DNA of 42,446 bases from the NCBI GenBank assembly GCA_902805535.1, contig CADCTN010000094.1, forward strand, positions 1 through 42,446. Reading direction: 5' to 3'. Numbering within the stretch: the first letter of the stretch is position 1; each line of letters opens with the position of its first letter. The stretch is from an uncultured Blastococcus sp. Its GTDB lineage: Bacteria > Actinomycetota > Actinomycetes > Mycobacteriales > Geodermatophilaceae. The notes under the pieces are model-generated. The model searched no databases. It had not been told where the DNA came from and was given only the letters and a program-made list of their open reading frames with translations. The translations under genes and the position numbers were made by a program. Shown one piece after another: positions 1 to 42,446 of the stretch.

Positions 1-1015
1 GCCAGGTGAAGGCCTCGGTCGTGGCGTGCACCGGGGCCATCGAGCCGACCAGCGTGTTCTGCACGGTCAGGGTGGGAGCGATCGCCGTCCCACCCAGGAA
101 GAGCAGCACGCCCAGCGCCCAGGGACTGGAGATCCAGGCCAGCGGGGCCAGCCCGATGGTCACGCCGAGCAGCAGCAGCCGGTACTGCCGCGGCAGCGAG
201 GAGCTCAGCACGCGGGCGCCGAACCACAGCCCACCGGCGACCGAGCCCAGCGCCCACAGCGCCAGCAGCAGACCGGACAGGCCGGGTGAGCCGGTGGAGT
301 CCGCGAACGCCGGGATGGCGACCTCGAGCGCGCCGAATCCCAGCATGAGCGCGGCGCCGCTGAGCAGCAGCCGCGGCATCCCGGGGGTCAGCACGGTGGA
401 GAACAGGCCGGCGCGGGCGCCGACCACCGGCACGTAGGCGCGCGTCGCCGCCGACATCGCGATGCCCAGGGCGCCGAGGACGCCGAGCACGCCGGCGAGC
501 GCCACCGCCGCGGCGGGAGAGACGAATACGGCCAGCACGGCGACCAGGGACGGCCCGGCCACGAAGACCAGCTCGGTGGCGGTCGCGTCCAGCGCGTACG
601 CGGTGGGGCGCACCCGGACGTCGACCCGCGACCACAGCGCACGGACGGTGCCGGACACCAGCGGTGTCGCCAGGCCGGCGAGCGCGGCGGCCAGGATCAC
701 GACCAGGTCACCCGCCCCGCCGAGGACGACGGCGGTGAGCAGCGCGAGCAGCAACGGGTAGGCGGCGGCCTGCGCGAAGAGGATGGGACGCGGGCCCCGG
801 CGGTCGGCGAGCCGGCCGAGGACGGGGGCCATGACGGCGGAGGCGACACCCAATGTGGCTGAGGCCAGTCCGGCCACCGCGTAGGAACCGGTCTGCTGCT
901 GCACCATCAGCAGCAGCGCCAGCGGCACCATGGCCGACGGCAGACGACCGGCGAAGCCGGCCAGGAGGAGCACCGGGGCGGAAGGAAGCCGCCACACGGA
1001 CAGATACGCACGCAC
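1..1015 (-). CDS. MFS transporter, C-terminus beyond left edge (partial)
   Basis: Reading the minus strand from a GTG at 1015 gives an open frame to position 1 with no stop, so the gene continues off the window. The visible ~338 residues are hydrophobic and form roughly ten membrane segments. The loop after TM2 reads VLGRLADRRGPRP, the conserved MFS inter-helix motif, and a later segment reads TVQNTLVGSMAP, typical of actinobacterial efflux-type MFS proteins. It should be an inner-membrane exporter of a small molecule; the substrate cannot be told. It is divergently transcribed from a CGNR zinc-finger regulator, and that regulator probably controls it. The start is uncertain because no clear ribosome binding site precedes the GTG. 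Confidence 0.85.
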   Translation of the reverse strand, partial: MRAYLSVWRLPSAPVLLLAGFAGRLPSAMVPLALLLMVQQQTGSYAVAGLASATLGVASAVMAPVLGRLADRRGPRPILFAQAAAYPLLLALLTAVVLGGAGDLVVILAAALAGLATPLVSGTVRALWSRVDVRVRPTAYALDATATELVFVAGPSLVAVLAVFVSPAAAVALAGVLGVLGALGIAMSAATRAYVPVVGARAGLFSTVLTPGMPRLLLSGAALMLGFGALEVAIPAFADSTGSPGLSGLLLALWALGSVAGGLWFGARVLSSSLPRQYRLLLLGVTIGLAPLAWISSPWALGVLLFLGGTAIAPTLTVQNTLVGSMAPVHATTEAFTW

Positions 1016-1053
1016 GACTGAACTCGTCTCACACTTGCAGGGAAAGGGAATCG

Positions 1054-1083
1054 GTAGGGGGTCTAACGTAGTTGACCACCTAC
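1054..1083. promoter_or_regulatory. Imperfect inverted repeat in MFS/CGNR divergent promoter
   Basis: The arms gtaggggg (1054-1061) and ccacctac (1076-1083) pair at 7 of 8 positions around a 14-nt spacer. A direct copy of the core ggtaggg recurs at 1109-1115, overlapping the ribosome binding site of the CGNR gene. This layout suits autoregulation by the CGNR protein, but no binding motif is known to me for it. Confidence 0.35.
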
Positions 1084-1120
1084 ATGATTCCGAGGCTATC
1101 ACCCACCGGTAGGGAGTGAT

Positions 1121-1651
1121 ATGGATTACGACACCTACGGGTCGACCGCCGTCGAGCTGGCCATCGAGCTGGCCAACGCCGATCGCACCGATCCGGAATG
1201 GGCCCGGGCCTTCCTCGACTCCCACGACGAGTGGTTCACCTCCGGCACGTCGCTGGAGCTGTCCCCTGGCGAGACGCACAAGGCGGGCACCACCGCTGAG
1301 CTCGTGCGCGCCGTCGCGCTGGCGCAGACACAGGACGACGTCCTCACCCCGCTCAACCAGCTGCTGACCATCGCCCGCCCGCGGCCCTACGCCACCGACC
1401 ACGACGGCGACCTGCACCTGCACTACGCGCGCCCCGACGCGCCGGTGCTGGAGCAGCTGACGACGACGGTGGCGATGGGGCTCTCGCAGGTCGTCGTCCA
1501 GCACGGGTGGCAGCGGCTGGGCGTGTGCTCGGCGGAGAGCTGCGACGACGTCTACGTCGACACCTCGCGCAACGCCAGCCGCCGGTACTGCTCCAACACC
1601 TGCGCCAGCCGTTCGACCGTCGCCGCGTACCGAGCCCGCCAGAAGAGCTAG
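1121..1651 (+). CDS. CGNR zinc finger domain-containing transcriptional regulator
   Basis: This 176-residue protein has the two-part layout of the ABATE/CGNR family. The N-terminal ~120 residues form the helical ABATE-type domain, beginning with TAVELAIELANA. The C-terminal CGNR zinc finger has cysteines at about 136, 141, 157 and 161 (CSAESC ... YCSNTC), followed by a basic RSTVAAYRARQKS tail that would contact DNA. The ATG at 1121 follows an agggag ribosome binding site at 1111-1116. Family members are stress or metabolite-responsive regulators. The divergent MFS gene is the likely target. The canonical tetrad is modified here: the region between the cysteine pairs reads DTSRNASRRYC, as is usual for the family. 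Confidence 0.88.
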   Translation: MDYDTYGSTAVELAIELANADRTDPEWARAFLDSHDEWFTSGTSLELSPGETHKAGTTAELVRAVALAQTQDDVLTPLNQLLTIARPRPYATDHDGDLHLHYARPDAPVLEQLTTTVAMGLSQVVVQHGWQRLGVCSAESCDDVYVDTSRNASRRYCSNTCASRSTVAAYRARQKS

Positions 1652-1668
1652 ACGACTACGGTCCGGGC

Positions 1669-3105
1669 GTGGCCTCCCCCCGGCAGCTCGACCGACGCCT
1701 GCACGCCTGGATCGGCGGCCTGCCCACCACTCCGGCCGACCGGTGGCTGCGGCGGCTGTCCGCGGCCGCCAACAACGGGCGGCTCTGGCTGCTGATCGGC
1801 GTGCTGCTGGGCCTGCGCAAGGGCCCGTTGCGCCGGGGCGCAATTCGCGGGGTGGGTTCGATGTCGTTCTCCAGCGCGCTGGTCAACGTCGTCCTCAAGC
1901 GCATCTTCGGCCGGGTCCGGCCGGACCTCGAGAATCTGCGCGCCGAGCGGAAGCTGCGCCGCTCCCCCGTGACGCTGTCCTTCCCCAGCGGCCACTCCTC
2001 CTCCGCCGCCGCCTTCGTGACCGGCCTGGCCATGGAGAGCCCGCTGGCCGGGGCGGCGCTGGCACCGGTCGCGCTCGGCGTGGGCTACTCCCGGGTCCAC
2101 GTGGGCGTGCACTACCCCGGGGACGTCGTCGCGGGGCTGGCCGTGGGCGGCGCGGTGGCCGCGGCCACGCAGCACTGGTGGCGGGTGCGGCCCACGGACC
2201 CGGCACGGGTGCGCGACGCGCACGAGGCACCGGCCCTGCCCGAGGGCGAGGGGCTGGTCGTCGCGGTGAACCCGCGCTCCGGCCCGGAGGACTACGACCC
2301 GGCCGACGACATCCGCCGCATCCTGCCGCGCGCGGAGGTCCTGGAGACGACGCCGGACGCCGGGGTGGACCAGCTGCTCGGCGAGGCGGCGGCATCCGGC
2401 CGGGCGAAGGCGCTGGGCGTGGCCGGCGGCGACGGCAGCGTGGCATCGGCCGCGGCGGTCGCCATCGAGCACGGGCTGCCCCTGGCCGTCATCGCGGCGG
2501 GCACGCTCAACCACTTCGCCCGCGACGTCGGGCTGAACACGCCGCAGGACACCGCGGACGCCGTCGTCGCGGGCCAGGCCGTCAAGGTCGACGTCGCGGA
2601 CGTGAACGGGACGCCGTTCCTCAACACCTCCAGCATCGGCGCCTACCCGGAGATGGTCCGCCGCCGCGACCGGCTGTCGGGCCGGCTGGGCAAGTGGCTG
2701 GCGCTCAGCGTCGCCGCGGCGCAGACGTTGCGGCGGCAGTCGCCGGTGGAGCTCGTGGTGAACGGGAAGCCGCTGTCGGTCTGGATCATCTTCGTCGGCA
2801 ACTGCCTCTACACCCCGCGCGGCTTGTCACCGGCCTGGCGCCCCCGCCTGGAGGACGGGCTGCTCGACGTCCAGTACCTGCGCGCCGACCTTCGCTTCGG
2901 CCGCACCCGCGCCGTGCTGGCCACGCTGCTCGGGGTCAGCGAGCACACCCGGAGCTACGGGCACTTCACCGCCACGGAGGTCCGGGTGGTGTCCCACTCC
3001 GGGCTGCGGCGGGTCGCCTACGACGGGGAGATGGGCGAGAAGTCCGCCGAGTTCCTCTTCCGGAAGCTGGCGCCGCTGACCGTCTACTGCTGCCGGACCG
3101 GCTGA
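1669..3105 (+). CDS. PAP2 phosphatase / diacylglycerol kinase fusion protein
   Basis: This 478-residue membrane enzyme joins two lipid-active domains. Residues ~30-170 are a PAP2 (type 2 phosphatidic acid phosphatase) domain with all three signature motifs: K77...RVRP85, PSGH at 106-109 and SR-x5-H-x3-D at 141-152. Residues ~195-478 are a DagK/LCB5-like lipid kinase catalytic domain with the nucleotide loop GGDGS (253-257) and AAGTLNHFARD. It should remove or add phosphate on diacylglycerol, isoprenoid or sphingoid-like lipids at the inner membrane; the exact substrate is unknown. Such fusions are common in actinobacteria. It starts 17 nt after the CGNR stop. GTG 1669 was chosen because it is the first in-frame start that does not overlap that gene; its ribosome binding site is weak. 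Confidence 0.88.
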   Translation: MASPRQLDRRLHAWIGGLPTTPADRWLRRLSAAANNGRLWLLIGVLLGLRKGPLRRGAIRGVGSMSFSSALVNVVLKRIFGRVRPDLENLRAERKLRRSPVTLSFPSGHSSSAAAFVTGLAMESPLAGAALAPVALGVGYSRVHVGVHYPGDVVAGLAVGGAVAAATQHWWRVRPTDPARVRDAHEAPALPEGEGLVVAVNPRSGPEDYDPADDIRRILPRAEVLETTPDAGVDQLLGEAAASGRAKALGVAGGDGSVASAAAVAIEHGLPLAVIAAGTLNHFARDVGLNTPQDTADAVVAGQAVKVDVADVNGTPFLNTSSIGAYPEMVRRRDRLSGRLGKWLALSVAAAQTLRRQSPVELVVNGKPLSVWIIFVGNCLYTPRGLSPAWRPRLEDGLLDVQYLRADLRFGRTRAVLATLLGVSEHTRSYGHFTATEVRVVSHSGLRRVAYDGEMGEKSAEFLFRKLAPLTVYCCRTG

Positions 3106-3108
3106 GGC

Positions 3109-3118
3109 CGCCCGGGCG
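3109..3118 (+). terminator. Short GC palindrome after PAP2-DagK gene
   Basis: The perfect 10-bp palindrome cgcccgggcg starts 3 nt after the stop codon. It has no T-tract. It could act as a weak terminator, but in DNA this rich in GC such a palindrome can arise by chance. The rest of the 226-nt gap to the next gene shows nothing else recognisable. Confidence 0.25.
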
Positions 3119-3331
3119 CCCACGCGTCGGGGTCGACCTGCGGATACGGCAGGCGCACCGGCGCAGACAGGCAGCGGCAGACCGCGTACGTTGGAGAGGG
3201 ACGGTGGCGCAGGCCGCCGTCCACCGGCGCGTCATAGAGCGGCGTGCCACACGCGAGTCCCAGGTGAACATCTGGACCCCGCGGCCGAGGTCACCCGTCC
3301 CCGGTGCATCTGACCGGAGGCCCTCGCGGCC

Positions 3332-4060
3332 GTGACCGACGACACCCGTGCCACCACCACCCATCGCGCCCTGGAGCAGTTGGGCTCGCTCACGCTGCGC
3401 GAGCACTCCATGGAGACCCTTCTGCAGCGGGTCGTCGAGCTGACCAAGCTCGTCATGCCGAGCAGGACCGAGGCGTCCATCCTGCTGATGGAGGGCGACA
3501 GGCCGACCACGCCCGTGTTCACCGGCAAGCTGGCCCTGGACTGCGACGAGATCCAGTTCGGCCGCGGCCACGGACCCTGCATGCACGCAGCGACCAGCGG
3601 TGAGCTCACCGAGGTCCCGGACACCCGCACCGAGACCCGCTGGCGCGACTACATGGACGGGGCGGTCGAGCACGGCGCACTGAGCTCGCTGTCGGTCCCG
3701 CTGCCCATCGCCGAGGGCCTGTCCGGCGCGCTGAACATCTACGCGCGGGAGGCGAACGCCTTCGACGACGAGGCGCGCTCGGCCGCGCAGAGCTTCGTGC
3801 CCTACGCCGGGGTGGCCGTCGCGAACATGCAGGCCTACCAGAACGCCCGGGACATGGCCGACAACCTGCAGATGGCGCTGGAGTCGCGGGCCGTGATCGA
3901 CCAGGCCAAGGGCATCCTCATGGAGCGCTTCAAGCTCACCGCCGACATGGCCTTCCAGGTGCTGGCCCGGCACTCGATGCAGCGCAACACGAAGCTCCGC
4001 GTGGTGGCCGAAGAGCTCGTCACCACCGGCGAGCTGCCCGGAGTCCTCCCCCGCGGGTGA
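3332..4060 (+). CDS. GAF and ANTAR domain-containing antitermination regulator
   Basis: This 242-residue cytoplasmic regulator has a GAF sensor domain (about residues 17-165, with GRGHGPCMHAA and SSLSVPLPI typical of the actinobacterial subgroup) and a C-terminal ANTAR RNA-binding domain (about 172-228: SRAVIDQAKGILMER then FQVLARHSMQRNTKLR). ANTAR domains bind paired hairpins in mRNA leaders and prevent termination. The GAF ligand is unknown. The GTG at 3332 follows a ggagg ribosome binding site at 3316-3320. It appears monocistronic, with a hairpin right after the stop. Paralogs are abundant in Geodermatophilaceae and mycobacteria, so its target need not be nearby. Confidence 0.9.
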   Translation: MTDDTRATTTHRALEQLGSLTLREHSMETLLQRVVELTKLVMPSRTEASILLMEGDRPTTPVFTGKLALDCDEIQFGRGHGPCMHAATSGELTEVPDTRTETRWRDYMDGAVEHGALSSLSVPLPIAEGLSGALNIYAREANAFDDEARSAAQSFVPYAGVAVANMQAYQNARDMADNLQMALESRAVIDQAKGILMERFKLTADMAFQVLARHSMQRNTKLRVVAEELVTTGELPGVLPRG

Positions 4061-4065
4061 CCCCT

Positions 4066-4080
4066 CCCGGCGGAGCCGGG
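4066..4080 (+). terminator. Stem-loop terminator after GAF-ANTAR gene
   Basis: Perfect 6-bp stem cccggc (4066-4071) / gccggg (4075-4080) closed by a gga loop, 5 nt downstream of the stop. There is no T-run, as is common for actinobacterial terminators. Confidence 0.5.
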
Positions 4081-4200
4081 TGCAGCGGGGAGGCGAGGGC
4101 CCGTGCCGGTCGCTACGGTCGGGCCAGGGATTGCCGGGGCGATCTTCCGGGCAGTGCACGCCTCGACTCTCCACAGGCTCCGAGGGAAAGAGGACACACC

Positions 4201-4749
4201 ATGCTGGTCCGCCGGATCGCCCGGCCATTGCTCGCCGCCCCCTTCGTCTACGGCGGCGTCAGCACCCTGCGCAAGCCGCAGGACCGCGTACCGGGTGCCG
4301 CCCCGGTCGTCGAGAAGATCGCGGAGACGGCCGACAAGCAGCTCCCCATGCAGATCCCGCGCGACGTCCAGCAGTGGGTGCAGGCCGATGCCGCCATCAA
4401 GGTGGCCGCCGGCTCGCTGTTCGCCCTGGGCAAGCTGCCCCGGCTGACCGCACTCGTGCTGTCGGCGTCGATCGTGCCGACCACCCTGGCCGGGCACCGC
4501 TTCTGGGAGCACGACGACCCGACCGAGCAGTTCGGCCAGATCTCGAACTTCCTGAAGAACACCGGACTGCTGGGCGGGCTGCTGCTGGCCGCCGTCGACA
4601 CCGAGGGCAAGCCGTCGGTCGGCTACCGGGCACGCCGGGCGGCGAAGAAGACGGCGAGCAGCACCGAGCAGAGCTTCGCGAGGGCCCAGAAGCGCGCCGC
4701 CAAGGCGCAGAAGCAGGCCACGAAGCGGGCCAAGAAGAACCGATCCTGA
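4201..4749 (+). CDS. DoxX family membrane protein
   Basis: This 182-residue protein starts at an ATG preceded by a purine-rich agagga site. Its body has the DoxX pattern: RPLLAAPFVYGGVSTLRKP at the start, a TM2 region (DAAIKVAAGSLFALGKLPRL), a TM3 ending TTLAGHRFWEHDDP, and a fourth helix NTGLLGGLLLAAVDTEG. The last ~45 residues are a strongly basic, Lys/Ala-rich tail (AKKTASSTEQ then AQKRAAKAQKQ), predicted cytoplasmic. DoxX proteins in actinobacteria are linked to membrane redox and thiol-stress complexes; the function here is not shown by context. The PHP gene follows 10 nt later, so the two may be cotranscribed. Confidence 0.85.
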   Translation: MLVRRIARPLLAAPFVYGGVSTLRKPQDRVPGAAPVVEKIAETADKQLPMQIPRDVQQWVQADAAIKVAAGSLFALGKLPRLTALVLSASIVPTTLAGHRFWEHDDPTEQFGQISNFLKNTGLLGGLLLAAVDTEGKPSVGYRARRAAKKTASSTEQSFARAQKRAAKAQKQATKRAKKNRS

Positions 4750-4759
4750 GGGGTAGGCG

Positions 4760-5860
4760 CTGAGCACCCCGCTCGAGCCCGCGGCCGCGCTCCGGAGGAT
4801 CGCCTTCCTCCTGGAGCGCGCCCGCGAGCCCAGCTACCGGGTGCAGGCCTTCCGGACCGCCGCCGCCGTGGTCGACGGCCTCAGTGAGGAACAGCTCGAC
4901 CTCAAGATCCGCACGAACACGCTCAAGGACCTCAAGGGCGTGGGCCCCAAGACGGCCGCCGTCGTCGTGCAGGCGCACAAGGGCGAGGTCCCCGACTACC
5001 TGACGACGCTCGAGGACGCCCACGCCGAGCTGGTCCCCCTCGCCGACGACGTCGCCGAGTTCCGGGCCGCCCTGCGCGGTGACCTGCACGTGCACAGCGA
5101 CTGGTCCGACGGCGGCAGCCCCATCCGCGAGATGGCCGAGGCGGCGATGGCGCTCGGCCACGAGTACATGGCGCTCACCGACCACTCGCCGCGGCTGACG
5201 GTGGCCAACGGGCTGTCCCCGCAGCGCCTGGAGCAGCAGCTCGACGTCGTCGCCGCGCTGAACCAGGAGCTCGCGCCGTTCCGGATCCTCACCGGCATCG
5301 AGTGCGACATCAACGTCGACGGCAGCCTGGACCAGACCGGGGAGCTGCTCGGCCGCCTCGACGTCGTCGTCGCCAGCGTGCACTCCGACCTCCGGGCGGA
5401 CGCCGCGTCGATGACGGCGCGCATGCTCACGGCGATCGCCGACCCGCACACCGACGTCCTCGGGCACTGCACCGGGCGGCTGGTGATCGGCCGCCGGCAG
5501 CGAAACGGAACGCAGAAGCCGCGCCCGGAGAGCCGGTTCGACGCCGAGGCGGTGTTCAGCGCCTGCGTCGAGTTCGGGACCGCCGTCGAGATCAACTCCC
5601 GGCCCGAGCGGCTCGACCCGCCCAGACGGCTGCTCACCCTGGCCAAGGACATCGGCTGCGAGTTCGCCATCGACACCGACGCGCACGCCCCGGGTCAGCT
5701 GGACTGGCAGGTCAACGGTGTCGAGCGGGCAATCGAGTGCGGCGTGCCGGCCGAGCGCGTGATCAACACCAGGGCCGCCGACCGGCTACTGGAGTGGACG
5801 GACCGCTCCGCCGACCGACCGAACGCCGAGCGACCGAACGACGGCCCACCCGCACGATGA
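4760..5860 (+). CDS. PHP domain phosphoesterase, PolX C-terminal-like
   Basis: This ~366-residue protein has an N-terminal helical region (ALRRIAFLLERAREPSYR), a helix-hairpin-helix motif LKGVGPKTAAVV, and a PHP metal-dependent phosphoesterase domain. The metal-site signatures are GDLHVHSDWSDGG, ALTDHS, GIECDIN, ASVHSD, LGHCTGR and AIDTDAHAPGQL. It resembles the PHP half of bacterial DNA polymerase X without the polymerase core, and probably acts as a DNA or nucleotide phosphoesterase. The conserved N-terminus lies upstream of the first ATG/GTG (GTG 4841). The frame is closed by a TAG at 4754, and the only well-placed start is CTG 4760, 6 nt after a gagggg site at 4748-4753. The C-terminal 20 residues are low-complexity and proline-rich. 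Confidence 0.85.
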   Translation: MSTPLEPAAALRRIAFLLERAREPSYRVQAFRTAAAVVDGLSEEQLDLKIRTNTLKDLKGVGPKTAAVVVQAHKGEVPDYLTTLEDAHAELVPLADDVAEFRAALRGDLHVHSDWSDGGSPIREMAEAAMALGHEYMALTDHSPRLTVANGLSPQRLEQQLDVVAALNQELAPFRILTGIECDINVDGSLDQTGELLGRLDVVVASVHSDLRADAASMTARMLTAIADPHTDVLGHCTGRLVIGRRQRNGTQKPRPESRFDAEAVFSACVEFGTAVEINSRPERLDPPRRLLTLAKDIGCEFAIDTDAHAPGQLDWQVNGVERAIECGVPAERVINTRAADRLLEWTDRSADRPNAERPNDGPPAR

Positions 5861-5866
5861 CATCCG

Positions 5867-5883
5867 CCCGGACGGGCTCCGGG
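5867..5883 (+). terminator. Stem-loop terminator after PHP gene
   Basis: Perfect 6-bp stem cccgga (5867-5872) / tccggg (5878-5883) with a 5-nt loop, starting 7 nt after the stop codon. No T-tract. Confidence 0.45.
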
Positions 5884-5958
5884 TCCAGTCGCAATCGCTG
5901 TGCCGCCGATCTCCCGTCACATTCCTGCATGTCGGGATGACGTCGGGAGCGGAGCACA

Positions 5959-6100
5959 GTGACCGACCAGGCCGTCGCCGACGGCAAGGCGGCACCCAGG
6001 CCGGCCCCGGCGATCCGACGGTGGTCATCTGCATGGACGAGTTCGGGCCGCTGAACCTCCGGCCACCCAGGCCACCGGTGGGCGCCGGAGCTCGACACAT
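5959..6100 (+). pseudogene. Degenerate IS630-type transposase fragment
   Basis: Within the 350-nt gap between the PHP gene and the first lyase-like gene, one frame reads VADGKAAP (from GTG 5959) and a second frame continues with GDPTVVICMDEFGPLNLRP. Together these match the conserved catalytic stretch of IS630-family DDE transposases, in which the DEFGPLNL block holds the second catalytic acid. The two parts lie in different frames and neither flank shows the remaining ~300 residues or terminal repeats, so this is a frameshifted, heavily truncated relic. It marks an old insertion at the boundary of the polysaccharide locus. Family assignment is from motif recall. Confidence 0.55.
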
Positions 6101-6113
6101 TGCCTGGCGCCTG

Positions 6114-6133
6114 TCACGAAAGAGTAAACGTGA
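6114..6133. promoter_or_regulatory. Inverted repeat upstream of first lyase-like gene
   Basis: The arms tcacg (6114-6118) and cgtga (6129-6133) flank a 10-nt A-rich spacer, an unusually AT-rich stretch for this DNA. It lies ~78 nt before the GTG 6211 start and may be an operator or part of a promoter. A related repeat with the half-sites in reversed order occurs at 7807-7831, before the second paralog. Confidence 0.3.
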
Positions 6134-6210
6134 TCTGGGCCACAGTCCCTTGCCGGGTTCAGGATGACTGCGCGTAGTCTCGAAGCGATAACAGTCTGTG
6201 ATCGAACTCC

Positions 6211-7707
6211 GTGAGGACGCTCGTGCGCCATCGTGCCGCTACCCCCCGCCACTCCCACTCAACGGGGGAGCACTCCCGACGCGGGCGCCGCAGCCGGGTC
6301 GCCCTGACCTCCCTGCTGGCCTGCCTGGCACTGGCCATCGCGCTGGCTCCGGCCGAGCTCGCCGGCGCCCCGGAATCCGCGTCGCAGACCGACCTGCAGT
6401 CCGCGTCGCAGTACCGCCCATGGTGGGCCGAGTGGTTCTCTTCTCCGCGGATCACGGCCCGCGAAGGCCGCGCCGTGGACGCGCATCCCGGCAAGAACCG
6501 CCTCGGCCGGCCGACTCCCGGGAAGGCCTCGTCCAGCGCCCCGCCGCCGACCGCTGACAGCAGCGCGGGGAATGTCACCGGCGGCACGACGCCGCAGGCA
6601 CCCAGCAGTACCCCGGACGCCGACGAAGACCCGGGCACGGGCGCCGCGACGCCGGACACGGACACCACGGCGGCCGGCGATCAGCCGGCTGCGAGCACTC
6701 CTCGGCCGAGCGGCGGCAGCGGCGGCGGCAGTAGCGAAGGGATCCTGTTGTCCCGGGCGGAGCTCATGGCGCTGCCGACATCGGGCCCTGCGTGGGCAGC
6801 GATCATGGCGCGGGTCCAGCAGCCGTACGGCGGCTCCTACACCCTCGGCACGCGGGACGATGCGAACAAGGACGTGCTGGCGCACGCCCTCGCCGGAGCG
6901 CGCCTGGACAACGCGGGTTACAAGCAGTTCGTCCGCGACAAGATCGAGCGCATCATCAGCGGTCCCCGCAACAGCGGTGATCTCCTGGCGACGCTCCGCC
7001 AGCTGCAGACCTACGTCATCAGTGCAGACCTGGTCGACCTCGCCTCGTTCGACCCGGCACTCGACGCGCGGTTCCGCCCCTGGCTGGCCGCCGAGGTCCG
7101 CTTCAGCTACAGCGGCGGCGGCGGCGGCGGGTCGGTCATCTCCAACCACGACAAGAAGCCGAACAACTACGGCACGCACGCGGGCAGCACCAGGATCGCG
7201 GCAGCCATCTACCTCGGGGACGACACGGAGCTCCAGGCCGCGCGCGACGTCTGGTACGGATGGGCGACGGGGGATCCGGCCTACTCGCACCCGACCAGGA
7301 AGTGGACGGGCACCACCTGGCAGTGCGACCCGAACCGCCCCGCAGGCATCAACGGCGCCAGCTGCAGCCGTGACGGCCACAGCCTCGACGGCGTCATCCC
7401 CGAGGACCAGGTGCGATGCGGCGAGTACTCCTGGGGTCCGTGCGCGACCAACTACATCCACGGCGCCACCGACGGCATGACGCTCTCGTTCTGGATGCTG
7501 GACCGTCAGGGCGAGGACCCGTGGACGTGGGGCAACCAGGCCGCGCTGCGGCAGATGCAATGGAAGTTCGCGAACGGCCAGGCGCCCTACAGCGGCTTCC
7601 GCTGGCAGATCCCCGTCATCGAGAGCGCCTACGGCGTCGACCTCCCGGGCAACGCACCCACCGCGACGTCGACCAACTTCGGCTTCGCCGACTGGTGGGC
7701 TCAGTGA
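6211..7707 (+). CDS. Secreted alginate-lyase-like protein (paralog 1)
   Basis: This 498-residue protein starts with a basic region and a hydrophobic segment (VALTSLLACLALAIALAP, about 30-47) that is a signal peptide or N-anchor. A ~130-residue Ser/Thr/Pro/Gly-rich linker follows. The catalytic-type domain (about 178-498) resembles the alginate/chondroitin lyase (alpha/alpha) toroid superfamily: NKDVLAHALAGARLDN, a KPNNYGTHAG motif (N318-N319-Y320) at the place of the catalytic Asn-His of PL5-type lyases, and DGVIPEDQVRCG (393-404) matching the DG..P.E..R motif. His is replaced by Tyr, so activity or mechanism may differ. It is the first gene of the polysaccharide locus and may trim or release the polymer outside the cell. 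The family call is fold-level only. Confidence 0.6.
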   Translation: MRTLVRHRAATPRHSHSTGEHSRRGRRSRVALTSLLACLALAIALAPAELAGAPESASQTDLQSASQYRPWWAEWFSSPRITAREGRAVDAHPGKNRLGRPTPGKASSSAPPPTADSSAGNVTGGTTPQAPSSTPDADEDPGTGAATPDTDTTAAGDQPAASTPRPSGGSGGGSSEGILLSRAELMALPTSGPAWAAIMARVQQPYGGSYTLGTRDDANKDVLAHALAGARLDNAGYKQFVRDKIERIISGPRNSGDLLATLRQLQTYVISADLVDLASFDPALDARFRPWLAAEVRFSYSGGGGGGSVISNHDKKPNNYGTHAGSTRIAAAIYLGDDTELQAARDVWYGWATGDPAYSHPTRKWTGTTWQCDPNRPAGINGASCSRDGHSLDGVIPEDQVRCGEYSWGPCATNYIHGATDGMTLSFWMLDRQGEDPWTWGNQAALRQMQWKFANGQAPYSGFRWQIPVIESAYGVDLPGNAPTATSTNFGFADWWAQ

Positions 7708-7730
7708 CCGATTCCGACGCATAGGAGGAT

Positions 7731-7762
7731 CCGCCGGCCACACCTCCGGGTGCGGCCGGCGG
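7731..7762 (+). terminator. Strong hairpin terminator after lyase-like paralog 1
   Basis: A 9-bp stem ccgccggcc (7731-7739) / ggccggcgg (7754-7762) is extended inward, after one mismatch, by cacc (7741-7744) / ggtg (7749-7752). It lies 23 nt after the stop codon and has no T-tract. Confidence 0.6.
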
Positions 7763-7806
7763 TCCGCTCAGGAGGCCCGCTGCACCTATCGGGCACGGGC
7801 TGAACT

Positions 7807-7831
7807 GCCGCCGTGACGAATTCACGGTGGC
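7807..7831. promoter_or_regulatory. Inverted repeat between the two lyase-like genes
   Basis: The arms gccgccgtga (7807-7816) and tcacggtggc (7822-7831) pair at 9 of 10 positions around cgaat. The inner 6 bp are perfect. It sits in the 488-nt gap between the paralogs and could be an operator for the second gene. The other parts of this gap show only a small ORF with a good ribosome binding site (8042-8203). Confidence 0.35.
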
Positions 7832-8041
7832 TGTCCGCCCCCCACCACGGAACCCCGAGTGGCCGGGCACGGGCGTGACGGCCTCCCGGCGGAGCACCGG
7901 CGCTGCTGAGAGACCGCGACGTGCAGGAAGGCCGCCACGAGCAGGTCCGTGCGCTACCGTGGCTGCCGCTGCATGCTGCCGACGACTCTCGCCGGCAGTC
8001 GAGGGGAAGTGACAGACCCCCGACCACCCGGAGGTCCAGCG

Positions 8042-8203
8042 ATGCCGTTCGACGACACCGCCACGCCGCGCGTGGCTGGAGCGCACCGACGCGACACCCC
8101 CACTCCCCCACGCGGCGGAGGCCCGGAGTTCCGGGGGGAGCGGGGCGATGACCCGACGCGTGACCTGAGAGTCATCGGCCACCCGAGCGCGCCGGTTGCC
8201 TGA
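8042..8203 (+). CDS. Possible 53-residue leader ORF overlapping lyase-like paralog 2
   Basis: An ATG at 8042 follows a strong ggaggt site at 8030-8035. The frame encodes 53 residues (MPFDDTATPRVAGAHRRD...) and stops at 8203, 8 nt inside the TTG start of the next gene. The product is basic and proline-rich and matches no family I know. Its value may lie in translational coupling to the TTG-started lyase-like gene, which lacks a good ribosome binding site of its own. It could equally be a chance frame in a long leader. Confidence 0.3.
   Translation: MPFDDTATPRVAGAHRRDTPTPPRGGGPEFRGERGDDPTRDLRVIGHPSAPVA
8147..8176 (+). promoter_or_regulatory. Inverted repeat just upstream of TTG start
   Basis: The arms gatgac (8147-8152) and gtcatc (8171-8176) are perfectly complementary across 18 nt, ending 19 nt before TTG 8196. 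This could be an operator or an mRNA hairpin affecting initiation. Confidence 0.25.
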
Positions 8204-9548
8204 CCAGCGCGGCCTCTCCGGTTCACGCCGTCCCCGACCGGGACGCGTCGCCCGGCTCTGCGTCGCGCTCGCCGCGGTGTGCGCGATCACCGCCGTCCTG
8301 ATCGGCGCCACGAGCGCCACGAACGCCACGAACGCCGCGGCGTCGGCCGACGGTGCGGGCCGGACCGGAGCCGACGTCGTCCCGGTGGTCGCCCTCGACC
8401 GCTCAGACCGGGTCGCCGGCGGCATCCTCCTGTCGCGCGACGAGTTGATGGCACTGCCGACCTCGGGCCCTGGGTGGGAGGCGATCATGGCGCGGGTCGA
8501 GGACCCCTACGGCGGGTCGTACGTCCTCGGGGAGCGGGACGACGCGAACAAGGACGTGCTGGCTCACGCTCTTGCCGGTGCCCGCCTGGACGACGCCGCG
8601 CACAAGACCTTCGTCCGCGACAAGGTCGAGCAGGTCATGACCGAGCCACGCAACACCGAGGACCTGCTGGCCACGCTCCGCCAGCTGCAGACCTACATCA
8701 TCAGCGCCGACCTGATCGACCTGGCGTCGTACGACCCCGGGCTGGACGGCCGGTTCCGCACGTGGCTGGCCGACGAGATCCGGTTCGACTACGAGGGGGG
8801 CGGAGGTGGCGGGTCGGTCATCTCCAACCACAACAGGAAACCCAACAACTACGGCACGCACGCGGGGGCGACCCGGGTCGCCGCGGCGCTGTACCTGGGT
8901 GACGAGGAGGAGCTCCAGGCCGCTCGCGACATCTGGTACGGCTGGGCCACCGGCGACCCGGACTACTCGCACCCGACCCGGAGGTGGACGGGCACCGACT
9001 GGCAGTGCGATCCCGACCGCCCCGCGGGCATCAACGCCGCCGGCTGCACCCGTGACGGCAACAGCATCGACGGGATCCTTCCCGAGGATCAGGAGCGCTG
9101 CGGCGAGTACTCGTGGCCGCCCTGCGAGACCAACTACATCCATGGCGCCACCGACGGCATGACGTTGGCGTTCTGGATGCTCGAACGGTACGGGGAGGAC
9201 CCGTGGGCATGGGGGGATCAGGCGGCACTGCGGCAGATGGAGTGGAAGTACGCGAACGACCAGCCGCCCTACGACGGCTTCCGCTGGCAGATCCCCGTCA
9301 TCGAGGCCGCCTACGGCGTCGACTTCCCCGGGAACGCACCCCAGGCGACGTCGACGAACTTCGGCTTCGCCGACTGGTGGGCGCAGCGCGCCGGGGCTCC
9401 CGCGCCGGAGAGCCGCTCGGACAGCGCCCCTCCCCCCGACCCCCCGGCCACCTCCGGGCCAGGGCTCTGGCTCGTCGCGGTCATCGTCGTCACCGGCGTG
9501 CTGCTGCTGAGCCTGGCGATCCTGGTCGTCCGGCGTTCGAGGCGCTGA
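8196..9548 (+). CDS. Membrane-anchored alginate-lyase-like protein (paralog 2)
   Basis: This 450-residue protein is a close paralog of the upstream gene over its catalytic-type domain, with long identical stretches such as LATLRQLQTY and TSTNFGFADWWAQ. It has the same KPNNYGTHAG motif (N217-N218-Y219) and a matching DGILPEDQERCG. It differs at both ends. The N-terminus has a signal peptide (LCVALAAVCAITAVLIGATS) and almost no linker. The C-terminus adds a proline-rich spacer and a transmembrane helix (LVAVIVVTGVLLLSLAIL) ending in RRSRR, so it should be tethered outside the membrane. The TTG start was chosen because it gives a complete signal peptide; it overlaps the small ORF before it. The pair suggests one free or N-anchored and one C-anchored polymer-processing enzyme. 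Confidence 0.6.
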   Translation: MPDQRGLSGSRRPRPGRVARLCVALAAVCAITAVLIGATSATNATNAAASADGAGRTGADVVPVVALDRSDRVAGGILLSRDELMALPTSGPGWEAIMARVEDPYGGSYVLGERDDANKDVLAHALAGARLDDAAHKTFVRDKVEQVMTEPRNTEDLLATLRQLQTYIISADLIDLASYDPGLDGRFRTWLADEIRFDYEGGGGGGSVISNHNRKPNNYGTHAGATRVAAALYLGDEEELQAARDIWYGWATGDPDYSHPTRRWTGTDWQCDPDRPAGINAAGCTRDGNSIDGILPEDQERCGEYSWPPCETNYIHGATDGMTLAFWMLERYGEDPWAWGDQAALRQMEWKYANDQPPYDGFRWQIPVIEAAYGVDFPGNAPQATSTNFGFADWWAQRAGAPAPESRSDSAPPPDPPATSGPGLWLVAVIVVTGVLLLSLAILVVRRSRR

Positions 9549-9565
9549 GGAGCCGCGGTCCTCAG
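9545..9565. terminator. Bidirectional terminator between convergent genes
   Basis: A perfect 7-bp inverted repeat ctgagga (9545-9551) / tcctcag (9559-9565) with a 7-nt loop spans the 13-nt gap and includes both stop codons, so one hairpin serves the plus-strand lyase-like gene and the minus-strand ATP-grasp gene. Confidence 0.55.
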
Positions 9566-10818
9566 CCGGACCGCTGCGCCCGGAGAGCCGTCCGGCCCTC
9601 CCGGATCCGCCCCGCCGACCGCGCCGTGAGCCTGCCCAGCGCCTTGCGCGTCGACTGCAGCAGCTCGTGGATGAACGGCGCCGGATCCGACCACGAGAGC
9701 ACGGCGTGGGTCTTCGGCCCGCGCACGGAGCGGAGCCACTCCCTCGGCGTCAGCTCACCGCGTCTGAGCCAGTAGAGCGCAGACTGCATGTCCCGCCGAT
9801 CGTCGATCCACTTCGCCCCGACGTAGCGCTGCTCCCGGGCAGAGGGCAGCGGCAGCCCCACCATGTCGCAGTAGGCGGTGTACAGCAGTTCGACGCCACC
9901 GCCCTCCGCGATGGCCGATCGGCCGGTCGGCCGGCCGATGTTCGGCTCGACGATCAGGTGCCGGCCGGTTCGCGCATGCTGCTTCATCTCGACGTACCCC
10001 AGGCCCCGGTAGCCGAGCCCGGCGAAGAGGCGCACCGTCTCATCGAGGACGACGTCGTTCCGGCACTCCTCACCGAGGCTGCTGGTCCCGGTGTGCGGCG
10101 GCCATTGACGCAGCTTCCGCGCGACGAACGTGGCCCGCGGGCGCGAGGCCTCGTCGAAGTAGACGTTGCACGAGAAGAGGGCATCCACTCCGCCGTCGAT
10201 CCACTCCTGGGCGATGAACCGCTCCGACCACGGGGCCACCCGGTCGTAGACGGCCAGCAGTTCCTCGCCGCTCCTCAGCTGGAACGCCCTCTCCTTGGTG
10301 TGGGACTGCCAGGTCGCGGACTTCATCGGCGGCTTGAGCACCGCGGGGTAGCTCAACGTCCGTGCCGCGTGCTCGGCGTCGCCGCGGTTCTCGATGATCA
10401 CCGTGGCCGGGACGGGCAGACCGTTCGCCTGCGCATGACGCAGGAAGGCGACCTTGTCCATGAGCATCTCGAGCACGGCGTGGTCGGGGAGTGCGATGTG
10501 GAACCAGGTAGAGAGCCGGCCCCGATGCCCGGAGATCAACAGGACGGTCAGATCCGTGCACGGGATGAGGGCCGCCCGCTCGTCGAGCAGGGGCCCGAGG
10601 CGAAGGAGCGCGTCGATGAAGTCCTCGCTGCCGAGATCGGCCTCGACGATCTGCCGGCACGCGCGGGTCCTCGACGCGTAGTGCCGCCGGTCGTTGGTCA
10701 GCCCGATGACCGGCACACCACGCGCCGCAAGGATCCGTGCGGTCTGCAGACCGGTGATCGTGTCCAGACCGATGACGACGGCCGCCGGCCCGGTCGCCTC
10801 CCGCGCCTCCACCCCCAT
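9562..10818 (-). CDS. ATP-grasp carboxylate-amine ligase-like protein
   Basis: This 418-residue protein has an N-terminal pre-ATP-grasp fold (VIGLDTITGLQTARILAARG), then ATP-grasp features: DKVAFLRHAQANGLPVP, the lysine strand YPAVLKPP, the hinge region IAQEWIDGG, and the metal-binding C-terminal part GYVEMKQ...IVEPNIGRPTG. Such enzymes activate a carboxylate with ATP and join it to an amine or similar group. It is the last gene of a four-gene operon with the PEP-mutase-like gene. It may ligate an amino acid or a phosphonate carboxylate to a sugar or amine acceptor. ATG 10818 was chosen; a TTG at 10834 overlapping the upstream stop is an alternative that would add five residues. Confidence 0.8.
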   Translation of the reverse strand: MGVEAREATGPAAVVIGLDTITGLQTARILAARGVPVIGLTNDRRHYASRTRACRQIVEADLGSEDFIDALLRLGPLLDERAALIPCTDLTVLLISGHRGRLSTWFHIALPDHAVLEMLMDKVAFLRHAQANGLPVPATVIIENRGDAEHAARTLSYPAVLKPPMKSATWQSHTKERAFQLRSGEELLAVYDRVAPWSERFIAQEWIDGGVDALFSCNVYFDEASRPRATFVARKLRQWPPHTGTSSLGEECRNDVVLDETVRLFAGLGYRGLGYVEMKQHARTGRHLIVEPNIGRPTGRSAIAEGGGVELLYTAYCDMVGLPLPSAREQRYVGAKWIDDRRDMQSALYWLRRGELTPREWLRSVRGPKTHAVLSWSDPAPFIHELLQSTRKALGRLTARSAGRIREGRTALRAQRSG

Positions 10819-10832
10819 GGCCGAACCGGAGA

Positions 10833-11729
10833 TCAACCTCCGGACTCCTCGAGCGCGATCGTCTCCTTGGTCTTGACGAGCTCGAAGATGTGGTCGACGG
10901 CCGCTATGTGCGGATCGACGGCGGCCGCCTTGCGCTCGGACCGGAGGATCCCCAGCGTGTCCTCCATGGCCTGCACCGCGGCTCGCATCGGGTGGTTGGC
11001 GAGGATCACCATCTGGAAGCCCTTCTCGTAGAGCTCCTGGTCGGTGTAGTCCGGGAAGAGTGTCGGCACCGCGACCAGCGGGGTCTTGCCCAGCCCTCCC
11101 CAGGCACCGAGAAACCCTTCGATCTCGCGCAGCGACTTGTCCTTCGAGTGGATCAGGATGGCGTCGGCGCCGGCCTCGACGTAGGCGTCGGCCCGCTCGC
11201 ATGCCGCCTCGACGCCATGGCCGGCGATCAGCGCCTCCACGCGGGCGACGAGGACGAACGAGTCGGTCTCCTGCGCCTGCTTGCCCGCCCGGATCCGGCG
11301 AGCCTGCTCGTCGGCGGGGATCAGCTCTCTCCTGGAGTCCCCGGTGTAGAGGCTGTTCCGCTTCGGGAAGAGGTTGTCCTCGATGCAGATGCCGGCGATG
11401 CCGCTCCGCTCGAACTCGACGACGGTTCGCACGACGTTCGTCAGGCCGCCGAACCCGTTGTCGCAGTCGGCGAGGACCGGCAGGTCGGTCGCGCCGCCGA
11501 TCCGGACCGCCGCCGCCAGCGTCTCGGTCATCGTCGTCAGGTTCAGATCCGGCAGCGCGTGGGTCATGGTGGCGACGCCGAAGCCGCTCACCCACACCGC
11601 GTCGAAGCCGTAGGCCTCGATGAGCTGTGAGCTCATGGCGTCGTGCGCGCCCACCGCGACGTACGGCTTGTCGGCCGCGAGCCCCGCCCGCATCGCCGCG
11701 CGCTTCCTCTCAGCACGGTTCACTCGCAT
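10833..11729 (-). CDS. Phosphoenolpyruvate mutase-like enzyme (isocitrate lyase superfamily)
   Basis: This 298-residue protein aligns along its length with PEP mutases, which rearrange PEP to phosphonopyruvate, the first step of nearly all phosphonate biosynthesis. Metal/substrate residues are in DCDNGFGG (88-95). The gating loop is EDNLFPKRNSLYTG (117-130); the PEP-mutase signature is EDKx5NS, so K is replaced by N119, while the Lys123, Asn125 and Leu127 equivalents of the characterised enzymes are kept. VARVEALIAG and ADAILIHSKDK are also mutase-like. Related alternatives are phosphonopyruvate hydrolase or another superfamily lyase. ATG 11729 follows a gaggga site. It sits between a 2-hydroxyacid dehydrogenase and an ATP-grasp gene on one strand. 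Confidence 0.75.
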   Translation of the reverse strand: MRVNRAERKRAAMRAGLAADKPYVAVGAHDAMSSQLIEAYGFDAVWVSGFGVATMTHALPDLNLTTMTETLAAAVRIGGATDLPVLADCDNGFGGLTNVVRTVVEFERSGIAGICIEDNLFPKRNSLYTGDSRRELIPADEQARRIRAGKQAQETDSFVLVARVEALIAGHGVEAACERADAYVEAGADAILIHSKDKSLREIEGFLGAWGGLGKTPLVAVPTLFPDYTDQELYEKGFQMVILANHPMRAAVQAMEDTLGILRSERKAAAVDPHIAAVDHIFELVKTKETIALEESGG

Positions 11730-11780
11730 CAGGTCCCTCTTCCGCTCGTTGTCGTTCCTGGAGATCGAGGCCGGACGGCC

Positions 11781-12755
11781 TCAGGTCGGGGGCGCATCCA
11801 CGGCCTCCTCCGGCTCCAGCTCCTGGTCGAGCGAGCCGTGCTCGTACGACCGGAGCAACTCCACGACCCGCTCGCCGATGAGTCGCTGGGAGTCCCAGGC
11901 CATGGCCCCGATGTGCGGGGTGAGCACCACGTTCGGCAGTGCTCCGAGACGTGGGACGACGCCTTCGCCCTCGCGTTCGTGGACGTCCAGCGCCGCCCCG
12001 AGCAGACTCTCCCCGCCGGTGAGCGCGGCGTGCAGCGCGTCCTCGTCGACGACGCCACCACGGGCGACGTTGATCAGGAACGAACCCGGCTTCATGCGCG
12101 CGAGCACGCCCGCGTCCACGATGTGGTGCGTGTGCTCGTCGAGCGGGAGGTGCAGGCACAGGAAGTCCGACTCGGTGACCACCGTGTCGAAGTCGGTGAG
12201 CGTGACGCCGCGACCGGCCAGGGCGCTCGCCACCGCCGGGGACGGTCTGTCGACGCACCCGAGGGCCCGCATCCCCCATGCCGCCCCCATCTCACCGACG
12301 CGACTGCCGATGCGACCGGCCCCGATGATGCCGAGGGTCTTGCCGGCGAGGAGCGGCCCACCGAGCGTGGCCTTCGGCCAGTGGCCTTCGCGGAGCAGGC
12401 GGTCGGCGAGGGTCACCTTCCGGGCCAGGCTCAGCAGCAGCGCAAAGGTCAGCTCGGCGACCGGCTGCGCCGACGAGCCGGGCACCCGCACCACCTGGAC
12501 GCCCCGAGCGAGGGCGTGCGCGACGTCGATGTTGTCCAGGCCCGAGCCGGCTCGCAACACGAGAGCCAGGTTCGGGGCGGAGTCGAGAACCCGCGCGGAG
12601 AGCGTGACACCGCTACGGAAGATCACCGCCTCCCGGTCGGCCATCAGCGTGACGAGGTCGGCCTCCGGCGCGTTGAACGCCCGCACCACGTCGTGCTCCC
12701 TCTCGAGCGCCTCGATCGCCGCCGGGTCGATGGAACTGGCGAGCAGAACCTTCAC
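11781..12755 (-). CDS. D-isomer-specific 2-hydroxyacid dehydrogenase
   Basis: This 324-residue NAD(P)-dependent dehydrogenase resembles 3-phosphoglycerate dehydrogenase without the regulatory domains. The Rossmann motif GAGRIG is at 145-150. The catalytic Arg (NVARGG, R232), acid (DVHE, near E260) and His (TPHIGA, H281) are present, and the substrate loop LRAGSGLDNID is kept. It interconverts a 2-keto acid and a D-2-hydroxy acid. Its GTG start overlaps the stop of the kinase-like gene by 4 nt, and a 51-nt gap separates it from the PEP-mutase-like gene. Context suggests phosphonopyruvate as a possible substrate, reduced to phosphonolactate; ordinary 3-phosphoglycerate or another keto acid remains possible. 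Confidence 0.85.
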   Translation of the reverse strand: MKVLLASSIDPAAIEALEREHDVVRAFNAPEADLVTLMADREAVIFRSGVTLSARVLDSAPNLALVLRAGSGLDNIDVAHALARGVQVVRVPGSSAQPVAELTFALLLSLARKVTLADRLLREGHWPKATLGGPLLAGKTLGIIGAGRIGSRVGEMGAAWGMRALGCVDRPSPAVASALAGRGVTLTDFDTVVTESDFLCLHLPLDEHTHHIVDAGVLARMKPGSFLINVARGGVVDEDALHAALTGGESLLGAALDVHEREGEGVVPRLGALPNVVLTPHIGAMAWDSQRLIGERVVELLRSYEHGSLDQELEPEEAVDAPPT

Positions 12756-13435
12756 GTGCGCCTCTTCTCGAAGTACTCGGTGATGACCGTCGCCACCTCG
12801 CGGGCGACCACGTCAAGGGGGCGATCGACGTCGATGACGACGGAGTCGGGGAGCAGCGCCGCCAGCTGCAGGTACTGCGATCTCCGATGCTCGAGCCATT
12901 CGGGGCTGGCTTCGTGCTTGCGGTCGAAGAGGACCTGCCCCGGCGCATCCAGGCAGATCACCAGGTCCGGCTTGGGATAGAGGTGCTTCAGGAGGAAGCC
13001 GTGCACGCGGGCGCTGACCGACCGCGGGCCTTCTCCGGCGACGTCGAAGTGGTAGTAGTCCGCGTAGAAGTGCCGATCGAAGACCACGATCGCCCCGCGC
13101 CTGCGGTGGTACTGGGCCACGACCTGCCGGAACCACTCCTCCGCGACCCACATCACGAGGCGGGCAGCGCGCGTGCCGCCCCGGACGACGTGCCGGACCG
13201 GGCCGCCGGCGCTCGACACGGGCGGCCCGGAGGGGGCCGCCATGTCAGGACGCCGACCCCGCGCGGACTTGACCGCGAGCGCCAGTCTCGTGGTGGGGAG
13301 CATCATGCTGCTCGCCTCGAGGTTGACGCCCATGTAGATGCGCTTCACCGGCGCCGGCATCGGCTCCCGTTCGAGCATCTCGGTGATCGTGCTCTTGCCG
13401 GCGCCGTCCGGACCGATGATCGCGACGCTGATCAC
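12752..13435 (-). CDS. Thymidylate kinase-like P-loop kinase
   Basis: This 227-residue protein opens directly with a P-loop, GPDGAGKST (8-16), and carries the DRHFYADYYHFD segment typical of thymidylate kinase-like proteins, followed by LVICLDAPGQVLFDRK. Residues ~50-85 are a loop rich in Pro/Gly/Ser that true Tmk lacks. Homologs of this kind are common in polysaccharide clusters and their substrate is generally unknown, so a role in dTMP synthesis is unlikely. The GTG at 13435 was chosen because the P-loop then starts at the usual distance from the N-terminus; the frame is open further upstream but has no recognisable domain. It appears to be the first gene of the PEP-mutase operon, with a GTGA overlap to the next gene. 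Confidence 0.75.
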   Translation of the reverse strand: MISVAIIGPDGAGKSTITEMLEREPMPAPVKRIYMGVNLEASSMMLPTTRLALAVKSARGRRPDMAAPSGPPVSSAGGPVRHVVRGGTRAARLVMWVAEEWFRQVVAQYHRRRGAIVVFDRHFYADYYHFDVAGEGPRSVSARVHGFLLKHLYPKPDLVICLDAPGQVLFDRKHEASPEWLEHRRSQYLQLAALLPDSVVIDVDRPLDVVAREVATVITEYFEKRRT

Positions 13436-14143
13436 CGGTCGCCGCCCCGCCCGCCCGCGATCGCCACCGGCGGCCTCTCGTCGTGGGACGCGAGCCGCCC
13501 CGTCGCGGTGGCCCGCTGCCCCCCACGGGACCTCTGCTCGGCGCGCTGCATGATCGGCATCCCCCATGAACGGTTCCGGACGTACTGGCGGCGGCTTGCG
13601 TCGGTCGGGTCCTGCACGTGCGCACGCGTGGCATGCGCCCCCGGTTCCGCTGTTATCGGCTCCGTACGTCCCCCTGGCTGCCTGCCGGACATGCACCGAC
13701 CGGTCGGATATCCCGGCGCGATCGGCGTCCGGGGGACAGTAGGCGCTGCCGGTGACGTCGTCTAGGCGATCGAGCGCCCCGTGCAAGGCCGGACGGATCC
13801 GGCGCGCCAGGGACGTCCGGCTGCGGCCTGGCCCGGTCGCAGCTCCTCCCGCTCCCGAGGACGGCGGACGGGTGTCCTCGGAGCCGCGGACCTCAGCCGC
13901 CACAACGGGCCCGGGAGGCGTTAACCTCTCGGCTCCCCGGACACGGACAGCGGGGTGCCCCTCGACAGGAGCAGAACGGGGATGAATGGCGACCGGGCGG
14001 GGAACGCGTGATCGTGAACGTCATGTCCGTGCGCCGGTGCCCCCGCTGGGCCGCCCGGCCCGGCTGCCCGACCACACGTCCTCGAGTGACGGTCACGGAG
14101 GAGAATCGATCATCGATTTCCGCCCGACCGGCGTAACCGACCG
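13436..14143. other. 708-nt divergent intergenic region
   Basis: No coding frame with family features is visible here. The region separates the minus-strand PEP-mutase operon from the plus-strand flippase gene and should hold both promoters. Two atcgat sites lie at 14105-14110 and 14112-14117 beside a ggaggag stretch (14097-14103), but this is ~40 nt before the ATG and not usable as its ribosome binding site. I cannot assign promoter elements with confidence. Confidence 0.5.
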
Positions 14144-15760
14144 ATGAGCGGGCCCGGGCAGCTGCCGGCCGAGAAGGAACCACGCCCCGACGACACCGCC
14201 CCCGCGCGGGTGGCGGACGAGATCCCACCCGGCCACGGACGATCGGCCGATACGGGGGAGATGCGACGGACCCAGGTCCGGGGATCGGCCCTGCTCGTGG
14301 TCGGCCGGATCCTGACGCTGCTGATCACCACGACGACGCAGGTCATCCTCGTCCGCGCGCTGACGATGAGCGACTTCGGCGCCTTCGGCTACGCGCTGGC
14401 CATCGCCAGCACCGGCCGGCTCCTGCTCTCCCTCGGCCAGGGCAAGCTCCTCAGCCGGTTCACGGCCAAGTACGAGGAGGAGCAGGACTACGACCGCATG
14501 TTCGGCAGCATGATCCTCGCTGCCGGGACGATCGTGGTGACCAGCACGATCTCCCTCGGCGCTCTCTTCCTGCTCTCCGACGCCCTGGTCGGTTCGGCGG
14601 TGAGCGACCCCGCCACCGTCCAGGTGGTGCTGATCCTCGTGTTCCTGGCTCCGCTGGAGGCGTTCGACCAGGTCTTCGTCTCCCTGTTCGCCGCCTTCAG
14701 CAAGCCGAGCGCGATCTTCTTCCGCAAGTACCTGCTGACTCCGGGGCTGCGGTTCGTCGTCGTGCTGGCCCTGGCCCTCACCGGCTCCTCGGTCAGCTTC
14801 CTGGCGATCGGGTACGTGGCCGCGGGCGTCGTCGGGCTGGTCGTGAACGTCATGGTCTTCGTCCAGGTGCTCCGCGAGCGCGACCTGCTCCGGCACCTGC
14901 ACATCCGCCGCATCGTCCTGCCCTACCGAGCCGTCTTCTCCTTCTCCCTGCCGATGATCACCGGCGAGCTACTCACGCTGTCCCTCACCGTGGGCGGCGT
15001 CCTGATCCTCGGCGCCTACCACTCCGCTGTCGACGTCGCGGGCTACCGCGCGGTCTTCAACCCGGCACGCCTGAACACCGCGGTGCTCCACGCCTTCGTC
15101 CCGCTCTTCCTGCCGTTGGCCGCCCGGCTCTTCGTCCGTTCCGACATCGACGGGCTGCGCCGCACCTACTGGCAGACCGGGGCGTTCGTCGCGGTGCTGA
15201 CCTTCCCGATCTTCTGCCTGACCGGTCCGCTGGCCGAGGACACCACTGTCCTGCTGTTCGGCGAGGCCTACGCGGAGTCCGGGCTCGTGCTCGCACTCCT
15301 GTCGGTGGGCTACTACTTCGGCGTCGTGCTGGGGTTCAACACGTACGCGCTGCAGGTGTGCGGGCGGATCCGGTTCCTCGTCGGCGTCAACACGGTCACC
15401 GCCGTGTTCAACGTGGCGCTCAGCCTGCTGCTCGTCGAGCGGTACGCGGCGGTCGGCATCGCGGTCGCCAACCTGAGCGCTCTCGTCCTCCAGAACGTGC
15501 TGAACCAGTGGGCGCTGAGACGCGCGCTCGACACAGCGGCGATCCATCGCCGGGTCCTCTTCTGCTACGTGTCGATCCTGGGCTGCGCGATCGCGCTGTG
15601 GGTCTTCGAGGCGCTCGTCGACCCCGGACTGGTCATCGGGCTGGCCGCCGCCGCCGTCGCCTCCCTCTTCGTGCTCCTCGTGAGTCGTAACGCGATCGAG
15701 CTGGGCGACACGTTCCCCGAACTCCGCCGCGTGCCGATCGTGCGGAAGCTCGTCCGATGA
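14144..15760 (+). CDS. Wzx-type polysaccharide flippase
   Basis: This 538-residue integral membrane protein has a ~45-residue hydrophilic N-terminus, then about 14 predicted helices, starting with RGSALLVVGRILTLLITT and followed by VRALTMSDFGAFGYALAIA. That pattern, a short loop after TM1 and a Y-G or FG pair before TM2, is typical of the MATE/MVF oligosaccharide flippases. It should move the undecaprenyl-linked repeat unit across the inner membrane to the Wzy polymerase. The ATG is the only usable start in the frame; no ribosome binding site is close, so the transcript could be leaderless or the start inefficient. The GT2 gene follows after 36 nt. Confidence 0.85.
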   Translation: MSGPGQLPAEKEPRPDDTAPARVADEIPPGHGRSADTGEMRRTQVRGSALLVVGRILTLLITTTTQVILVRALTMSDFGAFGYALAIASTGRLLLSLGQGKLLSRFTAKYEEEQDYDRMFGSMILAAGTIVVTSTISLGALFLLSDALVGSAVSDPATVQVVLILVFLAPLEAFDQVFVSLFAAFSKPSAIFFRKYLLTPGLRFVVVLALALTGSSVSFLAIGYVAAGVVGLVVNVMVFVQVLRERDLLRHLHIRRIVLPYRAVFSFSLPMITGELLTLSLTVGGVLILGAYHSAVDVAGYRAVFNPARLNTAVLHAFVPLFLPLAARLFVRSDIDGLRRTYWQTGAFVAVLTFPIFCLTGPLAEDTTVLLFGEAYAESGLVLALLSVGYYFGVVLGFNTYALQVCGRIRFLVGVNTVTAVFNVALSLLLVERYAAVGIAVANLSALVLQNVLNQWALRRALDTAAIHRRVLFCYVSILGCAIALWVFEALVDPGLVIGLAAAAVASLFVLLVSRNAIELGDTFPELRRVPIVRKLVR

Positions 15761-15796
15761 CCACATACATCCGATGACGGAAGAAGAGGTGCCCTC

Positions 15797-16924
15797 GTGA
15801 TGCTGCCGCAGGAGGACCGAATGCCGCCCCCGCCTCACGGCGCCCTGCCTGACACCGCCCTGCCGGACAACGCCCTGCCGGACGCCGCCCTGCCTGACAC
15901 CGCCCTGCCTGACACCGCCCTGTGGGATGACGAGGTGGGGGCGGCCGGGGACCTCGTGAGCGTCATCATCCCGGCCAGGAACGAGGAGCGCGCCATCGGC
16001 GCGACGCTGGACGCCCTCCGTCGCCAGGACTACGAGAACCTGCAGATCATCGTCGTGGACGGCGGGTCCACCGACGGCACGGCCTCGGTGGTGCGGCGAC
16101 ACATGGCGGAGGACCCGCGGGTCGAGCTGGTGCCGAACCCGCGTGGGATCACACCCGTCGCCCTCAACATCGCGGTGGCGCATGCGCGCGGCCCGTGGTT
16201 GGTGCGCATGGATGCGCACTCGACGGTCGACCCGGGGTACGTCAGCGCCGCGGTGGCACGACTGCGCGAGGGACGGTGGGGTGGGGTCGGTGGACGCAAG
16301 GACGGGGCGGCCTCGTCACCGGCCGGCCGGGCGATCGCCGCAGCGCTCGGCAGCAGGTTCGGGGTCGGCGGCTCGGTCTACCACCACGGGACCACCGAGC
16401 AGGAGGTGGACCACATCCCCTTCGGGGCCTATCCCACCGAGCTCGTGCGCCGGCTGGGCGGCTGGGACGAGCGTCTCGTGACCAACCAGGACTTCGAGTT
16501 CGACTACCGACTGCGCCAGAGCGGAGCCCGGCTGCTCTTCGACCCCCGGCTCAGGATCGCCTGGCAGAGCAAGGAGTCGGTGCGGGACTTCTACCGCCAG
16601 TACCGCCGCTACGGCCGCGGCAAGGTGGACGTCGCCCTGCTGCATCCGCGGTCGCTCCGCCCCCGCCACCTCGTGCCGCCCCTTCTCGTGCCCTATCTCG
16701 CCGCTGCCGCCGCCGTCGCGGTGCGCAGACCGACAGGAGCCGCCGCGATGGTGGCCCCGTACGCCGCCGCGCTGACCGTCGCGTCCGTGCGGACCGCCCG
16801 CACGCTGGACGACCCTCGCGCCGGCATCTTCGTCCCGGCCGCATTCCTCGCCATGCACGTCGGCTGGGGCATCGGCGCCTGGTCGCGGGCGCTGGAGCTG
16901 CTCACCAGCAGGGCCGGACGGTGA
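15797..16924 (+). CDS. GT2 family glycosyltransferase, ExoA-like
   Basis: This 375-residue enzyme has a GT-A fold: SVIIPARNEERAIGATLDAL at ~54, VVDGGSTDGT, a DAH metal-binding motif in LVRMDAHSTVD, and NQDFEFDYRLRQSG as the acceptor-side motif, followed by basic helix YRRYGRGK and C-terminal membrane segments. This matches succinoglycan ExoA-type transferases, which add a sugar from a nucleotide donor to the lipid-linked repeat at the inner face of the membrane. The N-terminal ~30 residues are a low-complexity run of ALPDx pentapeptides encoded by 15-bp repeats, not part of the enzyme fold. GTG 15797 or ATG 15800 fit a gaggt site; ATG 15821 with its own ggagga is an alternative. Confidence 0.85.
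   Translation: MMLPQEDRMPPPPHGALPDTALPDNALPDAALPDTALPDTALWDDEVGAAGDLVSVIIPARNEERAIGATLDALRRQDYENLQIIVVDGGSTDGTASVVRRHMAEDPRVELVPNPRGITPVALNIAVAHARGPWLVRMDAHSTVDPGYVSAAVARLREGRWGGVGGRKDGAASSPAGRAIAAALGSRFGVGGSVYHHGTTEQEVDHIPFGAYPTELVRRLGGWDERLVTNQDFEFDYRLRQSGARLLFDPRLRIAWQSKESVRDFYRQYRRYGRGKVDVALLHPRSLRPRHLVPPLLVPYLAAAAAVAVRRPTGAAAMVAPYAAALTVASVRTARTLDDPRAGIFVPAAFLAMHVGWGIGAWSRALELLTSRAGR
15842..15916 (+). repeat. 15-bp tandem repeat encoding ALPDx
   Basis: Five in-frame copies of a gccctgccngacnnn unit lie head to tail, and a sixth partial copy follows. Units 1, 4 and 5 are identical; units 2 and 3 differ by a few bases. Each encodes Ala-Leu-Pro-Asp plus one variable residue, at the N-terminus of the GT2 protein. 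Copy number may vary by slippage. Confidence 0.9.
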
Positions 16925-18078
16925 GCTCCGGACCGGCCGCCGCGGAGCGCGCGAAGGAGGTGACCTCCCCGCACGTCGACTTCGATCTGCACGGCATCGT
17001 GGGGATCCGCCTGCTCGAGCCCCGAGCGCAGGACGTCGACACGATCACCCGCCAGATCGGCCCGCTGGCCGGCCGGCTCGACCGGGAGCCGGACATCACG
17101 GTCAGATTCGTCGACCGGCTGCCCGATCCGGGACGACTCACGTACGGGGGCTGGCCGGACTCGGCCGCCGCGGGCGACGACTTCTACCTGCTCCGCGGCA
17201 GGGAGGGGACGGCCGCCGGCACCCTCCTTCCCGTAGACACGATCGGCGAGCGCTGCGACATCGTGACCGAGCGGCGAGCCGGCCACGTCCCCCACCTGCT
17301 CGCAGTCATCAACCTGACGGCGCTCGCCAGGGGGGTCCTTCCCCTGCACGCCTCCGCCTTCAACCACCGCGGGACCGGCGTCCTCGCCACCGGCTGGGCC
17401 AAGGGCGGGAAGACCGAGACCCTGCTCGCGTTCGCCGCACGGGGCGCGCACTACGTGGGCGACGAGTGGGTCTATCTCACGCCCGACGGCAACATGCACG
17501 GCGTCCCCGAGCCGATCAGGCTCTGGCACTGGCACCTGGCGCAGCTACCGGCATTGCGCGCCGCCCTCCCCCGGAGCACGAGGGCCCGGCTCGGTGCGCT
17601 GGTGTCGATGGCCTCGTCGGCGACCGCCGCGGGGAGCGCATTGACGGGACTCCCCGCCTCGGTGCTGCGGCGCACGGCACCGGTGCTGCGTCGGCAGGCA
17701 TACGTGCAGGTCCCTCCTGCGAGACTGTTCGGGCAGGACGCGGTCGCTCTGCGCGGACACCTGGATCACGTCCTGCTCGTCGTCAGCCACGACCGGCCGG
17801 AGATCGCCATCGAGCCGGTGTCCGGGGCCGAGGTCGCCGCTCGGATGGCCGCCTCCCTGGAGGACGAGCGCAGCCCCTTCCTCCAGATGTACCGCCAGTT
17901 CCGGTTCCTGTTCCCGGAGCGCCGCGCCGTCGTCGTCGAGCAAGCCCTCGAGATCGAGCGTCGGCTGCTCGAGCAACTGCTCTCCGACCGACCGGCGCAC
18001 CTGCTCCGCCACCCGTACCCCGTCCGGCTGGACTCGCTGGTCGAACCGGTCGAGGCCGTCCTCGGGGCCCGGCCGTGA
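16921..18078 (+). CDS. HprK-like P-loop ATPase of the polysaccharide locus
   Basis: This 385-residue protein has a P-loop at 158-165 (GWAKGGKT) followed by a GDEWVY segment, the arrangement seen in HPr kinase/phosphorylase-related proteins. An N-terminal alpha/beta region (~20-140) precedes it, and a ~200-residue helical C-terminus follows. No HPr or HTH partner domain is present. Related genes recur in actinobacterial polysaccharide clusters without known function; it may phosphorylate a small molecule or a protein in assembly. The GTG start overlaps the GT2 stop (GTGA), so it is translationally coupled to the glycosyltransferase. The true substrate is unknown. Confidence 0.6.
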   Translation: MSSGPAAAERAKEVTSPHVDFDLHGIVGIRLLEPRAQDVDTITRQIGPLAGRLDREPDITVRFVDRLPDPGRLTYGGWPDSAAAGDDFYLLRGREGTAAGTLLPVDTIGERCDIVTERRAGHVPHLLAVINLTALARGVLPLHASAFNHRGTGVLATGWAKGGKTETLLAFAARGAHYVGDEWVYLTPDGNMHGVPEPIRLWHWHLAQLPALRAALPRSTRARLGALVSMASSATAAGSALTGLPASVLRRTAPVLRRQAYVQVPPARLFGQDAVALRGHLDHVLLVVSHDRPEIAIEPVSGAEVAARMAASLEDERSPFLQMYRQFRFLFPERRAVVVEQALEIERRLLEQLLSDRPAHLLRHPYPVRLDSLVEPVEAVLGARP

Positions 18079-18117
18079 CGTCCGCGAGATCCACGGGTCA
18101 CCGCGGATCAACTCGTG

Positions 18118-18152
18118 GTGCTGGCGCGCACGGCGTGCTTAGCTGCCAGCAC
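18118..18152 (+). promoter_or_regulatory. Stable stem-loop upstream of first Wzz-like gene
   Basis: A perfect 8-bp outer stem gtgctggc (18118-18125) / gccagcac (18145-18152) encloses a smaller gcac / gtgc stem. It begins 40 nt after the HprK-like stop and ends 50 nt before the ATG of the Wzz-like gene. It could terminate the upstream transcript or act as a leader hairpin controlling the co-polymerase gene. Confidence 0.45.
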
Positions 18153-18201
18153 TGTTCGACGACCGCGGGGACCGAGATATGACAGCACCGTCGAGGGGCC
18201 G

Positions 18202-19455
18202 ATGAGAGCAGCGGGTACCGATGCCGTCGGCGCGCTGCGCTGGGGCCTGCGTCGGTACCTCTGGCTGGTCCTCGCCTGCGTCCTGCTCGGGGCGGTCGTC
18301 GCGCCTCGGCTGGAAGCCAGGTACGAGACGCAGGTCGAGGCGGAGGCGCTCGTCATCGCCCAGCGACTGGACATGGAGCTGGTCGCGCTCCCGCGGTACG
18401 GCGAAGCGGTCTTCGACAACGGAGCGGTCGCCCAGGCGGTCGCGGCGAAGTTCGGCAACGCCGGCCCGGTCGAGGACATCATCCCCAACCGCGTGTCACT
18501 GGTCGCCGAGCAGGACTCGATCGTCTTCCGGGTCGTCGGGCACGACGTCGACCCGCAGATCGCCGCCGACCTCGCGAACACCGCGACCGAAGCGTTCGTC
18601 CCCGCGCTCAACGTCACCGGCGTGGGGGCAGGGGCCTTTGCGCTCCAGAGTCCCGCGACACCGCCCCCCGCGCTCGATGCCGGGCTCAGCAAGAAGCTCG
18701 CCGTCCCCGTGGGTCTCGTCTCGGGATTCATCCTCGCCCTCGCGCTCGTGTCCCTGCTCCTCATCGTCCGCCGGCCGGTGATCACGGCGGAGGACGCCGA
18801 GGACGTGACCGGTGTCCCAGCACTGGGCACGGTCAAGGTGCCCAGGACGCGACGCGGTGTGTACGCCCCGCCGGAGGACTTTGCCGGGCTGGTGCCGGTG
18901 TGCCGCCGTCTACTGCACCTGTCGACCCCCACCGTGGTCCTGGTGAGCCGGCGCCGCGAGCAGCGTGCGCGCAGGCAGCTCACGGCTGCGATGGCCAGGA
19001 TCCTGGCGCGCGTGCGGGACGTCCAGCTGATCGGCCCGACGATGCCGGAGCTGCCGGGCATCCGCTCCATCGGCACCTTCGAGCTGGACGGGATGGTGGG
19101 CGAGTTCGGGAGCACGAGAGCCGGACGCCCCACATCGAGCAGTGATCACGAGACCGGCCGGCCAGAGCTCTCACTCGTCGACAGCACCGATCCGCTCGAT
19201 CTCGTGCAGCCGCCCCGGATGACCGCCACCGTCCTCGTCGTCCGGGTGGGCATCCGCAGTGCTGCGCTGCAGGCTGCGGTCGTCGAGCACCTCGGGGGCA
19301 GCGCGGAGGCCCGGCTGGTCCTGGTCAGGTACAGGCGCTGGTCACGGTTCCGAGGGGGCTCGCGCGTGCAGCCGACCGATGACGTGGAGGCTCCCGACGG
19401 CGAGGTCCCCGACGACAAGGCCCCCGACGACAAGGTCCTCGCGGACAAGGGGTGA
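18202..19455 (+). CDS. Wzz-like polysaccharide co-polymerase with degenerate kinase domain (paralog 1)
   Basis: This 417-residue membrane protein has an N-terminal helix (YLWLVLACVLLGAVVAP), an extracytoplasmic domain, and a second helix (VGLVSGFILALALVSLLLIV), the layout of Wzz/chain-length proteins. Behind TM2 comes a region that follows the fold order of bacterial tyrosine kinases but lacks the P-loop: PTVVLVSRRREQRARR stands where the Walker A strand would be, and SLVDSTDPLD plus TVLVVRVG where the later strands would be. It probably controls chain length but cannot bind ATP in the usual way. The tail has 15-bp repeats encoding PDDK-like units. ATG 18202 follows a gagggg site. A paralog is at 27486-28697. 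Confidence 0.75.
   Translation: MRAAGTDAVGALRWGLRRYLWLVLACVLLGAVVAPRLEARYETQVEAEALVIAQRLDMELVALPRYGEAVFDNGAVAQAVAAKFGNAGPVEDIIPNRVSLVAEQDSIVFRVVGHDVDPQIAADLANTATEAFVPALNVTGVGAGAFALQSPATPPPALDAGLSKKLAVPVGLVSGFILALALVSLLLIVRRPVITAEDAEDVTGVPALGTVKVPRTRRGVYAPPEDFAGLVPVCRRLLHLSTPTVVLVSRRREQRARRQLTAAMARILARVRDVQLIGPTMPELPGIRSIGTFELDGMVGEFGSTRAGRPTSSSDHETGRPELSLVDSTDPLDLVQPPRMTATVLVVRVGIRSAALQAAVVEHLGGSAEARLVLVRYRRWSRFRGGSRVQPTDDVEAPDGEVPDDKAPDDKVLADKG
19393..19437 (+). repeat. 15-bp tandem repeat in Wzz-like C-terminal tail
   Basis: Three consecutive 15-bp units (cccgacggcgaggtc, then cccgacgacaaggcc, then cccgacgacaaggtc) encode acidic PDxxx pentapeptides at the extreme C-terminus. The unit length equals that of the repeat at 15842-15916 in the GT2 gene. 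Confidence 0.8.
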
Positions 19456-19492
19456 GGACCTCCCGCCGGTGGACGTGGGCGGCGGCTGACGG

Positions 19493-20644
19493 TCACGTCG
19501 CGTTGCGGTCGCCGTCCGATTCACAGATCGCGAGCAGCCGTTCGGCCTCTCGACGCAGGTAGCCGGACGTCCACCGGAGGGACGCTGTGCGCAGGCGTCC
19601 GCGCCATCCCACCGCCGGACGGTCGACGAGCGCCGACCACTTGTCGAGGGTGATGAGCAGCTGGTAGCAACGGAGCTCGGGCAGGGCCAGCTGCCCGTCT
19701 GCCAGGTAGCCCGCGATGACATCCCGCTCACGGCGGTCCAGTTCGCTGTGGCTGAAGGCCGCGCCACGCGTGTGCACCTGAATGCCCGACAGCCGCATGG
19801 CGACGAGCAGACGACACAGGTCCTCGTGGCGGGGCACCGCCCAGCGTGGCATGGGGTCGAAGACGGACAGCCGGCCGTCCACGCCCACGAACATGTTCCG
19901 AGGGGCGTAATCGCCGTGCCCGACGGCCAGCGGAAGCCGCTCCGGTAGGCGGTGCGCCGCGATCTCGGCACCCCGGCGTGCCACCTCGCCGGCCGCCCGA
20001 CGCCCCAGTCGCGAGCGGAGGTACTCGTCGTAGGCGAGGAACCGGTCCACGACGTCGTGACGCGTCGCCTGTCGCTCGGGCAGCCCCTCGACGGACAGCT
20101 CTCGCTGGAAACTGTCCAGCCAGGCGCCGGCCTGCCGGCAGGCGGTTCCTGTGCCGGGGGGTGGTGTCGTAGCCCGCTGCGCGGACAAGCGGGTGCCGCT
20201 CAGCAGGAGCCGCCGGAACGTCGGGGCGTCGACGTACTCCATGAGGATGGTGTCGTGGCCGACCAGATGGTCCAGGGGACGGACCGCGCCGAACCGCGGG
20301 TCCCTCGCGACGACCATGGCCTGGATGGCCCGCAGCCCGGCGTACTCGAGAGCGGTCTGCTCGGACGGAGGCAGTGACCCGGGCGAGAGCCGGGGCCGTG
20401 CGCCCGGTCGCTCGCCGCCGTCGCCGCCCGGCCAACCGCGGCGGACCTTCGCCAGCACGTGTGGCCGCGGCCCGCCGTCGAGGTGCACGGCGTACAGAAC
20501 CGCACGCGGCCGCTCGACGAGGCGGCGAAGCCGCGCGGCCGGCCGCCTGCCGGCGTCCGGGAACCAGTCGCCGGCACGCTGCTCGACGCGGGCGACGATC
20601 GCCTCCTCGACGTCCGGCGAGCGACCGGCGAAGGGTTGTGCCAT
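19493..20644 (-). CDS. APH-fold phosphotransferase (paralog 1)
   Basis: This 383-residue protein has the aminoglycoside phosphotransferase/protein-kinase-like fold. The catalytic loop is HGDYAPRN (243-250), and the metal-binding site reads VFDPMPRW just after it; the N-lobe has AKVRRG and a TALEYAGLRAI helix. Such enzymes phosphorylate small hydroxylated substrates, here probably a sugar or lipid-sugar. It is convergent with the first Wzz-like gene (37-nt gap) and lies 64 nt downstream of a sulfotransferase gene on the same strand. ATG 20644 was chosen because the resulting N-terminus matches that of its paralog at 24311-25471. A role in antibiotic resistance is not suggested by context. Confidence 0.75.
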   Translation of the reverse strand: MAQPFAGRSPDVEEAIVARVEQRAGDWFPDAGRRPAARLRRLVERPRAVLYAVHLDGGPRPHVLAKVRRGWPGGDGGERPGARPRLSPGSLPPSEQTALEYAGLRAIQAMVVARDPRFGAVRPLDHLVGHDTILMEYVDAPTFRRLLLSGTRLSAQRATTPPPGTGTACRQAGAWLDSFQRELSVEGLPERQATRHDVVDRFLAYDEYLRSRLGRRAAGEVARRGAEIAAHRLPERLPLAVGHGDYAPRNMFVGVDGRLSVFDPMPRWAVPRHEDLCRLLVAMRLSGIQVHTRGAAFSHSELDRRERDVIAGYLADGQLALPELRCYQLLITLDKWSALVDRPAVGWRGRLRTASLRWTSGYLRREAERLLAICESDGDRNAT

Positions 20645-20708
20645 CGTGCCCAGTCCTCGCTCCACTCGTGACCTGCGATCAAGCGTCCGACGCGACACGC
20701 GCAGGGGA

Positions 20709-21794
20709 TCAACCGCGTCTGCTGCCGGCCCACCTGCGGGCGCCCCGCAGCTCGTCGGGCATCCCCGCGGCACGGCGCTGTGCGCGCCGCAGGGCATCGC
20801 TCCAGCGGATGGCGCGACGCGAACGGACCCGCACCAGGGCGGCCTCGGCCCGCTGCAGGCGCTTGGCCAGCTCGGCCGGGTTCATGTCCGGCATGATCGT
20901 CTCGTCGGCACGATCACCGAGTGCGACGGCCTGGGGCCCGCGTTGCCTGTCGGCCAGGGCTGCCCCGGTGAGCAGTCGCCGTCGGCCCACCGCACCGTGC
21001 GGGACCAGCGGGCCCAGCGGGCCGGGCCGGCTCGGGTCGTAGCCGAAGAATGCGGCGAGCGGACCGACCTGGTCGACCAGCAGCTCGAGCTCGTTCCCCT
21101 GGAGAGCCTCGGCCCAGCGGTCGGCGAGCTCCGGCGTGATGGGGTCGCGCGTACGGGTGGCGCCAGCGGAGAGCCGTGGCGCACCACGAGCTGCCTGGAC
21201 GTCGTTGTGCCGCAGCATGTCCTCCGACCATGGCTCGCCCAGCCAGTCGACCAGCTCGCGCAACGTGCCCTCCGTGTCCTGCACGAGGTCCTCGTAGCGG
21301 AGAAGGGAGAAGCGGTCCCCACCGAGTTCCAGACCGCGCTGGAGGATCTCCTTGTTCGTGCTGTCCCAGTACGTCACTGCGTCGGCGGTCGCGTAGTGGA
21401 ACTTGCGGGTCAGCGAGTGCACGACGGCGCCGGGATGACGCACGATCCCGACGAAGACGGCGTCCGGGAAGACGGTCGCCATCTGGGGGATGTGCTGGGC
21501 GTGGAACGGCGTCTTCTCCCCCCACCGCTGCTTGCCCTGGCCCACCGCATGGCGCTCGAACAGGCCGGAGTAGAACTCCCGCAGCCGGGCGTCGAACTCC
21601 TCCTCGGTCCAGCCGATCCGCTCGTACCAACCGCGCCCGTGCTTCCAGTTCGGGATCTGCTTGGTGGCCGCGAGAGCGCCCATGAAGCCGGTCTCCTCAC
21701 TGACCGCGATGTGCGGGTGCGCATCGAGGACCAGGCGGAAGAGAGTACTTCCCGACCTCATGGTGCCGACGACGAAGATCGGGCTTTCCAGCAT
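20709..21794 (-). CDS. PAPS-dependent sulfotransferase (1)
   Basis: This 361-residue protein has the sulfotransferase 5'-phosphosulfate loop VGTMRSGST (9-17) and a 3'-phosphate-binding segment VRHPGAVVHSL near residue 130, with RYEDLVQD and LGEPWS further on. It should transfer sulfate from PAPS to a hydroxyl of the polysaccharide or its lipid-linked precursor. The last ~70 residues are basic and may form a coiled tail. The ATG directly abuts the stop codon of the Wzy-like gene (TAG then ATG), so the pair is cotranscribed and sulfation is tied to polymerisation. The PAPS supply genes cysD and cysNC lie at 35.5-38.3 kb. Confidence 0.85.
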   Translation of the reverse strand: MLESPIFVVGTMRSGSTLFRLVLDAHPHIAVSEETGFMGALAATKQIPNWKHGRGWYERIGWTEEEFDARLREFYSGLFERHAVGQGKQRWGEKTPFHAQHIPQMATVFPDAVFVGIVRHPGAVVHSLTRKFHYATADAVTYWDSTNKEILQRGLELGGDRFSLLRYEDLVQDTEGTLRELVDWLGEPWSEDMLRHNDVQAARGAPRLSAGATRTRDPITPELADRWAEALQGNELELLVDQVGPLAAFFGYDPSRPGPLGPLVPHGAVGRRRLLTGAALADRQRGPQAVALGDRADETIMPDMNPAELAKRLQRAEAALVRVRSRRAIRWSDALRRAQRRAAGMPDELRGARRWAGSRRG

Positions 21795-23105
21795 CTAGCG
21801 ACCGTCCTGTCCCGCTGCCAGGGGACGACGACGCTCCGCGGGCGCATCCCGGAGACGACCCGCGCGCACGGAAGCGATCACCGTTCCTGAGACAGCTACG
21901 TAGGTGAGTACCGCCCAGAAGAACTTGAACTCGAGGTTGGAGAGGAAGAACGACGAGGCGATGATGCCGAGAATGGCGCCCATCGGTGGTCCGCGCATCG
22001 AAACCGGCAGACGGAGAGCGGTCCAGATGGCCAGACCCAGGCCGACGACCACCAGGAGGAACCCGGCGACGCCTGTCTCGATCAGGGCCAGCAGGAAGAT
22101 GTTGTGCGGTTCGTAGGCGGTTCCCCGCCGGAGCACCTTGGCTTCCGCGACCGAGGCCCGCTCCTCCGCGTAGACAGACGGGAACCCGCCCCAGCCGGCT
22201 CCGGTGAGGCAGTAGTGGCGGCATGCGTACAACCCGACCGCCCAGATCTCCGTCCGCCCCGATGTCGTGTCCTTGTTGACCTGACGTTCCCCTAGACCGC
22301 CGGGGTTCACCACCACGATGACCGCCAGGACCGCCACCGCCGCCCCCACGAGCGCCGCCTTCGCGATGCGCCGGGCCGCACTGAACAGAATGATGGACAT
22401 GAAGACCACGAGGATGGCGAGCAGCCCGCCCCGGGATCCGGTCATCAGGACACCGAGCAGCATGGCCAGCGTCACGGCGCCGTACACCACCCGCCAACGG
22501 CCCATCCCGGTCAAGGTGCGCCCGGCTGCGATCGCGGCGGGCAGCAAGAGGGACGCCGCCTGGTTGTTCGCACCGAGCAGGTCGTCGCCGAACCGGCCCG
22601 CGCCCCCGTCGAACGCCGGAAGCCCGCCGAGGAACAGCACCTGCGCCAGCCCGTACCCGACGACCAGCGCACCGCCCAGCACGATCGAATTCTCGAACAG
22701 CCGCAGCGTCTGCACGTCGAAACGGGTGAGCACCAGGGCGACGAAGAGCAGCACCAGGCTCGACAGGACCGCGAATCCCTCGACGGTGGCCGACGGCGCG
22801 ATGCTCCAGAACAACGAGAGCCCGCACAGTGCGAGGAAGGCGAGCCAGACCGGCACCTCTATCGGGAGCTGCGTGCTTCCTCGCCTGGTCGTGACGAGCT
22901 GGGCCAGCAGCCCGACTCCGAGCAGCAGCCCGAGCAATGACGACACCGAACCGAAGGGTCCCGGCCCGACGGCCAGCAGGGAACTGAACGGGATCAGCAC
23001 GGCGTAGGGCGGGAGCGCGTAGCGCAGTGGGTCTCGTAGGCATGCGACGGCGTAGGCCACCAGGAGCGGCGCGAATGCTGCCCCGAGCAGCAACTGCAGC
23101 GACAT
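21795..23105 (-). CDS. O-antigen ligase/Wzy-type polysaccharide polymerase
   Basis: This 436-residue protein has about 11-12 membrane helices and one large extracytoplasmic loop carrying SGRTEIWAVGLYACRHY, TGAGWGGFPSV and EPHNIFLLALIETG, the features of the Wzy_C/O-antigen ligase family. The MTGSRGG motif before it is also typical. It should polymerise lipid-linked repeat units, or ligate chains, on the outer face of the membrane. The ATG follows a strong aaggagggg site. It is divergent from a second sulfotransferase gene across 77 nt and is followed without gap by the first sulfotransferase. Confidence 0.85.
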   Translation of the reverse strand: MSLQLLLGAAFAPLLVAYAVACLRDPLRYALPPYAVLIPFSSLLAVGPGPFGSVSSLLGLLLGVGLLAQLVTTRRGSTQLPIEVPVWLAFLALCGLSLFWSIAPSATVEGFAVLSSLVLLFVALVLTRFDVQTLRLFENSIVLGGALVVGYGLAQVLFLGGLPAFDGGAGRFGDDLLGANNQAASLLLPAAIAAGRTLTGMGRWRVVYGAVTLAMLLGVLMTGSRGGLLAILVVFMSIILFSAARRIAKAALVGAAVAVLAVIVVVNPGGLGERQVNKDTTSGRTEIWAVGLYACRHYCLTGAGWGGFPSVYAEERASVAEAKVLRRGTAYEPHNIFLLALIETGVAGFLLVVVGLGLAIWTALRLPVSMRGPPMGAILGIIASSFFLSNLEFKFFWAVLTYVAVSGTVIASVRAGRLRDAPAERRRPLAAGQDGR

Positions 23106-23182
23106 GCCGCGCCCCTCCTTCCCCTGAGACGCGGCGATACTTGCACACCGCAGGGGCCATCGGGGGCGGTACGTTGCGCACG

Positions 23183-24184
23183 ATGAGTTCGACCAAGCTG
23201 CTCTCCATCGTCGGCCCAGGCCGCAGTGGGACCACCATCATCGCGAGCGTGCTCGGAGAGATCGACGGCGTCTGCAACGTCGGGGAGCTGCGGTGGCTCT
23301 GGGGGCGGGGAATCCTCGAGCGCCGTCCCTGCGGCTGCGGACTGCCCCCGGACGAGTGCCCCGTCTGGTCCAGGGTCGTCGGGAAGGTTCGCGAGGAGGG
23401 CAGTGAGTCGCCCGCCGAGATCGTCGCGGCGCAAGGCAAACTGGCGTCCCGCCGACAGCGGCTGCGCGTCATCCGCAGCGCGACCCGGGGCCAGGTCGAC
23501 TGGCCGGCGCTGGAACGTGTCCGCGCGGTCACCCAGCGGCTGATCCCCGCCATTGTCGACGTGACGGATGCGCGGGTGATCGTCGACAGCTCGAAGCGCG
23601 CTCACGACGCCGCTGTCCTCGCCGGTCTCGACGGTGTGGAGCACTACGTGCTGCACATCGTGCGCGACCCCTGCGCCGTCGCCTTCTCGTGGCAGCGGCG
23701 GGACAAGACGGTGCACATCGGGGACCGGACCCGGACGATGTCCACACGCCGGCTGCTACCGAGCTGCCAGCGCTGGCTCGAGAACTGCCTGAGCGCCGAG
23801 GTCCTGCGCCGACACGTACCGCCGGAACGGTGGATGTTCCTCCGCTACGAGGACTTCGCGACCGAGCCGCAGGCGGCCGTCGCCCGGCTCCTCGCCTTCC
23901 TCGGGGAGCACGGGACCCCGCCGTTCGCCGACGAACGGAACATCGTGCTCGGGGTACAGCACACGGTGGCCGGGAACCCGAACCGCTTCCGGGTCGGCAC
24001 GGTCAGGATCACCCTCGACGACGAGTGGAACCGGCGGATGCCGCGGCGACGCCGTCTCGCCGTCCGGGCCATCACGTGGCCGGGCCTGCTCCGCTACCAT
24101 TACCCGCTGACCGGCGGACTGGTCCGGCGACCGGGCCGACCCGGTCACCGAGAGGACAGCAGGGGTCTCCCGGCCACCGGCTGA
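23183..24184 (+). CDS. PAPS-dependent sulfotransferase (2)
   Basis: This 333-residue protein carries a 5'-phosphosulfate loop GPGRSGTT (11-18) and a 3'-phosphate-binding segment containing DSSKRAHD near residue 135, plus LHIVRDPCAVAFSW and RYEDFATEP. Two CxC-like clusters (RPCGCGLPPDECPVW, about 48-62) suggest a local metal or disulfide site; such a Cys-rich stretch is frequent in actinobacterial sulfotransferases of this subgroup. It differs clearly from the first sulfotransferase, so the two likely modify different positions. It is divergent from the polymerase gene and shares its 77-nt promoter region. The C-terminal ~25 residues are low-complexity. Confidence 0.82.
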   Translation: MSSTKLLSIVGPGRSGTTIIASVLGEIDGVCNVGELRWLWGRGILERRPCGCGLPPDECPVWSRVVGKVREEGSESPAEIVAAQGKLASRRQRLRVIRSATRGQVDWPALERVRAVTQRLIPAIVDVTDARVIVDSSKRAHDAAVLAGLDGVEHYVLHIVRDPCAVAFSWQRRDKTVHIGDRTRTMSTRRLLPSCQRWLENCLSAEVLRRHVPPERWMFLRYEDFATEPQAAVARLLAFLGEHGTPPFADERNIVLGVQHTVAGNPNRFRVGTVRITLDDEWNRRMPRRRRLAVRAITWPGLLRYHYPLTGGLVRRPGRPGHREDSRGLPATG

Positions 24185-24310
24185 CAGGCCGATCGGTTCG
24201 GACGGCGACCCCCGGACGTGTCCGGACCGAGCGCGTCGCTCCGAACCGTCCGGAACCGATGCCGCACCGCGATCGGCGTCCGAACGACTCCTGGTCCTAC
24301 ACTCTCGGAC

Positions 24311-25471
24311 GTGACCGCCCCGGAGGGCCTGATCGACGCCGTCGCTGCGCGGGCGGCAGCCGAGGTCGGGACCTGGTTCCCCGAGTTCGGGGACCGGGCC
24401 CCGCACGTCGGGCTCGTCAGCGGCGAGACCCGATCGCGCTGCTTCCTCTACCGGGTGCACCTCACGTGCGACGGCCTGACCCGGCCGGTCATGGTCAAGG
24501 TGCGCCATTCGGACGCGAACCTGCGCCGGCTGGACCTGTGGCAGGACCGCCCCATCCTGGCGCCGGTCCGCACCATGTCCGACGAGTCCACGGCCCAGCG
24601 TGAGTACGCCGGACTCCGACTGATCGAGGACGCCCTGCGCGACGAGGGCACCGGGCGGTTCGGCGTTCTGCGACCGCTCGCGTGGATGCCCGAGCACGCG
24701 GCGATCGTGACCGACTTCGTCCAGCAACCGACTCTGCGGACGGTGCTCCTCGGGACGAGCCGCTTCCGCGTCCGCGCGCGGAGCCGGCTGGACGCGACGC
24801 CGTGGGGGAACGCCGGCGCGTGGCTTCGTGCGTTTCACGACCACCAGACCTCGATGGTCCTGCCGCCCCGTGCCGACACCGCCGCGCACGTCGGCGGCCT
24901 GTACGAGCAGTTCGCGGATTTCCTCGCCGACCGCATCGGCCCACGCCCCTTGCTCGAGGAGCTGAGTGCGTCCGGCACCGAGATCGCCTGCCGTGCGCTG
25001 CCGGCCCAGCTTCCCCTGGCCACCGGTCACGGCGATTTCGTGGCCAACAACATGTTCACCACGGCGGAGGGCCGCATCACGGTGTTCGACCCCCTCCCGA
25101 TGTGGCGCGCTCCGGTGTACCAGGACATCGCCACGCTCCTGGTCGGACTGCGGGCACTGCCCGTGCAGGCGATCACGCAGGGACTGGCGCTCCCCCGGCC
25201 TGCCGTGGCCCGGTACGAGGCGGCGTTCCTGGACGGGTACTTCGGAGCCGACGACGTGCCGCAGACCGCCGTCCTGGCGTTCCAGCTCCTGGTCCTGCTC
25301 GACAAGTGGTCGGCGCTGGTCAGCCGGCGGGTCCGCGACGGCAAGGTCCGCCCGCAGCTGAGGGAGGCCCGGATCCGGATCGCCTCCCGTCACTACAAGG
25401 AAGAGGCCCGTCGCCTCCTCTCTCGGCTCGGAGCGCTCCCTGCCGTGAGTGCCACCGACCGCGACGACTGA
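24311..25471 (+). CDS. APH-fold phosphotransferase (paralog 2)
   Basis: This 386-residue protein is a paralog of the gene at 19493-20644. Shared features are an N-terminal IDAVAARAAAEVGTWFPEFG (compare RVEQRAGDWFPDAG), VMVKVRH in the N-lobe, REYAGLRLIEDA, the catalytic HGDFVANN (240-247), VFDPLPMW and the LLDKWSALV helix. It should phosphorylate a small hydroxylated compound. The GTG start at 24311 was chosen because it reproduces the paralog's N-terminus; an upstream in-frame GTG at 24218 would add 31 residues of no recognisable fold. It follows the second sulfotransferase gene by 126 nt and is convergent with the deacetylase gene. Confidence 0.75.
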   Translation: MTAPEGLIDAVAARAAAEVGTWFPEFGDRAPHVGLVSGETRSRCFLYRVHLTCDGLTRPVMVKVRHSDANLRRLDLWQDRPILAPVRTMSDESTAQREYAGLRLIEDALRDEGTGRFGVLRPLAWMPEHAAIVTDFVQQPTLRTVLLGTSRFRVRARSRLDATPWGNAGAWLRAFHDHQTSMVLPPRADTAAHVGGLYEQFADFLADRIGPRPLLEELSASGTEIACRALPAQLPLATGHGDFVANNMFTTAEGRITVFDPLPMWRAPVYQDIATLLVGLRALPVQAITQGLALPRPAVARYEAAFLDGYFGADDVPQTAVLAFQLLVLLDKWSALVSRRVRDGKVRPQLREARIRIASRHYKEEARRLLSRLGALPAVSATDRDD

Positions 25472-25507
25472 GCACCGGCGAGGACCGCTCCGGCAGGGTG
25501 TGCGGGG

Positions 25508-26281
25508 TCAGCGCCTCTGCTGTCGCAGTCCCACCGCCACCCGCCGGACCTGTCCGACCACCCGGGCACCCTGGTCCGAGGTGCGCACGCGTGCGTAGGG
25601 GCGGGTGGACTTGACCCGCATCGTGAGGTGCCCGTTCCCCCGGTAGATCCCGATGCGGGGGACGGCGTAGGCGTCGACCTGCTCGGCCCGTTCGGGAAGA
25701 GCAAACGCGTGGGTGTAGCCGGCACGGGCCGCGGCACGGCGGACCTGCGGACTGTGCCGGCCGCGCGGGTACGCCAGCAGCGGTACGGGCCGGCCGAGGA
25801 CGTCGGAGAGCAGTTCTCGGCTGTCCCGCAGGTCCCGGACGCACTCGTCCTCCGTGAGCTGCGTGAGGTCGCGGTGGGCCCAGCTGTGCGACTGGAAGTC
25901 GACTCCGGCGTCCTGCATCTCCAGCACCTGATCAAGGGTCAGGGTGACGAGGGGCTCGGAACCAGGCGTGTCCACCCAGTCGACCGGCCGGCCGGCCGGG
26001 GTGAGCGTCTCGGCCACGAGGAACACCGTCGCCGGCAACCCCTCCTTGATCAGTACCGGCAGGACGTGCGTGTGGAGCGCGGCGAAGCCGTCGTCGAAGG
26101 TCAGCGCCGCGTGACTGCGCGGCAACCAGCCCCGTGCGTCCAACCGCGGGAGGGCGTCCGCGAGGGGCAGCACCCGGCGGTGCCGGCTCAGCCAGGATGC
26201 CTGTCCGGTGAACACGTCGGGCTCCACCGCGAGCGGCGACTCCCAGTCCGGTTCGACCGAGTGGTAGCACAGGATGGTCAA
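25508..26281 (-). CDS. Polysaccharide deacetylase (NodB/CE4)
   Basis: This 257-residue protein has the NodB fold: CYHSVEP near the N-terminus, the metal-binding TFDDGF (61-66), SHSWAHRDL (H-x-x-x-H metal motif, about 131-139) and YPRGRHS as the substrate motif. There is no signal peptide, so it may act in the cytoplasm on a lipid-linked sugar or use a non-classical route. It should remove N-acetyl or O-acetyl groups from the polymer or its precursor. The TTG start overlaps the stop of the GT4 gene by 3 nt (TTGA), so the pair is translationally coupled. The C-terminal 40 residues are basic. Confidence 0.85.
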   Translation of the reverse strand: MTILCYHSVEPDWESPLAVEPDVFTGQASWLSRHRRVLPLADALPRLDARGWLPRSHAALTFDDGFAALHTHVLPVLIKEGLPATVFLVAETLTPAGRPVDWVDTPGSEPLVTLTLDQVLEMQDAGVDFQSHSWAHRDLTQLTEDECVRDLRDSRELLSDVLGRPVPLLAYPRGRHSPQVRRAAARAGYTHAFALPERAEQVDAYAVPRIGIYRGNGHLTMRVKSTRPYARVRTSDQGARVVGQVRRVAVGLRQQRR

Positions 26282-27372
26282 CGGGCTCCTCCGCGCAGCT
26301 GGTCGTAGAGCGCCGAGACCGCCCCGGCGGTGACGTCCGCCGAGAACAGCTCGGCCACCCGTGCCCGTCCGGCCGCTCCCATGCGCGCCCGCAGATCCGG
26401 GTCCTCGATCAGCCGCTGCAAGGCGGCGGCCAGCTCCTCGAGATCGTGCGCCGGGACCACGTACCCCGTGACGCCGTCGGCCACCGCACGCGCCACGTCA
26501 CCCACGTCCGTGGCAACGACCGGAAGACCTGCGGCCATCCCCTCCAGGACCGACAGCGGCATCGCCTCCCACCAGGACGGCAGGCACAGGATGTCGGCGG
26601 AGGCGAAGGCGGCCGGCATCTCCGCACGCGCTCGGGTGCCGAGCAGCCGGACGTCAGCGTCCAGTGCCGCCCGGACCTCGGCCTCGGCCGTCGCCCCCTC
26701 GTCGGGTGTGCCTCCGAGCAGCCACAGCTCGTGCCCGACGCCTCGCTCGCGGAGCAGACGCGACGCGGCCAACAGGTCGAGCACGCCCTTCCGCGGCGTC
26801 ATCAGGCCCACGTAGAGAACGCGCGGGGGACCGTGCCGCTGCTCCTCCTCGAGCGCCGGCCCGGGATCGGCGTCCAGCGGCACGCCGTTGTCGATGAGGG
26901 CCACGCGTTCCGCGGGCAGCACGGAGCTGAGCAACTCCTGGCCCGCGGTCCAGACCGCGACGATGCGGTTGACGGGCAGCATGGCGAATCGGAAGATCGC
27001 CCGGCGCCACGGGGTGGTGAGCCAGAACCGGATGTTGCCGCCGTGGGCATGGACGACGACGGCACAGCCCCTGGCGCGACCCGCGAGCGCCAGGGCCGCC
27101 GCCCGGACCACCGTCACCGCCGGGGACAGGGCTGAGTGGATGTGCACGACGTCCTGCCCCCGGGCGCCGCGCCACACCGCCGACACGTCGCGGACCGTGC
27201 GTCGGACGTTGGCCAGTGTGGCCCGCCCGCCCTGTGGAGGGTCCGAGTGCGCCACGTTGAGGAAGTGCAGTTCGTGGTCTTCGGCGAGCCGGCTCCCGAG
27301 CAGCGTCTCCAGGAAGGTCGGTATGCCCCCACGATCCGGGGCACCCTTTCCGACGAGCAAGACCTTGCTCAT
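26278..27372 (-). CDS. GT4 family glycosyltransferase
   Basis: This 364-residue protein has the two-lobed GT-B fold. The N-lobe shows KGAPDRGGIPTFLE and HIHSALSP, and the C-lobe has RVLYVGLMTPRKGVLDLL, ADILCLPSWWEAMPLSVLEG (the E-x7-E donor-binding motif) and GLPVVATDVG. It should retain the anomeric configuration and add a sugar from a nucleotide donor to the lipid-linked repeat at the cytoplasmic face. It is followed directly by the deacetylase gene, so the transferred sugar may be the one that is later deacetylated. It is divergent from the second Wzz-like gene across 113 nt. Confidence 0.88.
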   Translation of the reverse strand: MSKVLLVGKGAPDRGGIPTFLETLLGSRLAEDHELHFLNVAHSDPPQGGRATLANVRRTVRDVSAVWRGARGQDVVHIHSALSPAVTVVRAAALALAGRARGCAVVVHAHGGNIRFWLTTPWRRAIFRFAMLPVNRIVAVWTAGQELLSSVLPAERVALIDNGVPLDADPGPALEEEQRHGPPRVLYVGLMTPRKGVLDLLAASRLLRERGVGHELWLLGGTPDEGATAEAEVRAALDADVRLLGTRARAEMPAAFASADILCLPSWWEAMPLSVLEGMAAGLPVVATDVGDVARAVADGVTGYVVPAHDLEELAAALQRLIEDPDLRARMGAAGRARVAELFSADVTAGAVSALYDQLRGGAR

Positions 27373-27434
27373 GATCAGCGGCTCCGGAGGCTCATCGATC
27401 CGGCTCGAGGGACCGGCGGATGGCGCACCATATC

Positions 27435-27451
27435 GTCCGCTAGTCGCGGAC
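27435..27451. promoter_or_regulatory. Inverted repeat in GT4/Wzz-like divergent region
   Basis: A perfect 6-bp repeat gtccgc (27435-27440) / gcggac (27446-27451) flanks tagtc, 35 nt before the GTG of the Wzz-like gene. It may be an operator or a short leader hairpin. Confidence 0.35.
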
Positions 27452-27485
27452 AGCGGCTAATGTCGCCCCGATCAGCACACCCTCA

Positions 27486-28697
27486 GTGCAGATCGGAAGG
27501 CGATCCCGGTTGGACGAGGCGAGGTCACCAGTCAGCACCAGGCTCGCCTGGGCCCTTCGGACGTACGGCTGGATGATCCTTGCCTGCGCACTGGCGCTGA
27601 CCGCGGCGCCGCTCCTCCTCGAGCAGGAGGAGCCCAGCTACCAGGCCGACGCCCTCGTCGTCGCTCGGCAACTGGGCGTGCCGAACGAGGCTCTGCCCAG
27701 GCTCGGCCAGGCCGTGTTCGACGGCGGGGCGCTCGAGGCCCGCATCGCCGCCGACCCCACGGTCGGGGGGAACACGAACGAGCTCATCCCGGAACGGCTG
27801 TCCCTCGTCGCGGCCGAGGACTCGATCGTTCTCGTCGTCCAGGCGCGCGATCCCGTTCCCGCCACCGCGGCACAGCTGGCCACCCTCGGCGCGACCGTCC
27901 TCGCCGAAGAACTCAACCGCGGCGGGGCCGGCGTCGGCGTCTTCGCGCTGCAGGCTCCGGCCACCGTGCCGACCGAGCCGCTCGACGCTCCGGACCACCG
28001 ACTGCTCGCAGCGGCCGGCGCACTGGCAGGCGTCGCACTCGGCCTCGGTCTGGTCGCGTTGGTCGCGGCGCTGCGCAGGCCGGTCCTGACGGCCGGGGAC
28101 GTCTGGCAGGCCGTGGGAGTCCCACTGCTCGGGACCGTGCGGATGCCGCGGGTGCGGCGGCGCACCTTCCACGGGCCCGTGGGCGTTCGTGGCATCGCGA
28201 CCGTGACCCGCTGGCTCGGCTCGGTTCCCTCGGGGCGGTTGCTGTTCGTCAGCTCGCCATCGGCGGCCGCGTTGCGGCGCCGCATCCTCGTGATGGCCGC
28301 CGTGGCGCTCGGGGTCCTCCGCAGCGTCCGGGCCGAGGCCCCGCAGGAGGTCCTCGACGCGATACGACGGCACCGCCTCGGAAACGGTGCCGTGCACCCC
28401 CTCGCCGACGCCACGGACAAGCTGGTCCTCGTGGACGGCAGCTCCCCCATGGAGGTCATCGACCCGCAGACGACCCACGTGTCGGTCGTCATCGTCGCGC
28501 CCCGCGGGGTGTCGCGACGGCGTCTCCGCGCGCTGGCCTCCGACTACGTGGACGGCGGACTCGTCGGAGTCGTCCTGGTGGAACTCCGCCTGGGGCCGCG
28601 CCCGCCGGCCGCCCGCCGGGTGTCCGACGCGCCCCCTCCGTCAGATGCGGAGAACTCCGGGCAGGTCAGCGACGTGCCGGAGCCCGAGAGGGCATGA
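27486..28697 (+). CDS. Wzz-like polysaccharide co-polymerase with degenerate kinase domain (paralog 2)
   Basis: This 403-residue protein is a paralog of 18202-19455. Shared segments include ALPRLGQAVFDGGAL (compare ALPRYGEAVFDNGAV) and the ERLSLVAAEDSIV stretch in the outside domain. TM1 lies at ~25-45 and TM2 at ~175-195. The cytoplasmic part again resembles a tyrosine-kinase domain with no P-loop: LLFVSSPSAAALRRR where Walker A is expected, then KLVLVDGSSPMEVIDP and VVIVAPRG. It should influence chain length. GTG 27486 gives a 25-residue lead before TM1; TTG 27510 is a possible alternative. Its stop overlaps the next ATG by 4 nt, so it is coupled to the propeller-like gene. Confidence 0.72.
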   Translation: MQIGRRSRLDEARSPVSTRLAWALRTYGWMILACALALTAAPLLLEQEEPSYQADALVVARQLGVPNEALPRLGQAVFDGGALEARIAADPTVGGNTNELIPERLSLVAAEDSIVLVVQARDPVPATAAQLATLGATVLAEELNRGGAGVGVFALQAPATVPTEPLDAPDHRLLAAAGALAGVALGLGLVALVAALRRPVLTAGDVWQAVGVPLLGTVRMPRVRRRTFHGPVGVRGIATVTRWLGSVPSGRLLFVSSPSAAALRRRILVMAAVALGVLRSVRAEAPQEVLDAIRRHRLGNGAVHPLADATDKLVLVDGSSPMEVIDPQTTHVSVVIVAPRGVSRRRLRALASDYVDGGLVGVVLVELRLGPRPPAARRVSDAPPPSDAENSGQVSDVPEPERA

Positions 28698-30346
28698 CGC
28701 GTCGGCCTCGTCGGGTGCTGCGGCTGGTCGCGGCCGTGCTCGCCTTCTCCGTGCTGGCGATCGGACCGGTGCTGCCCGCGGGGGCGGACGAGGTGTCGTC
28801 GCAGACCTACAAGGGGCCGGCCTTCAGCCCTGACGTGACCACGCCGCCCACCCGGACGGCCACCCAGAACAAGCTCTGGTTCCACGCGGGGGCGTGGTGG
28901 GCCGTGCTCCTCGAGCCGACCGGACGTGGCACGCGCGTGTTCGAACTGATGCCCGACCATTCCTGGCGTCCCACCTCGGCCGTGGTCAGCCCCGACGCAG
29001 CAGACATCGGTGACGCCCTGCTCGACGGCGGCGTCGTGCACGTGGTGTCCCGCCGGACCGACGACTCGCTCCACTACGTGCGGCTGACCTTCGACGCCGC
29101 TGCTCGCGACTACCGGGCCGACGCACCGGTGCTGGTCCCCACCCGCGGCGCTTCGCCGCCCGCGGCGATCGCCAAGGACACCACGGGGAGACTCTGGATC
29201 GCCTTCGCCTCCGCGGCACGGACCGTCGTGACCTACAGCGACAACGGTGGACTGACCTGGGCCCGGAGCATCCCTGTGGCGAGCCGCGTCGCCGGCGAGA
29301 CCGCGGAGGCGGTGGCCCTCGTGTCCTACGACGACCGCATCGGGCTCCTCTGGTCCGACCAGACGACCGGCTCGTTCGAGTTCGCCTCCCACCGGGACGG
29401 TGACTTCGCCTCCGTGTGGACCTTCGAGCGGGCACTGTCCGGACCCGCGCAGGCCGACGACCACATCAGCCTCAAGCGCGTGCAGGGAGAGCCGTCGGAC
29501 ACGCTGGTCGCCGCGGTCCGGACGGCCCCCCGCGAGCTGGTCGAGCCCCCGGGGACGCCGGTCGTCGAGATGCTGGTCCGCACTCCGGACGGACGGTGGT
29601 CCACGGTTCCGGTCAGCACCAACACCGACGGACTCGAGGATCCGATCGTCCAGGTGGACGAGACGACGCGGACCCTGCACGTGTTCGCGTCCCGGAACGG
29701 GAGCATCGTCACGAAGCGGGCCTCGCTCGACGACATCCGGTTCGAACCCGGCCTCGGCGACCTCTTCATGCTGGGTGTCCAGGACGAACTCGTCGACCCC
29801 ACCAGCACCAGGGACCCGGTCGACCCGCGATCGGGGCTCGTGGTGCTCGCGACCGACGAGACCAACCGGACCTACCGTCACGCGGAGCTGCCGATCCCCT
29901 CCGCGACACCGGTGGTCGATCCCGGCGACCAGACCCCACCGAACCCGCCGGGGGACCTCAAGGCGACGGCCGTGTCCCCCGAGTCGGTCGTGCTCTCGTG
30001 GTCGGCTTCCTCCGACGGCGACCGGTGGGCACCCGCCCGTGATGGCGTCCCGGTCCAGCAGTACGTCGTGCTCAGGGACGGGGTCGAGGTCGCCACCGTC
30101 ACGTCGACCTCGTCAGAGGATCGACCGCGGAGTGGCGGCGACCTCACCTCCGACGTGTCGCTCACGTACCAGGTCCAGGCCGTGGACGCCGCCGGCAACC
30201 GCTCACCACCCACCGAGGTCGTCGTCGCCGTGCCGGGAACCGGCACCGGGCCGGAGATCCCACGACTCGTCGGCACGTGGCTCCTGCCCCTCGCCGCCGT
30301 CGCCGGCCTCGTCGCGGCCAGGCGCCGCTGGCTCACGCGGGGCTGA
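28694..30346 (+). CDS. Secreted propeller-like protein with FN3 domain and C-terminal anchor
   Basis: This 550-residue protein has a signal peptide (LVAAVLAFSVLAIGPVLPAGA, about 10-31), a ~380-residue region of repeated beta-strand segments resembling BNR/sialidase-type propellers (for example VTYSDNGGLTWARS and DRIGLLWSDQTTG), a fibronectin type III domain (about 415-515, from TPPNPPGDLKATA) and a C-terminal transmembrane helix (LPLAAVAGLVAARRRW). It should sit outside the membrane and may bind the polymer. It shares FELMPDHSWR and the KLWFHAGAWWA segment with the next gene. Its ATG overlaps the Wzz-like stop. Catalytic residues of sialidases are not evident, so a binding role is more likely. 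Confidence 0.65.
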   Translation: MTRRPRRVLRLVAAVLAFSVLAIGPVLPAGADEVSSQTYKGPAFSPDVTTPPTRTATQNKLWFHAGAWWAVLLEPTGRGTRVFELMPDHSWRPTSAVVSPDAADIGDALLDGGVVHVVSRRTDDSLHYVRLTFDAAARDYRADAPVLVPTRGASPPAAIAKDTTGRLWIAFASAARTVVTYSDNGGLTWARSIPVASRVAGETAEAVALVSYDDRIGLLWSDQTTGSFEFASHRDGDFASVWTFERALSGPAQADDHISLKRVQGEPSDTLVAAVRTAPRELVEPPGTPVVEMLVRTPDGRWSTVPVSTNTDGLEDPIVQVDETTRTLHVFASRNGSIVTKRASLDDIRFEPGLGDLFMLGVQDELVDPTSTRDPVDPRSGLVVLATDETNRTYRHAELPIPSATPVVDPGDQTPPNPPGDLKATAVSPESVVLSWSASSDGDRWAPARDGVPVQQYVVLRDGVEVATVTSTSSEDRPRSGGDLTSDVSLTYQVQAVDAAGNRSPPTEVVVAVPGTGTGPEIPRLVGTWLLPLAAVAGLVAARRRWLTRG

Positions 30347-30360
30347 CGAACGACAACGGC

Positions 30361-30370
30361 TTCCGCGGAA
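30361..30370. promoter_or_regulatory. 10-bp palindrome between the two propeller-like genes
   Basis: The perfect palindrome ttccgcggaa lies 14 nt after the stop of the first propeller-like gene and 130 nt before the next ATG. It may be an operator. The rest of the 154-nt gap shows nothing recognisable. Confidence 0.25.
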
Positions 30371-30500
30371 TCCCGCGCCTCCCGACCGCGCCGCGATGCA
30401 TTGCCGTGCCCACGGCGAGGTGCTTCTATTCCGTGCCGGCGTCGGGCGTCGGCCGGGCTGCACAGGCCCGCGCTCGGACGCGACACGCTCGGGGGCCCCG

Positions 30501-33062
30501 ATGAATCCGGACAGCGCTGTGGCCGGCACCGGTCGGCGTCTGCTGCTGGTGCTGGTGACCGTCACGGCCATGCTGATGAGCGGTCTCGCGTGGCCGTCCA
30601 CCGCTCGGGGCGACGTGGGAGTGCCCGTCACGTACCTCGGCCATGCGTACCCCTCGAGCGTGGACCGGCCGACCGAGAACAAGCCGCAGAGCAAACTCTG
30701 GTATCTCGACGGCGCCTGGTGGGCCCTCATGGTCGACGCCGACGACAGCCTCGTCCACATCCACGAGCTGATGCCCGACCACACGTGGCGCGACACCGGC
30801 ACGCAGGTGGACAGCCGGGTGAACAGCACCGGGGACGCGCTGTGGAGCGCCAAGGACAACAAGCTGTACGTCGCCAGTCGCGCCTACGGCTCCAATCTCC
30901 AGGTCAACGGCTTCAGCTACACCCCGGCCACGCGGTCCTGGTCCGTGGCTGCGGGTTTCCCGGTCACCGTCGACAGCGGGGGCGGTTCGGAGTCGGCCAC
31001 CCTCGACCAGGACTCCCTCGGCCGGCTCTGGGTCACCTACACCCGCGCGTCCCGGGTCTGGGTCGCGCACTCCGGTCCCGACCGCACCGCCTGGACCGCC
31101 GGGTTCCAGCCTCCGGTGCCGGACACCGTCATCAAGTCCGACGACCTGTCCGCGCTGATCGCGTTCGGGACCAGCATCGGCGTCCTGTGGTCCGACCAGG
31201 AGTCCGGCGCCTTCCGGTTCGCCATCCACGACGACGCCGCCGGCGACAACGTCTGGCGGGTGGAGGACGTCCCGATGGCCGCCGACGACCACGTCAACCT
31301 CAAACAACTGGTGGGTGACCAGCAGGGCCGCATCTTCGCGGCGATCAAGACCGCGGCGGACGAATCCGCCACCGCGTCGCCGAGCGACACCCTGGTCGGC
31401 GTGCTCACCCGGACGCCAGGAGCGGACGGGGTCGGTTCGTGGAGACTCGCCCCGGCCGGCACGATCGCCGACGACCACACGCGGCCGATCATCATGATCG
31501 ACGAGACCAATCGCGAGCTGTACTTCTTCGCGACGGGGCCGGGCGGGGACATCTACTACAAGAGGTCCCCGCTGTCGGCCATCGCCTTCCCGCCCGGCCA
31601 CGGCGAGCGGTTCGTGGACACGACCGCCTCGCTGAACAACGCCTCCGGCGCCAAGGATCCGGTGACCTCGCAGACCGGCATGGTCATCCTCGCGGTCGCC
31701 GACGGCCTGAAGCGGTACGTGCATGCCGAGATGGAACTGGCCGGCGGATCGGTGGACGCGCGGCCGACGGCGACGACCAGTCCGGCAGCCGGCGCAACGG
31801 GTGTCCCGGTGGGCGCCGACGTCGTCGCGACCTTCAGCGAGCCCGTGCAGGGCGTCTCCACCTCGACGTTCCAGGTGAAGGACCCGTCCGGAACGGTCGT
31901 CCCGGCCACGGTCTCCCCCGGCAGCGGCAACCAGTGGATCCTCGGTCCGGCGTCCGATCTGGCTGCGGGCACCGTGTACACGGCCACGTTGACCGGCGGC
32001 TCGGCCGGCATCCGGGACACCGCGGGCAACCCTCTCTCCCCCGACCCGCTCACCTGGAGCTTCACCACCGCCGCCGGCACCTCGAACGCGGCCCCGACCG
32101 CCACCACGAACCCGGCGACCGGTGCCACGGGGGTCAGCGTGACGGCCGACATCACCGCCACGTTCAGCGAGGCGGTGCAGGCCGTCAGCGGCAGCACCTT
32201 CACCCTCCGAGCCGACGCCACGGGTGCGGCGGTGTCCGCCGCGGTGGCCTACGACACCACCACACGGGTCGCCACGCTCAACCCGGGAGCGAGCCTCGCC
32301 GCCGGAACCCGCTACACGGCCACGCTGACCGGCGGCCCCGACGCGATCCGCGACATGGAGAACGCCCCGCTGTCCACCCTCACCTGGAGCTTCACCACGG
32401 CCTCGAGCTCGAGCGACTCGGCCGCACCGTTCGTGAAGAGCCGCAACCCGGCCGTCGACGCCACCCGGATCTCCCTGGGGACGAACGTGACGGCGACGTT
32501 CAACGAGATCGTCCAGGGTGTCGACACGGCCACCTTCACGCTGCGGAACACCGCAACCGGGGCGACGGTCGCCGCTGTGGTGAGCCGGAGCGGGACCACG
32601 AACACGTGGATCCTCGACCCCAGCGCCAGCCTCGCCGCGGACACGCGGTACACGGCCACGCTGACCGGGGGTCCCACCGGCGTCCGGGACATGGCGAACA
32701 ACCCCCTGAGCACCTACACCTGGTCCTTCCTGACCGGGCCGGCGCCGAAGGTGTCCGCCCGGACCCCGGCGGATGGTGCGACCGGCGTGAGCCGCACCGG
32801 GAACATCGCGGCCACGTTCTCCGAGGCGGTCCAGGGCGTCAGCACGGCGACGTTCACCCTCAAGAACACCGGTACCGGCGCGACCGTCACCGCCGGCGTG
32901 GTCCGCAACGGCAGCACGAACCAGTGGGTCCTGGACCCGGCCGCAGCGCTGACCGCGAGCACGGTGTACACCGCGACGCTCACCGGCGGCCCCGCCGGGA
33001 TCAAGGACCTCGCCGGCAACCCGCTGGCCACGGTCACGTGGAAGTTCACCACCGGCGCATAG
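30501..33062 (+). CDS. Secreted propeller-like protein with four Big_5 Ig-like repeats
   Basis: This 853-residue protein has a signal peptide (LLLVLVTVTAMLMSGLAWPSTARG), a propeller-like region (about 38-412) paralogous to the previous gene (HELMPDHTWR, KLWYLDGAWWA, IGVLWSDQESGAF) and four tandem Big_5 bacterial Ig-like domains (about 416-853). Each Ig unit has ATGV near its start, the strand VxATFSExVQGV, the segment YTATLTGG and the ending TWSFTT. There is no C-terminal anchor; the protein stops right after the fourth repeat, so it is probably released or held through the polymer or cell wall. ATG 30501 is the only start giving the full signal peptide. Confidence 0.72.
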   Translation: MNPDSAVAGTGRRLLLVLVTVTAMLMSGLAWPSTARGDVGVPVTYLGHAYPSSVDRPTENKPQSKLWYLDGAWWALMVDADDSLVHIHELMPDHTWRDTGTQVDSRVNSTGDALWSAKDNKLYVASRAYGSNLQVNGFSYTPATRSWSVAAGFPVTVDSGGGSESATLDQDSLGRLWVTYTRASRVWVAHSGPDRTAWTAGFQPPVPDTVIKSDDLSALIAFGTSIGVLWSDQESGAFRFAIHDDAAGDNVWRVEDVPMAADDHVNLKQLVGDQQGRIFAAIKTAADESATASPSDTLVGVLTRTPGADGVGSWRLAPAGTIADDHTRPIIMIDETNRELYFFATGPGGDIYYKRSPLSAIAFPPGHGERFVDTTASLNNASGAKDPVTSQTGMVILAVADGLKRYVHAEMELAGGSVDARPTATTSPAAGATGVPVGADVVATFSEPVQGVSTSTFQVKDPSGTVVPATVSPGSGNQWILGPASDLAAGTVYTATLTGGSAGIRDTAGNPLSPDPLTWSFTTAAGTSNAAPTATTNPATGATGVSVTADITATFSEAVQAVSGSTFTLRADATGAAVSAAVAYDTTTRVATLNPGASLAAGTRYTATLTGGPDAIRDMENAPLSTLTWSFTTASSSSDSAAPFVKSRNPAVDATRISLGTNVTATFNEIVQGVDTATFTLRNTATGATVAAVVSRSGTTNTWILDPSASLAADTRYTATLTGGPTGVRDMANNPLSTYTWSFLTGPAPKVSARTPADGATGVSRTGNIAATFSEAVQGVSTATFTLKNTGTGATVTAGVVRNGSTNQWVLDPAAALTASTVYTATLTGGPAGIKDLAGNPLATVTWKFTTGA
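31750..33059 (+). repeat. Four tandem Big_5-encoding units
   Basis: Four units of about 105 codons begin near 31750, 32090, 32420 and 32745. They share conserved codon blocks such as tacacggccacgctgacc (YTATLT), with divergence elsewhere, as expected from old internal duplication. Units 1 and 2 are the most different from 3 and 4. Confidence 0.75.
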
Positions 33063-33066
33063 CCGC

Positions 33067-33082
33067 CGGCGGTCAGCCGCCG
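33067..33082 (+). terminator. Hairpin terminator after Big_5 gene
   Basis: A perfect 6-bp stem cggcgg (33067-33072) / ccgccg (33077-33082) with a tcag loop, 4 nt after the stop. A second perfect 6-bp hairpin, gcgaga (33126-33131) / tctcgc (33134-33139), lies further into the convergent 206-nt gap before the WbaP-type gene. Confidence 0.5.
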
Positions 33083-33268
33083 TACCCGTGCTGTCCTCCC
33101 CTGGGAGCGCCACTCCTCGCCGAGCGCGAGAGATCTCGCCGAACGCGAAGGGGGCCGACGCGGCCCACGCACGCGGTCGGCGGACCGGGCGCTCCGCTAC
33201 CTCCGCATGCTCCTGTCGAACCGCGCAGGACTGCTATCGGCGGGTCGCACCGCCGCGCGGGTGCCGGC

Positions 33269-34861
33269 TCATCGGCCCGTCCCCCGCAGCACCTGACCGA
33301 CGGTCCGCAGCAGGATCTTCATGTCGCCCCAGAGCGACCAGTTCTCGATGTAGAAGTTGTCGAAGTGGGCCCGGTCGGAGATGGACGTGTCACCACGCAG
33401 TCCGTGGACCTGCGCCCAACCGGTGAGCCCCACGGGCACGCGGTGTCGAGCCATGTACCAGGGGAACTGGCGGGTGAACTCGTCGACGAAGAACGGACGT
33501 TCCGGTCGGGGCCCGACGAGACTCATGTCGCCGCGGAGCACGTTCCACAGTTGCGGGAGCTCGTCCAGCGACGTGCGCCGGAGCAACCTGCCGAAGGGGC
33601 CGACGCGCTCGTCCTGCCCGATGTTCCAGCGCGTCGTCGACTCCGACTCCACCGTCGGCTTGAGGGAGCAGAACTTCAGGAGCATGAACGGCTGACCCGC
33701 CAGGCCGACCCGGGTCTGGCGGAAGAGGATCGCGCCGGTCTCGAGGCGGCTCAGCAGCGCGCACACCAGGAGAACGGGGGCCAGCGCGACGAGGGCCAGC
33801 GCCGAGATGACGACGTCGCTGGCACGCTTGGCCGTCCAGGCGCCGGTGCGGAAAGGCGCCCGCCGCATCCGCACCAACGGCATCCCCCAGAGCACCTCGG
33901 TGTCCCGGGTCACGGTGTGCACCTCGTAGAGGCGCGGAACGAAGAGGATCTCGCAGGCGAGGCGGTCGCAGGCCCTGAGCAGCGGGACCATCAACGGCTC
34001 CCGGAGCGAGCCGTAGGTGACGATCACGACGTCGATCGCGTGCGCGACGAGGATCTTGTTCAGGTCCTGGTAGCCGCCCAGCACCGGGACCGGGCGTTCG
34101 TCCGGGCGCAGCAGCGGCTCGTCGTCGAGCAGTCCCTCGGGCTGGAGGCCGTACTCCGGGTGGTCGGCCAGATTCGCCGCCAGGGACCCGGCGACCGTGC
34201 CGGCACCGAGGAGCAAGGTGCGTTGCTGCAGCCGGTGATGGCGCCGGATGAGCCGGATGACGCTGTAGGCCACCGTGCGAGTGAGGAGACTGAGCACACC
34301 GAAGACCGCGCAGGTGGCCAGGCGCTTGGTCCCGGCGACGCCGTCGTCGAGTCCGCCGAGCACCATGGCCGCGGCGCCCGCAGCGAGCGCGCGGCCCACG
34401 ATGGCCGGGCCGTCGTCCAGGACCGACAGCGACAGCCGCGGCCGGTAGAGGCCGGCGGCCTGGAAGAGCGCCAGGATCAGGACAAGGACGGCCAGCAGCT
34501 TCCAGCTCGGCGACGACGTCAGAGCCATGGCCACCCAGAACGCCGCCAGATCGGCGGACAGCAGGGTGGCCGGGATCCACAGCCTTCGTGGACGCCGGCG
34601 TTCCGCGAGGACCAGGTCGGCGGGGCCGGGGACGGCCGCGCCGTCCGCGGCATTCCCTGACAGGAGGAACTTCCGCTTGGCCTGGCCGGCAGCCTGGTCC
34701 TCCTCGATCGTCCTCGCGAGCCTGAGCGGGAGACTCGGATGCCGCGCGCCGGGGCCCTGCGCGCTCCTTCCCGAGGCGGTCACCGGCGGCCGTGGCGTTC
34801 CGGCCGTTCCGTTCAAGGTCACCGCGTCGTCATGACTCGACGACGAACTCCGCTCAGACAT
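33269..34861 (-). CDS. WbaP-type undecaprenyl-phosphate sugar phosphotransferase
   Basis: This 530-residue enzyme starts polysaccharide assembly by moving a sugar-1-phosphate from a nucleotide sugar to undecaprenyl phosphate. After a ~90-residue polar N-terminus come four membrane helices, a CoA-binding-like domain (RTLLLGAGTVAGSLAANL), a fifth membrane segment (DVVISALALVALAPVLLV) and the catalytic bacterial sugar transferase domain. The latter has the hallmark Arg-Thr-Ser-Leu-Asp-Glu-Leu-Pro-Gln block near residue 428 with its Asp-Glu pair, and GDMSLVGPRPERP. The sugar may be glucose or galactose. It is transcribed alone, toward the Big_5 gene. ATG 34861 follows a weak purine-rich site. Confidence 0.9.
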   Translation of the reverse strand: MSERSSSSSHDDAVTLNGTAGTPRPPVTASGRSAQGPGARHPSLPLRLARTIEEDQAAGQAKRKFLLSGNAADGAAVPGPADLVLAERRRPRRLWIPATLLSADLAAFWVAMALTSSPSWKLLAVLVLILALFQAAGLYRPRLSLSVLDDGPAIVGRALAAGAAAMVLGGLDDGVAGTKRLATCAVFGVLSLLTRTVAYSVIRLIRRHHRLQQRTLLLGAGTVAGSLAANLADHPEYGLQPEGLLDDEPLLRPDERPVPVLGGYQDLNKILVAHAIDVVIVTYGSLREPLMVPLLRACDRLACEILFVPRLYEVHTVTRDTEVLWGMPLVRMRRAPFRTGAWTAKRASDVVISALALVALAPVLLVCALLSRLETGAILFRQTRVGLAGQPFMLLKFCSLKPTVESESTTRWNIGQDERVGPFGRLLRRTSLDELPQLWNVLRGDMSLVGPRPERPFFVDEFTRQFPWYMARHRVPVGLTGWAQVHGLRGDTSISDRAHFDNFYIENWSLWGDMKILLRTVGQVLRGTGR

Positions 34862-35497
34862 CCGTCCGTCTCACGGCTACCGGTGCGAGGCGACAGCTGC
34901 CGACGGGTTCCGCGCTCGCACCGCGAGCCGACCACCGGAGGTTCGGCCCGGGACCGGGAGCGCTGCCTCTCCCAGCGTCTCTGGCGCTGTGACGTCTTTC
35001 GTCGGACACCATCGCTTCCCCCGCTCCTCGGCATGGGCGTGCCGTCGCTCGTCGTTCGGACCCCGTAAGGCGCGGACCGTAGGCGACAAGACGAGCTGGC
35101 AATAGGGGGATCGAGCCTCCCGACGACCAGTTCGACGCCACGGACCTGCGCCTTGCACGGAGCGGAGACGAAACAGAACAGAGCGTTCCGGATCGGCGGT
35201 GTTCTGAGGGGCCTCGGGGCGAGCGTCCGGTCTCGCCGTCCCAGGTGCGTTCGGTGGGGTGGGTACAAGTCCGACACGGCGAAGCTCCCCTCGTCCGGCA
35301 GCAGCGGCGACGACGACTGCGCGGCGAGGCGGCCGAGGATCTCAGTCCACCGGCAACGGGCTGACGCGAGGACACCGGTGAACCCCGGGCCAGGCTGTCC
35401 GGGGCCGTGCGCGGCCGAAGGTCTGTGCGGCGACAGTCCAGGCGTGCAGGATGCTCGCGGAAGCCAATAACGGCCGGCCACGCAACGGAGGCAACTG
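34862..35497. other. 636-nt intergenic region upstream of cysD and the WbaP-type gene
   Basis: No plausible coding frame is seen. The region should contain the divergent promoters. A perfect 7-bp inverted repeat cagaaca (35174-35180) / tgttctg (35200-35206) with a 19-nt spacer, and a 6-bp hairpin ggcgag (35218-35223) / ctcgcc (35232-35237), lie ~290 nt before cysD and may belong to a leader or operator. I could not recognise a known riboswitch class. A ggagg site at 35487-35491 serves the GTG of cysD. Confidence 0.45.
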
Positions 35498-36403
35498 GTG
35501 ACCAGCACGCTCACCCATCTGCAGCGGCTCGAGGCCGAGAGCATCCACATCATGCGGGAGGCGGTCGCCGAGAGCGAACGCCCCGTGATGCTCTACTCGA
35601 TCGGCAAGGACAGCTCGGTGATGCTGCACCTGGCCCGGAAGGCGTTCTCCCCGTCCCCGCCGCCGTTCCCGCTCCTCCACGTCGACACGACGTGGAAGTT
35701 CAAGCAGATGTACGAGTTCCGGGACAAGACCGCCGCGGAGCTCGGTATCGACCTGCTGGTGCACCAGAACCCCGAGTGCCTGGAGCTCGGCATCAATCCG
35801 TTCACCCACGGCTCGGCGACGCACACCGACATGTGGAAGACCCAGGGCCTGAAGCAGGCTCTGGACCAGTGGCGCTTCGATCTCGCATTCGGGGGCGCGC
35901 GCCGCGACGAGGAGAAGTCCCGGGCCAAGGAGCGCGTCTTCTCGCTCCGCTCGGCGCAGCATCGCTGGGACCCCAAGCAGCAGCGCCCGGAGCTCTGGCG
36001 CACCTACAACGTGCGCCGCAACCCCGGCGAGACGATGCGGGTGTTCCCCCTGTCCAACTGGACCGAGCTGGACGTGTGGCAGTACATCCACCTCGAGCAG
36101 ATCCCGATCGTGCCGCTGTACTTCGGGGCACCGCGGCCGGTCGTCGAGCGTGACGGCGCGCTGATCATGGTGGACGACGACCGCTTCCCACTCTACGACG
36201 GCGAGGAGCCGGAACTGCGCAGCGTGCGGTTCCGCACCCTCGGCTGCTATCCGCTCAGCGGCGCGGTGGAGAGCACGGCCGACACTCTCACCGCGGTGAT
36301 CCAGGAGATGCTGCTGACCACCACCTCCGAGCGCCAGGGCCGGGTCATCGACCACGACTCCGCCGGCTCGATGGAGAAGAAGAAGCAGGAAGGCTACTTC
36401 TGA
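35498..36403 (+). CDS. cysD: Sulfate adenylyltransferase subunit 2
   Basis: This 301-residue protein is the ATP-pyrophosphatase-fold catalytic subunit of ATP sulfurylase. The PP-loop reads [14 protein letters not shown] (about 32-45), followed by [12 protein letters not shown] and [16 protein letters not shown], all typical of CysD. With CysN it forms adenosine 5'-phosphosulfate from ATP and sulfate in the cytosol. The GTG start at 35498 has a ggagg site 6 nt upstream. Its stop overlaps the ATG of cysNC (TGATG), so the two are translationally coupled. In this location it most likely feeds the sulfotransferases of the polysaccharide locus as well as general sulfur assimilation. Confidence 0.95.
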
Positions 36404-38301
36404 TGACCGCGCCCTCCGGGCTCATCGCCGAGGACATCGAGTCCTACCTGGACGTCCACCAGCACAAGTCACTGCTTCGGTTCATCACCTGCGGCAGCGT
36501 CGACGACGGCAAGTCCACGCTCATCGGACGGCTGCTGTACGAGTCGCACCTGGTCTTCGAGGACCACCTGGAGGCGCTGGAGGCGGACTCGAAGACGGGG
36601 ACCCAAGGCGGTGAGCTGGACTTCGCCCTGCTCGTCGACGGGCTGGCCGCCGAGCGGGAACAAGGAATCACGATCGACGTCGCCTACCGGTTCTTCTCCA
36701 CCGAGAAGCGCAAGTTCATCGTCGCCGACACCCCCGGCCACGAGCAGTACACGCGGAACATGGTCACGGGTGCCTCGACCGCCGAGGCCGCCGTGATCCT
36801 GATCGACGCGCGCAAGGGCGTGCTCACCCAGACGCGTCGGCACAGCTACCTCGTTTCGCTCCTCGGGATCGGCAAGGTCGTCGTCGCGGTGAACAAACTC
36901 GATCTCGTCGCCTACTCGCGCGACGTCTTCGAGGAGATCGAGGCGGAGTACCGCGACTTCGCCGCCCGGATCGGGCTGACCGACATCGTCTGCATTCCGA
37001 TGTCGGCGCTCCGGGGGGACAACATCACGGAGCCCAGCCAGAACACGCCCTGGTACCACGGCCCGACGCTGCTCGGGTACCTCGAGACGGTGCCCGTGGG
37101 ACAGCACGCCCAGGACGGGCCGTTCCGGATGCCGGTGCAGTGGGTGAACCGCCCCGGCCACGACTTCCGCGGCTTCTCCGGAGTCATCGTCGGCGGCCGG
37201 ATCCGGCCCGGTGACCGGGTCCGCGTGGTGCCGTCGGGTCAGCAGAGCACCGTCACGCGCATCGTCACCATGGACGCCGACCTCGACGAGGCCGTGGCCG
37301 AACAGTCGGTGACGCTCGCCCTCGCCGACGAGATCGACGTCAGCCGCGGTGACGTCCTCTGCGCGGCCGACTCACCGGCCGGCTCCGCCGACCAGTTCGA
37401 AGCACATGTCGTGTGGATGGCCGAAGGCGAGATGTTGCCGGGCCGGCCCTACCTGCTGAAGCTCGGCGCGCGCACGGTCCCCGCCTCGCTGAGCCGGCCG
37501 AAGTACCGCATCGACGTCAACACGTTGGAGCACGCGGCCGCGACGACCCTCTCCCTCAACGAGATCGGGGTCTGCAACCTCAACCTCGACCGGCCGATCG
37601 CCTTCGACCCGTACGCGGACAACCGCGACATGGGCGGCTTCGTGCTCATCGACCGGCTGACGAACGCCACGGTCGGGGCGGGGATGCTGCACTTCGCGCT
37701 GCGTCGTTCGCAGAACGTCCACTGGCAGGCGATCGACGTGGACAAGCAGGCCCAGGCCGGCCTCAAGGGTCACCGGCCCTGCGTGGTCTGGTTCACCGGC
37801 CTGTCGGGAGCCGGGAAGTCCAGCATCGCCAACCTCGTGGAGAAACGACTGCACGCGCTCGGAGTGCACACCACCATCCTGGACGGGGACAACGTCCGGC
37901 ACGGGCTGAACAAGGACCTGGGGTTCACCGAGGCCGACCGCGTGGAGAACATCCGTCGCGTCGCCGAGGTGGCGCACTTGATGGTGAACGCCGGCCTCGT
38001 GGTCCTCGTCTCCTTCATCTCGCCGTTCCGGTCGGAGCGCCGGATGGCCCGCGAGATGGTCGAGTCGGCCGAGTTCTGCGAGGTCTTCGTCGACACCCCG
38101 CTCGACATCGCCGAGCAACGTGACGTCAAGGGCCTCTACGGAAAGGCGCGGCGAGGGGAACTCACCAACTTCACCGGCATCGACTCGCCCTACGAGGCGC
38201 CGGAGGATCCCGAGATCCGCATCGAGACGACGGTGACGAGCCCCGAAGAGGCAGCTCAGCAGGTCGTCGACCGGCTGCGCGAGCAGGGCGTCATCCCCTG
38301 A
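36403..38301 (+). CDS. cysNC: Bifunctional sulfate adenylyltransferase subunit 1 / APS kinase
   Basis: This 632-residue fusion has an EF-Tu-like GTPase half with GSVDDGKST (about 31-39), DTPGHEQY and NKLD motifs, which drives APS formation by CysD, and a C-terminal APS kinase domain (about 460-630) with its own P-loop GLSGAGKSS (466-474), [10 protein letters not shown] and FISPFRSER. The kinase half makes PAPS, the sulfate donor for the two sulfotransferases in this locus. All catalytic motifs look intact. Such NC fusions are standard in many actinobacteria and proteobacteria. A truncated separate cysC remnant occurs at 41105-41277. Confidence 0.95.
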
Positions 38302-38314
38302 CGGGCCTGGCGGG

Positions 38315-38527
38315 TCAAGAGGACCGGCCTGGCTGCTCGAGCAGCCACACCCTCGCAGCGTCGTAGTCCTCGGCCACCCCCGCCAGCTCCGTGCCCGACG
38401 GTGAGTGCTCGATGAGCAGCCAGGCGTCGGTGAACGCCTCCAGCACGGTCAGATCGGTGCGATCGGGCAGACCGTGGGGGAAGCGCGCTGACCGGATCTC
38501 CCGGTACCAGCGTCCACCCTCGGGCAC
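38315..38527 (-). CDS. Small hypothetical protein (70 residues)
   Basis: A GTG at 38527 opens a 70-residue frame with a protein-like composition: MPEGGRWYREIRSARFP, then TVLEAFTDAWLLIEHS and AEDYDAARVWLLEQ. It has no membrane segment, and I do not recognise a family. It is convergent with cysNC, 13 nt away. Its balanced amino-acid content and aromatic pattern make it more likely real than most short frames in this GC-rich DNA, but it has no obvious ribosome binding site. Confidence 0.45.
   Translation of the reverse strand: MPEGGRWYREIRSARFPHGLPDRTDLTVLEAFTDAWLLIEHSPSGTELAGVAEDYDAARVWLLEQPGRSS
38331..38346 (+). terminator. Perfect 16-bp palindrome after cysNC
   Basis: The sequence ggctgctcgagcagcc is fully self-complementary and can form a 6-bp stem with a tcga loop, 30 nt after the cysNC stop. 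It overlaps the 3' end of a small minus-strand ORF, so it could serve as terminator for one or both. Confidence 0.4.
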
Positions 38528-38641
38528 CGTGGCGTTCCGCCGCCGTCCTATTCCCCTCGCGGAGCGAGCAGGGGCGCGTGCAGACCAGACCGGTCCCTCG
38601 GGCTGGCAACGGTGCCGCAGACGCGGTCGAACTGTGCGGTG

Positions 38642-38962
38642 TCACCTCTCATGGCGGGCAGCGTGCACCCATCGTTCCTCTGCGACAAGAGTAAGCGTCG
38701 TACCGTTCTCAACACCGCCCGGCGCCCACGTCGTCGGCGCTGGGATCATCGCCGTCTCCGCGTCCTGCGGGGACCTGGCGGCGGTCGCGACGCGGAGGCG
38801 GGCCTGGTCCTCCCGCAGCGCGCTCCTGCCGAGCGCTGCCACGAAGACGGCAACCGGCACTGCCAGAGCCAGCCACGTCACGAGCACGGTGATCAGCACG
38901 CGACCATCATCGACGCGAGGCGTGTCGGTGGGTGGACCGGGGGCTGTCGGTTCGCCGTCCAC
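38642..38962 (-). CDS. Small hypothetical membrane protein
   Basis: The frame from GTG 38962 encodes 106 residues with one clear transmembrane helix (VLITVLVTWLALAVPVAVFVAAL, about 22-44, cytoplasmic side uncertain) after a polar Pro-rich N-terminus, and a polar C-terminal half. I recognise no family. The 182-nt gap to the rmlD stop and the 114-nt gap to the next small ORF show nothing else. The membrane helix in the frame is the main support. Confidence 0.45.
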   Translation of the reverse strand: MDGEPTAPGPPTDTPRVDDGRVLITVLVTWLALAVPVAVFVAALGRSALREDQARLRVATAARSPQDAETAMIPAPTTWAPGGVENGTTLTLVAEERWVHAARHER

Positions 38963-39144
38963 AAGATGGCCGGCGGGTGACGGCGCTCCCGCTGAGAAGA
39001 GGCGGCCGCGGTGTGCCTGCAGAACGCGGACGTCCGCCGGCCCCGCCCCACCGCGGCGCGGGTCATGGCATCGCCCCGGTGCACCACGAATACCGCGCGG
39101 TTCTCACGAGAACGACCAGCAGCGCGCCGGGGTGCACGGTCCAC

Positions 39145-41030
<1,886 letters not shown>

Positions 41031-41104
41031 TCATGCTGCGCCGCCGTGGAGCCCACGGTTCCGGGGCGTGTCCGGCAGGTCCGCGGATGCCGCCCAGTGG
41101 CGCT

Positions 41105-41277
41105 GCCGACATCGCGTGCGGTGGTGCCGTGGCGGACCGGCAGGGTGGCATCGTCATGAGCGCGCCGATCGCGCCCTACGCCGAGTGCCCACCGACGCGG
41201 AGGTCACCGCCGGAACCGCCGGGCGGAGCGTGGACGAGTGCGCCGCCCAGGTGCTCGAGCAGCTGCGCGACCGCTGA
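41105..41277 (+). pseudogene. Truncated and frameshifted cysC (APS kinase) remnant
   Basis: One frame reads VADRQGGIVMSAPIAPYAE (from 41129), which closely matches the stretch found in the middle of stand-alone APS kinases. In a different frame, from about 41185, TDAEVTAGTAGRSVDECAAQ followed by VLEQLRDR and a stop (41277) matches the C-terminal end of the same family. The ~60 residues between them are missing, and the P-loop half upstream is absent. The parts lie in order on one strand, so this is best read as a decayed cysC, kept next to cysQ. The intact APS kinase is in cysNC. Confidence 0.45.
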
Positions 41278-41281
41278 CCGG

Positions 41282-42073
41282 TCAGGTGTGCACGCCCCCG
41301 TGGCCGGGGCGCGAGGGTGCCGCTTCCCGCGGCAGCTGGGCGAGCGCGGCCAGCAGCCGCTCGGCCAGGTGTGGCCGGCAGATGAGCAGGTCGGGGAGCC
41401 ACGGATCGGGCTGGTTGTAGCGCAGCGGTGAGCCGTCGAGCCGGCTGGTGTGCAGGCCGGCGGCACGGGCGACGGCGACGGGTGCCGCGGAGTCCCATTC
41501 GTACTGGCCGCCGCCGTGCACGTAGGCGTCGACCCGACCGCGGACGACGGCCATGGCCTTGGCGCCGGCCGAGCCCATGCGCACCAGCTCGGCGCCGAGC
41601 CCGGCGGCCAGGTCCTGGACCAGCGCCGGCGGACGGCTGCGGCTGACGGCCAGCCGGACCGGTCCGTCGACGGCGGCCGGCACGACCGGTGGTTCGCCGG
41701 TGTTCAGCGTCACGCCCTCCGCGGGGACGCCGACGGCGCCGGCGGTGAGCTCGCCGCGCTCCCAGAGGGCCACGTGCACCGCCCAGTCGCTGCGGCCGAG
41801 CTCGGCGAACTCGCGGGTGCCGTCGAGCGGGTCGACGATCCACACCCGGTGGGCGTCCAGGCGGGCGGCGTCGTCCGCGCCCTCCTCGGAGAGGACGGCG
41901 TCGCCGGGGCACAGCTCCCCCAGCCGGCGGAGCAGGAAGCGGTGCGACTCCGCGTCACCGGCCGCCCTGCGGGCCGCAGCGTCCGCGAAGGTCCCGCCGC
42001 GCACCTGCAGGAGCAGGGCGCCGGCGGACCCGGCGAGGTCGCGAGCCAGGTCGTGGTCGTCGCTGGGGGACAC
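41282..42073 (-). CDS. cysQ: 3'(2'),5'-bisphosphate nucleotidase
   Basis: This 263-residue protein belongs to the inositol monophosphatase superfamily. Its metal and phosphate motifs are VLSEEGADD, WIVDPLDGTREF (about 78-89) and YEWDSAAPVAVARAAG (the C-terminal Asp-containing motif). In the CysQ subgroup it converts PAP, the by-product of sulfotransferases, to AMP, which keeps PAPS-dependent reactions running. It lies downstream of the UDP-glucose dehydrogenase gene on the same strand (9-nt gap). An inositol phosphatase role is possible but less likely given the sulfate genes nearby. Confidence 0.85.
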   Translation of the reverse strand: MSPSDDHDLARDLAGSAGALLLQVRGGTFADAAARRAAGDAESHRFLLRRLGELCPGDAVLSEEGADDAARLDAHRVWIVDPLDGTREFAELGRSDWAVHVALWERGELTAGAVGVPAEGVTLNTGEPPVVPAAVDGPVRLAVSRSRPPALVQDLAAGLGAELVRMGSAGAKAMAVVRGRVDAYVHGGGQYEWDSAAPVAVARAAGLHTSRLDGSPLRYNQPDPWLPDLLICRPHLAERLLAALAQLPREAAPSRPGHGGVHT

Positions 42074-42082
42074 GCTCGCGGA

Positions 42083-42446
42083 TCAGCCGGCCCGGCGGCC
42101 CAGCGCGCGGTAGGACCAGCCGGCTGCCGTCCAGGCCTCGCGGTCGAGGGCGTTGCGACCGTCCAGCACCCGCTTCTGCGCCACGACCTTGCCGAAGGCG
42201 ACCGGGTCCAGCTCCCGGTACTGCTTCCACTCGGTGAGCAGCAGCACCGCGTCGGCCCGGTGCGCCGCCTGCTCTGCGGAGTCCACGACGTCGAGCTGCG
42301 GCCAGCTGCGGCGGATGTTGTCACCCGCCGCCGGGTCGGTGACCTGCACGACCGCGCCCTGCAGCTGCAGCTGGGCGGCGACGTTGAGCGCCGGGGAGTC
42401 GCGGATGTCGTCGCTGTCGGGCTTGAACGCCGCACCCAGCACCGCC
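42083..42446 (-). CDS. UDP-glucose 6-dehydrogenase, C-terminal part
   Basis: The visible ~121 residues form the UDP-binding C-terminal domain of UDP-glucose/GDP-mannose dehydrogenases: LGAAFKPDSDDIRDSPAL, VQVTDPAAGDN, VLLLTEWKQYRELDP and VLDGRNALDREAW. The frame runs off the right edge, so the N-terminal NAD-binding half lies outside. The enzyme makes UDP-glucuronate, a likely acidic sugar donor for the polymer. It appears to be the first gene of an operon with cysQ. Confidence 0.88.
   Translation of the reverse strand, partial: AVLGAAFKPDSDDIRDSPALNVAAQLQLQGAVVQVTDPAAGDNIRRSWPQLDVVDSAEQAAHRADAVLLLTEWKQYRELDPVAFGKVVAQKRVLDGRNALDREAWTAAGWSYRALGRRAG

What the first reader, a model, noticed from the sequence alone, without database searches (positions are those of the whole stretch)
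9562..13435. Compact four-gene operon: PEP mutase-like enzyme, hydroxyacid dehydrogenase, ATP-grasp ligase and P-loop kinase in a polysaccharide locus
The four genes run on one strand with overlaps or short gaps. PEP mutases open phosphonate pathways, but their equilibrium strongly favours PEP, so a driving step is needed. The usual one, phosphonopyruvate decarboxylase, is not seen here. A D-2-hydroxyacid dehydrogenase is, and reduction of phosphonopyruvate to phosphonolactate is a known alternative (valinophos-type pathway). ATP-grasp and a kinase-like protein could then attach or activate the product. Phosphonate-modified glycans are known from some actinobacteria (Glycomyces, Stackebrandtia). 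I infer a phosphonate-decorated exopolysaccharide made by a route that may be undescribed in this setting.
Basis: partly seen in the sequence, partly recalled or inferred. Interest (0 to 1): 0.85.

Follow-up and report, generated by a model that had tools for sequence, protein, structure and literature searches.

The report
Hidden phosphonate operon in polysaccharide locus
Four tightly linked genes, kept together in distantly related bacteria, look like a so far unnoticed way of making a carbon-phosphorus compound and attaching it, probably to the cell's sulfated outer polysaccharide; the first enzyme carries a changed signature that would make standard searches for such pathways skip it.

Summary
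In detail: four co-directional genes at 13435-9562 (-), encoding a thymidylate-kinase-like P-loop protein, a D-2-hydroxyacid dehydrogenase (HADH), a PEP-mutase-like enzyme and an ATP-grasp protein. The same order recurs in 7 further loci (Geodermatophilaceae, one Nocardioidaceae and one Chloroflexi assembly). The compared positions that separate mutases from lyases are nevertheless mutase-like. In a tree the HADH falls in a clade whose only non-cassette members lie beside canonical EDK PepMs, in two genomes without recognisable phosphonopyruvate decarboxylase (Ppd). Ppd is over cut-off in 0 of 7 cassette genomes tested and in 2 of 7 EDK-PepM genomes; 4 of those 7 have a near-full-length Ppd match. 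Best reading: PEP -> phosphonopyruvate -> phosphonolactate, then ATP-grasp coupling to a carrier or sugar for the neighbouring sulfated Wzx/Wzy/Wzz polysaccharide. The first two steps have comparative support; the attachment step and the kinase's role are inferred; no chemistry is shown. A new variant of a known kind, of a sort that motif-filtered genome mining discards.

The parts
12752..13435 (-). KIN: thymidylate-kinase-like P-loop NMP-kinase-fold protein (GPDGAGKS, DRHF); first gene; GTG start
11781..12755 (-). HADH: D-2-hydroxyacid dehydrogenase, candidate phosphonopyruvate reductase; R232, E262 and H281 invariant in the 8 aligned rows (their catalytic role is recalled)
10833..11729 (-). 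PEPM-like: PEP mutase/isocitrate lyase superfamily enzyme with EDN(X5)NS in place of EDK(X5)NS
9562..10818 (-). ATP-grasp ligase-like protein (invariant DK at 121-122, KPP at 162-164, EPN-x-GR at 291-296), last gene; ATG start
14144..15760 (+). Wzx-like flippase, divergent neighbour; a homologue lies near the cassette in 6 of 6 long-flank loci
15797..16924 (+). GT2 glycosyltransferase
16960..18078 (+). HprK-like P-loop protein; homologue near the cassette in 6 of 6 long-flank loci, directly upstream of KIN on the same strand in L051 and L052; the HprK label comes only from the L051 orthologue (below cut-offs); start codon uncertain
18115..19455 (+). Wzz-like chain-length protein by inspection (no Pfam match)
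20709..21794 (-). sulfotransferase (PF13469)
21795..23105 (-). Wzy-type O-antigen ligase/polymerase (PF04932)
23027..24184 (+). sulfotransferase (PF13469)
35498..38301 (+). CysD-like (35498-36403, PF01507) and CysN-CysC-like fusion (36403-38301, PF00009 + PF01583): PAPS supply, presumably for polysaccharide sulfation

Best explanation
The operon is a phosphonolactate-making and -ligating cassette serving the adjacent sulfated envelope polysaccharide. (1) The PEPM-like enzyme isomerises PEP to phosphonopyruvate (inferred from retained catalytic residues and gene partners; the changes K116N and T88N are unexplained). (2) The HADH pulls this unfavourable step by reducing phosphonopyruvate to 3-phosphonolactate, in place of the usual decarboxylase (supported by clade and by lack of Ppd). 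(3) The ATP-grasp protein activates the carboxylate as an acyl phosphate and joins phosphonolactate to an amine or hydroxyl of a sugar or carrier (inferred from fold and from known phosphonate ATP-grasp ligases). (4) The NMP-kinase-like protein phosphorylates the phosphonate or a linked intermediate, perhaps activating it for transfer (speculative). (5) The product decorates the Wzx/Wzy/Wzz polysaccharide (inferred from conserved neighbourhood).
For: Cassette order identical in 8 loci including the window, from Geodermatophilaceae, Nocardioidaceae and Chloroflexi assemblies. In a 27-row alignment the 7 cassette enzymes share with the 11 EDK PepMs, and not with the 7 lyase-type rows, W44, N122, S123, E161, H190 and S191 (D58, D85, D87, E114, K120 and R159 are common to all three groups; K192 is R in one cassette row and two EDK rows); they differ from every EDK row at K116->N and T88->N. 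The family profile's best solved relatives are PEP mutases (243, 223 bits) and phosphonopyruvate hydrolase (230 bits), against 157 for the best methylisocitrate lyase. The 7 cassette HADHs form one clade (99/95) with two HADHs beside EDK PepMs, apart from 28 other HADHs of the same order. Ppd over cut-off in 0 of 7 cassette genomes (the eighth, G533, was not searched). Control: of 7 EDK-PepM genomes 4 have near-full-length Ppd matches (356, 342, 301, 225 bits; 2 over cut-off, the weakest with one stop inside), and the two with the HADH have only 46 and 39 bits. Locus L039 joins PepM, HADH, semialdehyde dehydrogenase, a PGK-like protein and alcohol dehydrogenases; L040 joins PepM, HADH, a class-V aminotransferase and an L-amino-acid-ligase-type ATP-grasp. 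PMC12871164 (passages) states that a 2-hydroxyacid dehydrogenase can drive phosphonopyruvate to phosphonolactate; PMC12723261 (section 12) and PMC11867202 (passages) describe ATP-grasp ligases acting on phosphonates.
Against: EDKX5NS, treated in the field as defining PepM, is not met, and TIGR02320 scores 253.6 against a cut-off of 319.55. The cassette clade does not nest inside the EDK PepMs; it sits beside them with weak backbone support (76/72). Phosphonopyruvate hydrolase scores as high as PepM. HADH sequence does not fix the substrate, and the two linking HADHs were found by looking only beside PEPM hits. EDK-PepM genome G150 has no Ppd (25.7 bits) and no such HADH within 1.5 kb of its PepM, so the either/or rule is not universal; in G236 the Ppd is on another contig than the PepM. 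Polymer attachment rests on neighbourhood only. The window genome is 85% complete.
Confidence: 0.55

Rival explanations
1. The EDN enzyme has diverged within the PEP mutase/isocitrate lyase superfamily to another reaction (a C-C lyase or synthase, a phosphonopyruvate- or oxaloacetate-type hydrolase or decarboxylase), so the operon makes a non-phosphonate 2-hydroxy acid (malate- or lactate-like) that the ATP-grasp attaches to a sugar.
For: K116N and T88N are fixed in the clade and the TIGR02320 cut-off is not reached; separate, long-stemmed clade; phosphonopyruvate hydrolase scores as high as PepM.
Against: No CGH lyase loop; N122, S123, E161 and H190 kept as in EDK PepMs; HADH shares its clade with HADHs beside canonical PepMs; no Ppd over cut-off in the 7 cassette genomes searched.
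Confidence: 0.25
2. The operon makes a free small-molecule phosphonate (phosphonopeptide-like), and its place in a polysaccharide locus is incidental.
For: ATP-grasp ligases are typical of phosphonopeptide pathways (PMC11867202, passages); L040 has PepM + HADH + LAL-type ATP-grasp (its wider setting was not scanned).
Against: Homologues of the flippase and of the HprK-like gene accompany the cassette in 6 of 6 long-flank loci, including the Chloroflexi and Nocardioidaceae ones; the cassette ATP-grasp matches no peptide-ligase family over a cut-off.
Confidence: 0.13
3. The HADH is an ordinary 3-phosphoglycerate dehydrogenase (SerA) copy and the operon feeds serine or glycerate to the polymer; the PEPM-like enzyme is unrelated metabolism.
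For: TIGR01327 PGDH is the top NCBIfam hit (E 8.6e-72), though below cut-off (242.6 of 454 bits).
Against: 324 aa against a 525-position model, matched over positions 1-305 only; it falls outside the 8 SerA-like rows of the tree and inside the PepM-linked clade.
Confidence: 0.05

Closest known systems
Phosphonopyruvate -> phosphonolactate branch (valinophos/DHPPA pathway; original paper not held, known here from citing papers)
   Same: PepM-family enzyme plus a 2-hydroxyacid dehydrogenase as driving step (PMC12871164 passages); an ATP-grasp ligase in the pathway (VlpF; PMC12723261 section 12)
   Different: PepM motif altered; no phosphoglycerate-kinase-like or semialdehyde dehydrogenase match among 46 window ORFs scanned, unlike L039; sits in a sulfated polysaccharide locus; NMP-kinase-like gene in operon
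Canonical PEP phosphomutase (TIGR02320; solved examples 5unc, 1m1b)
   Same: Family, Mg/substrate-site residues, NS of the gating loop
   Different: EDK -> EDN, DxDT -> DxDN; below curated cut-off; separate clade
Phosphonoalamide-type ATP-grasp phosphonopeptide pathways (PnaA-D; PMC11867202 passages)
   Same: PepM + driving enzyme + ATP-grasp
   Different: Driving enzyme is a HADH, not a transaminase; one ATP-grasp that reaches no Pfam cut-off, in place of two L-amino acid ligases
Phosphonyl-tailoring loci with PntC cytidylyltransferases (PMC6697681 passages), and actinobacterial phosphonoglycans (recalled; reference seen in PMC8931226)
   Same: Surface-polysaccharide setting, PepM-family gene
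   Different: No Ppd over cut-off in 7 cassette genomes; no PF12804/PF01467 match among 46 window ORFs scanned
Kitasatospora fiedleri phosphonate cluster (PMC12723261 section 12)
   Same: ATP-grasp plus cysDNCQ-like PAPS genes near a PepM-family gene
   Different: Here CysD/CysNC and an inositol-monophosphatase-family gene accompany sulfotransferases and a Wzx/Wzy polysaccharide system, 22 kb and more from the cassette

Membership tests
Authentic PEP mutase (PepM/Ppm) | EDKX5NS motif | tested here: not met
   EDNLFPKRNS in 8 of 8 cassette loci
Authentic PEP mutase (PepM/Ppm) | TIGR02320 equivalog cut-off (319.55 bits) | tested here: not met
   253.6 bits for the window copy, though the best of its 7 NCBIfam hits
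Authentic PEP mutase (PepM/Ppm) | Catalytic/substrate residues other than K116 | tested here: met
   D58, D85, D87, E114, K120, N122, S123, R159, H190 retained in 7 of 7 rows (numbering of 1m1b read, roles recalled)
Authentic PEP mutase (PepM/Ppm) | Groups with EDK PepMs in a tree | tested here: inconclusive
   On the EDK side of the midpoint-rooted tree but as a separate clade, backbone 76/72
Authentic PEP mutase (PepM/Ppm) | PEP to phosphonopyruvate activity | not testable with these tools
   needs assay
Valinophos-type phosphonolactate pathway | 2-hydroxyacid dehydrogenase linked to PepM-family gene, no Ppd | tested here: met
   (genomic association, not activity)
Valinophos-type phosphonolactate pathway | Downstream genes such as the PGK-like and semialdehyde dehydrogenase of L039 (that L039 belongs to this pathway is my inference) | tested here: not met
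   no such family among 46 window ORFs scanned; present in L039
Ppd-driven phosphonoglycan / PntC pathways | Phosphonopyruvate decarboxylase | tested here: not met
   0 of 7 cassette genomes over cut-off; positive control
Ppd-driven phosphonoglycan / PntC pathways | Nucleotidyltransferase PF12804 or PF01467 fused or near | tested here: not met
   none among 46 window ORFs scanned; for 5 relative loci (56 ORFs) only the first 25 of 37 Pfam families were shown, so not excluded there
ATP-grasp ligases | ATP-grasp fold | tested here: met
   predicted model (pLDDT 76.3): 538 PDB matches at E<=0.001, led by DdlB, PurK, CPS
ATP-grasp ligases | Pfam ATP-grasp cut-off | tested here: not met
   best PF13549 15.9 bits against 27.6
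Thymidylate kinase | Curated Pfam/NCBIfam cut-off | tested here: not met
   23.9 of 27 and 24.6 of 83.25 bits; fold matches TMK

The most novel reading that the evidence does not exclude
The EDN clade is an overlooked class of PEP mutase, of a kind that EDKX5NS filtering discards, feeding a decarboxylase-free and cytidylyltransferase-free surface-phosphonate pathway: phosphonolactate is made by mutase plus reductase, coupled through its carboxylate by a new ATP-grasp family, and its phosphonate is activated by an NMP-kinase-like protein rather than as a CMP ester, giving a polysaccharide that is both sulfated and phosphonylated.
Probability: 0.3. Interest if true: 0.85.

Novelty: new variant of a known kind. 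Interest (0 to 1): 0.62.

Why it matters
Three surveys seen here in passages accept PepM candidates only if they carry EDKX5NS (PMC12723261, PMC8931226, PMC6697681; the last set aside 26,231 of 27,716 PF13714 sequences as presumed non-Ppm). If this clade makes phosphonopyruvate, phosphonate producers are undercounted and Geodermatophilaceae gain a predicted surface phosphonate. It also makes the role of the motif lysine directly testable, and gives a concrete candidate for a phosphonate-ligating ATP-grasp acting on a polysaccharide.

Tried and rejected
Considered and rejected or lowered: (a) ordinary methylisocitrate lyase: the enzyme lacks the CGH loop. The held genome has three other PF13714 proteins; two (L003, L004) group with the lyase-type rows, the third (L001) was not put in the tree; none of the three reads EDK. 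(b) SerA copy: rejected by the tree. (c) Chance clustering: rejected by conservation in 8 loci. (d) L087 (G379), found through a 47% ATP-grasp hit: no other cassette gene in the 20 kb, and the ATP-grasp there is broken by stops; left as it is. (e) A HADH search at class level with E<=1e-60 was too strict and found only the window (1 of 296); repeated at order level with E<=1e-35. (f) The first HADH tree had only SerA-like outsiders (20 of the 28 fetched used, 8 left out); the second kept 8 of those 20 and added 20 further HADHs that I picked from the list. 'SerA-like' is my label from frame length and similarity. (g) Literature: the valinophos paper (PMC9284248) and Li & Horsman's branch-point inventory (PMC8942020) are not held and were not read. 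Searches listed no paper that I could see to describe this operon; they cover open-licence papers only, several listings were capped (25 of 14,526; 10 of 189; 12 of 43; 15 of 16), and I saw listings, passages and one section, no whole paper. PMC13302981 was searched for five terms without a hit.

Limits: the genome-contig scan used two peptide patterns only, so 6 loci is a lower bound. In some searches at most 6 or 7 first-look candidates per genome were scored. Gene starts are by inspection. ORFs scanned against Pfam include some overlapping, probably wrong-frame ones. Both structure predictions used 7-sequence alignments.
Full report
OBSERVATION. All are on the - strand: KIN 13435-12752, HADH 12755-11781, PEPM-like 11729-10833, ATP-grasp 10818-9562, with spacings of -4, 51 and 14 bases. 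Pfam and NCBIfam support PEPM (PF13714 E 2.5e-55) and HADH (PF02826 E 4.7e-48); KIN and ATP-grasp lie below family cut-offs. AlphaFold models from 7-sequence alignments (mean pLDDT 70.5 and 76.3) match thymidylate kinases (Foldseek best E 2.3e-7, TM about 0.5-0.6) and DdlB/PurK/CPS/RizA-type ATP-grasp enzymes (best E 1.5e-15, TM about 0.5-0.6).

CONSERVATION. A genome-contig scan with a three-member alignment returned 6 loci: Geodermatophilus telluris DSM 45421, Geodermatophilaceae URHB0062, Blastococcus DSM 46786, Geodermatophilus LHW52908, a Chloroflexi isolate bin (71% in PEPM) and a Nocardioidaceae MAG (73%). All 6 carry KIN-HADH-PEPM-ATP-grasp in that order and on one strand; KIN and HADH overlap by 4 bases in 5 of 6 and by 1 in the sixth. 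Of 146 relatives searched, the window's own genome included, 6 had a cassette-grade PEPM (E<1e-180) and one more an EDK PepM at E 7e-82; four of those 6 are the unnamed twins of named loci. In 396 genomes of the phylum only the window's own had it, though few candidates per genome were scored there. The distribution is patchy, and the Chloroflexi and Nocardioidaceae copies suggest transfer (inference; binning errors are not excluded). By relatives, the window is from Geodermatophilaceae (inference).

THE MOTIF. It reads EDN-LFPKR-NS in all 8 copies. In a 27-row alignment (7 cassette, 11 EDK, 2 EDN-CT, 7 lyase-type) the cassette rows keep D58, D85, D87, E114, K120, N122, S123, R159, E161 and H190 (numbering of 1m1b, read off; its being Mytilus edulis and the roles are recalled), and differ from all 11 EDK rows at K116->N and T88->N. 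A tree puts the 7 as one clade (100/100) beside, not within, the EDK set, with weak backbone (76/72). The profile matches solved PEP mutases at 243 and 223 bits, phosphonopyruvate hydrolase at 230 and methylisocitrate lyase at 157. TIGR02320 is its best NCBIfam model but below cut-off (253.6 of 319.55). By the field's own rule it is therefore not filed as a PepM; I claim that it probably works like one. Three papers seen in passages apply the EDK filter: PMC12723261, PMC8931226 and PMC6697681 (1,485 of 27,716 PF13714 sequences kept).

THE DRIVING STEP. The two non-cassette HADHs most like the window's that were found here lie beside canonical EDK PepMs: L039/L015 at 50% and L040/L018 at 42% (234 and 209 bits by BLASTP, against 185 for the best of 20 SerA-like rows). 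These two and the 7 cassette HADHs form one clade (99/95) to the exclusion of 28 other HADHs of the order. The two were found by looking only beside PEPM hits; a separate HADH search of 121 order genomes found nothing outside cassettes better than E 4e-56, but the genomes of the two were not among those 121, so an unlinked member of the clade elsewhere is not excluded. Ppd (TIGR03297) is over cut-off in 0 of 7 cassette genomes (G533 not searched). As a positive control, of 7 EDK-PepM genomes 4 have near-full-length Ppd matches: G065 and G192 next to their PepM, G169 about 1 kb from it with one stop inside, G236 on another contig; 2 of the 4 are over cut-off. The 2 with the HADH beside PepM have nothing better than 46 and 39 bits; the seventh, G150, has neither (HADH judged from the 1.5 kb flanks of L014). 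The eighth genome, G061, is the EDN-CT one (see noticed in passing). L039 also carries a semialdehyde dehydrogenase, a PGK-like protein and alcohol dehydrogenases, as I would expect for a phosphonolactate-to-dihydroxypropylphosphonate route, and a nucleotidyltransferase-like protein (PF14907); L040 carries an LAL-type ATP-grasp and a class-V aminotransferase. PMC12871164 (passages) says in print that a 2-hydroxyacid dehydrogenase can drive PepM by making phosphonolactate.

WHAT COMES NEXT IN THE PATHWAY. The ATP-grasp has the fold of carboxylate-amine ligases; known phosphonate ATP-grasps make amides, or an ester in valinophos (PMC11867202 passages; PMC12723261 section 12). I infer that it uses phosphonolactate's carboxylate. 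KIN has the NMP-kinase fold with intact P-loop and DR motif; since such enzymes phosphorylate phosphate groups (recalled), a phosphonate or phosphonate-bearing intermediate is a plausible substrate, but this is speculation.

THE SETTING. The window holds a Wzx-like flippase, a Wzy-type polymerase, Wzz-like proteins by inspection, glycosyltransferases, a sugar-phosphate transferase, two sulfotransferases, CysD-like, CysN-C-like and inositol-monophosphatase-family genes, RmlD-like and dehydratase-type sugar enzymes and two proteins weakly like alginate lyase (just under cut-off): a sulfated polysaccharide locus. A homologue of the flippase and of an HprK-like P-loop gene accompany the cassette in 6 of 6 loci with long flanks; in L051 and L052 the HprK-like gene lies directly upstream of KIN. 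The window copy itself had no Pfam match; the HprK label comes from the L051 orthologue (E 1.1e-5 Pfam and 5.6e-7 TIGR00679, both below cut-off). No PF12804 or PF01467 nucleotidyltransferase was matched among 46 window ORFs scanned; for relatives the listing was cut at 25 of 37 families.

VERDICT. Observation confirmed. Interpretation partly supported and sharpened: a new operon type pairing a motif-variant PEP-mutase-like enzyme with a PepM-linked HADH, an unclassified ATP-grasp and an NMP-kinase-like protein. The phosphonate step is likely, not shown. Attachment to polysaccharide is plausible from neighbourhood only.

Noticed in passing
L045 7198-10129 (G061:C15); same motif in L017 (G143): A second non-EDK PEPM-like group (EDNVFPKRCT); in L045 the gene is followed by two split thiamine-pyrophosphate enzyme halves that match the Ppd profile (E 5e-28, 7.5e-28) and a class-V aminotransferase, an order like the aminoethylphosphonate pathway but with a non-EDK enzyme.
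   Followed up: partly
L040 4183-11400 (G200:C12): Canonical EDK PepM with a divergent HADH of the same clade, a class-V aminotransferase and an LAL-type ATP-grasp, no recognisable Ppd: a possible further phosphonolactate-ligating cluster.
   Followed up: partly
window 6211-7707 and 8196-9548: Two tandem paralogous proteins weakly like alginate lyase beside the cassette; both have counterparts in the syntenic locus of G533.
   Followed up: no
window 35498-38301 and 41282-42073: CysD-like, CysN-C-like and an inositol-monophosphatase-family gene, a cysDNCQ-like set as reported inside a Kitasatospora phosphonate cluster (PMC12723261 section 12).
   Followed up: no
window 16960-18078: HprK-like P-loop gene with a homologue near the cassette in 6 of 6 long-flank loci; it may be a fifth component.
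   Followed up: partly
L087 (G379), about 9295-10389: A lone, stop-broken relative (45-47%) of the ATP-grasp without other cassette genes in the 20 kb.
   Followed up: no
window 29400-33062: Large protein with repeated bacterial Ig-like (Big_5) domains in the polysaccharide locus; similar sequence near the cassette in L048, L049 and L051.
   Followed up: no
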